Source: a virus
IMG/VR virus record: IMGVR_UViG_3300030116_003833
Location: 1-42,047 of that record
Reading direction: 5' to 3' (one strand)
Length of the DNA stretch: 42,047 nucleotides
Shown here: one piece after another, positions 1 to 42,047 of the stretch
How positions within the stretch are numbered: position 1 is the stretch's first letter
Layout of the letters: each line of letters opens with the position of its first letter
Made by a program: the position numbers and the translations under genes
Notes under the pieces: generated by a model
The model's input: the letters and a program-made list of their open reading frames with translations, nothing else
Database searches by the model: none
What the model was told of the DNA's origin: nothing

Positions 1-1
1 G

Positions 2-229
2 ATGGAAATTGGTTTTGCCGTAGTGAAGAATTATCCCAATGACGAGAATCCTTATTCGCACATGGTGAATGAAGTCGCTAATGAATTCCTTAGCACCGCC
101 ATCGCATTCCTTGAGCAAGGTCAAGAGGACTACATTGAAAGGACTTTTCCGGGCATACCCGAAGTAATGATTCAAGCAGCCCGTAGTCAAGCCCTTAGCC
201 GATTGATGGATTGTATCGGAGGGCGATAA
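2..229 (+). CDS. Hypothetical protein, possibly 5'-truncated
   Basis: An open frame of 75 codons starts with an ATG at the second base of the window. Because the window begins there, the true start may lie further left. The product is a soluble, mildly acidic, mainly helical polypeptide with no motif I recognise. It is the first visible gene of the long + strand structural operon. Its stop codon is one base from the ATG of the next gene, so the two are probably cotranslated. By position, left of the ligase-like protein and prohead protease, it belongs to the head-assembly end, where portal and terminase would be expected just outside the window. No function is assigned. Confidence 0.55.
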   Translation: MEIGFAVVKNYPNDENPYSHMVNEVANEFLSTAIAFLEQGQEDYIERTFPGIPEVMIQAARSQALSRLMDCIGGR

Positions 230-230
230 A

Positions 231-602
231 ATGAGCGATGACCTAAGTGTAGGTGAAGCAACCGCTGATTTGCTCAAAGAATTGGTTGATGAGGTCAAAA
301 GCCTTCGTGCTGAATTGACTTCATTGAAATTGGAAAACGCTACATTGACAAAAGCCATGGATGACCCAAGCACCCTCATGCGAAAGGCAGGGTGGCTACG
401 GGCAATTACACCAATGGCTGATGAAGTCTTTGACCCACTTAACCGTGATATTGGGGATGGTGGTTCATTCACATCCGCATTTAATTCAGGTGATGGTGCT
501 ATGATTACAAAGCGTAGTGCCGATGAAGAATTGAGAATGTGGCAATCAATGGAGGCACAAATGCCTCCAAAAATTAGCCCTTCAAGTAAAACATATAGGT
601 GA
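231..602 (+). CDS. Small coiled-coil protein of the head module
   Basis: This encodes 123 aa. The start is an ATG preceded by GGAGGGCGAT, a strong Shine-Dalgarno-like stretch overlapping the end of the upstream gene. Residues about 10-45 form a heptad-rich helix (LLKELVDEVKSLRAELTSL) expected to make a coiled coil. The remainder is polar and glycine/serine-rich. No catalytic motif is visible. It lies between an unrecognised small gene and the EF-hand/Cys-cluster protein in the head operon. A scaffolding, head-morphogenesis or connector-associated role is possible but is only inferred from position and the coiled coil. Confidence 0.6.
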   Translation: MSDDLSVGEATADLLKELVDEVKSLRAELTSLKLENATLTKAMDDPSTLMRKAGWLRAITPMADEVFDPLNRDIGDGGSFTSAFNSGDGAMITKRSADEELRMWQSMEAQMPPKISPSSKTYR

Positions 603-606
603 TTTG

Positions 607-1368
607 ATGCAGCCACGATGGAAAGACCCAACACGAACACCAGAAGGAGAATTGCTACTTTTGGTTAAGTCGTTAGAAAAGGAATTAGAAAAGCCACACC
701 TTGCTGACCGTGATAAGGATGGCAAGTTATCGGGTTGGGAAAAAGCCGTTGGCAAAAAAATTGAAGCCTCCAAGAAGGGCAAAGGCAAGGAAACAGGCGA
801 ATACAAATCAGATCGTGGCAACAAAAAAATCCCATTCAAAGAAGTCAAGAAGGCGGGTATGTGCAAGAATTCAATGTGCAAGAACATTGAATGTGCTGGA
901 TGCAAAGGTGATGGTGGTGTTTCATCATCAACCACAGGCATGAGCAAACCTCGTCATTCGGATGAGAAGGTTAAGAAGCACGATTTGACTTCGGAAATAA
1001 TCGCCAAGTATCAACAGGAGAGCGGTGTTGAAAATGTTTCACCGCAATTCATTGATTATTCTGGTGGGACTGCCGTTGAAGCAAAGCCGTATCAAACAAA
1101 CGGCACTATCCCGTTTTACACGGAAAAAGCACCCGCTTCATCACCAATCAGCGAAAAGGCGAAAATTTTCGCTTTCGCAAAAACAGGCTATGATGAAAAG
1201 GGCAGCGGTTTGCACCTTCAATATAACCAAGAAGGGGGAGAAAGATCAAATGGGCCAAACCTTGCCCCAATTGAGGATTCGTTAGCCACCCTCAACAAAA
1301 TGGGCGGTGATTCAGGATTGCTCAATGAAATCGCATTCCTTATTGAGCAAATCGGTAATCACCAATGA
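607..1368 (+). CDS. EF-hand and cysteine-cluster protein of the head module
   Basis: This encodes 253 aa. A TTG lies one codon earlier, but ATG 607 is chosen because GGTGAT at 598-603 is well spaced for it. Residues 34-45 read DRDKDGKLSGWE, a full 12-residue EF-hand calcium loop (Asp at 1, 3 and 5, Gly at 6, hydrophobic at 8, Glu at 12) followed by a basic helix. Residues 86-99 hold Cys86, Cys91, Cys96 and Cys99 in a short lysine-rich stretch that could bind zinc. The remainder is lysine-rich, low in hydrophobics and probably flexible. Similar EF-hand-like segments occur in virion-associated proteins of marine tailed phages. Its place upstream of the protease suggests a head or connector component. 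The exact role is unknown. Confidence 0.65.
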   Translation: MQPRWKDPTRTPEGELLLLVKSLEKELEKPHLADRDKDGKLSGWEKAVGKKIEASKKGKGKETGEYKSDRGNKKIPFKEVKKAGMCKNSMCKNIECAGCKGDGGVSSSTTGMSKPRHSDEKVKKHDLTSEIIAKYQQESGVENVSPQFIDYSGGTAVEAKPYQTNGTIPFYTEKAPASSPISEKAKIFAFAKTGYDEKGSGLHLQYNQEGGERSNGPNLAPIEDSLATLNKMGGDSGLLNEIAFLIEQIGNHQ

Positions 1369-1377
1369 GGTGATACC

Positions 1378-4300
1378 GTGAACCGTGAAGAATTCATTCG
1401 CATCCGAACCGATGCTTTGGTTTCGTTTCACAACAACCCAGACTTTTCGCCAGCCATTTACCACAAAGCATACGCTGAATACTACGGGGATTCTCAAGAC
1501 ATTGAGAAAGAAGATCAGGCTATGATGGCATTGATGCCAATGATGAACGCCCCACAGTATAGCATGAAAGACCTTGACAAACCATCAATCCTATCCAATT
1601 TGGAAATGCCAAATGGGTATGAGGATTTTGTAGCAGGGCAAAGAAGGTTTAGCACCAATTACGCTGAGGATTGGCCTCAAGCCAATGAAAACAATGCTTT
1701 TGGCAAGCGACACCCACTATCGTGGGATAACTGTGTAATGCCGTTGCTACATGGCTCACAATGGGGCGAGCCTCATTTCATTGAACATCTATTTCAAATG
1801 ATAAAGGAGGATGAGGATGGACACAATATGCTTCACGCCATGCAAGAAATGGAACGAAGGGGTGTTGTGCCATTGGAATATAGGGATGTTATCGGAAACC
1901 CTACTGAGCCAATGATTGACCTATACCGTGAAGATCGTGAAACACGACACCCGTTTTTGAGCGATGAAGAATATCGTGAAATGAAAACAAAACAATGGGG
2001 AGGCAGCGTTGGTGGCAAAGGAAAAATGATTGCCAAGAATACCAGCCGTTTGGGATTGCTTTCATATCTATTTGGAACAGAATGGCAAACACCTGAGCAA
2101 CGCCAAGCCTTCATGTCGTTGTTGAAAAAATTGGGTCAAACCTCAGAAGAGGATAGTCCAAATGCCCGCAAAATAATCAATGATTTCAAAGCGGAGGCTG
2201 GCATATCATGGGATAGGGCTAAGCGAAATTGGTTTGAGCGTTTGACACCATTGGCTCGTTGGTGGGAACGGGCTTCGCACCACCATGGCCCGGTTAGTGC
2301 CGAACCAACCATGGAGGGATTGCGCCATTTCAAATCCCCGTATGTGTTGGATGAAAATGGAAATACTGTTCCTTCTCACACCAATCATCATTGGGAACCA
2401 TATCAGTATTGGGGCGGGGTTGGTCGTGATTGCGATTCCCTGCGCTCTATGCTAAGTCAGTCATACCCTGCTGCTTTCAAAGAAGGTTGGCTTGGTGATA
2501 GCCTCATGGGTTATTTGACCGATAAAAACCATCCAATGAATGACAGGAATGACTCATATCACGGAAGTGGTTCATCGTTTTTCCCAAGCACAATCAATCA
2601 TCCTTCAATGGCTATGCACCCCAACCGCCCTGCACTTGGTAGTGGTTGGGAGGCTGGATCTGATAATCCCCGTGTGCGTTCTTTCAACAGAAGGAGAGGA
2701 CTTTGGAACACCATTTCAAATCACCAGCACCTACACCCAGAAGAGGTTGCGGGTAGTGGTGGGAGAATGATTATCCCCTCCATGGCTTTGACTCAACACC
2801 CAATCGGGCGGATTATTTCATCCCACACCGACATGGGTGCGCCTCGCATTGGCCCTACACGAGAACGCCATCCGGGTGATGAACAGTATCACACATATCA
2901 TAACGACCACTATGAAAAAAGCGATGCCAACATTGGAACAGTCATGCAAGAGATGGCTAAGGACATAATGACCCGTTATGGGGGTCAAGTGTTTTCCCAA
3001 AACCAATCCGACCTTTTGAGCAACACAATTAACCGAGGAAACATTCAGCAATTGGCACAGGCAGCAAATTACTACTTGATGCGTGGAACACGAGAGAACA
3101 CAAAGTCAGTAGCACCTATGGTGATGGGCGATGGTTTGGCTTCACGAGAAGTGGATGTTGGGCCGGTCAATCCAATGGCATCCGCTACTATTCCTCCAAT
3201 TTACTTGAGCGGTGATAAAGACGCATGGGGGCATAAAATGCCAGCAACACTTGCATGGAAATGGGATATGGATGAAAATGCCATTCGCTTTGATGTGAAG
3301 GATAAACCGTTTGATGTAATCCAAAAAACCGCACATGAAGGGCATTTGGATATGGTTGATCCTACGCACAAAATGGGTGGTATTGCACCAAAACAATCGG
3401 ACTCACCCGCACTATTCAGCACAAATGACATGGGTCATAGTCCAATAGTCAGCGGTGATTTGTTCAAAGCCGATGATTATGAAGCCACAGGAGTATTCAC
3501 AACCCCTGTCGTTCCCGCACACACCATTTACAAATTGAGCGACATTGATGAATTGAAAGGATTCAGCGGGGATTGGGTCGTGCAAAAGAAACCTGAAGGC
3601 AAGCGAGTCTTTGTTGAAAAGAAGGGCAGCAAAATCACCGCCAAGAATAAGCAAGGCAAAGAAGTCAAAATGGCTGATATTGTCAAAGAAGGTATTCGTG
3701 AACAGATGGGCGACTTTGTGTTTGACGCATTTTTGAAAGGCAAGCACTTGAGAGCCGTTGATTTGTTGGTTCACCGAGGTGAGGACATTCACATGGAACC
3801 CCTTGAAGATCGACTCCAAATCCTTCGCACCATGTATCACACCAATGATAACATTTCATTCCCAATGCCACTTGACACCAAATTTACCGACCAAGACGGG
3901 TTGATGAAAAACACCCATGCGATTGGTGGTGATTTGTGGATTCGTGATGCACAGTCCACCTTTGCTAAAGGCAAAGAAGCACACCACCTTTGGATTCTCT
4001 ATTCTCCAGACGATGAAAGTGGCTTGACAAAAGGCACAACCCTGCCGTTTGTGTCAAACGATGGAGAAAACATTCTGTTGGAATACCCCGGTCATATTGC
4101 CCCGTTGGTCGTTAAAGGCGAATGGGAGGGGGATGCTTTCATCGTCAAGTCCATTACACCGCACAGTCCATTGTCTCGTCATGCCATGAAACAAATTGGG
4201 GTTTGGGGTTCACTTGGCGTGAATATGTTGAAGGCTGGTGTCCGTGAAAAGACACTTTATCCTCCGCCTTTGATGACAAAGGACACCTTTACTTTCACCC

Positions 4301-4890
4301 GTGCTACTTTGCTTGAACCTGATGGTGATGAAAATGAAGTGGCTGAAATTATGCGCCATGCGAGGAAAAAAATCCAAAACGCTGACAAATCAATGACGGC
4401 TGACGAATTGATTGAAGGCACAAAGAATTTGACCGAGGCTATGCTTGACAAATACGGTAATGAATTTGGTCTTGAGCGTGTTGCTGAAACGGGAGAATGG
4501 ACTTTGAATGAAGCACTTGATGATGATACTGTTGAAACAAAGCAAGGATCTACACTTGCGAGAATCAGCGGTTCTTTATCGGGTGGTGGTTGGCAAGGTG
4601 AAATGGACATGATGACCGCACCAAGAGGGCCAACCTCCATTGTTGATGATGAAGGAATACCAATGTTTGACCCCAACGGGATGGCTGATGAGAAGCCAAC
4701 GCAATTGCCAAATCACATCAATGTGCGAACCAAAGACGGCACAGGTGAAAGCATAGAAGGCGACTTAGACATTGAAGAGGGTCGTGTTGTGCTTCGTGTT
4801 CCGCAAAAAACGAATGTTGAACAGGCTGCTGAGAACGAAGTGGTTGTTGAACAAGACGATGATAGTGAGCAAATGCCTATCATGTCGTGA
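1378..4890 (+). CDS. 1170-aa head-module protein with DNA-ligase-like nucleotidyltransferase domain
   Basis: The start is GTG 1378, led by TGAGGTGAT at 1366-1374, which overlaps the previous stop. Residues about 1-700 are hydrophilic, rich in His, Trp and Met, and unrecognised. Residues about 720-880 resemble the adenylation domain of ATP-dependent DNA ligases. KPEGKR at 738-743 fits motif I (KxxG; usually KxDGxR). A segment around 785-815 (GDFVFDAFLK, RAVDLLVHRGEDI, PLEDRLQILR) follows the order and spacing of the ligase core. GGDLWIRDAQSTFAKGKE at 850-867 sits where motif IV and V sequence is expected. The motif III and IV glutamates are missing, so activity is uncertain and the domain may be a pseudo-ligase. 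The C-terminus is acidic. It precedes the prohead protease, so a virion or head-morphogenesis role is inferred rather than a replication role. Confidence 0.75.
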   Translation: MNREEFIRIRTDALVSFHNNPDFSPAIYHKAYAEYYGDSQDIEKEDQAMMALMPMMNAPQYSMKDLDKPSILSNLEMPNGYEDFVAGQRRFSTNYAEDWPQANENNAFGKRHPLSWDNCVMPLLHGSQWGEPHFIEHLFQMIKEDEDGHNMLHAMQEMERRGVVPLEYRDVIGNPTEPMIDLYREDRETRHPFLSDEEYREMKTKQWGGSVGGKGKMIAKNTSRLGLLSYLFGTEWQTPEQRQAFMSLLKKLGQTSEEDSPNARKIINDFKAEAGISWDRAKRNWFERLTPLARWWERASHHHGPVSAEPTMEGLRHFKSPYVLDENGNTVPSHTNHHWEPYQYWGGVGRDCDSLRSMLSQSYPAAFKEGWLGDSLMGYLTDKNHPMNDRNDSYHGSGSSFFPSTINHPSMAMHPNRPALGSGWEAGSDNPRVRSFNRRRGLWNTISNHQHLHPEEVAGSGGRMIIPSMALTQHPIGRIISSHTDMGAPRIGPTRERHPGDEQYHTYHNDHYEKSDANIGTVMQEMAKDIMTRYGGQVFSQNQSDLLSNTINRGNIQQLAQAANYYLMRGTRENTKSVAPMVMGDGLASREVDVGPVNPMASATIPPIYLSGDKDAWGHKMPATLAWKWDMDENAIRFDVKDKPFDVIQKTAHEGHLDMVDPTHKMGGIAPKQSDSPALFSTNDMGHSPIVSGDLFKADDYEATGVFTTPVVPAHTIYKLSDIDELKGFSGDWVVQKKPEGKRVFVEKKGSKITAKNKQGKEVKMADIVKEGIREQMGDFVFDAFLKGKHLRAVDLLVHRGEDIHMEPLEDRLQILRTMYHTNDNISFPMPLDTKFTDQDGLMKNTHAIGGDLWIRDAQSTFAKGKEAHHLWILYSPDDESGLTKGTTLPFVSNDGENILLEYPGHIAPLVVKGEWEGDAFIVKSITPHSPLSRHAMKQIGVWGSLGVNMLKAGVREKTLYPPPLMTKDTFTFTRATLLEPDGDENEVAEIMRHARKKIQNADKSMTADELIEGTKNLTEAMLDKYGNEFGLERVAETGEWTLNEALDDDTVETKQGSTLARISGSLSGGGWQGEMDMMTAPRGPTSIVDDEGIPMFDPNGMADEKPTQLPNHINVRTKDGTGESIEGDLDIEEGRVVLRVPQKTNVEQAAENEVVVEQDDDSEQMPIMS

Positions 4891-4900
4891 ACCTATCCCT

Positions 4901-4909
4901 TCATATAGG
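4901..4909 (+). promoter_or_regulatory. TATA-like box upstream of the prohead protease
   Basis: The sequence is TCATATAGG, centred about 27 bp upstream of ATG 4932, in a short stretch that is non-coding if that ATG is the start. This is the usual TATA-to-start-site distance in archaea and would give a leaderless mRNA. It matches the layout of the boxes at 7435, 8884 and 14331. The box itself is imperfect, so confidence is moderate. Confidence 0.4.
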
Positions 4910-4931
4910 ATTACATATTTTGCTTGGTTCA

Positions 4932-6254
4932 ATGAACACCGCTACATGGTCGGCAACAGGTCAGGATTTCATCCTAAAGGCTGATGCTAACGGTGATCTT
5001 GTTATTGCGGGTTATGCCTCCGTTGATATGGTGGACAAGCAGGGCGACAGAATCCCTGTCAGCGCACTAAAGAAGGCATTCGGTGGGTTCATGGCGAACC
5101 CATCATACCGTAATGTGCAATTGGCACATTCGGGTATTCAGGTTGGTGAAGTATTGCCCTCCTACACAGATAGTGAAGGGCGAGTATGGAAATCAGCCGT
5201 TGATGAACACGGGTTGTTTGTTGTTTGTCGCATTAGAGACGACATTGAAAAAGCCCGTGAAGTCCAAAAGCAGGTTCGCTCAGGCGAATTGCGAGCATTT
5301 TCCATTGGAGGTCAAGCCCTGTTCCGTGTGAACAAGACGACCCCCGAACATGGATCGCACAGGGAGATTACGGACATGGAATTGCACGAAATCACCCTAT
5401 GCAAAAAGGGAATCAACCCAGAATCCCGCTACACACTATTGAAAATGGATGTGGATGATATGACCGATAATACCGAAGTATTGACAGAAGTAAGAGATGC
5501 CCTTGCCCGAATCAGCAAGGGTATGCAAGAAGCAAGCATGAAAACCTACGAGGATGAAAAGCCGAAGAAGGAAGAAGATGAAGATGTTGGCAAGTCCGAA
5601 GAATTGGCCGTTGCCTACATTGATACTCTTGAGAAATTCGCACACGAGCAAGGCGTTGATCTTGATGGACTCCGAGACCACTTTGGACTCGGCAAAGCCT
5701 ACATGATTGGCGTTGATGGTGAACATGGTTTCAACCATCGTGGTCAGGGCGACCTTTACGGTAGCGGTGAGGATGCAACCCTTGCACCTCGCCCTGCTCT
5801 CGGAAATGCTCGCTCAAACAAATATGTCATTAAGCAACCCGGAATGATGAACCAACCTACCCCATCGGGCGGAAACAATGTCATCAAGGGCAGCGACTTG
5901 ACTCCACAGAACCTTGAGCGTGGCTACCAAGCATACGCAGCGATTCGTGATGAAGAAGCCGTGAAATCCCTCGTTGAGAAGGAATGGTCTGACCGCTATG
6001 AAGCAGAAACGACCCGTGCTTTGGAAATCCACAAATCCAAGGACTTCACCAGCCAAATTGAAGCATTGAAGGCTGAAATCAATTCCCTCCGCACCGAGAA
6101 CGCTGAAATCCAAAAGTCAGCCGTTCCTGTGCCATCCGAGAACGCAATCCGTGTTCCTACACATGAAGAATACGCTGCTCTCGGCAACGGACTTGACGGT
6201 TGGAGAGCCATTGAAGAATTGGCTCAAAAATCGTTGTTTGGAGGAAACCTTTGA
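4932..6254 (+). CDS. Prohead (capsid maturation) protease with C-terminal scaffold-like region
   Basis: This encodes 440 aa from ATG 4932. A GTG at 4887 would add 15 hydrophobic residues unlike a protease N-terminus and would bury the TATA-like box. Residues about 22-130 match the HK97-type S78 prohead protease pattern: GYASVDMVDKQGDRI at 27-41, a candidate catalytic His66 in QLAHSG, and candidate nucleophile Ser124 in ELRAFSIGG. Residues after about 180 are charged. A predicted coiled coil around 370-400 (IEALKAEINSLRTENAEI) resembles the delta/scaffolding extension often fused to these proteases. It cleaves capsid and scaffold subunits during head maturation. It lies directly upstream of the major capsid gene, as usual. 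Confidence 0.85.
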   Translation: MNTATWSATGQDFILKADANGDLVIAGYASVDMVDKQGDRIPVSALKKAFGGFMANPSYRNVQLAHSGIQVGEVLPSYTDSEGRVWKSAVDEHGLFVVCRIRDDIEKAREVQKQVRSGELRAFSIGGQALFRVNKTTPEHGSHREITDMELHEITLCKKGINPESRYTLLKMDVDDMTDNTEVLTEVRDALARISKGMQEASMKTYEDEKPKKEEDEDVGKSEELAVAYIDTLEKFAHEQGVDLDGLRDHFGLGKAYMIGVDGEHGFNHRGQGDLYGSGEDATLAPRPALGNARSNKYVIKQPGMMNQPTPSGGNNVIKGSDLTPQNLERGYQAYAAIRDEEAVKSLVEKEWSDRYEAETTRALEIHKSKDFTSQIEALKAEINSLRTENAEIQKSAVPVPSENAIRVPTHEEYAALGNGLDGWRAIEELAQKSLFGGNL

Positions 6255-6265
6255 GGTGATTTGTG

Positions 6266-7432
6266 ATGAGCGGAAGTCAAGGCTATATTAGAACAATTGA
6301 GGACATGGAACGCCTGTATTACGGTGCAGGATCAGGACAGAACGCATGGGCGTATTCGGGAACGGATTTGCTCAAGGCTGACTCCCCACTTGCCTCTTCA
6401 ACCAGCGGAACATACCAAGCGATCTTCGGGCGCAAGGTCTGGTCTCAATTGAACCAAGAATTCAACGCATTTTCAATCCTCCCAAAGAAACCTTGGGAGA
6501 AGTCGGGATGGCGTGTTACCACCGCTAAGCCTTCATTTGAGAAGGGTGGCGGTGTTCCTGAGAACGCAACCCTGCCTGAAACAACCAAGCCAACATTTGC
6601 TGAGGTCAGCACCAAGCCAAAGACTGTTGCACACACCTTTGACTTGACTGAGACTGCTATGTTCCTCGCTGACAAAGACGATGGTCTTGGTGATGCTCGT
6701 GCCGTTATCAAAATGGAAATGGCAAAGCACCACACAGAACACATCAACCGAATGCTGCTGAGCGACATTGATACCACCGCAGGGAACGACTTTGAATCCC
6801 TTGACCGTATCACCTCCAATTCCTACACGGAGGACTACAACACTTTCAGCGATGTGAGCGGAGAAGCAGACCACAACATCTATTCCTTGACCCGTGCGGG
6901 TCAAACCGCTGGTTCAGCCCAATGGTATGACGCACAGGTTGATGCTGGTGCAAGTGGTGCTGAGCGTTCACTATCCCTCAACATTCTTGACGGTATGTTC
7001 CGCCAAGTCTGGGAGGCTGGTGGCCAGCCCAAGGTTATCCTAACGGGCTATGATACGCTTGAAACCATCCAGCAATTGCTACAACCACAACAACGCTTTG
7101 TTGAAATGAAGCGTGTTGTTCCCGGTGTCAATGGTGTGAAGGGTGTTCCCGGTATTCAAGGTGGCTTCATGGTCGCTACATACAACGGTGTGCCAATCAT
7201 CCCATCCAAGGATGTCCACAAGGAATCTGGCGGTTCTTCTCGCCTTTACTTCCTTGACACGGATTACCTTTGGTTCACTACTGCAAAGCCTACTCTTTAC
7301 CACGAGTCTGGAATTGAAACAGGTGATCCATTCGGTATCAACCGTCTTGGACAAATGGGAATGTTTCACACAATGGGTGAATTGATTTGTGCCTTCTTCA
7401 AGGCTTCGGGCAAAATCCGAGACCTGAGTTGA
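6266..7432 (+). CDS. Major capsid protein, HK97 fold
   Basis: This encodes 388 aa. ATG 6266 is preceded at ideal spacing by GAGGTGAT (6253-6260); a GTG one codon earlier is less likely. The protein has the features of HK97-fold capsid proteins: a helical N-arm, a strand-rich segment with GVPENATLPETTKPTFAEVS (about 95-115) as the presumed E-loop region, a long spine-like helix (ARAVIKMEMAKHHTEHINRM), an A-domain region with VILTGYDTLETIQQLL, and a C-terminal GELICAFFKASGKIRDLS that closes the fold. It forms the icosahedral shell and is probably trimmed by the upstream protease. The codon choice is regular, as expected for a highly expressed gene. Identification rests on translated sequence and gene order. 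Confidence 0.88.
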   Translation: MSGSQGYIRTIEDMERLYYGAGSGQNAWAYSGTDLLKADSPLASSTSGTYQAIFGRKVWSQLNQEFNAFSILPKKPWEKSGWRVTTAKPSFEKGGGVPENATLPETTKPTFAEVSTKPKTVAHTFDLTETAMFLADKDDGLGDARAVIKMEMAKHHTEHINRMLLSDIDTTAGNDFESLDRITSNSYTEDYNTFSDVSGEADHNIYSLTRAGQTAGSAQWYDAQVDAGASGAERSLSLNILDGMFRQVWEAGGQPKVILTGYDTLETIQQLLQPQQRFVEMKRVVPGVNGVKGVPGIQGGFMVATYNGVPIIPSKDVHKESGGSSRLYFLDTDYLWFTTAKPTLYHESGIETGDPFGINRLGQMGMFHTMGELICAFFKASGKIRDLS

Positions 7433-7434
7433 AA

Positions 7435-7443
7435 TTAAATAGG
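7435..7443 (+). promoter_or_regulatory. Archaeal-type TATA box (TTAAATAGG) after the capsid gene
   Basis: TTAAATAGG is preceded by the purine-rich TTGAAA (a possible BRE). It is centred about 26-27 bp before ATG 7465 in the 32-bp gap after the capsid gene. The distance suits transcription starting at or near the ATG. A GGTGAT ribosome site at 7457-7462 would serve read-through transcripts. Confidence 0.5.
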
Positions 7444-7464
7444 AGTAAATGAACAGGTGATAAC

Positions 7465-7842
7465 ATGGCAAACACGAATTTGACAGGAAACGGAACAGTC
7501 GTATTGAACACACGCCTTTGGGCTGGTGTCGGTGAAGATGACACGAATTGGCTACAATCCCCTATGGGTAGCAACGCTGCTACGGGAACCATGAGTATTG
7601 GAATCATTGATGTAGTGGTTACCGATGGTGATGCTGCATTCGCATACGATCTCGCACTTTCAACCAACGGCATTACAGGAACAACCCTGATTGGACTTCT
7701 CAGCGCACACAACATCACTACTGCTGGCGGAAATGCTTTCACGGTTGCAGGGAATGTTTCAACCAACACGCTCATCAAATTGACCCCTGCTTCGGCTGGT
7801 CAAGACGGTGATACTGTCCGATTGACTTTCCTTTACCGCTGA
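7465..7842 (+). CDS. Small beta-rich protein, candidate capsid decoration protein
   Basis: This encodes 125 aa from an ATG preceded by GGTGAT. The sequence is rich in Thr, Gly, Ala and short beta-strand patterns (TMSIGIIDVVVTDGDAAFAYDL, TNTLIKLTPASAGQDG) and has no Cys or catalytic motif. It directly follows the major capsid gene and has its own TATA-like box, which suggests a high-copy virion protein. Tailed viruses often encode decoration or cement proteins here. The assignment is by position and composition only, as I do not recognise the family. Confidence 0.6.
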   Translation: MANTNLTGNGTVVLNTRLWAGVGEDDTNWLQSPMGSNAATGTMSIGIIDVVVTDGDAAFAYDLALSTNGITGTTLIGLLSAHNITTAGGNAFTVAGNVSTNTLIKLTPASAGQDGDTVRLTFLYR

Positions 7843-7859
7843 TTGTAGGAGGTCGTCTT

Positions 7860-8285
7860 TTGACGATTACCGTTCAATATGTGGGCGACAGACCCTATGT
7901 GGAATTCACGGAGGGGGGCAAGACCTACGGCTTTGCTCGTCAAACCATCCGTGATGACATTCCTCTCCATTTGGCTGAGCGTTTTGAAAGCCCCGGTTTC
8001 CCTCAATGGAAAGTGGAAGGTTTAGCACAAAACGCTGACGAATCAAAGGCAAAGGAAATGGTCGCTGCGATCGAAACACCCGTTGAACCTACACCTGAGC
8101 CTGTGGTTGAAGAAGAAGCACCTGTGGTTGAAGAAGCACCTGTGGCTTTTGATGAATCGTGGACAAAGGCGAAAATGGTCGCATGGTGTGCTGAAAATGG
8201 CATTACCATCAATGAGCGAGGCAACAAAGCCAGCATTATTGAAGCCGTCAATCAAGCCTCCGCACCGAGCGAAGGTGATGAATGA
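7860..8285 (+). CDS. Head-module protein with C-terminal SAP/HeH-like domain
   Basis: This encodes 141 aa from a TTG start, justified by GGAGGTC at 7847-7853 and the lack of a nearby in-frame ATG. Residues 1-60 form a small beta-rich domain (ITVQYVGDRPYVEF). Residues about 68-95 are an acidic, proline-containing linker made of imperfect repeats (EAPVVEEAPV). Residues about 98-132 (WTKAKMVAWCAENGI, NKASIIEAVNQA) look like a SAP/HeH helix-extended loop-helix module, a fold often associated with DNA or capsid contacts in phage head proteins. The architecture (strand domain, acidic linker, SAP-like end) is repeated in the gene at 14362. It is probably a virion or connector-associated protein. Confidence 0.65.
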   Translation: MTITVQYVGDRPYVEFTEGGKTYGFARQTIRDDIPLHLAERFESPGFPQWKVEGLAQNADESKAKEMVAAIETPVEPTPEPVVEEEAPVVEEAPVAFDESWTKAKMVAWCAENGITINERGNKASIIEAVNQASAPSEGDE

Positions 8286-8875
8286 TGGCTGAACACGCTA
8301 CAACAGTCTTTGATGGTGAAGCACGATATGCCGGGAGAACCCGTGTCAATCGTGTCGTTTATGAATTCACACAATCCGATTTGGCATCACAAACCACGGT
8401 TTATGCTGATGTTCAATTGAACGGTCAAATTGATACCGTCATTCTTGACGCTACACGAAGCAAATTGACAACCAACACCAATACCCAAGTGCATGGGGGT
8501 TCGTTTCAATTGCTTTATGCCGATCTCGCTGATGGGGCGGGTTCACCCCTACAATATCCCTATCACGAGGTAATCAGCAACCTTGACTACACCACCGCCT
8601 CACCACGCCCTTACAAATTTCAAACGGCTGAGGGTGCAGCAGTAGGTGGTGCTTTACAGATGCCTGTGCATTTGGTCGTTAAGGCGGGTGTTAGCGGGCA
8701 TTCAGGCGCACCTGAAGCACCAAAGAACATTGATGGAACAGGACTTGCCGTTCACATTGACGATGTAGCCCCATGGACAGGAATGGTCTGTGGCAAGGTT
8801 CGCATTGAATTGAAAACAGGAACGGCATGGGCTGCTGATACAGGTTCAATTTTCGTGGTATTGACTTACCATTGA
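8282..8875 (+). CDS. Beta-rich virion protein, unrecognised
   Basis: This encodes 197 aa. The start could be ATG 8282 (overlapping the previous stop as ATGA) or ATG 8285. GGTGAT at 8275-8280 fits either, slightly better the second. The protein is soluble and strand-rich with no signal peptide or membrane segment. The last 60 residues contain HIDDVAPWTGMVCGKVRIEL and end in a hydrophobic strand, suggesting a compact beta-sandwich. It lies between the SAP-like protein and another small beta protein after the capsid gene. A decoration, head-completion or neck role is plausible but not shown. Confidence 0.6.
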   Translation: MMAEHATTVFDGEARYAGRTRVNRVVYEFTQSDLASQTTVYADVQLNGQIDTVILDATRSKLTTNTNTQVHGGSFQLLYADLADGAGSPLQYPYHEVISNLDYTTASPRPYKFQTAEGAAVGGALQMPVHLVVKAGVSGHSGAPEAPKNIDGTGLAVHIDDVAPWTGMVCGKVRIELKTGTAWAADTGSIFVVLTYH

Positions 8876-8883
8876 GGACACAA

Positions 8884-8894
8884 TTAAATATAGG
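8884..8894 (+). promoter_or_regulatory. Archaeal-type TATA box (TTAAATATAGG)
   Basis: TTAAATATAGG lies in the 44-bp gap between 8875 and ATG 8920 and is centred about 31 bp before that ATG. It is the best TATA match in the window. Transcription would begin a few bases before the chosen start codon. A GGTAGGGTGAG stretch at 8905-8915 may serve as ribosome site for longer transcripts. Confidence 0.5.
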
Positions 8895-8919
8895 CATGAG
8901 ATACGGTAGGGTGAGCGAC

Positions 8920-9267
8920 ATGGCATTAACAGTTACTCAATTAGGGCGAGCATCACACACGGGAAGCACTTCATCACTTTCATTCAAAGTAGTGCCAGAC
9001 AATTCTTGGCTGGCTGCTGGTGAAGATCTTGATTTTACCACCTATGTCGGATGCCCTTCGGCTATCCGCACAGTAACCATTGACGGTGGCGATTCGGGAA
9101 TCCTGTGGAAATACAACCGAACAACCAAGAAATTGTTGGCATACCAACAAACCGACCCTGCTGATTCGGGCGGTGCTGACATTCCTCTTGCAGCGGTTGC
9201 TGATGCAACAAACCTTTCAGGACAGACGCTTTACATCACGGTAACGGGTTCTCGTAATCTTGGCTGA
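8920..9267 (+). CDS. Small beta-rich protein, candidate decoration or head-tail protein
   Basis: This encodes 115 aa from ATG 8920. The frame is open further left to 8872, but that extension would read through the TATA-like box and its residues look non-coding. The product alternates short strands and turns (SLSFKVVPDNSWLAAGEDL, GQTLYITVTGSRNLG) and has no Cys-based or enzymatic motif. Its own promoter-like element suggests a need for many copies. It resembles small capsid-surface proteins of marine tailed viruses in size and composition, but the family is not recognised. Confidence 0.6.
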   Translation: MALTVTQLGRASHTGSTSSLSFKVVPDNSWLAAGEDLDFTTYVGCPSAIRTVTIDGGDSGILWKYNRTTKKLLAYQQTDPADSGGADIPLAAVADATNLSGQTLYITVTGSRNLG

Positions 9268-9294
9268 GGTTCGCCCAAAAAGGGGTGAACCTCA
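9265..9294 (+). promoter_or_regulatory. 12-bp hairpin filling the intergenic space and covering the ribosome site
   Basis: The left arm TGAGGTTCGCCC (9265-9276) pairs with the right arm GGGGTGAACCTCA over 9283-9294: 11 Watson-Crick pairs and one G-U pair, with loop AAAAAG. The stem begins exactly at the upstream stop codon and ends one base before the downstream ATG 9295, so it sequesters the GGGGTGA ribosome site. There is no T-run after it, so a translation-control or mRNA-stability/processing element is more likely than a terminator. Confidence 0.6.
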
Positions 9295-9630
9295 ATGCGA
9301 AGAATGAAAGTAGGCGACCTTGACCTTGATACTTCAATTGATATTCAGCGTAGGCGCAAAATGCGTATGGCTGAAATAGCCAACGCATCAGGTTCTTCAT
9401 TCAATGAGGATGAATCAATTTTCTCCAAAGACAACATGGATAAATTCTCCACCAACAAACGGGTGGATTTGAAACGCAACGATCGTAAAAATATCCAAAA
9501 CATCGGTGCTGGCACACGATGCCGAGGATGCGGAACACTTTACTTCTGTTGGACTCCCAAGTGCGGGGTGTGTGGTGATGCCATGCACTTCAACCTTGGA
9601 CACCATAGTGTAGGGCGGAGGGGATTGTAA
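9295..9630 (+). CDS. Small protein with C-terminal zinc ribbon
   Basis: This encodes 111 aa. The N-terminal 70 residues are charged and probably helical or flexible (RRRKMRMAEIANAS). Residues 76-93 contain Cys76, Cys79, Cys85, Cys90 and Cys93 in CRGCGTLYFCWTPKCGVCG, a rubredoxin/zinc-ribbon arrangement with two CxxC knuckles. The start is ATG 9295, with ribosome site GGGGTGA inside the hairpin at 9265-9294, so expression may be controlled by that structure. The stop overlaps the ATG of the adaptor gene at 9630. Zinc ribbons of this size in viral structural operons are usually of unknown role. Nucleic-acid or protein binding is the general expectation. Confidence 0.65.
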   Translation: MRRMKVGDLDLDTSIDIQRRRKMRMAEIANASGSSFNEDESIFSKDNMDKFSTNKRVDLKRNDRKNIQNIGAGTRCRGCGTLYFCWTPKCGVCGDAMHFNLGHHSVGRRGL

Positions 9631-11246
9631 TGCCACGCACATTCTCCCCCGGACACCGACCCGATGCGCCCCTTTATCCAGACGAATTGGTCTATACTGA
9701 TGTGGCACACATAGCAGATTACCTTCAATTGCCGTTGCCTGATCCTACTGCATTGGCAGGGGATTCGGTCATTGACGGCAGCAACATCAAATTCCCAATC
9801 AGCGGTGTTGATTACAGGCGTTGGGGATATTCAGCCTCCGACTCCGTTTTAGTCTATGACGATGCGGATGCGATTGGCAAAACCTACACAATAACATCGG
9901 TTGAGTCCGTAGGTAGTGCAGGGCAAATTTACATCGTGGCTACTGCGGTTGGTGCTGAGTCTTTCACCACCGCAAATAACGCCTACATTCAACATCAGTC
10001 AGCCATCACAAATAGCAAGGAACGGGGAATCAAAAAGAGTCATGTTGAGGATTTAATCAAGACTCGTCAAGACTACATTGACAAAGTAACCCGCAACGCT
10101 TGGCGACCACGATTGGTGGCTGAGGAATACCAAAATTTCACTACATTCAAACCATACCGAAGGCGATACTACACAGACTATGTGGGTGCGATATTCCTAC
10201 AAAATGGGAACATTCAGCGTGTTTTGAAATTGGGTGCATGGCAAGGAGACTACTATCGTGAAATGGCTGCTGCAAGGGCTGCCATTCTCGTGCAAGACCA
10301 CACCATATTGTCAGGTGAATCCATCATCCTGTGTCCGGGCGCAAATGGTTATGCGACATTGACCGAGGGTTCGGATGCACAAACAAAGTGGAGGTCGGAC
10401 TTCGATCACAAATCCACCGCTGAAAACATTGGTGCGCTCATCAACAAAGACCCAGAATACAAAAAATCGGCAATTCAAATTGGCTCACTAACGGTTGAAC
10501 ACAGGGATAGCGCATCGTCAGCATTGAATGTTCACGATGAATTTTTCGCAGTAGCGAATAGCGACAACGGTGATGGGGTGGTTGAGATTTCATCCATGCG
10601 TAGCACCGAAGGAGGTGCTAATGCTACAATTGCGGTAACCCACAACACGGCAATAACCTATGATGCGAACAAGCACTATGAACACAATGCTACTGTGTCA
10701 AGCGTATCAGGGAGTCCAGCCACATCGTTTGTGGTGGATAGTGCAAGTGGGTTTGTCAAGGGTCATGCGTTGGTGTTCATCAAAAGTGGCACTACAAACC
10801 GTGTGGCTTTGTGTAGTCGCAACGGGAACACATTCACAATTGTCAATGATATTGCCAATGATTTTGACGGCAGCATAACCACCGATGATGTTGTTTATCA
10901 AGTGTCCTTCAAGTGCGATATTACGGATGAAGAACGCCAAAAATCATGGTGGTCTGTTGAGGAAAACGGCATGATTGCCTTCAACAACGAATACCCATTC
11001 TTTGAGAACCATTCCCTGCGATGTGCCTACATCTATGGCAACAGGTATGTGGATAAATCCATCAAAGAGGCTTGCACCAAATTGGTTTGCATGGACATTT
11101 TGATGAGCGATGATTATTCCGTTATGTTCCCTGAAGGAACACAAAACATTGATATTTCGCAGAAACATCAAAAGTTAGAGGCGGAGGTGCAAAAATTGCT
11201 CGTTCCGTTCCAAGAGAGCATTATTGTAGCGGGAATGGGAGGTTGA
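9630..11246 (+). CDS. Head-tail adaptor (connector) protein with large insertions
   Basis: This encodes 538 aa. The core looks like the HK97 gp6/SPP1 gp15 adaptor type. It has an N-terminal YTDVAHIADYLQL, a helix SHVEDLIKTRQDYIDKVTRNAW (about 132-153), a strand region with NIQRVLKLGAW, and a C-terminal helix around VDKSIKEACTKLVCMDIL where adaptors pack against the portal. These parts are separated by two or more insertions, which is why it is 4-5 times longer than typical adaptors. One insertion (about residues 356-430, FVVDSASGFVKGHALVF) resembles the recurring beta-module of the tail proteins. It connects the portal to the tail in the neck. The assignment comes from helical pattern and position between capsid and tail genes. 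Confidence 0.55.
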   Translation: MPRTFSPGHRPDAPLYPDELVYTDVAHIADYLQLPLPDPTALAGDSVIDGSNIKFPISGVDYRRWGYSASDSVLVYDDADAIGKTYTITSVESVGSAGQIYIVATAVGAESFTTANNAYIQHQSAITNSKERGIKKSHVEDLIKTRQDYIDKVTRNAWRPRLVAEEYQNFTTFKPYRRRYYTDYVGAIFLQNGNIQRVLKLGAWQGDYYREMAAARAAILVQDHTILSGESIILCPGANGYATLTEGSDAQTKWRSDFDHKSTAENIGALINKDPEYKKSAIQIGSLTVEHRDSASSALNVHDEFFAVANSDNGDGVVEISSMRSTEGGANATIAVTHNTAITYDANKHYEHNATVSSVSGSPATSFVVDSASGFVKGHALVFIKSGTTNRVALCSRNGNTFTIVNDIANDFDGSITTDDVVYQVSFKCDITDEERQKSWWSVEENGMIAFNNEYPFFENHSLRCAYIYGNRYVDKSIKEACTKLVCMDILMSDDYSVMFPEGTQNIDISQKHQKLEAEVQKLLVPFQESIIVAGMGG

Positions 11247-11250
11247 TAGT

Positions 11251-11436
11251 ATGACTGAAAAAGCACCACAAAGACATCAAACACCAAGCGGGAAAATCAT
11301 TGATCATTGTGCTGATTGCACAAAGTATGGTGTTATTGCCAGCAACACATCAGGGCGAGACTTATGCGGAACCTGTGATGTCAAGGCTAAGGCAACAAAC
11401 GCTGGTATGGATGCCATGAAAGACAAAAAGGACTGA
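11251..11436 (+). CDS. 61-aa zinc-knuckle protein
   Basis: The start is ATG 11251, four bases after the adaptor stop. The product has Cys20, Cys23, Cys39 and Cys42 in two CxxC pairs (HCADCTKYG and LCGTCDVKA), a treble-clef or zinc-ribbon layout. Its C-terminus is lysine-rich. It is one of several tiny four-cysteine proteins in this genome. The location between adaptor and tail completion genes suggests cotranscription with neck genes. No specific role can be read from the sequence. Confidence 0.6.
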   Translation: MTEKAPQRHQTPSGKIIDHCADCTKYGVIASNTSGRDLCGTCDVKAKATNAGMDAMKDKKD

Positions 11437-11442
11437 TGGAGT

Positions 11443-11706
11443 ATGTTTGATGAAGCACCCGCATTCTTTGCTAAAATTCACCGCAAGGCTGGTGAATACA
11501 AAGATAAGGTGCAAAAGGAACACACTGATCAACCCTCTTACCTTGATGCCCTTCGCAATTTTGAAATCCAAAGTGCAAAAGAGGATGAAATTGAAATATC
11601 CGATGAGGAATTGGAGAACACCATGAAAACGCATAAGACCGCCAGCCCCTTCGCTATGGATAGGGCGGGTGCTTTAGCACAATTGTTGGAGGCGATTAGG
11701 GAATGA
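11443..11706 (+). CDS. Hypothetical acidic helical protein of the neck region
   Basis: This encodes 87 aa. The ATG at 11443 follows the previous stop by a few bases, with GATGGAG nearby as a weak ribosome site. It is rich in Glu, Lys and Ala with predicted helices (SYLDALRNFEIQSAKEDE, RAGALAQLLEAIRE). No known motif is seen. The stop overlaps the start of the tail completion gene by four bases, so the two are probably translationally coupled. It may be a chaperone or minor neck factor, though only position supports this. Confidence 0.55.
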   Translation: MFDEAPAFFAKIHRKAGEYKDKVQKEHTDQPSYLDALRNFEIQSAKEDEIEISDEELENTMKTHKTASPFAMDRAGALAQLLEAIRE

Positions 11707-12137
11707 CTGACGCAATCAGCAAGGTGGTTTCGTTGCTTGACCGCAATTGGAATGTGTCGCCTAAGCCATCCATTTTGGATATTGCCAATGTGGAGGTCGG
11801 TGAGGGCAAAAGGACACGCCTTCAAGACCATGACATTATCCGTATTTTTGAAACGGCTCACAATGAAGCCCAACCAGAATTATTCTTTGATTTCGTCAAT
11901 GAACACATCAACCTTACCATTGACATTCGCACGGTTAAGAGCCGTGAGCGTTTGTCAGCCCTTCGTAATGAAGTGCGGAGGATTTTACACGCCAACCGTA
12001 AAGGTGATGGCACATCCTTTGACAGACTCATTTTCAAGACGAGAACAGACTTGTCGGATCGTAGCAAACGGATGTTTCGCTACACAATGCAAGCGGAGGT
12101 CGTTACCTTCGCCCAAGTAATACCAGCAGTAGCGTGA
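11703..12137 (+). CDS. Tail completion/terminator-like protein
   Basis: This encodes 144 aa, with ATG overlapping the upstream stop. It begins with a helix and LLDRNWNVSPKPSILDIANVEV, then a strand-helix-strand pattern with HDIIRIFETA, INLTIDIRTVKSRERLSALRN and EVRRILHANRKGD, and ends in a strand (FRYTMQAEVVTFAQV). This alpha/beta layout with a central long helix is typical of tail completion (Tc1) and tail terminator proteins, which cap the tail tube and join it to the neck. Gene order (adaptor, this gene, tube) agrees. The match is by secondary-structure pattern, so moderate confidence. Confidence 0.5.
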   Translation: MTDAISKVVSLLDRNWNVSPKPSILDIANVEVGEGKRTRLQDHDIIRIFETAHNEAQPELFFDFVNEHINLTIDIRTVKSRERLSALRNEVRRILHANRKGDGTSFDRLIFKTRTDLSDRSKRMFRYTMQAEVVTFAQVIPAVA

Positions 12138-12143
12138 TGAAAG

Positions 12144-14324
12144 ATGACAGTAAATCAAGTGTATAAGGGTGATTTGGTTGAGGTTTCGCTCGCCAAGGAA
12201 ACAGGATTATTCGCTCAAGGTGGCAATTCGGCTGATGAATGGGCTACTGCGAATGGCTCAACCGACAATTCAAGTGTTATCACCATTGGGTCAAACATCT
12301 ATTGGTATCAGGAAATCCCAAAGAATATGCTTGTAGGTGCAACACTTCGCATTTATTCATCGGGCGGATCAAACAATTTCACATCCGATGATTTCCCATC
12401 GCAACGGAGGACATACTACATCACGGCAAACACCGACACGACCATTACCATTTCACCACGACTTGCCACCACGGGTTCAATCACCGCACACACAGGAGAT
12501 TACTTCATCATTGATTCATCACGAATCCCAACGATGGATGCTGACATGACCTATGGCACACCAGATGATCGTATCAAAGCCGACCAATTCCTTGGTTTGC
12601 TCAATTCGTTTGCTTTGCCCGAACCTGAAATTGATGTGCGAAAGCAACACATTGTTGGAATGGGTCGTGATGTCAATGTCCTAACCAGCGGGCGTGAAAT
12701 GCTTCAAGGTGGGTCGTTTGACACAAACGCCCACAGTCTGCGATGGCTACGCTACGCTCTCGGTGGACACACGGCTATTGGATATGGTGAATTGGCTCAC
12801 CGAACCACCAGCACCACCATTTTGACTGACGCACCATTGAACATCAAGGATGCAACCTCCACATACCGAGGGCAACAATACGGCAGCACAAATGCTGACG
12901 ACATTAGCGCAGTATCGGGAACAACGGCAACAGGACTTGGGTCAAACATTGACACAAATAGCGACTTCTTGCTCGGTGGTAAAGTGGCATCAAATGTGGG
13001 TGCGGTAATCACCCTTGCTGCGAATTATGATGCTACACATCAGAATGTAGGAACATCAGGTGTTGTCAAAACCCTGTCGGCTAATGGAAACGATGTGCTT
13101 TACGGATCGTATTCAAGTGCATCAACAACCGACATTACGGTTGCCGACATTACCAGCGGTGCGCTCACCCGCCTACAAACGGCAGGGGCGGTTGCCTACC
13201 TACTCGCTAAATTGGAGGCGAACATTACCCAAGGCGACATTCGTGTGAACCTTGGTGCAACAATTGCGGGTCGTCTATCCGTAGGCGAATACCTACAAAT
13301 TGTGGATAAGGACACCATTCAAATCCCCGGTGCTGATGATGAATTGCCTACAATCAATAAGCATGAAATCCGAAGAATCATCGCTATTGATGGTGCGTAT
13401 GTGTATGTTGAAGAACCATTCTTTTTCAGCCACACGGCTGCTTCATGTGGTGCTGACCGAATCATTTTCACCCACGATTCATCACAAGGCGCAACACGAA
13501 GAGGGAGTCCAGCGATTTTACCTACTACAAACGAATTGAAGTATGGAATCACCCACACCTTCTTTGGTGGTAGCACCGTTCCTACATTCGCCATTGAGCA
13601 ATCATTCCGCAAGACCAACGCTACACCGGGCGAGGAAAACCTACTCCGTGTGTTTTCAGGTTGTAAAGTCAATAGCGTAACCTGTTCGGCTGATACCGAA
13701 GGAGAATTCAAGGTAACGGGTGAGTATGAGGCGACCCGCCTTTTCACCGACACAGAATCCCGATTCTCAACACCACATCGTTTGTTTGAGAATACTGCAA
13801 ACACAAACATCAACCGCAGGGTTTCAGGTATTGCCGTGAATGGTGAGAAGCCGTATTTGTTTCAACACATCATTTTCAACACATTCGGTTCGCCCGTGCT
13901 TCGTGCTACACAATTGGAATTCGGTATCACCAACACCAACACCGCTCGCTACTACATCCGTGGAACAGACGGCAGTTATGCTACTGCGGATCAAGTGTCC
14001 GAAGCAGCGGTCAATTACGCTACTGAAATCACCGAGGCTCAGCGTGAATACACGATGAAATTCAACGCATTGGTGGAGGATAACCGCTTCTTTGAGCAAT
14101 TGCGACAACGCAAGCACCACATCAATGAGAACGACATTACCATCGTGTTGAACAAACCGGGTTCAGCAAGCACCCGTCAAAATGCAACCATCACGATTGA
14201 GGACTACACTATCACCAAAGCGGAAATGCCTATCCCTGACGACAAAGGGCCGGTAACTGCAAATGTTGAATTGGCGGTGCGACACCTTAAAGTCGTGGAG
14301 ACGAATCCATATCCAATCCTGTGA
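12144..14324 (+). CDS. Major tail tube protein, enlarged
   Basis: This encodes 726 aa from ATG 12144, with a weak purine-rich ribosome site. The last 300 residues match the tail-tube pattern: FFGGSTVPTFAIEQSFR, FSGCKVNSVTCSADTEG, FKVTGEYEATRLF, and a final NATITIEDYTITKAEMPIP, which correspond to the strands, inner-tube hairpin and domain-swapped C-terminus of siphovirus tube proteins. The N-terminal half contains extra beta domains, including a stretch near residues 360-440 (GDIRVNLGATIAGRLSVGE) similar to the recurring beta-module. Usual tube proteins have 150-250 residues, so most of this length is probably surface decoration of the tail. It polymerises around the tape measure with help of the G/GT chaperones. 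Confidence 0.7.
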   Translation: MTVNQVYKGDLVEVSLAKETGLFAQGGNSADEWATANGSTDNSSVITIGSNIYWYQEIPKNMLVGATLRIYSSGGSNNFTSDDFPSQRRTYYITANTDTTITISPRLATTGSITAHTGDYFIIDSSRIPTMDADMTYGTPDDRIKADQFLGLLNSFALPEPEIDVRKQHIVGMGRDVNVLTSGREMLQGGSFDTNAHSLRWLRYALGGHTAIGYGELAHRTTSTTILTDAPLNIKDATSTYRGQQYGSTNADDISAVSGTTATGLGSNIDTNSDFLLGGKVASNVGAVITLAANYDATHQNVGTSGVVKTLSANGNDVLYGSYSSASTTDITVADITSGALTRLQTAGAVAYLLAKLEANITQGDIRVNLGATIAGRLSVGEYLQIVDKDTIQIPGADDELPTINKHEIRRIIAIDGAYVYVEEPFFFSHTAASCGADRIIFTHDSSQGATRRGSPAILPTTNELKYGITHTFFGGSTVPTFAIEQSFRKTNATPGEENLLRVFSGCKVNSVTCSADTEGEFKVTGEYEATRLFTDTESRFSTPHRLFENTANTNINRRVSGIAVNGEKPYLFQHIIFNTFGSPVLRATQLEFGITNTNTARYYIRGTDGSYATADQVSEAAVNYATEITEAQREYTMKFNALVEDNRFFEQLRQRKHHINENDITIVLNKPGSASTRQNATITIEDYTITKAEMPIPDDKGPVTANVELAVRHLKVVETNPYPIL

Positions 14325-14330
14325 AAAGGA

Positions 14331-14340
14331 TTATATGTAA
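14331..14340 (+). promoter_or_regulatory. TATA-like box (TTATATGTAA) upstream of the SAP protein
   Basis: TTATATGTAA follows the purine-rich GAAAAGGA (a possible BRE) and is centred about 27 bp before ATG 14362. This supports 14362 rather than the upstream ATG 14344 as the start, and a leaderless transcript for the chaperone/tape-measure part of the operon. Confidence 0.45.
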
Positions 14341-14361
14341 TAGATGAGAGGGTTGATACAG

Positions 14362-14718
14362 ATGGTAAGGCTGACAGGGTTTGTGATTGTTGAAGGGCGA
14401 AAGGTTTCGCTTGATTGGACTGTAATTGATGGTGGCATTGTGAACGCTGGTTCTCTATCGCCTTCAAACATCGTGGTTCATGCTGAAACACCGCACCTCC
14501 CACCACCACCGCCCCCTGTTGAAGCACCACCTTTGCCTGAAACGCCTCTTGACTACAACAGTATGAACAAGACTGAATTGATGACACTTTGTAGTCAGCG
14601 TGGGCTTTCAACCACAGGCACAAAGGCTGAGTTAATTGCTCGCCTTGAAGCCGATGATGCAGGGGCAGCCGAAGCCGTTGATGATGGTGAAAACGATGCC
14701 GAAAGCGAACCCCAATGA
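14362..14718 (+). CDS. SAP-domain protein with polyproline linker
   Basis: This encodes 118 aa from ATG 14362; ATG 14344 is in frame but sits only four bases after the TATA-like box. It has three parts: a small N-terminal beta domain (LTGFVIVEGRKVSLDWTVID), a proline-rich linker (about 44-62, including six consecutive prolines), and a clear SAP domain at about 64-98 (MNKTELMTLCSQRGLSTTGT, KAELIARLE), followed by an acidic tail. SAP domains usually bind DNA or chromatin-like surfaces. In tailed viruses, similar modules appear in small head or tail proteins. It lies between the tube and tail chaperone genes and overlaps the latter by 23 bases. It may be a tail-surface or assembly factor. Confidence 0.7.
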   Translation: MVRLTGFVIVEGRKVSLDWTVIDGGIVNAGSLSPSNIVVHAETPHLPPPPPPVEAPPLPETPLDYNSMNKTELMTLCSQRGLSTTGTKAELIARLEADDAGAAEAVDDGENDAESEPQ

Positions 14719-15058
14719 TCTGCTTATTTCAAGCGAAGCCCAAGAACACGACATTGAAACCCCGTTTGGGGAATTCAAGGTATGGGTGCGTGATCTATCA
14801 TGGATTGAGAGGCAAAACGCCCTAACACAATTTGTTTCATTGAAGCAAGGCGAGGATGGAACGCCTCAGCCAAGCATTGACTTTGGTGGCTTTTGGAAAT
14901 TCGTTTTGCTGAATTGCGTTGAACGCACCGAGCCTTCGTTGAGCAAGAAGCAATTGCTCAACATTCGCCCAGAAGTAGGTCAAGAATTGCAGAAAATTCT
15001 CCCATCATTTGATTCATTGATGGCGGGCATGGCACAACAAACAGGCCCTTTGGAATAA
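14696..15058 (+). CDS. Tail assembly chaperone, short form (lambda gpG-like)
   Basis: This encodes 120 aa. The start is ATG 14696, with GGTGA at 14686-14690 and inside the end of the SAP gene. The open frame extends further left, but those residues mirror the other gene. The protein has a small N-terminal strand domain (ETPFGEFKVWVRDLSWIE) and a helical C-terminal part (KQLLNIRPEVGQELQKILPS) typical of tail assembly chaperones of siphoviruses. These bind the tape measure and recruit tube subunits. The stop TAA at 15056 comes one codon after the slippery site CCCTTTG, so most ribosomes end here and a fraction continue as the long form. It lies directly upstream of the tape measure gene, as expected. 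Confidence 0.75.
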   Translation: MPKANPNDLLISSEAQEHDIETPFGEFKVWVRDLSWIERQNALTQFVSLKQGEDGTPQPSIDFGGFWKFVLLNCVERTEPSLSKKQLLNIRPEVGQELQKILPSFDSLMAGMAQQTGPLE

Positions 15059-15381
15059 CCCTTGATGATGTTCGTGCATTTACCACATGGAACGGAGAGG
15101 GCGACCCCCCGGTTGAATCCTACAAATTCCCAATCCTGTTCACACAAATGCCTCCATTTTTGTTAGCCAAATACTTCAATTGTTCACCCCACGAATGGGA
15201 TAATTTGCCACCTGAAAGGGTGCTTTTGGATTATTTCACAATGCTCGCATTAAAGGAAATTGAAGCCAAGGAAATGGACAAATTGAAGCGTAAGAACGCC
15301 ATGGGGCAGACAAAGGGGCGTAGCGTAAAGACCACGAGCGACACGGATTTCTTTGAAAGAATGAACAGGAGAATGGACTGA
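14696..15381 (+). CDS. Tail assembly chaperone, long form made by -1 frameshift (lambda gpGT-like)
   Basis: This 228-aa product is read in frame for 119 codons to 15052 and then continues in the -1 frame from 15052 to the stop at 15379-15381. The -1 frame is open only from 15013, after a stop at 15010-15012, so the shift must occur within about 43 bases before the TAA. The only good site there is C CCT TTG. The extension (GITLDDVRAFTTWNG, FLLAKYFNCSPHEWDNLPPE, RVLLDYFTMLALKEIEAKEM) is a typical T-domain. An ATG at 15148 exists, but starting there would remove the first third of that domain. The stop overlaps the tape measure ATG. The fusion is inferred from sequence and the lambda G/GT precedent. 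Confidence 0.75.
15046..15052 (+). other. Programmed -1 ribosomal frameshift site CCCTTTG
   Basis: In the zero frame the bases are read C CCT TTG GAA TAA, fitting the X XXY YYZ rule with X=C and Y=T. Slipping one base back gives CCC TTT and then GGA ATA ACC, which opens a 109-codon frame. The zero-frame stop follows after one codon. A GC-rich stretch about 45 bases downstream (GGGCGACCCCCC) might stimulate, but no convincing hairpin or pseudoknot was established. Confidence 0.7.
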
Positions 15382-16961
15382 TGGCGAAGAATAACACAAT
15401 CATGGGGATGGATCAATCCCTTCTTGATCACATTATCACGCTTCAAAAATATGAGGATGCCTTAGTCCGATTGCCTAATCGCCATCAAGTCATGCTCAAG
15501 GTTCTCGGCCCAATTTACAAAACATACCTCAAAGTCCAAATGGCAACACAAAGCACGACTCAAGCCTATCAATCCCAAGTGAAAACGACCAATACATTGG
15601 CGAAAGCCACGGCTGGTTTGCTTATTCCTTTGACCGCTACTGCTGCGATTTTCAAGGGAATTGGTTTGTCGCTATTCCCTCTCGTTGGGATGATTGTCGG
15701 TATCATGGGTGCGATGATGTTGTTGGTTGCGATATTCGATCAAGGGGGAGGGGCTTTACGGGCGTGGTTGGAGGAAATACCTATCATCGGCACGGTGTTT
15801 GAAGCCCTGCAATCAGCCGTGGATATGGTGAAGGGGCTGATAAGTGGCGAAGGTGATGGGGGTATGTTTGCCCCGATTGCTGATGCAGCCACTTCAATCA
15901 TAGGCAATATCATCACCGCATGGGAAACATTGACTTCATTGTTTGGGCCAATTGACGGTGAAGCGATATTTGGTGCGGTGTTCACAATCCTTGGTGGCTA
16001 CATATCGTTCTATTCAAACCTCATCAAGACAGTAGTGGATATGTTTGTAACTTTGTTTGTTGGTCTTGCTGACTCTGGTGCTTTGACGGCAATCATGGAT
16101 GGTCTAAGCGGTCTATTTGAAGCCTTGATGTTCGTTTGGACATTCGTGGTTGAAAGCATATTTGGAGAAGGTAGTGATGGGTTCTCCGCCTTCTTTGATG
16201 GAATTGCTTCTATGTTTGCCTATTTGGTGGACTTCTTGAACAATTCGGGTATTTTCCTATTCATCGGTGAAGTCATTGGTTTGGCAATTGACATTGTATC
16301 AACCATCATCATTGTGGTCGCTGCTATCATTGGTGTCATTGTGAAGGCGGTCAAATTCATTTGGCCGTTCATTGAACCGTATTTCCGCATTGTCATCAAT
16401 TATTGGGGAATGATTGCTACTGTCGTCATGGCAGTAGTGAACACGATTCTCAAGGTTATTCGTGGTGTGCTTGCATTCTTGCGTGGTGATCTTGACGGTG
16501 CATCCAAACATTTCACGGGCATCCTTGATGTTTGGGAAAAGGCATTAACCACACTATACAATTTCTTCATGGGTTGGGTTGATGGCATTTTGGATTTCAT
16601 TCAACCTGTCATTGATGCTATTGAATATGTTGTTGATGGCATTGAAAGTGTGGGAGGGGGTATTGTTTCTGGTATTGGTGGTTTCCTCGGATTTTCAAAG
16701 GGTGGTGTGGCATCAGGGCCTTCATCGGGCTACCCTGTTACCCTACACGGCACAGAAGCGATTGTTCCTTTGCCTGATGGCAGAAGCATACCTGTTGTCA
16801 TGCAAGGCATGGGTGGCGGAGGAAGTGAAACAAACACAATCAACATCACCGTGAACGGTGCGAATGGCGATGCCAGCAAGTTAGCACGAATGATAAGCGA
16901 TGAAGTAGGTCGTGCATTCAAGAACCGTAGTCGCAACGGTGGATTTAGCAGGGGTGTTTGA
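15381..16961 (+). CDS. Tail tape measure protein
   Basis: This encodes 526 aa, with ATG overlapping the preceding stop as TGATG. An N-terminal helical region (about 1-75) is followed by several hydrophobic segments (TAGLLIPLTATAAIFKG, FPLVGMIVGIMGAMMLLVAI, AIDIVSTIIIVVAAIIGVIV) typical of tape measures that insert into the host membrane. The C-terminus has FSKGGVASGPSSGYPVTLHG and TEAIVPLPDGRSIPVV, a signature seen at the end of many tape measure proteins, followed by a glycine-rich stretch. It sets tail length and is packed inside the tube. If fully helical, 526 residues would correspond to a tail of roughly 80 nm. It is short compared with the giant fibre genes that follow. Confidence 0.85.
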   Translation: MAKNNTIMGMDQSLLDHIITLQKYEDALVRLPNRHQVMLKVLGPIYKTYLKVQMATQSTTQAYQSQVKTTNTLAKATAGLLIPLTATAAIFKGIGLSLFPLVGMIVGIMGAMMLLVAIFDQGGGALRAWLEEIPIIGTVFEALQSAVDMVKGLISGEGDGGMFAPIADAATSIIGNIITAWETLTSLFGPIDGEAIFGAVFTILGGYISFYSNLIKTVVDMFVTLFVGLADSGALTAIMDGLSGLFEALMFVWTFVVESIFGEGSDGFSAFFDGIASMFAYLVDFLNNSGIFLFIGEVIGLAIDIVSTIIIVVAAIIGVIVKAVKFIWPFIEPYFRIVINYWGMIATVVMAVVNTILKVIRGVLAFLRGDLDGASKHFTGILDVWEKALTTLYNFFMGWVDGILDFIQPVIDAIEYVVDGIESVGGGIVSGIGGFLGFSKGGVASGPSSGYPVTLHGTEAIVPLPDGRSIPVVMQGMGGGGSETNTINITVNGANGDASKLARMISDEVGRAFKNRSRNGGFSRGV

Positions 16962-16963
16962 GT

Positions 16964-18220
16964 ATGCCAAAGGTGCAATTGATTCGCAGGGATGGCAAAG
17001 TCATTGAATTGGAAACCACGGAAATATCGTTTGATGTTATGCGTGGTGTGCAAGTGTGGCCTATTCCCGTGGTTGGTGTGCGTGGTGCGTTGGATTTGAA
17101 TGAGAACCGCCTCACTATTGGCATCAAGGGCATTTTGACTGATGATGCAAACACATCGGGTTCTTCTGGTGCTACTGCCGTCTTTGACCTATCAAGACCC
17201 ACAGGCACACATACCTCGTGGTTCAAACAACAACAGACCGCAGGGTATAGCACGATAGCGAACATTGTGAGCCAATTGCATGGTCGTGAAATTGTGTTTA
17301 GATCAGCGGGTCAAGTGTCGGCTGATGCTGGCGAGAACATCACCGTGCGATTCTATTCATCAAGCGTTCCCGCTGCAACGGTTGCCACCAACAGTATCAT
17401 TCCTGTTGATTTGACAGGCACAATTAACCACACAGGCGACATCGCTACTGCCTTGAATACCGCATTGAGCGGTGCATCCGTTAAGGTCAATACTGCAACG
17501 GTGGCTATGTCCACCATTTTTTCAATAACACAATCGGCTGGCAACAATAGTGTCAGCGGTGCAAACCAAGGTGTTGGGGATTTGACAAACGAAAAAATCA
17601 CTATCACCAATTTGGTAAAGTCAAGTGATGGAAACACACCCATTACCAAAAGAGCGGATGCAACCTTAGCCTCAAGTCAAAATTGGTCTAACACCTTCTT
17701 CACATCATCCGCATTTACAAATGGGGTATCAGGTGTCCGAATGAGCAGGGGCGATAAAGTGCAAGACTTGCTGAACATGACGGTCAATGTGTCGGCTGGT
17801 GGTGGACTCATTTCACCTCAGTCGTTTGCGGGCAACCTCATAGAAATGCCCGATTCACTTGCATCGTTTGATGTAGGCAAATTGCTCAACATTGAACAGG
17901 CTGAGTCTGTGAAAAAATACATTGTTGGGCTTCGCATTCCCTATGACTCACTATTGACCGCAAACGGTGGAATGGAAATAGTGCGCCAATTTGTAATCCC
18001 AACCGGGCCGGGGTCGGACTTCTCGGCTGAAAAGAACACAGGTGCTTTCGATCCTGTTGAAACCATTTCAGGTGAAATAGTGCGCCCCAACCCATACCTT
18101 CGTCAAGGTGTCGCTATCAGCGGTGTCGTTCAACAATTTCAAGCCAATTACGCAGCGGGTGATTCGGTTTGGGATTACAACATCACCTTTGCTGCTGCTG
18201 AACAATTGTTGGGGATTTGA
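16964..18220 (+). CDS. Distal tail/baseplate protein, unrecognised
   Basis: This encodes 418 aa. ATG 16964 is chosen, with GGGGTG at 16951-16956 as ribosome site; a TTG two codons earlier is unlikely. It starts MPKVQLIRRDGKVIELETTE, then alternates strands throughout. The last part (QGVAISGVVQQFQANYAAGD, SVWDYNITFAAAEQLLGI) ends like a domain that packs on a ring. No enzymatic motif or Cys cluster is seen. Its place right after the tape measure is where distal tail (Dit-like) proteins are normally encoded, so a distal tail or baseplate ring role is the best guess. Confidence 0.55.
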   Translation: MPKVQLIRRDGKVIELETTEISFDVMRGVQVWPIPVVGVRGALDLNENRLTIGIKGILTDDANTSGSSGATAVFDLSRPTGTHTSWFKQQQTAGYSTIANIVSQLHGREIVFRSAGQVSADAGENITVRFYSSSVPAATVATNSIIPVDLTGTINHTGDIATALNTALSGASVKVNTATVAMSTIFSITQSAGNNSVSGANQGVGDLTNEKITITNLVKSSDGNTPITKRADATLASSQNWSNTFFTSSAFTNGVSGVRMSRGDKVQDLLNMTVNVSAGGGLISPQSFAGNLIEMPDSLASFDVGKLLNIEQAESVKKYIVGLRIPYDSLLTANGGMEIVRQFVIPTGPGSDFSAEKNTGAFDPVETISGEIVRPNPYLRQGVAISGVVQQFQANYAAGDSVWDYNITFAAAEQLLGI

Positions 18221-18221
18221 T

Positions 18222-20879
18222 ATGCCTGTTCGGAAAATTCACACCAAAGCGGTGAGGCTAAACGGATATACCGATGGAATGGTTGTTCCTACGGGCGCAT
18301 TCCGTGAAAGCGGTGTTGATTTGTTTGCTAATGATCATAGCGAAAAGACGGGTGCTACAAACAAAGTATCGTCATACGAAAGTGATGCCCCCAAAATAGG
18401 GCGACACCATTTGCCAATGGAGGGGAACGGACTCAACAATTTGATTGGTGCTTTCACCCTTGAAGCGTTTGTCATTCCTGATCACGGAGGCGTTGTCATT
18501 CACAAAGAGAATGGCTTTACATTGAAAGTAGGAGAACCCTTTCAACCAGCACCAATCATTTTTGAAATACACACGAGGACATCCAATGGCAACCAAAGTG
18601 AACGGCTAAGCACACCATTCAATGTTCCTACTGTTCAAGAGTCATGGGGAACATATACAGACGGTCAAGCAAAGCCACACGATTTGTCATTACCATCCCG
18701 TGAATTGCTATATGTCAATGCACAATTCACCACGAAAAAAATGTCAATTTTTGTAAATGGCAATTTGGTCGCTGAGCAAGACTTTGGTGGTGATGAACGC
18801 CTTATTCGTGTTGGTTCATCCGACCTCTTCATTGGTGGTGAAGGAGGGGAGTATCGTGGAGTCATTGAGAGCGTGAGAATTAGCCGAGGTATTGTTGAAC
18901 CATTGGTTCGCCCGTTCACCACAACACCAGATACGGTTGGTTTGTGGGATTTTGAGGATGAGGATGATATACCACAGTTATTCTTTTTCAACAACAAAAA
19001 CCCATCCCACCCCCATCAAGGCAAGGATGGCATAGGTGCTACTGATGCGTTGATGCCTATGCCTATGGTTTGTGTTGCTTATGACTTCACAAACATTGAC
19101 CCCGGTGGTGCGGTAACTACTGCTTCGGGGCATCCCCTCAATTTAGCAAGTGGCTACAAATACGGGTATTTTCGGATAAGGGATTTTCCTGATAGCGTCA
19201 TAGCCAACCTTGAAGATCGCACAACCGCATTGGAAATGCTTGCAGCACACATCCTTTCTATGCCTGTCAATGAATTGAAATTTCAATCGTGGTGGGATAG
19301 TGGATTGCTGGACATTTCATCAACAATCACCAACGCAACCTATCATTCCGATGGAATCCCTGTTTCAAACATCAATGCCATCGTGAACGCTTCAGGAACA
19401 AACCCAATCACAGGAGGGAGTATGTCGCCATTTACTTACTACCGTGAAAGCGATACTGCACCTTATTCACCCGAAGGGGGTATCAACCTTGACCCCATGG
19501 CTAATCCAATTGAGCGTGTGCGAATTGTTGCCATTGACTTCAAGGGTGATTCGTCTTTGGGGCGACCTCCTTGCGTAGTAATTCAATCATCTATTCTGTC
19601 AGACACCACAAACGACCCAACAACACAGGGATTTTTGTTTGAACACGCTGATAATACCCCTGTTTGGTTCACGCTTGGCAACGGTGATTTGGTGATTGAC
19701 CCCGGCAAAAAAGGCACACGACCAAGAGGACAAATGACTCGTGCGAGGTTCACACAAAATCAACGCTTCACCGATCGAACAGGATTGGGAAACGATGCCT
19801 ACTTCATTTCACGCAAATCAAGAATGACAAATGACATGAAAAACAAATTGTCGGTTGTTTCAGGTTCACAATTCTCCTACGAACCTCCCCATGGCAACGA
19901 CCTTCTTCTGTGGCTTGATGCAAACGACAAAAATCAATTGTTGAGGGATGATGGAACGGCAGTAGTCAGCGATGATGAGTATGTGTTTTGGTGGAAAAAC
20001 AAAGCACGGGGTGGCCCGACAACAAATGCGGGAACGGACTATCACTTCTATTCATGGGGCAACGGATGGCGGTGGAAGGAGAATTGCGGTGCTGCCAATA
20101 ACCGCTCAGGCTTGGTTGCGGTGGCAATATCCGAAGTAGTGCAGAATCCAACGGGCGGATATGTTTGGCCCGGTGGCACACCTACAATTCAAACGGGTGT
20201 TATTGTTCCGCAATACCCAACAGGAGTAACCTACTACAAAGGTTCTTCATGGGTCAATGGTTTTGGCAATTCTGGATCGGCAAGAATAAATCACGCAGCC
20301 TCCATAACCGCAACGGCTTTGGGTTCAGCACACGCCAGCACACTATACGGTGGTGGCCCGTCTATGACAGATGGCGACCATTCGTTTTACTTTGTCATCA
20401 CCCCTGCCTATGGTAGCGACCCATTGGGTCTTTTGCATTCCGAAGCCAACGATGGATTTGTGTTTCGTTTGGATGATTCGTCTGATGACATAAGCGTCAG
20501 TATTACAGGTTCATCAACACTATCGGCTGGTGCATCAACCCGCCCAACGACAGGCACACCGACTTTAATCGCTTTGAGAATTGACGAATCAACAAACACC
20601 ATCAAAATCCTAAAACGCTCTAACGGTGGTGCTTCAAAAGACGAGTATTCAAACATAGGATTCACTTCAACCAATCCCTTGGTTTTTGACGGCACTACGG
20701 CACAAACGGGAGGAATTGAATTGTTTGGGGAAATGACCGCAAGTGGGGGCAACAACCTTATTGACAACATGGCACAAAACGGTTTCATAGCCCATGAAGT
20801 GTTGGCATACCCCAAATTGCTGACCGATGCTGAACACGATGATGTTGTTCAATGGTTTGAGGACAGGTATGGTGTTTGA
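18222..20879 (+). CDS. Tail fibre/adhesin protein with two concanavalin-like (LamG) domains
   Basis: This encodes 885 aa. ATG 18222 directly follows the upstream stop; the frame is open further left but only in the shadow of that gene. Residues about 60-235 look like a LamG/concanavalin A-like jelly roll: LIGAFTLEAFVIPDHGGVV, YVNAQFTTKKMSIFVNGNLV, DLFIGGEGGEYRGVIESVRI. Residues about 575-885 contain another (NDLLLWLDANDKNQLL, SFYFVITPAYGSD, GFIAHEVLAYPKLLTDAEHD). Such domains bind glycans or protein surfaces and are common in receptor-binding tail proteins. With the next gene it probably forms the tail tip or side fibres that contact the archaeal cell surface. Confidence 0.65.
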   Translation: MPVRKIHTKAVRLNGYTDGMVVPTGAFRESGVDLFANDHSEKTGATNKVSSYESDAPKIGRHHLPMEGNGLNNLIGAFTLEAFVIPDHGGVVIHKENGFTLKVGEPFQPAPIIFEIHTRTSNGNQSERLSTPFNVPTVQESWGTYTDGQAKPHDLSLPSRELLYVNAQFTTKKMSIFVNGNLVAEQDFGGDERLIRVGSSDLFIGGEGGEYRGVIESVRISRGIVEPLVRPFTTTPDTVGLWDFEDEDDIPQLFFFNNKNPSHPHQGKDGIGATDALMPMPMVCVAYDFTNIDPGGAVTTASGHPLNLASGYKYGYFRIRDFPDSVIANLEDRTTALEMLAAHILSMPVNELKFQSWWDSGLLDISSTITNATYHSDGIPVSNINAIVNASGTNPITGGSMSPFTYYRESDTAPYSPEGGINLDPMANPIERVRIVAIDFKGDSSLGRPPCVVIQSSILSDTTNDPTTQGFLFEHADNTPVWFTLGNGDLVIDPGKKGTRPRGQMTRARFTQNQRFTDRTGLGNDAYFISRKSRMTNDMKNKLSVVSGSQFSYEPPHGNDLLLWLDANDKNQLLRDDGTAVVSDDEYVFWWKNKARGGPTTNAGTDYHFYSWGNGWRWKENCGAANNRSGLVAVAISEVVQNPTGGYVWPGGTPTIQTGVIVPQYPTGVTYYKGSSWVNGFGNSGSARINHAASITATALGSAHASTLYGGGPSMTDGDHSFYFVITPAYGSDPLGLLHSEANDGFVFRLDDSSDDISVSITGSSTLSAGASTRPTTGTPTLIALRIDESTNTIKILKRSNGGASKDEYSNIGFTSTNPLVFDGTTAQTGGIELFGEMTASGGNNLIDNMAQNGFIAHEVLAYPKLLTDAEHDDVVQWFEDRYGV

Positions 20880-20881
20880 TT

Positions 20882-23800
20882 ATGCCCGAATTAACTGAAA
20901 GTATGATTCTCACCGCAATTGCTACTGATGCTGCAACGGCATCAACCGAATTGACTCAAGCCCTAATTGAAATGACACAGTATATGCCTGTTGTAATCGT
21001 TCCCAATTTGCCCGGTCAAGCAGACCCGGTTGAAATTGTGGAACATGAATTTGCCATATCCGCATACAACGCAATCCGTTGGATGATAACGAAAGGTTTG
21101 GTTACAAAAGGCCCGTTATTGGCAACCCTTTTGATTGAATTGGGCGCAAACCCTCATGCGCCTCCTACACCACCAGCGCACACCATCAACGATCTGGATG
21201 ATTATTACATCAATGTTGTAAATGGTGGCTCAGTCATACTCAATTCGGGGGATATTACCGCTGCGTTCCTTGGTGTTCCTTCAACCCCAATTTACGGTAG
21301 TGGCAACCCACCAGCAACAGGCGATGCCTTCTCAACCGTTTCTGGTAATTTGACACAACCTGTGAAGGACATACCGGGTATGTGCGGTTTAACCTCCTAC
21401 AATCGTGTTGAAGGTCATTTCTATTTGAAGCACTTGCCCGAACCAAAATTGGAAAGTGTGCGAAGGACTGTGCAAGGGGTCAGCGATAGGTTTGAAAGCC
21501 AATATGAAGATCCGCACATCAAAAGTGTGGTGTCCAACAATGAGAAGGTGCGATTGACTGAGCAAGTCTTTTCTGGTGAACCATTGACAATTGAAACCAA
21601 GACTCAATTGGCAACCTACACGGCAAGTGGTGTGGTAAAACACGCCTTTGTTGTTCAAGGGGGCGACTCTTTCACCGACACAACCTATGGGAATGTGGTG
21701 TCATCAACACAGGATTCAATTGTAGCAATTGCTTTGGAGGACATTCGCCCGTTTTTATTGAAAGGCTTAGACGATGAGGAAAACGCATTGTTTGATTTGG
21801 TGAACCCAACAAAACCAACAAATGAAAATTATGTCCGTCATTTAGCACCAGAAGCGGAGAGCAGGGTTGCGGTGCTTGAAACCCCTACTGCCCTACAAAA
21901 TGCGGGCGGGCCATCAAAAATACTGATTCACTACAACGCCATTGATTTGACAGGAGAAGTGGTGGCTGGTTGGAAATCATCATCATACTTCACCGCCAGC
22001 GACCATGCTCACACATACCGCAACGACATGGATGCTATTTTGACAATGGAGTCAAAAGGGTGGCTGGTTGTTGAGAAAACCGTTCCTGACACAAACACGG
22101 TGTTTGTTGATACTTCACATGGCTATCCTGTTTATCGCACCGTGTTGGATTGGTTAAGGCGACCTTACAACGCAAACCAATTCTCATCACCACCCACATA
22201 TACTCCTTTGACAATTCATTCACCGGGCGGTATTATCACCATCCCGTCAAAGGACTTTCAAGGGGAATTGATTGACAATTCTTTGCGATCTAACCCTACG
22301 GGCGACCTATCCATTTCACCCTTCATCAATTTGGATAACTGCGCCCACACCGTTATTCAACAAACCATAGCGGGCAACCGAATACGGAATGACCCATACG
22401 GGCCACCCGTTGCTATTCCGCACACCCGTAGCCCAATTCAAAAGAACGATAGCGTGTATCACACCTTGACTATCACGAGCCAAACCAAAGAGGATTTGCG
22501 TTCTTCATACTCACAATCACCATCATTGACCCCTGTCAATTTTGAACAATTTGACATCATTGATAATTTGGTAAAAGGGGATAGGCACACTATCCTTATC
22601 CAACCATCAAACAGGATGCGAACCAAAACACTTGAAACAATCAAAACACGCCAAGATGGTCTTTCACGCCATCACAATTGCAGTATTGAATTAACCTTGA
22701 TGCGGGGTCGCATTGAAGAAGTCAATCCGTTAAGCGGGGATGATAATGCGAGCGGTGTGTCTTTGCGTGGGCGTTCTCAATTGCTTGACATTACCGATCG
22801 TTTAGCCGAGCGAGACTTCTCATTGAATGAAGGATTTGGTGTGAAGGAAATAGGTGATTTGGGTTCACCAGCGGTGAGCATGACTCTTGGTGGTCTGGGT
22901 CAAGGTGGTATTGATGTAGCACCGACTCGCACCGAGCATAGCAAATTGCCAATTTGGAAGGATAAGGTGATTGGCACAAACAACCCATCCGTGCGGAATG
23001 ACAAACAAACCTCAACCTACTATGCCTCCACGAGAGCATTGGTTGAATTGCCGTTGTTCCCATCAATGTTCTATGACATCAATAATTGGTTGCCAACCAG
23101 CGTTGAAAAAAGAAGTCCTTTACCTACGGAAAAGTGCATGGAAATGGTAATTGATTGCACTATGACGGCAATAAACCGCCCACAAATGCAACATTACGAA
23201 AACCGATGGGCGATTGATTGGGGTATGCGTGGTAGCGTTTCATCAATGAAAATCCACGACTACAAACCCGTAGCAGGGCAAACCATCATTCGTTTCATGC
23301 GTGAAAACGCTGCTTCGTTTTTGAAATTGGGAACATACTCAGGGGGTGAAACGATTGCTGCGTCAGGCACATCGGCATCCGATTCATACATTGAAGTGGA
23401 TAGCGTTTATCCATTTGTTGAAGAAGGGGGTATCAATTCATTTGCGAGCATAAGCAACAAAAATGCCACGGGCATTACAATCAACACACTTCTTGGTGAA
23501 CCAGCAGGATCAACCACATTGGTGGTAACTTCGGATGCCCGACTTCATTTCAAAACGGGCGACAAAATTTACGCTGGTATTTCAGGTGCTTTTGTAGGAA
23601 CGGTTGCTTCGGTAACCAGCACAAACATCAATTTGACAAGCGGTTCGCTTGTGTCATTGAATAACGGAGAGGATATTAGCACACCGTATTGGAATCTTGG
23701 TTCAGCAAGTGCTACACCAAATGGCGACAATGGTTTTGCAGTTACCGTTGGAGAAGGCGTGATAAACGACACAGGTGGCATCCGCCTCCGCATTTACAAA

Positions 23801-26695
23801 GCGTCAATTCACGGGTTATCACATCGTCTGTATTTTGACACATTTCACGATTGGGGGAATCAGGCAGCGACATTGACCGAAGTCAAAAATCAAATGATTA
23901 TTGGGTTGCCTGTTGTAATGGGTTGTTGGCTATCCGATAATGATTCAAGTTTCAACGGAACGGTTCAACCGTTGGTTGGATTTTCCGCTACTGCTGGAAC
24001 GAGCAATAGCACCATGGCACAGAATTTCATCAATCCAATGAAGAACGCTCTATGCCTTGGAAATACCCCAAGCAATAGGACTTCAATTTGCATTGACCCA
24101 TCGGACAGTAGTCGCATCCTAATCAATGGCGGGGTGTCCATGGAGGGCTTCTCATTTGACCCCGGCAATCACCTATACGGTGCTGATGATATGCCACTAC
24201 TCCCTCCTGTGGAATGTAGGACAGGTCATTTCGCTCTCAAAGGCAAGCGTAATGACAACACATTGGATTATGTTCGCCCACTACATATAAACCTTGGAAG
24301 TGTAGCCAATTCAAACAATGTCAGCAATTTCCGTGAAGCGGTCAATGAAGTGATACGGAAAATCAATCAAGCAGGGCATCCAGATGCGAAGAATAGCAAC
24401 GGAGGAAGCGCATTCAACCCACCACAATTATTCACAGAAGCAGACGGAACAGAAACCGTTTCAAGCCTTGATACGGGAACGCACATGGGTTATGTCCGTG
24501 CGTTCTTGGGCGAAAATGTTGAAAGCCGTGATGGTGAAAGAGGCATTTCAATTGTAATTCATAGCACTATTCCCGGTGCTACGGGTCGCAATTTTGCCGT
24601 GTGGTTGCACAACCGAGGTATCTATCCTTATCGCCCTATCCAAACAATAGGGCATGGTGGGTTGTTGGCGACAAATAGCCGATCGTATCAGGCTTCATCA
24701 TTCCCTGCCCCTTTGCCATTAGGTATGGATGGGGAAACACATATTCCGATTACTACATTTCAAGGAGGTGTCCACGGTTCACTTCAAAATGCCAAGGGCG
24801 ACCTTCGCACCTACAACGGAATAGGCAGCGAATTTATTCTCAAAGGGATAAAGAACGCCAAGACAAATGCTGGCAACAATTTCCCGGCTTATGACATTGT
24901 TTCATTCCCACACATAGCCGTTGAAAGGAACGCATTGGATTTAATCAAACGGTATAGTCAGCACACCGATTCTTCAAGTGTTGGCTACATTTTGGTTGAT
25001 GATAAATTGGTTGGAACATTTGAAAATATCGTGGGTGCAATTGGTGGAACAAACGCCAAGCGAGAAGGTGTAGGGTCGTGTGCATTCTTAACCAATGCTC
25101 AACCTGTTGATGATGGACTGATTAAGAAGTGGTCGGAGTCCTTTGTTGATCGTAATGGAGAAGCAAAGGATTCAGTCATTCGCATCCTCTATCCTTTACC
25201 TGACGCACACGGCATTCTGTTCTTTGGTGGTGGACACACGGGAACGGTCTTTGACATCAGCGATGGAACGAATAACGATTACTCCGATTTTTACACACAT
25301 CATTATTCTCAAGGGCCAACGGGTTATGGTGGCTTTCAAAACCTACACGAAGTGCAAACATCGGCAGCCGTATTGGACTTCACAAACCTCAAAAATACAG
25401 ATACCGTCAAGGAAAACACCTATCAAGGAATACACACTAAGCATGGGGTTGTTCAATCGGGTCAAATGCCCGATGATTCGCACTACATTGAAAATGAATG
25501 TGTGTTCTATGCAAGACTAAACGAAGATGCACTATTCGCCACAAACCACGGAACAAACGGTGTTGAACAAAAAATTGACACATTGTTTGGGGTTAAGGGT
25601 GTCCTTTACGGCAATTACTCGGCTAATGCTTTGGGTGGCCCAATCACGGCTGACGGAGATTCAAAGGGCATGGATTGGGCTACTGCCAATAACATGGCTA
25701 TGTCGCTACATCATGTGGGCGAAGGAACAGGCACGAGTCCTCAAATGCGTGTCGCTTTGACTGACCCAACCAGAATAGTCGGTTCTGATCCGCAAGGGTA
25801 TTCTGTGTCGTTTTTCGTGAGCGCAAAACCAAACATAGGCCCATGGACAAGTGAAGCATACGCTAATGGCCCTGTGCTTCATGCTATCACAGATAACAAT
25901 GCAACGCTCGGTGTGTCGCTATTGACAAAAGAAGGAAGCGACCCTGCTATGATGGAAATGATTGTAGTCGTGAGGTGTCCTCAAAGCATTGGTTCACAAT
26001 TTGACTACTATTGTCCAGCATTTGAAGTGGAAAAAGACGCATGGACTCATATTGTTGTTTCATGGACTACCGGGCCAAACGCTCAAATTTATGTTGATGG
26101 TGTTTTTCAAGCGTATGCGGGTGGCACATCATCCGCTGCGGAATTGCGACAGATGGGTGATTCATCATACGAAGCGGGTTCAATCGCAAACACCCCTCAT
26201 TTAGCACCAACCATGGGAATCCCAAGACTCGTTTCGTCTGGGGTGCTGGTGAATAAAACGGGAGGCTATACGGCTGGTGAAACGGACACGATTGTGGTTG
26301 ATACCGTAACTGCAAGGTCGCAATTCTCAATTGGCGATGAGGTGTTCAATGCAAGTGATCAAATCTTGGGCGTTATCAAGACACTTAACGACACAGGAAT
26401 CACCTTCACGACCAAATTGATAAATGCCGTTGGCAACAATGGCAATTTGAAGAAGGCATCAGCATTGGCAAGCACTTGGTATGGGCGCACAAGCAATATG
26501 CTCGCCATTGGAACGGCAATCAATTCTTTAACACCAACCTCAACCTACTACTATGGGCGACACTATGGCGGTGCATCCAACGCTTACGATCCGATTTGTT
26601 TCAAGGGTGCGCTTGCAGAAGTAGCGTTGTGGAATAAAGTGCTATCACAAGCAGAAGTAACCGAATTGTTTGATGCTCAAGGGGTGTGGAATTGA
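20882..26695 (+). CDS. Giant tail protein with C-terminal LamG domain
   Basis: This encodes 1937 aa from ATG 20882, just after the previous stop. The N-terminal 60 residues are helical, and the rest is strand-rich. A small beta-module of the type GDKIYAGISGAFVGTVASVT lies at about residues 876-935 and a related one (IGDEVFNASDQILGVIKTLN) near 1800-1855. Residues about 1638-1937 look like a LamG/concanavalin-like domain (YSVSFFVSAKPNIGPWTSEA, TGPNAQIYVDGVFQAYAGGT, FKGALAEVALWNKVLSQAEV) interrupted by the second module. There is no visible catalytic motif. It is likely a baseplate or fibre component used in adsorption. Function is inferred from domain type and gene order. Confidence 0.6.
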   Translation: MPELTESMILTAIATDAATASTELTQALIEMTQYMPVVIVPNLPGQADPVEIVEHEFAISAYNAIRWMITKGLVTKGPLLATLLIELGANPHAPPTPPAHTINDLDDYYINVVNGGSVILNSGDITAAFLGVPSTPIYGSGNPPATGDAFSTVSGNLTQPVKDIPGMCGLTSYNRVEGHFYLKHLPEPKLESVRRTVQGVSDRFESQYEDPHIKSVVSNNEKVRLTEQVFSGEPLTIETKTQLATYTASGVVKHAFVVQGGDSFTDTTYGNVVSSTQDSIVAIALEDIRPFLLKGLDDEENALFDLVNPTKPTNENYVRHLAPEAESRVAVLETPTALQNAGGPSKILIHYNAIDLTGEVVAGWKSSSYFTASDHAHTYRNDMDAILTMESKGWLVVEKTVPDTNTVFVDTSHGYPVYRTVLDWLRRPYNANQFSSPPTYTPLTIHSPGGIITIPSKDFQGELIDNSLRSNPTGDLSISPFINLDNCAHTVIQQTIAGNRIRNDPYGPPVAIPHTRSPIQKNDSVYHTLTITSQTKEDLRSSYSQSPSLTPVNFEQFDIIDNLVKGDRHTILIQPSNRMRTKTLETIKTRQDGLSRHHNCSIELTLMRGRIEEVNPLSGDDNASGVSLRGRSQLLDITDRLAERDFSLNEGFGVKEIGDLGSPAVSMTLGGLGQGGIDVAPTRTEHSKLPIWKDKVIGTNNPSVRNDKQTSTYYASTRALVELPLFPSMFYDINNWLPTSVEKRSPLPTEKCMEMVIDCTMTAINRPQMQHYENRWAIDWGMRGSVSSMKIHDYKPVAGQTIIRFMRENAASFLKLGTYSGGETIAASGTSASDSYIEVDSVYPFVEEGGINSFASISNKNATGITINTLLGEPAGSTTLVVTSDARLHFKTGDKIYAGISGAFVGTVASVTSTNINLTSGSLVSLNNGEDISTPYWNLGSASATPNGDNGFAVTVGEGVINDTGGIRLRIYKASIHGLSHRLYFDTFHDWGNQAATLTEVKNQMIIGLPVVMGCWLSDNDSSFNGTVQPLVGFSATAGTSNSTMAQNFINPMKNALCLGNTPSNRTSICIDPSDSSRILINGGVSMEGFSFDPGNHLYGADDMPLLPPVECRTGHFALKGKRNDNTLDYVRPLHINLGSVANSNNVSNFREAVNEVIRKINQAGHPDAKNSNGGSAFNPPQLFTEADGTETVSSLDTGTHMGYVRAFLGENVESRDGERGISIVIHSTIPGATGRNFAVWLHNRGIYPYRPIQTIGHGGLLATNSRSYQASSFPAPLPLGMDGETHIPITTFQGGVHGSLQNAKGDLRTYNGIGSEFILKGIKNAKTNAGNNFPAYDIVSFPHIAVERNALDLIKRYSQHTDSSSVGYILVDDKLVGTFENIVGAIGGTNAKREGVGSCAFLTNAQPVDDGLIKKWSESFVDRNGEAKDSVIRILYPLPDAHGILFFGGGHTGTVFDISDGTNNDYSDFYTHHYSQGPTGYGGFQNLHEVQTSAAVLDFTNLKNTDTVKENTYQGIHTKHGVVQSGQMPDDSHYIENECVFYARLNEDALFATNHGTNGVEQKIDTLFGVKGVLYGNYSANALGGPITADGDSKGMDWATANNMAMSLHHVGEGTGTSPQMRVALTDPTRIVGSDPQGYSVSFFVSAKPNIGPWTSEAYANGPVLHAITDNNATLGVSLLTKEGSDPAMMEMIVVVRCPQSIGSQFDYYCPAFEVEKDAWTHIVVSWTTGPNAQIYVDGVFQAYAGGTSSAAELRQMGDSSYEAGSIANTPHLAPTMGIPRLVSSGVLVNKTGGYTAGETDTIVVDTVTARSQFSIGDEVFNASDQILGVIKTLNDTGITFTTKLINAVGNNGNLKKASALASTWYGRTSNMLAIGTAINSLTPTSTYYYGRHYGGASNAYDPICFKGALAEVALWNKVLSQAEVTELFDAQGVWN

Positions 26696-26696
26696 T

Positions 26697-29600
26697 ATGG
26701 CAAAAATAAGGTCATTCAAACGAGAAGCATACCCTGCTGATACCCGCACAATGGGAACAGACGATGCTCGCCCACCGAGCGGGTATTTCAGCCTCCATTT
26801 CACATACCCTGATACCGAATACACCGATGCTACCGCAACCACATGGGCTGCGGGAGGCAACAATTTGGGAATGCACTTTTTGGTGCGAACCAAATTGGCA
26901 AACGATAGTGTTGGAACATACGCTAATGGCGACAATTTTTTCGTCATTGATTTGAAACGAGCGAGCGAGGCAGCAACCGCTGCATCATCTTCATTGACCT
27001 ATGACTTGGGTTCAAAAGAAGCAGCCATGATGATTGCTTCGGCAATCAATTCATCCCGTGATTATCAAACGGGTTCACATTCAAGAGGTCGCTATTTGCG
27101 AGCCAAATATCAAAAAATGTCAGGAAAGGAAACCTATCAAGGAACGAATAACAGACCACTTGGATTTTTGACAGGCGGTGAGGGTGGATCGCTGAAATGG
27201 CAATCGGAAAATGACTACGCAAAAGGCTCAACCAATGTCATAGATGTGAAAGAAGCAGCGGGCGGAAGTGTCATTTTGACAACCATCCACGAAGGTGATA
27301 AAATTTACACGGCTGGTGCTAATTCACGCTATGTTGGAACAGTAGCGAATGTAATCAGCACACGGATTTATTTTCAAGACGCAATAGCAACCGATTTATT
27401 CACCAGCGACCCTATTCGTCTTGGTAAAGTGGAAATGATGTTTGGAGAATTGTATCTTGGAACGGACACGAACAAAATCCCTGCTCTTGGTTTGCCATCG
27501 GACATACCCCAAAAGGGAAAAATGACAACAACAATTTCATCAACCACCTACACACTATACTACGATTCGTGGACTGTTGGTCGTGATGACAATTTCGTCA
27601 ATACCGATCAAGGTGGTGTGATCATGTTCAATGTTTATGACTATGACACCGCATTTGATTTTGACGGCATCGCTGGAACCGAACCCATTTGGACAATTGA
27701 CAATGACACAAAGCAACAACATACGGTGGTTGTGTCATGGGAAAGCGACACCCCAACGGGAGGGGGCTATTGGGGAACGGCAAACGGTGGCCCTATTGTG
27801 CAAGGATTGGGTGCGCCTTTGCCTGTGTGGTATTTGGCTGCTAAACCCATGGATGGGGGCAATATGGGATTGCCTGACATTGGACACGAATCACGAGGGG
27901 CGCAACCATCCGCCCTTAGCGGGCATGGGTATAGCCGATTCTCCATTGAAGGTTTGAATTCATGTGCTTTGCCCGACTTGCCTCCACCTGATATGCCGTT
28001 TGATGGCCCATCAATCATGGGTGAAGTCGCTGCTGACCCGTTTCAATGGACAGGTTTGACACCACCAAGAAGCACCGTGCAAAAGGACACTTTGCTATTG
28101 GAGGAAAATGAATTTGGAACATTGATGGATTCAATAAAACCCCGCCCAACAAATTGCTACATCAGCACCAACGCTGATATTGCACCCGGTGCAACCGAAT
28201 TGAAAATCATAGCACCAAACACCGTTTTCAAAGACCACTTTGATGTTGGTGATACCATTTATACAGAAGAGGGAGAGGTTGTAGGGGTCATCAACAACAT
28301 TAGCGACATTCATTCAAGTGGTTTGAGAGCAATTGGCCCAAAGCACCGTTCAAGCGGGGTTCAAATTGTTAGAGGGCTGGTTGATGCTGGAATCACGGCA
28401 AACGGAAATGTGGGTGTCGGTTCAAGCACTACAATTAACACAAACGGTGATCCAAGAACCGCCTACAATATCGGTGATATTGTTTATGGGGGTGGATTAA
28501 AGTCATTCCCCGTTGGAAAAATACAGGCTTTGACCGCATCATCAATCACCTTAGAAGCCAACAATGCGATGGTGATTATCAACAATTACCCATTTTATCA
28601 TGTTCCTCGTGGCACAAGCACCTATCAATACTTGGTTTTCAATGATGATGTCAGTAGCACCTTTGTGATTGGTGATGTGTTGTATGATACCGACAAAAAT
28701 CAAATTGGAACGGTTGCTGAATTAACTGTGGATGGCGAACCGACAACAATAGGCATTGTTGGTGCGAGTATTTCACCATTAAAATCAGATCTTGTGCCTC
28801 TCAAGCAAGTGGTGAATTATGAAATCATCAGCAAAATCGTGGCAACAGGAAATAGTTACACTACCGCCACCAATGTAGCCACCACGAGCGCAACGGGTTT
28901 GGGAATGACGGTGAATTACACCGCTTATGATGGAGGTGTAGTATCGGTTCAAGTCCACACCGCTGGTAGTGGATATAGCGTAGGGGATGTTATCACCATC
29001 ACAGGTGGTGGTGGTAATGCAACATTCACCTACACAGGGAAACCAGCGGGTGTGTCCTACACATCAAGTGATTTTGATGCTGGTGAGGAATTACAGGTGT
29101 ATAATGACGACCCCATAACGGTTGGTGCAACGGCATCGGCTTTCGATCCAGAAGCGTTTGGTGATAATGGTTCAATTTACGCCTACACCAATGAAAACAA
29201 TCCTCGGACTATCCTTGAGTCTGCGTCTGGGATTTTGGCTACTGCACTTAACGCAACCCTCGGTGATACTCGTGTTCCCTACACCACCTCATCAATCATA
29301 CTCCAATCACATGACGGTGAAATAGCCAACGATTTACCACTATACCGAGCCGTTTCTAAAATCACTTTATCATCAGCGACCACCGTGAACCTGTTTAACG
29401 GTCAAGGTCTGTTCAAATCCAAGGATAACGCCCCATGGTCTGTTATGCTTGAAAATGGGTATAAAATGCTCAGCGATTTTTCAACCCACACCAATTCTGT
29501 TGATGGGGAATATGCTGAAATGTCCAACCTGTATCAAAGTAGTGTTGCACGAACCAAAGCGGTTGCTAAATTTGGTTTGAAAAGCGAAAACACATTGAAT

Positions 29601-32600
29601 GCCACTTCAACAAATCCATTTGTAGGAGAGAAAGGATTCGTCAGTCGCCCATACCGCACAACCCGTGATGTGAACACACAACGGGTGCGTGGGTTGTTCG
29701 TGTCAAACGAGGAAATGGTGTGGGAAAGCCTGTCCGTTGTTGATGATAAAGGACAAGAATTGATTTTGGAGGGCGGTTCACCCTTTGGAACGGTAATCAA
29801 GGATTTCACCTACAAACAAACACGAGTCAATCCCAACACAGGAACAGAAACACCTCTCCCTTCAACGGTTGGAAGCGGAATTGAACCCAATTTGGAAATC
29901 AACCTCCCATCACAGGATGAAATACCGGGGAATATCATAGTGCGCTCAGGTCATGATCGTGTGCAAGCGTGGTCTAACCTCACATGGGGCATGGGTGGTC
30001 TTTCAGCACCAACCACAGGTCTTGCGGGCGAGGATGAGCAATCAAGCAAGTCCGTTAGGGCTACGGCATTTGACACACACGACAGGATGTTGCACTTTCA
30101 CCCTGTGCGTATCATTCACGATAAATTGGAGGGTCAATTCGGTTTGAATACCAATGCCGTTGCTGGTGGTGTGCCAAGTGGAACGACCAGATTGTTCGCT
30201 GCTCACAGATTGAGTGATCACACAGAACGAGGGTCGGTATTGAAAGACACCGACAATGGTGTTGATGGCTCATACCTACACCCTCATCACCGCATTCGCT
30301 TTGGTCGCCAAGGACACCATTTTGTTGCACCATTGACAATGCGAGGAACACCGATGGCTTTGCGTAGGCAATTGCACCGTTCACACGGGTCGGCATATTC
30401 GCTATTGTTTGAAGCCGAAACGGAAAACAAACATTGGGGCTTTCAATCCACCTACAATGGAGGATCCGCACCAAATCCATCCGCAACCACCTATTACCTT
30501 GATACACTTGAGGTCAAATCCTATGCTTACAACACAGGTTCTTTCGCTGCTGATGGTTTCCCAATGGATGAAATCAAGAACGCTGGCTTGCCAAATTGGA
30601 GGCGGTATAATGGTGCTACACCACACGAAAAAATTGATGTTTTGTTTGCACCGGGGCAATTGCACACAAAGGTGGAGGGGGCTACTGAGCAAGCACAATG
30701 GGTGAGCGACTATCACCCAATGGATGTTTCAAATTGGGGTGGCCCGTATGGGAACAACATCACCAACGGGCCAATTGCTTTGACCGTTGATTCAAGAACG
30801 GTGAATAACAGGCATAATGCGGGAGAAGAATTCACATTGAATGGGTTTATGCTTTCACAATACACGCTGATGGGTGGTCGCCCCGAACCAGCGTGGAATC
30901 AAAAAGTGGCTGAAAGCCTCAATGGTGATACTCACCACTACACTATGACAGGACACCCTGCTGGATGGCGCACGGCTCGTGTAGGCACAGAATTGGCTAC
31001 CGTGCCACCATTGATTGCACACGACCCCGAAATGGTGAACGCATCAGCCGTTCCTGTCGCAATTGTTGAGTCGCCTTCATCAGCAAGTGATTTTGAAGCA
31101 ACAGACTCCCATGCTGATATGGCATTGGTGGGTTCAAGCGATACCAATTCTCAATCCATACCCGATGCGTTCCTTTGCACATGGCTGGCTGAGTATTCGC
31201 ACCCTGCACTACTTGGCACAAACCGTGAGCATTACATGACATTCCGATACCGTGAAGCGGGTATGCCAAATGCGGTTGATCAACCAAGTGTGCGTGGACT
31301 TTACTTGCGAAACGCACCAGCCATTGACTCAGGTTCGGTGGATAAGGGAATGCCCTTTGAACGAATCTATGCGTTTCAATGGCTACAACAATACGGCTAC
31401 AATGGTTTGAATGCTGGCGGGCATGGAACGAATTGGGGTCAAAGGGCAGCCAATGCGGTTTTGATGGGGCATTCGGGATTGCGTGAACCACATGGCACAC
31501 TACGGTTGCCACATCAATTTACATTGAGAGGCGTTAGTGTGCGCCAATCCCGTGGAGAAGGTATTGGTGATGGGCTGAACCCTCGCAAGATTTTCAGCCG
31601 TTGGGTGTTAGACCAAGACACCACCAATTCATACAAATGGAATCAGATGTTTGTGGTGAATAACCCAATGGTTGCTTTGGATTGGAGTAGGCGATTGCCT
31701 CTCCGTGCATTTGGTTTCAAGACAGGATCAGACGCATTGAATATGTTGGCTGGCGACCCAAGTGAAACATCATCCTCAATGAACGCCATCCTCCGTTCCG
31801 CACGGTATGATGGTGGCAAGCACGATAGCATGAACGACATGGAAAAGGGTGTTGATTGGGCGTGGGAATCATCAGCAACCTACACGGGCGTTGAGCGAAA
31901 CACACCAATCGGTATTGTGGTTTCACAACAAACCAACGAAGGCTTCAACGGTCAAGGTTTCAACAGGCTATCAAATGACCCATGGACACAGAAGGAAAAG
32001 CGTGTGGGTATGGGGCGTGTGCTACAAAACGATAACTTGGGTATGGTTTCACCACGGGCTATGCCGTCTGGTGTCATGGATGCACACCGAACAGAATTCG
32101 CAACCATCACCGGGTCAAGTGCAAAATTCCTACAAGCCAAATCAGTCAATACGGGTTCTGATCCTATCATTGGTTTGAACCACCATTCGGGCGATAGGGT
32201 GAAGGCTGCTGATTCTGTTGAAGCCAATTATCAATCATCCGAATTCACCGCAACAGTAGGCAACGAATTCTATCATCACAAAGGAAACAACCTACACTTG
32301 AACGCTCATCCCGTTGATGTAAAAATCAATGGTGAAACCGACAATCAGCATTTCCCTGCGGTTGGTTGGGGCAAGAACCTCAACATGAAGGATAAGGGGC
32401 AAGCCGAGCGTGGAACATTACCAATTCCTTTGCACGAAATCGCAGACCACCGTCAAGTGCAATCCGACTTATCCCCTCGTTTGGGTATGTCCGTTGAAAC
32501 CCATAGTGAATTCACCACGGGCAAAAACACAGACTACATCATCACCAGCACCAAAGCCGTTTCACTTCATAGTGATTTGGCAGTAGGGCAAGTGTTCCCT

Positions 32601-35570
32601 CTCACCCCGTCTTGGGTTCAAGAAACACGATGGACAAAGTATGGTGGTTCAACAGGGTCAATTACTACATCAGCGACCAGACCAGATGAAACATACGGAG
32701 GGCAAAGCAATCCTAACCAAAAGTCCTCAAAGCCGAAGTGGACATTGAATGAGAATACCGACTTGAACGCACTATCAAACCCACATTCCGATAGCATTCA
32801 ACAGGCTGATGGTGCGGGTATTCGTGATCATTGGGCGGTGCGTGGTTCGGCTGATTTGCCAGCGTGGGGTGGCGTATTCATTCTCCGAAAGACATGGCTT
32901 GAGCGTGGTGAAAACAATGAATTGTTGCGTTCAAAGGAGGCGGGAACAAACGCTGCCAACAAAGTCCAAGTGGCTCAACCTGTGCGACAGTATGCTGACT
33001 ACATCGTGCGTATGGTGCGCCCATTGAAGGTGTTCGGCTACACTTCACAGAATGATAGTGATGGCAACGCCATGAATCAAGACGGTTGGTTGCTCGGCCC
33101 GTATAGCACCATTACACAGGCTGGCGACAAAGACCAACCGTTCACCCGTGATAAGCGGTATGGTATGTTTGAAACATCAACCGAAAGTCAAATTGGCGAC
33201 ATTCAAGGAATATCCTCTCCGTATGATTCAGCACCAACAATGGAGTGGCCTGATGCAAATGACCGTGATGTGGTTTGGCATCTAATCCCATCAGCGAATA
33301 TGCTTCAACACTTCAAAGCAGATGCCTCACGCAAGAATCGTGATGGCACAATTGACCCATTGATTGACCCTCGTTATTCACAAAGCACCCACCCCGGTGG
33401 TGGTGAAACGATTTCACAAACAGAAACGGTTTATGCCACCGATGAAACCGTAGTAGTAAATCCGTATATGCGAAGGGAAAAGGATGTTCATGCGGTAATC
33501 AAACAACCAGCAAACGCTATGTCAGCGTTAGGCCCAAGGGCTACTGTCAAAATAGATGCGAAGGGGGCATCCCCCTACACCTTGACTGTCAATGACGCAA
33601 CGGCATTCCCCAAAACAGGAACGCTGGTCGTGCTTGGGTTGAGCGGTCAAGTGTCATACACAGGTCGGACTGAAACATCATTTACAGGCATCACCGCAAC
33701 GGAGGGTTGCTTGGTCGATCTGACAGGATATGAATTGCGACCCGGTGCTAACTCCACGACTACTGCGTCAAAAATAGCAAACATTGTTCCCGTCAATGTT
33801 GGCTTAGTCGTCTTGCCTTCTTTGGTGGACAATGCCGTTTCAATGGGCTTGCTGCTGACTGATAAGTGGGATGCCACGAGTAGTGATGATTCAACAATTT
33901 ACAACACCAACATGACCTATCGTGGCATAGGACACTACAACCCAAGCGACTTCTTCATGCTCACACCTCAGTCGTTTGTGCTAACTGACGGACAAAGCAC
34001 AGGAGTCTTGCGCTACAAACGCAAGCCCGGTGTTGGTGGTTTGTCAAAGGTCTATATTGATGGGAACGAATTGTCCACCAACCGATATGCACCGTATTTG
34101 ATTGACGGTGATAACAAGGTATGGCGCATTTCCGATGCCAGCGTCAATACTGTGGATGGGGATAGTAGTAGCACTACCCTTTCATTCCGCAACCTTGCTG
34201 ATGAGTCGCTTAGTGCATCGGGCATTGACATTGAGTCTGTTATTCTCGGTCAATACATGGGAGTCGGTGTTCGCACAACAGACGCAGCCTTGATGCTATT
34301 GAAGGACATTGAGAAGTCTTTGCCGGGTGCTGACTTGGAAACATTCAGGATATTTCACGAGCAACAAACAACCGACACAGGAGTCTATGCTGCGTATTCC
34401 TCAGCAAAGCGTAGCCTCACCGCTTCTCGTCAATCATTCCTATTCGCTCACCCGTCTTTGCGTGATGGGAATTTGCACAGTAGGCACTTCGTCAGTCGCC
34501 AAGCAAAGGGAATCGGTATCATGGATGTGCTACGGGATTTATCACGCATAGACGGCTATCAATTGGCATTGGATGATGGTGGCAATTTGATTTATTCACC
34601 TGAAGTGTTCAAAGGTAGGGGAAGGCGTGTTGGCACGAGTAGTGGCCCACGATCCGTTAGCGTCAGTCAAATGCTTGAAATGGCAAACCAAGTCATTGTT
34701 GAAGGTGATGCGATTGCTATGAACGAAACCGTGCGTGGCTCAGTCAAAGACTTGGAGAAGATGAAGGAAATGGGTGGGGTTGGTGGCGATGAAGGAGTCC
34801 AACGCACATTGAGAACCACGGTTGCTGGTGTCAAAGAACGAAGCGTAGCCATCCGTTTAGCCAAGGGTATTCTCAATCGCACCGAGCAAGGTGCTTCTCT
34901 TATTCGTGTTGAAGGACTCATCAAATGCACGGACATTAAACCCGGTGAAATCCTTCATGTTGATTTCAGCGTTGAAGGCATCAAGGGAGAATTTGCCGTC
35001 TTTGAAGCGGAACACGACTACAATAGTGGTCTAACCAACATTGTCATAGGGCAGTATGAAAAGGGCATTGAAGGCTTGCTCGCTGACCTACAATCATCAA
35101 CCGCTGAAACCCAAGAGGATGACCCAACCAGATCGGCTGAGCAAATCAATTTGACATTGAATGCCCCTATCCGTGTAGTGTCGGCATCACGGGTCTTGAC
35201 TCGTTTTGTCAATGGCACGAGAACCCTCATCGGTGGGCGATGGAGAGGGCAACCCACCCCAAATCAATTGGGTGCTATCGGTGTTCGTGGTGGTGCAACA
35301 GGTATCACCAAGAATGGTGCTATCCTTGCTGGTGCTACAACCAGCCTCGTTGTTCAAGGAACAGATGCGACCCTGCGCTTCAACGCAAACGATGCAGTAT
35401 TGACCGATAGCCACGGTTTGATTGGATTCGTGCAAAGTGTGTCGGCAACCACCATCACTTTGAAGGCAAATAACCTCGTGGCTATCGCTGACGGAGATAG
35501 AATTCGTGTTTCATCAGCACGAACACCTCCTATCGGACATTCAAAATCAGTATTCTATGAGGTGAGATAA
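26697..35570 (+). CDS. 2957-aa tail protein with baseplate-hub-like C-terminal region
   Basis: The start is ATG 26697, one base after the upstream stop. It is the largest gene here. Residues 1-800 are strand-rich and hold four copies of the small GD-IY/VG-V beta-module (about 190-240, 505-555, 575-640, 645-700). The middle third is rich in His, Trp and Asn and unrecognised. Residues about 2528-2795 resemble the hub fold of gp27/gpD/Tal-type proteins: GIMDVLRDLSRIDGYQLALD, GGNLIYSPEVF, MLEMANQVIVEGDAIAMNET, GEILHVDFSVEGIKGEFAVF, NIVIGQYEKG. Another module closes the protein near 2895-2940. A hub at the C-terminus of such a long protein is unusual. It presumably builds the tail tip that contacts the host envelope. 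No peptidase or lysozyme motif was recognised. Confidence 0.6.
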   Translation: MAKIRSFKREAYPADTRTMGTDDARPPSGYFSLHFTYPDTEYTDATATTWAAGGNNLGMHFLVRTKLANDSVGTYANGDNFFVIDLKRASEAATAASSSLTYDLGSKEAAMMIASAINSSRDYQTGSHSRGRYLRAKYQKMSGKETYQGTNNRPLGFLTGGEGGSLKWQSENDYAKGSTNVIDVKEAAGGSVILTTIHEGDKIYTAGANSRYVGTVANVISTRIYFQDAIATDLFTSDPIRLGKVEMMFGELYLGTDTNKIPALGLPSDIPQKGKMTTTISSTTYTLYYDSWTVGRDDNFVNTDQGGVIMFNVYDYDTAFDFDGIAGTEPIWTIDNDTKQQHTVVVSWESDTPTGGGYWGTANGGPIVQGLGAPLPVWYLAAKPMDGGNMGLPDIGHESRGAQPSALSGHGYSRFSIEGLNSCALPDLPPPDMPFDGPSIMGEVAADPFQWTGLTPPRSTVQKDTLLLEENEFGTLMDSIKPRPTNCYISTNADIAPGATELKIIAPNTVFKDHFDVGDTIYTEEGEVVGVINNISDIHSSGLRAIGPKHRSSGVQIVRGLVDAGITANGNVGVGSSTTINTNGDPRTAYNIGDIVYGGGLKSFPVGKIQALTASSITLEANNAMVIINNYPFYHVPRGTSTYQYLVFNDDVSSTFVIGDVLYDTDKNQIGTVAELTVDGEPTTIGIVGASISPLKSDLVPLKQVVNYEIISKIVATGNSYTTATNVATTSATGLGMTVNYTAYDGGVVSVQVHTAGSGYSVGDVITITGGGGNATFTYTGKPAGVSYTSSDFDAGEELQVYNDDPITVGATASAFDPEAFGDNGSIYAYTNENNPRTILESASGILATALNATLGDTRVPYTTSSIILQSHDGEIANDLPLYRAVSKITLSSATTVNLFNGQGLFKSKDNAPWSVMLENGYKMLSDFSTHTNSVDGEYAEMSNLYQSSVARTKAVAKFGLKSENTLNATSTNPFVGEKGFVSRPYRTTRDVNTQRVRGLFVSNEEMVWESLSVVDDKGQELILEGGSPFGTVIKDFTYKQTRVNPNTGTETPLPSTVGSGIEPNLEINLPSQDEIPGNIIVRSGHDRVQAWSNLTWGMGGLSAPTTGLAGEDEQSSKSVRATAFDTHDRMLHFHPVRIIHDKLEGQFGLNTNAVAGGVPSGTTRLFAAHRLSDHTERGSVLKDTDNGVDGSYLHPHHRIRFGRQGHHFVAPLTMRGTPMALRRQLHRSHGSAYSLLFEAETENKHWGFQSTYNGGSAPNPSATTYYLDTLEVKSYAYNTGSFAADGFPMDEIKNAGLPNWRRYNGATPHEKIDVLFAPGQLHTKVEGATEQAQWVSDYHPMDVSNWGGPYGNNITNGPIALTVDSRTVNNRHNAGEEFTLNGFMLSQYTLMGGRPEPAWNQKVAESLNGDTHHYTMTGHPAGWRTARVGTELATVPPLIAHDPEMVNASAVPVAIVESPSSASDFEATDSHADMALVGSSDTNSQSIPDAFLCTWLAEYSHPALLGTNREHYMTFRYREAGMPNAVDQPSVRGLYLRNAPAIDSGSVDKGMPFERIYAFQWLQQYGYNGLNAGGHGTNWGQRAANAVLMGHSGLREPHGTLRLPHQFTLRGVSVRQSRGEGIGDGLNPRKIFSRWVLDQDTTNSYKWNQMFVVNNPMVALDWSRRLPLRAFGFKTGSDALNMLAGDPSETSSSMNAILRSARYDGGKHDSMNDMEKGVDWAWESSATYTGVERNTPIGIVVSQQTNEGFNGQGFNRLSNDPWTQKEKRVGMGRVLQNDNLGMVSPRAMPSGVMDAHRTEFATITGSSAKFLQAKSVNTGSDPIIGLNHHSGDRVKAADSVEANYQSSEFTATVGNEFYHHKGNNLHLNAHPVDVKINGETDNQHFPAVGWGKNLNMKDKGQAERGTLPIPLHEIADHRQVQSDLSPRLGMSVETHSEFTTGKNTDYIITSTKAVSLHSDLAVGQVFPLTPSWVQETRWTKYGGSTGSITTSATRPDETYGGQSNPNQKSSKPKWTLNENTDLNALSNPHSDSIQQADGAGIRDHWAVRGSADLPAWGGVFILRKTWLERGENNELLRSKEAGTNAANKVQVAQPVRQYADYIVRMVRPLKVFGYTSQNDSDGNAMNQDGWLLGPYSTITQAGDKDQPFTRDKRYGMFETSTESQIGDIQGISSPYDSAPTMEWPDANDRDVVWHLIPSANMLQHFKADASRKNRDGTIDPLIDPRYSQSTHPGGGETISQTETVYATDETVVVNPYMRREKDVHAVIKQPANAMSALGPRATVKIDAKGASPYTLTVNDATAFPKTGTLVVLGLSGQVSYTGRTETSFTGITATEGCLVDLTGYELRPGANSTTTASKIANIVPVNVGLVVLPSLVDNAVSMGLLLTDKWDATSSDDSTIYNTNMTYRGIGHYNPSDFFMLTPQSFVLTDGQSTGVLRYKRKPGVGGLSKVYIDGNELSTNRYAPYLIDGDNKVWRISDASVNTVDGDSSSTTLSFRNLADESLSASGIDIESVILGQYMGVGVRTTDAALMLLKDIEKSLPGADLETFRIFHEQQTTDTGVYAAYSSAKRSLTASRQSFLFAHPSLRDGNLHSRHFVSRQAKGIGIMDVLRDLSRIDGYQLALDDGGNLIYSPEVFKGRGRRVGTSSGPRSVSVSQMLEMANQVIVEGDAIAMNETVRGSVKDLEKMKEMGGVGGDEGVQRTLRTTVAGVKERSVAIRLAKGILNRTEQGASLIRVEGLIKCTDIKPGEILHVDFSVEGIKGEFAVFEAEHDYNSGLTNIVIGQYEKGIEGLLADLQSSTAETQEDDPTRSAEQINLTLNAPIRVVSASRVLTRFVNGTRTLIGGRWRGQPTPNQLGAIGVRGGATGITKNGAILAGATTSLVVQGTDATLRFNANDAVLTDSHGLIGFVQSVSATTITLKANNLVAIADGDRIRVSSARTPPIGHSKSVFYEVR

Positions 35571-35911
35571 TGCCTGTGTTAGACGGAATAAAAGCGGAGT
35601 TAGCAAAACACCTTGAGTCTGTTGTCAAAAAAATGAGTCTGGGAACAACAGGTGGTCGTGCCACCAGCAAAGACGGTGGGGCGGGTAATGTCGCATTCAC
35701 CGTAACTCCAACGGTGCAACGCATTGACGATAGGGCAATTTCAATCACGGGTGTTTTTGACACCCAATTGGTGAGCGCAAGTGATGTGAAGGAGGTTGTA
35801 GTGCATGGTGCTACTCCCCTTGATCACCCTGCGTTCCGTGCATCGTTTGTGCCAATTAGCAAGAACGAAACCACAGAAGTCCGTGTTGATGTTGTCATGG
35901 AAGTGAAATGA
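35570..35911 (+). CDS. 113-aa baseplate-associated protein, unrecognised
   Basis: The ATG at 35570 overlaps the stop of the giant hub gene and is preceded by GAGGTGAG. The N-terminal 22 residues form a helix (IKAELAKHLESVVKKMSL), then a Gly/Ser-rich segment and a strand-rich C-terminal half (AISITGVFDTQLVSASDVKE, ETTEVRVDVVMEVK). No motif is recognised. It overlaps the methyltransferase gene by four bases. A small tail-tip or fibre-attachment protein is plausible by position. Confidence 0.55.
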   Translation: MPVLDGIKAELAKHLESVVKKMSLGTTGGRATSKDGGAGNVAFTVTPTVQRIDDRAISITGVFDTQLVSASDVKEVVVHGATPLDHPAFRASFVPISKNETTEVRVDVVMEVK

Positions 35912-37023
35912 TGCGTGATGATATTGTCCTCGTTGATCTGTATTCAGGTGGCGGGGGCGTATCGCAAGGATTCAAAATGCAAGGAATCCCTACTGCATTG
36001 GCGGTGGACTATTGGAAACCAGCGTTGGATGTCCACACCGCAAATCACCCCGGTGCAAAGCACATACAGGCAGCGATAGGTAGTGATGATTTTGACAATG
36101 AAAGGTTGATGCAAGAAATCATGGATGCCGTTGGAGGGCGTTCATATCACATCAACGCATCCACCCCTTGCCCTGACTTCTCAAGAGCCTCACCGTTGAA
36201 CATTGGTGATGGTGGACATGAAAGGGCTATGCGTGGTATGTCGCACATCAACAATTATGGCAACCTGTTAGATATGTTGGAGGCAAGCGAAAACCCTCCT
36301 AACTCATGGTCTTTGGAGAATAGCCCACGAGTCATTCCCTACTTGACAGAAAATGCGGTGTGGAATCCTCACCGTAGGAGGTGGATGGACTCGCTTCAAT
36401 CAATGCGGATGCCGAAGGTAACTGCTGCACAATTTGGTGCGCCCACACACCGTGGGCGAGCCGTAATTGGTGAAGGTTTCGATCTATCATCCGCTAACCT
36501 TCAACGACCCAAGACTTCACCCATGGATTTTTTGCCACAATTGGGTGAAGAGGAAAGGGAAAACCGTAGTCAAAAAGAAGAGGTTCTTGCTCAATTGGTT
36601 CAGCGTGGTGTTATAGACCCATCCGTCATGCGCTACTTAATGACGGGCGCATTTATCAATGATACAGGGGCGGTGAATGTAGGTATGGGTGGTGCGCCTT
36701 GGACTGATGAAAAGAAGGGCTACACATGGAAACACACCCGCCCTGCAAATCAAACCATCCCCGGTTTAATGTCCTCCAACCCTGCAACCCATGCTTACAA
36801 CAGAATCCTTACACCCTCCGAAATGGGAATCCTTCAAGGTTTCCCTGCTGACTATGATTGGTCGCCCGCTGAGGGTGAAAAATACATTTCAGGTAAAAGC
36901 ACAACCGATGCTTCAACAGGAATTATCGGGAATGTGTTTTCACCATTCGTAACGAATGCCATGGCGGGGAGTATTTTGGAACACTTGAACAGTCCAAAGC
37001 ATATACAGACGAGGCTATTTTGA
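35911..37023 (+). CDS. DNA (cytosine-5-)-methyltransferase
   Basis: This encodes 370 aa from ATG 35911 (ATG 35908, which overlaps the upstream stop, is equally possible). It carries the ordered motifs of the C5-cytosine methyltransferase family: motif I DLYSGGGGVSQGF at 9-21 (SAM binding), motif IV with Pro86-Cys87 in STPCPDFSRA (catalytic Cys), motif VI Glu136-Asn137 in SLENSPRV, motif VIII QFGAPTHRGRAVI at about 174-186, a target-recognition region, motif IX-like RPANQTIPGL, and motif X GNVFSPFVTNAMAGSI. All key residues are present, so it should be active. It lies inside the tail operon with a 4-base overlap upstream, and probably protects viral DNA from host restriction. The target site cannot be read from the sequence. 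Confidence 0.85.
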   Translation: MRDDIVLVDLYSGGGGVSQGFKMQGIPTALAVDYWKPALDVHTANHPGAKHIQAAIGSDDFDNERLMQEIMDAVGGRSYHINASTPCPDFSRASPLNIGDGGHERAMRGMSHINNYGNLLDMLEASENPPNSWSLENSPRVIPYLTENAVWNPHRRRWMDSLQSMRMPKVTAAQFGAPTHRGRAVIGEGFDLSSANLQRPKTSPMDFLPQLGEEERENRSQKEEVLAQLVQRGVIDPSVMRYLMTGAFINDTGAVNVGMGGAPWTDEKKGYTWKHTRPANQTIPGLMSSNPATHAYNRILTPSEMGILQGFPADYDWSPAEGEKYISGKSTTDASTGIIGNVFSPFVTNAMAGSILEHLNSPKHIQTRLF

Positions 37024-37032
37024 GGTGATTGA

Positions 37033-38181
37033 ATGGGAACAACAGGCATCAATGAAGGACACGAAAAAACAGGAACGGGTGCAACATGGCAAGCCGATGG
37101 TTTGCGTGATACCGATGTTCTCTCCACGGCTACGCTAACGAACCTCGTTGAGCGTGGATTGGGGAACGGGGTCATACCTCTTACTCTCAACACATACTCA
37201 GCGGATTCTGGTGCTGGTTCTCGCAACGACCCAATCAGCGGTAATTGTTGTGTGCGACCAAACACAGGGGGTGCAACCAATTCAATTTTCGTTGATCAAG
37301 GAACGGTTTGTCTTGATGGTCTTTACTATTCGGTTGGCTCAGCCTCAGCGTTTGACATTGATACGGCATCCTACTACAACGCACGATTCAACGCAGGGGG
37401 TATGGTTCTCCCAACCGCTGCAAATGAGGAATGTTGGGTATTGGTAATTGTTGATCCCGAATTGACAGGCACGAACAAAATCGGTTTGGTCTGTGGCACA
37501 GTCGTTGATACCAGCACGGGTGTTTATCCGCAAATGCCTTCCTCCCACCTCGTCAAACAGTCTGTTGTGTTGGGTGCGGTGCGTGTGAGTTATGCTTCTC
37601 CTTTGGTCGTGGCTGCGGTGGAGGATAAGCGTGTGTTCATTCGTGGTGGCCCTATTCCTTTAACGGGAATCATGGATGGTGCTGATGCACCAAGCGACCC
37701 ACAGAACGACTACGGAACATCACCAGCACTTCTTTCTGGGGCTTTGCCAATAGCGGGGTTGGGTCTGTTGTTTGCGAGGAAACCCAACGACCACAACCCT
37801 GTCATCACCGCACCCGATGGTGCTGATCAAACGCACCTATTCTATGGTAGCGACATTTCCTTAGGCCCGGTTGATGGAGGAACCTATCAAATCACACCCG
37901 TTCATCGTCAAGCAAAAGAAGTCCTTTCCTACACAGGTGCGGGGGCGATTTCACTTGCCTTGCAGCCCTTGATTTGTGGTGTAGATCCCAGCAAGCATTT
38001 GATTACGGCAACATGGTTTGGGTCTGGTGGCACACAAATGTGTCCTCTCCAAGAAGGAGTCCACTACACCGTAGCCGGGCCAACGATTACCATGGCGGAT
38101 TTATCAGTTACCGTGATTGCGCCACTTGGCCCATTGGGTGTCGGTGAAATAGAATTCTTCTATACCCATTCGGGCTTTTGA
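37033..38181 (+). CDS. Probable baseplate/tail protein, unrecognised
   Basis: This encodes 382 aa from an ATG preceded by TGAGGTGAT, which also holds the methyltransferase stop. Residues about 75-210 (SIFVDQGTVCLDGLYYSVGS, EECWVLVIVDPELTGTNKIG, LVKQSVVLGAVRVSYASPLV) form a strand-rich domain like the baseplate wedge/fibre-base proteins that carry a modest globular domain followed by beta repeats. The C-terminal third (YQITPVHRQAKEVLSYTGAG, VGEIEFFYTHSGF) is also strand-rich. No enzymatic motif is seen. It shows that the tail gene block continues beyond the methyltransferase. The family is not identified. Confidence 0.6.
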   Translation: MGTTGINEGHEKTGTGATWQADGLRDTDVLSTATLTNLVERGLGNGVIPLTLNTYSADSGAGSRNDPISGNCCVRPNTGGATNSIFVDQGTVCLDGLYYSVGSASAFDIDTASYYNARFNAGGMVLPTAANEECWVLVIVDPELTGTNKIGLVCGTVVDTSTGVYPQMPSSHLVKQSVVLGAVRVSYASPLVVAAVEDKRVFIRGGPIPLTGIMDGADAPSDPQNDYGTSPALLSGALPIAGLGLLFARKPNDHNPVITAPDGADQTHLFYGSDISLGPVDGGTYQITPVHRQAKEVLSYTGAGAISLALQPLICGVDPSKHLITATWFGSGGTQMCPLQEGVHYTVAGPTITMADLSVTVIAPLGPLGVGEIEFFYTHSGF

Positions 38182-38192
38182 TGGTGAAACAC

Positions 38193-38393
38193 ATGGCTCT
38201 CGGAAAATACCGTGCCAAATTAGAACAATCATGTTCCTCTTGCGGAGATGCCGTTCTCGCAATACGCATAAATGGACACTATGCTGGTAGTCGGGAAAGG
38301 ATATTTTTATGGGAATGTCCGTTGTGCGGTAATATATGGCGCAAAGCGAAGCCGAGGCTAAAGCCCTTGCCTTCGCTCAAGGATGGGGAATAG
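38193..38393 (+). CDS. 66-aa zinc-ribbon protein
   Basis: ATG 38193 is chosen because GGTGA at 38184-38188 fits it. ATG 38181, overlapping the upstream stop, would add four residues. The protein has Cys14, Cys17, Cys42 and Cys45 in CSSCGDAVL and CPLCGNIWR, a standard zinc ribbon, with a basic C-terminus (RKAKPRLKPLPSLKDGE). The next gene begins inside it in another frame. It may bind nucleic acid, though no specific role can be shown. Confidence 0.6.
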   Translation: MALGKYRAKLEQSCSSCGDAVLAIRINGHYAGSRERIFLWECPLCGNIWRKAKPRLKPLPSLKDGE

Positions 38394-38611
38394 TCAAGGG
38401 GAAATTCCGAGGCTACACACGAAACCCAATGGCAGGTCGTGCTGAACGACAGGCTAAACGCAGGGCTTATGGCGTATCACGAAAGAACAAGGAGAAACGC
38501 ACACGGGCAAGATATTCACGCAGTAAAAAACGAGGCTCAGGAAGTGGCGCAAGACCGAGAATGCGTAGGGACTTGGGTGCTGGTGGAGGGCGTGTAGCGA
38601 GGGATCGATGA
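38336..38611 (+). CDS. 91-aa highly basic protein, candidate DNA-binding
   Basis: The frame from ATG 38336 overlaps the zinc-ribbon gene by 58 bases in a different frame, and its stop overlaps the next ATG. About a third of the residues are Arg or Lys, concentrated after residue 35 (AERQAKRRAYGVSRKNKEKR, ARYSRSKKRGSGSGARPRMR), with a glycine-rich end. The N-terminus (SEAEAKALAFAQGWGIVKGK) looks like an ordered helix-strand. Such composition suggests DNA or RNA binding, for instance DNA condensation in the head. The ribosome site is weak. A later start at ATG 38429 would remove most of the overlap, but would also remove the ordered part. Confidence 0.5.
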   Translation: MAQSEAEAKALAFAQGWGIVKGKFRGYTRNPMAGRAERQAKRRAYGVSRKNKEKRTRARYSRSKKRGSGSGARPRMRRDLGAGGGRVARDR

Positions 38612-38775
38612 TGGGAATAATGGAAACAATGTTGTTGGCTTTTATTGCGTTTGTTTTTGGATTTGTCTTGGTTTGGACTTGGACTGAGGATTTGGGAACA
38701 GATGTTGTAATCTTCACAAGTGATGATGAATTACAGGAAATGTGCTGGACAGGATTGCGTCATAAGAAGGATTAG
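38608..38775 (+). CDS. 55-aa single-span membrane protein
   Basis: The short frame begins at ATG 38608, overlapping the previous stop (or ATG 38611), and ends with TAG at 38773-38775. Residues about 4-24 (METMLLAFIAFVFGFVLVW) form one transmembrane helix. The remainder is polar and acidic with a basic last turn. It is the last gene of the + strand operon, and its final four bases overlap the end of the convergent methyltransferase gene. Small membrane proteins in this position could be holin- or spanin-like lysis factors, but nothing in the sequence proves that. Confidence 0.5.
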   Translation: MMGIMETMLLAFIAFVFGFVLVWTWTEDLGTDVVIFTSDDELQEMCWTGLRHKKD

Positions 38776-39911
38776 AACAATTTCTTCTGTGCGCCTCGTG
38801 GTAAAGGATAGGGGTCGGTCATTCCTCTCCTTGCTCTTTCAACGGCAATAATTGTGTCAAGTCCGAGTCCGTATGGAATCAAAGACTTGGCATGATAGGC
38901 GGGGATGCGTGTTCCTGATTGTGTTCTAAAGGATGAAACACCTTGCGTTCCTGTCTGTGCGCCTCGTGGTGCGTATGCGTGATACACCCCTGCATCACCG
39001 GGGGTTTTTGGCAGGGTGGGTAATTCTGTAAATCGCTTGCCGAATTTTTCACGGAATTCTTCTAAGGTCATATTCAATTCTGGTGCGTCGGGGTGTAATC
39101 CGATTGCCGTATGCTCTCTCGGAACCCAAATGTTTCCCGAATTTGTCCACAAATCAGTAGGCTTTCGTGAGGGAATCGCAGGGTGTCCGGGGATTGGGTG
39201 TGGGTCATAGCCCAAGCGTTCAGCAGCGGGGCCTGAGTATGAAGAATGGGTAACGCTTGACATTGGAACCTGTTTTCCTGTGCGCTTTACACCCCATGGC
39301 TGAGCGATTGGTCGCACCCCTACTTCGGGTTGAAACCTCATCATTCCTGTGGGGTTCTCCATCCACCAATACATTGGATCATCGGCATCACGACCCTCAT
39401 TGTTCATCCTAAAATCCTGAAGGTCATCAATCAATTTCAATGTGTGATTCATCAAAGCACGACCCTCGTGTGCTGCATCATTGGTCGGTGTTGGGCCAAC
39501 GCTTAGGTCATTGAAAAATTCAGCATCGCCTCTATTTCTCGCACGGTTAAAGGCATCCTTTTTTGCTTGTTGCCCTTTCCAATCCGACCAACCTTGCATC
39601 CTTGCCCCAATTGAAGAACCTTCACACGGTGGCGAAGCATAGAAAACATCGGGTGTTTTACCACCAAACATAGAAATAATGTCCTCGGCTGAAAAATTGC
39701 GAATGTCGCCCGCTAACTCAGGCATATAGCCCAAATCAACATTCCATTGTTTGTCAGGGTGGCCGGAATACATGATTTCGTTTCGGAGAACATTGTGTCC
39801 TCGATCTCGTGCAGCCTGACCCCATCCCGCATGGACTTCTGGGTTTCCCCCTGCGCCCGCAAAGGTTTCAAGAACATTGAGAATACGCTGGTCGTCTGAC
39901 ATTTTCATCAT
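38772..39911 (-). CDS. Cytosine-C5 DNA methyltransferase, second and divergent type
   Basis: This encodes 379 aa. The frame is open to ATG 39941, but the strong GAGGGGGTGG ribosome site points to ATG 39911 (or 39908). Motif I is NVLETFAGAGG at 12-22, motif IV is DVFYASPPCEGSS with Pro95-Cys96 (catalytic), and motif VI is YWWMENPTGMM with Glu185-Asn186. Near residues 240-290 lies KPTDLWTNSGNIW, which I recall from phage-encoded DNA methylases. Motif VIII (QxRxR) is not evident, so it is a divergent member. It differs in sequence and strand from the methyltransferase at 35911, suggesting another target site or timing. Being in the operon with an ATPase, it is probably an early or middle gene that modifies replicating DNA. 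Confidence 0.75.
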   Translation of the reverse strand: MMKMSDDQRILNVLETFAGAGGNPEVHAGWGQAARDRGHNVLRNEIMYSGHPDKQWNVDLGYMPELAGDIRNFSAEDIISMFGGKTPDVFYASPPCEGSSIGARMQGWSDWKGQQAKKDAFNRARNRGDAEFFNDLSVGPTPTNDAAHEGRALMNHTLKLIDDLQDFRMNNEGRDADDPMYWWMENPTGMMRFQPEVGVRPIAQPWGVKRTGKQVPMSSVTHSSYSGPAAERLGYDPHPIPGHPAIPSRKPTDLWTNSGNIWVPREHTAIGLHPDAPELNMTLEEFREKFGKRFTELPTLPKTPGDAGVYHAYAPRGAQTGTQGVSSFRTQSGTRIPAYHAKSLIPYGLGLDTIIAVERARRGMTDPYPLPRGAQKKLF

Positions 39912-39956
39912 CAACCACCCCCTCTCAAATGCTACGCTCATGGTTGCCCGTAGGGG

Positions 39957-40178
39957 TCATAGCGTATTATCCTTTTGATCTTGATGAAAATGGCAAAGTC
40001 CATTTTTGATAGCCTTTTGCCGACACCGTATTGTCGTTCCTTTGCGAACCCCTTCGCACCTATATTTTTCAGGTAAATCGTTGCTACAAAACATACACAG
40101 GTGAAGGGTCTTTTCCCTCATTCGTTTTGGTGTGATGCGTATTTTCCGCTCACAATGGTCGCAGTAGGTTGTTGGCAT
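39957..40178 (-). CDS. 73-aa protein with two zinc-binding clusters
   Basis: The ATG at 40178 directly follows the stop of the upstream 41-aa gene. GAGGATGAG just upstream may serve as ribosome site. Cys6, Cys9, Cys28 and Cys31 form one treble-clef-like site (YCDHCERK, LCMFCSND). Cys41, Cys52, Cys62 and His65 form a second (CHFH at the end), like small nucleic-acid-binding zinc proteins. It is basic overall. It lies between the methyltransferase and the membrane peptide. Transcription regulation or nucleic-acid binding is possible, though not shown. Confidence 0.6.
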   Translation of the reverse strand: MPTTYCDHCERKIRITPKRMREKTLHLCMFCSNDLPEKYRCEGVRKGTTIRCRQKAIKNGLCHFHQDQKDNTL

Positions 40179-40304
40179 TTACTCATCCTCCATGCGAATC
40201 AATTCTTGCTGAATGGGTTTGTGTTGTGGCGTGTCAGGATAAAGAATGTGTCCGAGGTAATACAGAAAGACCATGCCTATGATACCAGCAATCAATTCGT
40301 TCAT
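40179..40304 (-). CDS. 41-aa membrane peptide
   Basis: This is a complete short frame from ATG at 40302-40304, overlapping the stop of the 191-aa gene as ATGA, to TAA at 40179-40181, immediately before the next ATG. The sequence begins MNELIAGIIGMVFLYYLGHI, one transmembrane helix, followed by a polar tail (YPDTPQHKPIQQELIRMEDE). The exact fit between its neighbours makes it likely to be real despite its size. Function unknown. Confidence 0.55.
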   Translation of the reverse strand: MNELIAGIIGMVFLYYLGHILYPDTPQHKPIQQELIRMEDE

Positions 40305-40876
40305 TCCTCTTCGCCCCCTAACAAATGCCATCGGGCTTCGGCTGATGCCAAACGCCCGGTGTTCTGATCGTAAAACCTAACTCGCCCGCTCTTGCGGATT
40401 TTCCTGTATGCTTCATCACACTTCTTGGCTTCACCGACTCCCCATGCCACCAATTTGTAGTGGTCGCCTTTGCGTTGTGCGATGTATTTTTTGATTTGAG
40501 TAGCGAACACATCAATGTAGTCGTTGGCTTTATTCCAACGACAGATGTCTTTCAAAGGGTATCGCTTGCCTTCGTTTTGTAGCACCTTTGCACTTAACGC
40601 CTTGACTTCTCTCATCAAATCAAAACACATCCCATCGTTCATCATATCCTTTGGGAGATTGTGTCCGACAAACACCATGTCGTCAGGGAAATGATTGGGG
40701 AATTCCTCAATCCTATGCAACCTAACTCTTGGGGGAGGGGGCTTTATGTCAAGGTCTGTGAAAACATACTCACGCCCTTCGTGATAAACGACATACATGA
40801 CAACATCAAAGTCGCCACGGTAGCCCTTCTCATCTAAATCCCCATTAACGATTACTGAAATACCGCTGAATTGCAT
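40301..40876 (-). CDS. 191-aa protein of the replication-side operon, unrecognised
   Basis: The start is ATG at 40874-40876, overlapping the upstream stop (TGATG); a TTG one codon earlier is unlikely. The protein is soluble, with an N-terminal strand-rich part (ISVIVNGDLDEKGYRGDFDV, GREYVFTDLDIKPPPP), a middle FVGHNLPKDMMNDG, and a basic helical C-terminal half ending in GGEEE. The GHN segment and the scattered acidic residues faintly recall RNase H-fold exonucleases, but the metal-binding residues are not convincingly placed, so no function is called. It is sandwiched between an ATPase and a membrane peptide. Confidence 0.55.
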   Translation of the reverse strand: MQFSGISVIVNGDLDEKGYRGDFDVVMYVVYHEGREYVFTDLDIKPPPPRVRLHRIEEFPNHFPDDMVFVGHNLPKDMMNDGMCFDLMREVKALSAKVLQNEGKRYPLKDICRWNKANDYIDVFATQIKKYIAQRKGDHYKLVAWGVGEAKKCDEAYRKIRKSGRVRFYDQNTGRLASAEARWHLLGGEEE

Positions 40877-42047
40877 CAATTATTCCCCCATGCGAACACT
40901 ACGAAATTGCGACCACCTTTACCAGACTTGCTGATAACCACTTGCTTCGCATCCCTTAGCGACTTAAAACGCCTTTGTGCCGTGATGTTAGCGATACATT
41001 GTTGGGTGGCATACATATCCAACAATTCTGTTTGCATCACCTTTTCCGAACCATCGGACTCATCAACATACTTTTTACAGGCTTTGAAGGCAGCCGACCA
41101 TGCTGAACGCTGAGCAGCCATTTTCTTCTTCTCAACAACATTTTGCTTTTGCTCAAGCCAAATGATGAGGTTGTGGAAATTGTCATAGATGATTTCCGAA
41201 GCCATCATCACATGATCCTCAGTCAATACGGGTGAACGCATGATAACTGCAATCAGGTTGGTGAAAATGAGGGTGTAATTCTCAATGTTTGGGATGAACG
41301 ACAGGGCGGTTTCACGAACATCCTCGCTCGTGATACCTTGAGCCAATTGATAGTAGTCATCAGTAGCATTGAGGATGGCAGCATGATAGCCGGGTGATAT
41401 GTCAAAGAGGTCATAGGCGTGTTGCATCGCTGCATCCTCCTTTTCCCCATCAGGCAATCTATCCCATTGTTCACCACGACTTACTGTGTAGGTGAATGTG
41501 TTTCCTTCTTCATCAACCCGTTCAACGACTTCTTCTGTCAAGCCCATAGCATCAAACAGTCGGTCTTTCACCAAATCAACGCAACCACCAATGTATTCAG
41601 CCAAAACATCATAGTCCATGATCTGTTCGCTTGGTCGCACATACGCACCACCTACACGGTGTTCGCTCACAGTCTGTCGTTGCTCAGCGGAAATATCATT
41701 TTGGAATAGGAACACACGCTGAAAGAATCCTTTGTCTAACACATGAGCCATGATGTCTTTCGGTGGGAATGTAGTCATCCACAATGAAACACCAGATGGT
41801 GTCCTAACCGAACCACCGACCAAGTGCTTCACCAACACATTCGTGCGTGAACCAAGTGGGGCCATAGCCTGTTGCAGATACAGGATTTTATCGCTGAAAT
41901 ATGCTTTCTGATCGTTGAGTAATACGCTCGCCTCGTCAAAGAGTAGGGTTTTGTAGCCGTTGAGCAAACCCGGTATAACCATGTGATTCATTTCACCTGT
42001 TGGGCGACCATCATCATCCATCACAGGGGTGGACTCAATTGTTCCTA
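40876..42047 (-). CDS. P-loop ATPase, helicase/primase-associated type (5' end outside the window)
   Basis: The frame is open through the right edge (GTIESTPV precedes the first internal ATG), so the N-terminus with Walker A is missing. Visible parts: a Walker B-like KTLLFDEASVLL, a helical insertion, a sensor-1-like VSLWMTTFPPKDI, and an arginine in GFFQRVFLFQ that could act as finger. A long helical region follows, then a C-terminal winged-helix-like segment (MQTELLDMYATQQCIANITA, RRFKSLRDAKQVVI). This resembles the ATPase domains of viral replicative helicases or DUF3987-type primase-associated proteins. It heads the visible part of the - strand operon and probably acts in DNA replication. 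Without the Walker A part, the family is uncertain. Confidence 0.55.
   Translation of the reverse strand, partial: GTIESTPVMDDDGRPTGEMNHMVIPGLLNGYKTLLFDEASVLLNDQKAYFSDKILYLQQAMAPLGSRTNVLVKHLVGGSVRTPSGVSLWMTTFPPKDIMAHVLDKGFFQRVFLFQNDISAEQRQTVSEHRVGGAYVRPSEQIMDYDVLAEYIGGCVDLVKDRLFDAMGLTEEVVERVDEEGNTFTYTVSRGEQWDRLPDGEKEDAAMQHAYDLFDISPGYHAAILNATDDYYQLAQGITSEDVRETALSFIPNIENYTLIFTNLIAVIMRSPVLTEDHVMMASEIIYDNFHNLIIWLEQKQNVVEKKKMAAQRSAWSAAFKACKKYVDESDGSEKVMQTELLDMYATQQCIANITAQRRFKSLRDAKQVVISKSGKGGRNFVVFAWGNN

Follow-up and report, generated by a model that had tools for sequence, protein, structure and literature searches.

A putative pseudo-ligase domain conserved in a head-gene product of tailed viruses associated with marine Poseidoniales

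The window analysed here, a stretch of 42,047 nucleotides of viral DNA (IMG/VR record IMGVR_UViG_3300030116_003833), encodes in its head module a protein of 1170 amino acids, in which profile comparison and structure prediction confirm residues about 712-880 as a nucleotidyltransferase domain akin to that of ATP-dependent DNA ligases. Judged from the alignment of its homologues, this domain is a maintained pseudo-enzyme and not a relic. The explanation that is on balance favoured is that the product serves a tailed-virus lineage infecting Poseidoniales as an obligate protein of head morphogenesis, is cut by the prohead protease and carries a ligase fold as a non-catalytic binding module. The protein would enter the prohead, where the protease would cut after K697 to give a 79-kDa N-terminal part and a 52-kDa C-terminal part with the pseudo-ligase. 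The latter would seal no DNA; as a reused module it would bind some head component, nucleotide or DNA structure and would be required for the head to assemble or mature.

The gene (1378..4890) is an open reading frame with a GTG start, and full-length homologues of 1083-1182 aa occur in strict synteny. Its N-terminal part (residues 1-697, 1378..3468) is predicted by AF2 to be dominated by helices with some beta strands; it belongs to no known family and gave no match in Pfam or among PDB sequences. A linker with the candidate protease site L-F-K-A-D (residues 695-699, 3460..3474) leads to the ligase-like domain (3511..4017), which is followed by a small beta-rich extension (residues 885-955, 4030..4242), modelled by AF2 as four strands and two helices within some 70 residues, and by an acidic C-terminal part (residues 956-1170, 4243..4887, pI 4.3). 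These features, like the motifs and the protease and capsid genes described below, are on the plus strand. No fold could be identified for the first 700 residues, and the role of the complete protein is therefore read from the position of its gene. The sequence-only reading had placed that gene with small head genes on one side and the prohead protease on the other, a position borne out by Pfam and phrog matches and by synteny. Downstream are the S78 prohead protease (4887..6254; PF04586, 9.6e-9), the true start of which is probably the ATG at 4932 as relatives begin MNTATW, and the major capsid protein (MCP; 6263..7432; phrog_24667, 2.7e-51). The portal was found upstream of the gene in 57 of 57 cases, and protease and MCP downstream in 53 of 53, a count in which four flagged proteases start at distance 0. 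In loci L003 (4807-6054) and L011 (4955-6424) a gene of about 415-490 aa stands between TerL and portal, and the L003 product had no Pfam match. Elsewhere in the window, the tail region holds two giant open reading frames (20876-26695 and 26670-35570; 1939 and 2966 aa), and after the structural module (38772-42024) there are three minus-strand frames of 389, 192 and 382 aa, the first and last of which had no match among PDB sequences.

The similarity to ligases began as a series of motif strings noticed at 3544-4005, all of which proved to be in frame and in the right order within the reading frame. They are the motif I-like WVVQKKPEGKR (residues 733-743, 3574..3606), which ends in the K738-PEGKR743 string with the K738 codon at 3589-3591; the motif III-like GDFVFDAFLK (residues 778-787, 3709..3738); the motif IIIa-like AVDLLVHRGEDI (793-804) with the PLEDRLQIL helix (808-816), together at 3754..3825, which are near-invariant in homologues and show pairwise similarity to DNA ligase 1; and the motif IV/V-like GGDLWIRDAQSTFAKGKEAHHLWILY (residues 850-875, 3925..4002), of which GGDLWIRDAQSTFAKGKE (850-867) had been picked out initially. 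PF01068 is the sole Pfam match of the protein, with an E value of 0.077 for the whole protein and 0.0022 for the domain alone. The profile match proposed earlier as a check was thus obtained, for the window protein and for each of the eight relatives in the initial test (best 7.5e-4), but in sub-threshold form, the window protein scoring 13.1-18.3 bits against a curated cut-off of 26.2. A wider set of relatives gave a PF01068 match in 17 of 42 at E 0.1 (best 5.9e-4). The NHEJ ligase family TIGR02779 matches three relatives (best E 5.9e-5), and the m3G-cap-binding domain of snurportin-1 (PF21974) matches two family members (best E 0.0045). When a profile of 67 homologues was aligned by hhalign with 13 real ligases, residues 719-880 were collinear in one piece, motif I fell on motif I and P was 8e-4. 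The real profile scored 30.5 against 16.7 +/- 3.0 for 200 column-permuted profiles (maximum 27.6), and no score above 14.0 came from four other regions of this protein.

Structure prediction, another of the checks that had been suggested, returned a nucleotidyltransferase fold. The top 50 PDB matches of the AF2 domain model in Foldseek are all DNA ligases or guanylyltransferases (best E 2.7e-8, prob 1.00), those of the full-length model are ligases only, and the nearest structures to the domain are 3rr5, 4eq5, 6wbo and 2hiv. Among viral structure models the full-length model matches chiefly ligases and capping enzymes, the best BFVD match being A0A516LT18 (827 aa, E 5.6e-12, 503 columns). A search for relatives among GenBank phages gave only a chance-level match, to a Cronobacter phage DNA ligase, and none with two divergent members as queries; a match to phrog_4938 was set aside as chance, since 28 residues were aligned to a profile of 50 aa. 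It might be argued that the ligase similarity is spurious and the fold falsely assigned, given that the family scores are sub-threshold, that the family-alignment profile (hmmsearch) matched no ligase among PDB sequences and that AF2 confidence is middling (pLDDT 69 for the domain model and 74 at full length, pTM 0.57-0.58). However, evidence of three independent kinds converges on one fold in one register, and such an error is regarded as highly improbable.

The catalytic positions were counted in 67 non-identical homologues. At motif III the window has Phe in place of the catalytic Glu, and the homologues have Tyr (43), Val (16) or Phe (8) and in no case Glu. The position of the motif IV Glu is Gly851 in the window, with Glu in 8 of 67 and an acidic residue one place on (852) in 61, and the motif V Lys (position 874) is kept in a single homologue. 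The loss of the motif III and IV glutamates, already reported for the window, extends to the whole family for motif III and to most of it for motif IV. The same cannot be said of the nucleophile Lys of the KPEG motif, which had been described as kept: K738 is present in the window, but homologues have Lys in 42 of 67 cases, Met in 20, Arg in 2, Val in 2 and Gln in 1, and the residue has been changed on several separate branches of their tree. With the motif III Glu absent, the motif V Lys and motif IV Glu mostly lost and the nucleophile replaced in 25 of 67, the domain is very unlikely to be a ligase enzyme, and of the two terms 'ligase or pseudo-ligase' offered by the sequence-only reading the second applies.

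An active, if unusual, ligase or nucleotidyltransferase, working to join or repair DNA that has been packaged or injected, would fit the retention of the fold and of K738 in the window and in most homologues. It would also fit the lack of any other recognisable ligase in these viruses, which is counted in favour of the preferred explanation as well: up to 16 related records (74-108 kb), some of which may be fragments, yielded no other ATP-dependent ligase, no NAD ligase and no PF09414 RNA ligase, one of the scans having no positive control of its own. The substitutions at motifs I, III, IV and V weigh against it, and such an activity is considered very unlikely. The loss of catalytic residues likewise makes the joining of packaged DNA ends, once suggested for this protein, unlikely, and a re-used fold is the best of the options raised at that stage. 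Nor does charge favour non-specific DNA binding, the domain being near neutral (pI about 6.1-6.6) and the C-terminal piece strongly acidic (pI 4.8). The domain has invariant residues of its own, namely H799, R856, D857, S860, F862, K864, H869 and W872. It is improbable, though less so than ligase activity, that H799, R856-D857, S860, K864, H869 and W872, around the old motifs IIIa-V, mark a remodelling of the fold into a novel active or ligand site that acts inside the head. Were this true, it would be an enzyme-derived sensor in virion assembly, with for example DNA ends or nucleotides timing packaging or protease maturation.

Loss of catalytic residues might equally be expected of a functionless, decaying relic of a captured ligase. 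The pattern of conservation speaks against this. Mean column identity is 62% in the ligase-like domain against 48% and 47% in its flanks (calculated on different row sets), and as the best-conserved part of the protein the domain appears to be held by purifying selection. Scans of IMG/VR found 92 relatives with the domain as query and 118 with the N-terminal part as query; 80 of the latter were examined, and the domain was present in 77 of the 77 homologues with a complete 3' end, so that no homologue without it was seen among those found through the N-terminal part. Being both the most conserved region of the protein and one that no complete homologue lacks, the domain is not a relic, an explanation that is the least credible of those considered here.

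One homologue comes from a single-cell genome of Poseidoniales, AG-422-I20, where it lies on a contig of 106 kb. This contig ties the virus group to a Poseidoniales host, with the possibility that a free particle was captured with the cell. The whole head module of these viruses is seen on a contig of this genome (locus L047 8090-11395). The AG-422-I20 genome has an NAD ligase and gave no PF01068 match, and the domain was therefore probably not acquired recently from this host. For the magroviruses described so far an ATP-dependent ligase is reported (PMC10160649, PMC10768690, PMC12999244). PolB (PF00136) was found in records of the window's clade (behind L020, L032, L052 and L063) but was not found in the remaining large viral records that share the head module; replication modules thus differ beneath one conserved head module. 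As PolB is limited to the window's clade and the magrovirus-type ATP-dependent ligase is missing, the viruses are assigned neither to Magrovirales nor to Adrikavirales.

The linker in front of the pseudo-ligase (residues 682-705) is modelled with low confidence, and within it the string [LI]-x-K-[AS]-[DE]-D-Y is near-invariant, with Leu or Ile, K697 and Ala or Ser each in 67 of 67 homologues. A related motif, DLLKAD, is found in the N-terminal arm of the MCP (residues 35-40, 6365..6382) in 52 of 52 orthologues (DLLKADSPL), with SKADNLL at the corresponding alignment position in Druskaviridae MCPs. In the proteins of the window (12,568 aa) DLxKAD occurs twice against an expectation of 0.007. 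The looser form [LIVMF]xK[AS][DE] was conserved in at least 30% of sequences at one column in six of the nine genes that run from the one following TerL up to and including the MCP, against none of eight controls (TerL and the genes after the MCP), a comparison to be read with the caveats that the motif was spotted by eye before it was tested and that the upstream genes have together about twice the length of the controls. When Lys was swapped for 13 other residues at most one of the nine genes scored. The motif is present in 92% of homologues of the 1170-aa protein and in 100% of MCPs; for the portal and two small genes the strict form is limited to between one third and one half of the orthologues, and the instances in protease and portal may be structural. 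In the giant phage SPN3US a single motif is cut by the protease in MCP, portal and ejection proteins (PMC7411985). By the shared motif and by this analogy [LI]xK[AS]D at K697 is a candidate prohead-protease site, and the 1170-aa protein a likely protease substrate inside the prohead. The HVTV-1 MCP (L098 12447-13820) contains KLRKADG and GMSKADN, and the HVTV-1 protease (L098 10518-12431) contains VVSKADGD. The sequences suggest an xKAD maturation consensus common to Druskaviridae and these marine viruses.

A protein that is packaged and cut need not have its function in the head. It could be ejected cargo, injected with the DNA, with the dead ligase domain serving as an inhibitor or protector that binds nicks, ends or the targets of host DNA repair. 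The domain composition of effectors tends to differ from one to the next, and the single architecture seen in 77 of 77 homologues is not what this would lead one to expect; the near-neutral domain and acidic C-terminal part also argue against it. Druskaviridae, the nearest known viruses by MCP, do place large proteins with zeta-toxin and ADP-ribosyltransferase (ART) domains at the same position, but hhalign detected no homology between the 1170-aa protein and their large head protein (HVTV-1 gp115 type). There is also precedent in T4 Alt and internal proteins, SPN3US and P1 Dar, which are protease-processed ejection proteins (PMC7411985, PMC12810830). Ejection is accordingly held to be a rather unlikely but substantial alternative, and an assembly or structural role for the pseudo-ligase protein is preferred, as no homologue departs from the one domain architecture.

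Nucleotidyltransferase folds without catalysis are already known, and so are head proteins processed by a protease; as far as searched, it is their combination in the head gene of an archaeal virus that is new. No described case of a ligase fold in an obligate archaeal-virus head gene was found in the open-access literature searched, of which coverage was incomplete, and within that scope this would be the first instance in which a head gene of a tailed virus includes a DNA-ligase fold as an obligate but non-catalytic component. It is conserved throughout a viral lineage whose hosts are abundant marine archaea, and a fold of DNA-repair enzymes has seemingly been reused for building or loading the virus particle. 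A practical consequence is that a gene labelled 'DNA ligase' in such genomes may encode a head protein. The K697 motif in turn supplies a consensus against which cleavage by prohead proteases can be tested in tailed viruses of archaea.

Comparison with known systems begins with the Druskaviridae (HVTV-1, HCTV-1 and HCTV-5), whose MCP is 32% identical over its whole length and whose protease is related. They share with these viruses a large protein upstream of the protease and a KAD motif in the MCP arm, but unlike the 1170-aa protein their large head protein carries zeta-toxin and ART domains. The counterparts are of 1210-1313 aa (L098 5207-9148, L100 5507-9139, L101 4742-8623); the zeta-toxin kinase domain has an E value of about 1e-20 (HVTV-1 and HCTV-1 scanned, HCTV-5 as annotated), the HVTV-1 protein also has a C-terminal ADP-ribosyltransferase domain, and it is possible that these proteins are ejected effectors. 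A ligase-like domain fused to the Druskaviridae protease was considered and rejected, the weak hhalign matches (protease residues 130-211) being the start of the protease domain after a ChaB-looking N-terminus. The head proteins T4 IPI-III and Alt, SPN3US gp53 and gp54 and P1 DarA are likewise encoded by head-operon genes and have a cut motif shared with the MCP, which is predicted here and shown for SPN3US (PMC7411985). The 1170-aa protein, known here from sequence, is unrelated to them in sequence and would be divided into two large parts, with no short propeptide. The ligases of PF01068 (archaeal enzymes, human LIG1, LIG3 and LIG4, and LigD) resemble the viral domain in fold, in the order of motifs I, III, IIIa, IV and V and in the PLxxR helix. 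The viral domain differs from them in lacking the motif III and IV Glu and the motif V Lys, in its variable nucleophile, in having no demonstrated DNA-binding or OB domain and in being fused into a head-module protein. Snurportin is related to capping enzymes, and its m3G-cap-binding domain (PF21974) is likewise a nucleotidyltransferase-type fold reused for binding; by comparison the viral domain is closer in sequence to DNA ligases and has its setting in a viral head.

Follow-up and report, generated by a model that had tools for sequence, protein, structure and literature searches.

An invariant CCCTTTG heptamer points to a -1 frameshifted G/GT tail chaperone pair in a probable magrovirus-like archaeal tailed virus

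How is the second of two overlapping reading frames expressed when it appears to have no start of its own? The window, which is the whole 42,047-nucleotide stretch of viral DNA that was analysed, carries two overlapping open reading frames, G and T, directly 5' of the tape measure gene, and T lies in the -1 frame relative to G. Frameshifted tail chaperone pairs are well known in tailed viruses, and the preliminary description of this DNA had proposed such a pair, with a slip at CCCTTTG. The features that bear on the question, all on the plus strand, are as follows.

6263 to 7432, plus strand: HK97-type major capsid protein (phrog_24667, E 2.7e-51)
12144 to 14324, plus strand: tail-module protein, which its position alone makes a candidate major tail protein; 51-87% identity in the relatives checked
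14344 to 14718, plus strand: SAP-domain protein (Pfam SAP, E 3.3e-11), overlapping G by 23 nt
14696 to 15058, plus strand: ORF G, short tail assembly chaperone, zero frame, 120 aa by translation, from ATG 14696 to TAA 15056-15058
15013 to 15381, plus strand: open stretch of the -1 frame; T part of GT from 15052, 109 aa
14696 to 15381, plus strand: predicted 228-aa GT fusion, made by a -1 shift at 15052
15046 to 15052, plus strand: putative slippery heptamer, C CCT TTG, at which re-pairing from CCU to CCC in the P site and from UUG to UUU in the A site is predicted
15056 to 15058, plus strand: zero-frame stop TAA, one codon past the heptamer; TAA or TGA equally spaced in all relatives
15059 to 15101, plus strand: candidate stimulatory stem-loop whose lower stem would pair 15059-15063 with 15097-15101 (CCCUU/GAGGG)
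15381 to 16961, plus strand: tape measure protein of 526 aa, matching phrog_58 among other tape-measure families (E 1.4e-15)

In the zero frame, G ends with GGC CCT TTG GAA TAA. The preliminary description had placed the heptamer in the G frame one codon ahead of the stop, and all of its coordinates are right; translation likewise confirmed that the -1 frame is closed up to 15012 and then open to the TGA at 15379-15381, where the T stop overlaps the tape measure ATG (TGATG). After a -1 slip on CCC TTT G, reading would continue as GGA ATA ACC CTT GAT GAT, so that the predicted GT junction joins QQTGPL to GITLDDVRAF and the predicted frameshift-spanning peptide of GT is TGPLGITLDDVR.

To place the heptamer in a comparative setting, we searched IMG/VR with G, T, and their profiles and obtained 36 loci, including the window, that represent 26 distinct protein pairs. 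Thirty-four of them were recovered by G-internal protein patterns blind to the heptamer, and all of these loci nonetheless carry it. CCCTTTGGNNTRA is kept in 36/36 loci (26 distinct protein pairs), and CCCTTTGGNN followed by TAA or TGA stands at the same place in every one of the 36. CCCTTTG-GNN-TRA is thus invariant though identity to the window drops to 33% for T and 40% for G. The synonymous positions are fixed as well. Across 18 representative lineages the Pro codon is always CCT and the Leu codon always TTG (identical in 153/153 pairs each), and same-codon use at conserved residues is 0.94 in the last block of G, compared with about 0.44 over the whole of G. By the codon usage of the window, CCT together with TTG has a probability of 0.14 per lineage, or roughly 7e-11 over 12 independent lineages. 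Within the window, in-phase XXXYYYZ heptamers occur at 32 of 9,845 codon positions, which gives a chance of about 4% for one within the overlap of about 13 codons; C CCT TTG is the sole in-phase heptamer of this form in G. Judged from sequence, the heptamer in the window alone is weak evidence, while the comparison takes the pattern far beyond chance.

The preliminary description had proposed an alignment of related viral genomes, and it had named as outcomes against a frameshift either a T part that is fused to G or separately started, or a heptamer that is not conserved. Among the homologues found there is neither a single-frame G-T fusion nor a conserved T start codon, every T homologue lies in the -1 frame, and the heptamer and the frame relation are kept in every one, so that neither outcome is seen in the 36 loci. 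The same comparison refutes the idea that the two frames stem from faulty assembly, or from a single fused gene that has decayed through a frameshift mutation. The data are genome assemblies only, but 26 distinct sequences, drawn from many metagenomes, share the break to the base, and both G and T are under protein-level constraint; we regard the probability of such an artefact as negligible.

A separate T could also arise by termination at the G stop and reinitiation on the overlapping AUA (AUAA) or CUG (CUGA). Coupling of two genes is possible in principle, and the T-frame codon over the stop reads ATA in almost every relative, with CTG in L076, L078, and L089. The AUA, however, is dictated by the TAA stop and the conserved Ile/Leu. 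Moreover, the lineages with a TGA stop have CTGA rather than the strong ATGA that restart would favour, and reinitiation offers no reason why CCCTTTG ahead of the stop should be invariant, synonymous positions included. We consider this route very unlikely. More improbable still is an internal start yielding a short T, such as ATG 15148 served by the purine-rich GGAGAGGG as a ribosome site. The ATG is present and GGAGAGGG is kept in the main clade, but this sequence codes for Gly-Glu-Gly, which is conserved, and is the partner of the CCCUU arm in the candidate stem-loop, the T region ahead of the ATG (GITLDD) is conserved in the family, and the invariant heptamer argues against such a start. 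In addition, this ATG, 135 nt into the open stretch, is the first ATG, GTG, or TTG of the T frame, and the Met that it encodes at T position 33 varies within the family, which agrees with the earlier claim that T lacks its own start.

The identity of G as a tail assembly chaperone is supported by profile and by fold. Twelve of the 18 members of the G family hit phrog_25860, annotated 'tail assembly chaperone', with a best E of 3.9e-4, and G aligns with the G protein of HVTV-1 by hhalign (E 5.7e-6, probability 85.5). In a Foldseek search of BFVD, the AF2 model of G (mean pLDDT 76) resembles the tail assembly chaperone of Haloarcula hispanica tailed virus 2 (HHTV-2; E 3.3e-6), as well as several bacteriophage tape-measure/tail assembly chaperones and, more weakly, Mu FS-gp41. 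A structure search of the PDB with the G and T models returned nothing usable, and tblastn of G and T against phages gave nothing, or chance matches only. Polyubiquitin matches of the G profile were dropped, as their source was a repeated weak 30-residue stretch. The G/GT reading of the preliminary description is thus supported by the PHROG, hhalign, and structure searches of G, together with synteny. Its label of a typical T-domain fared differently: the T model is helical and fairly confident (mean pLDDT 82), and neither sequence nor fold backs the label, with no relative of T in PHROG, Pfam, or the PDB. Nor is T recognisably similar to the T part of HVTV-1. Because T parts diverge fast, we did not take T-domain similarity as defining, and position, frame, and conservation are what suggest the identity of T. 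The T half of such genomes is easily missed, being absent from every family library searched.

The order of genes in the relatives is tail protein, (SAP protein), G, T, tape measure, next tail gene, with edges missing from a few truncated loci. A homologue of the 12144-14324 protein, which has no family match in PHROG or Pfam, occupies the corresponding position in every relative checked; the SAP protein does so in most relatives and was not detected in two. The SAP protein (14344-14718) is small and proline-rich, and a DNA-binding SAP domain is odd in a tail module. At 11703-12137 is a 144-aa tail-module protein with a weak match to tail-completion gp17; in the main clade, its identity of 73-92% far exceeds the conservation of G, of T, and of the tape measure protein, but it went undetected in most of the distant relatives. 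Two giant ORFs (1939 and 2966 aa; 20876-35570) that overlap by 26 nt lie 3' of the tail genes and probably encode tail tip or fibre proteins.

The preliminary description had assigned the DNA to a probable archaeal virus, and both the capsid protein and the gene content of the relatives support this. Matches to the capsid protein were found in nine of 50,697 phage records, all of them archaeal viruses (eight Haloarcula viruses and one Methanofastidiosa virus), which places it within the archaeal tailed-virus clade (archaeal Caudoviricetes). A 100-kb relative (G001) encodes PolB, an ERCC4 nuclease, a TCP-1/cpn60 chaperonin, a clamp-loader-like ATPase, and an HMGL-like enzyme. Over 20 records (the relatives and the window), ERCC4 is present in 14, the chaperonin in five, and PolB in G001; neither ERCC4 nor the chaperonin is in the 42-kb window, an IMG/VR record that is possibly a fragment. 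In 14 control genomes, ERCC4 was found in 4/4 archaea and 0/10 bacteria. The PolB, ERCC4 nuclease, chaperonin, and HMG-CoA-lyase-like genes found among the relatives resemble the set described for the Poseidoniales magroviruses (Magrovirales: Aoguangviridae, Apasviridae; PMC10160649, PMC10768690). As the window itself holds mainly structural genes, the magrovirus label is given by kinship. A G-profile scan of GTDB genomes found neither a provirus nor another relative. Taken together, the DNA is probably that of a marine tailed archaeal virus of the magrovirus kind, with members of the Poseidoniales as the probable host. A tail assembly chaperone is labelled on the map of the Aoguangviridae (PMC10768690), and we found no mention of frameshifting in the magrovirus papers examined.

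The arrangement had been described as little documented in archaeal viruses, which is fair in extent, but it is not new: a -1 G/GT frameshift has been published as a prediction for HVTV-1 and HCTV-1, -2, and -5 (PMC5009743, PMC8211752) and for Hardycor1 (PMC7911831). The nearest annotated relatives of the capsid protein lie among the haloviruses with such a prediction. HVTV-1 and HCTV-5 (Druskaviridae) share with the window the series protease, capsid, tail genes, G, GT, and tape measure, the -1 direction, a homologous capsid protein (32% identity), and the G protein related by hhalign. They differ from it in the signal, which is GGGAAAG at 27 nt before the G stop rather than CCCTTTG at 3 nt, and in T parts that are not recognisably related to the T of the window. 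Our check of the records gave GGGAAAG for HVTV-1 and HCTV-5 and GGGAAAC for HCTV-1, each 27 nt before the G stop, and the annotated GT products of these three viruses are joined at those heptamers. Hardycor1 (HrrHc1_110/115) is likewise an archaeal siphovirus with a predicted -1 slippery site before the tape measure gene, but it has the heptamer G GGA AAT and a haloarchaeal host (PMC7911831). Lambda gpG/gpGT also has G in the zero frame and T in the -1 frame ahead of the tape measure gene (PMC5009743), while its heptamer is another one, no sequence similarity was found, and its host is bacterial. The G/GT arrangement itself is therefore already known in archaeal viruses, and its conservation here is unusually strong.

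A possible stimulator lies downstream of the heptamer, which the preliminary description had not mentioned. From 6 nt past the heptamer a stem-loop can be folded, with the CCCUU/GAGGG pairing in the main clade and with different stems at the same or nearly the same spacing in the distant L087, L090, and L093. Compared with resampling of synonymous codons, the fold here is more stable than elsewhere in T (mean z -1.72 versus -0.46 in other T parts, p 9e-5; p 0.003 when 14 representative lineages were compared over a shorter segment that cuts into the main-clade stem), with p-values that are inflated by the relatedness of the lineages. These observations make the stem-loop at 15059-15101 a good candidate. 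The frameshift could equally be real and the hairpin not, the CCCUU/GAGGG pairing merely reflecting the conserved codons of ITLDD and GEG. In favour of this, covariation is weak and not above shuffles, the window's own sequence folds no better than shuffles (z -0.9), and L089 and L096 have either no clear stem or an altered one. Against it speak the protein-preserving resampling, whose folds fall short of the native one by more here than elsewhere in T, and the other stems formed at about the same spacing in the three distant lineages. RNAalifold found no shared stem register in the distant clade, so we claim the hairpin as a candidate only. The halovirus regions downstream of the heptamer fold no better than shuffles. 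We take codon constraint to be a real possibility as the source of the pairing, though clearly short of even odds.

We conclude, with a probability of roughly 0.93, that the locus is a lambda-type G/GT chaperone cassette with a -1 slip at C CCU UUG in an archaeal virus of the magrovirus kind. According to this model, the majority of ribosomes would read G and terminate at TAA 15056, while in a minority the tRNA-Pro on CCU and the tRNA-Leu on UUG would move back one base onto CCC UUU, perhaps assisted by the downstream hairpin. Ribosomes that slip would bypass the G stop and produce GT. On the analogy of lambda, many copies of G and few of GT may coat the tape measure protein, and T may recruit the tail tube protein. 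Against the slip counts the A-site codon UUG, which would have a third-position mismatch on UUU.

The heptamer is apparently unreported in prokaryotic viruses, as our literature search, of incomplete coverage, found no report of CCCUUUG/CCCTTTG as a frameshift site in a prokaryotic virus; the one paper naming it concerns West Nile virus. C CCU UUG was likewise not encountered as a measured prokaryotic site, which also counts against the slip. We further propose, more tentatively and at only just under even odds, that marine archaeal tailed viruses share a fixed module consisting of C CCU UUG, one codon, a stop, and a hairpin starting about 6 nt on, which would combine a tRNA-Leu slip on UUG and a heptamer unreported in prokaryotic viruses with a downstream stimulator of a kind rare in archaea. 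The only -1 frameshifting demonstrated by experiment in archaea is that of the cellular gene fucA1 from Saccharolobus solfataricus (PMC8211752). The archaeal-virus -1 cases so far are halovirus predictions, and the invariant marine site carries G/GT beyond the haloarchaeal viruses and offers a short, well-defined signal for testing slippage of archaeal ribosomes.

Elsewhere in the window, just 5' of the prohead protease, is a 1170-aa ORF (1378-4890) that has a KxxGxR-like stretch and a weak likeness, not passing the Pfam cut-off (E 0.077), to the domain of ATP-dependent DNA ligases. A C-5 cytosine DNA methylase gene is found at 35908-37023 (Pfam E 9.6e-12). The capsid gene match in the record behind locus L086 (G011, 36051-37256) contains one in-frame TAG, which is either a sequencing error or a site of readthrough.
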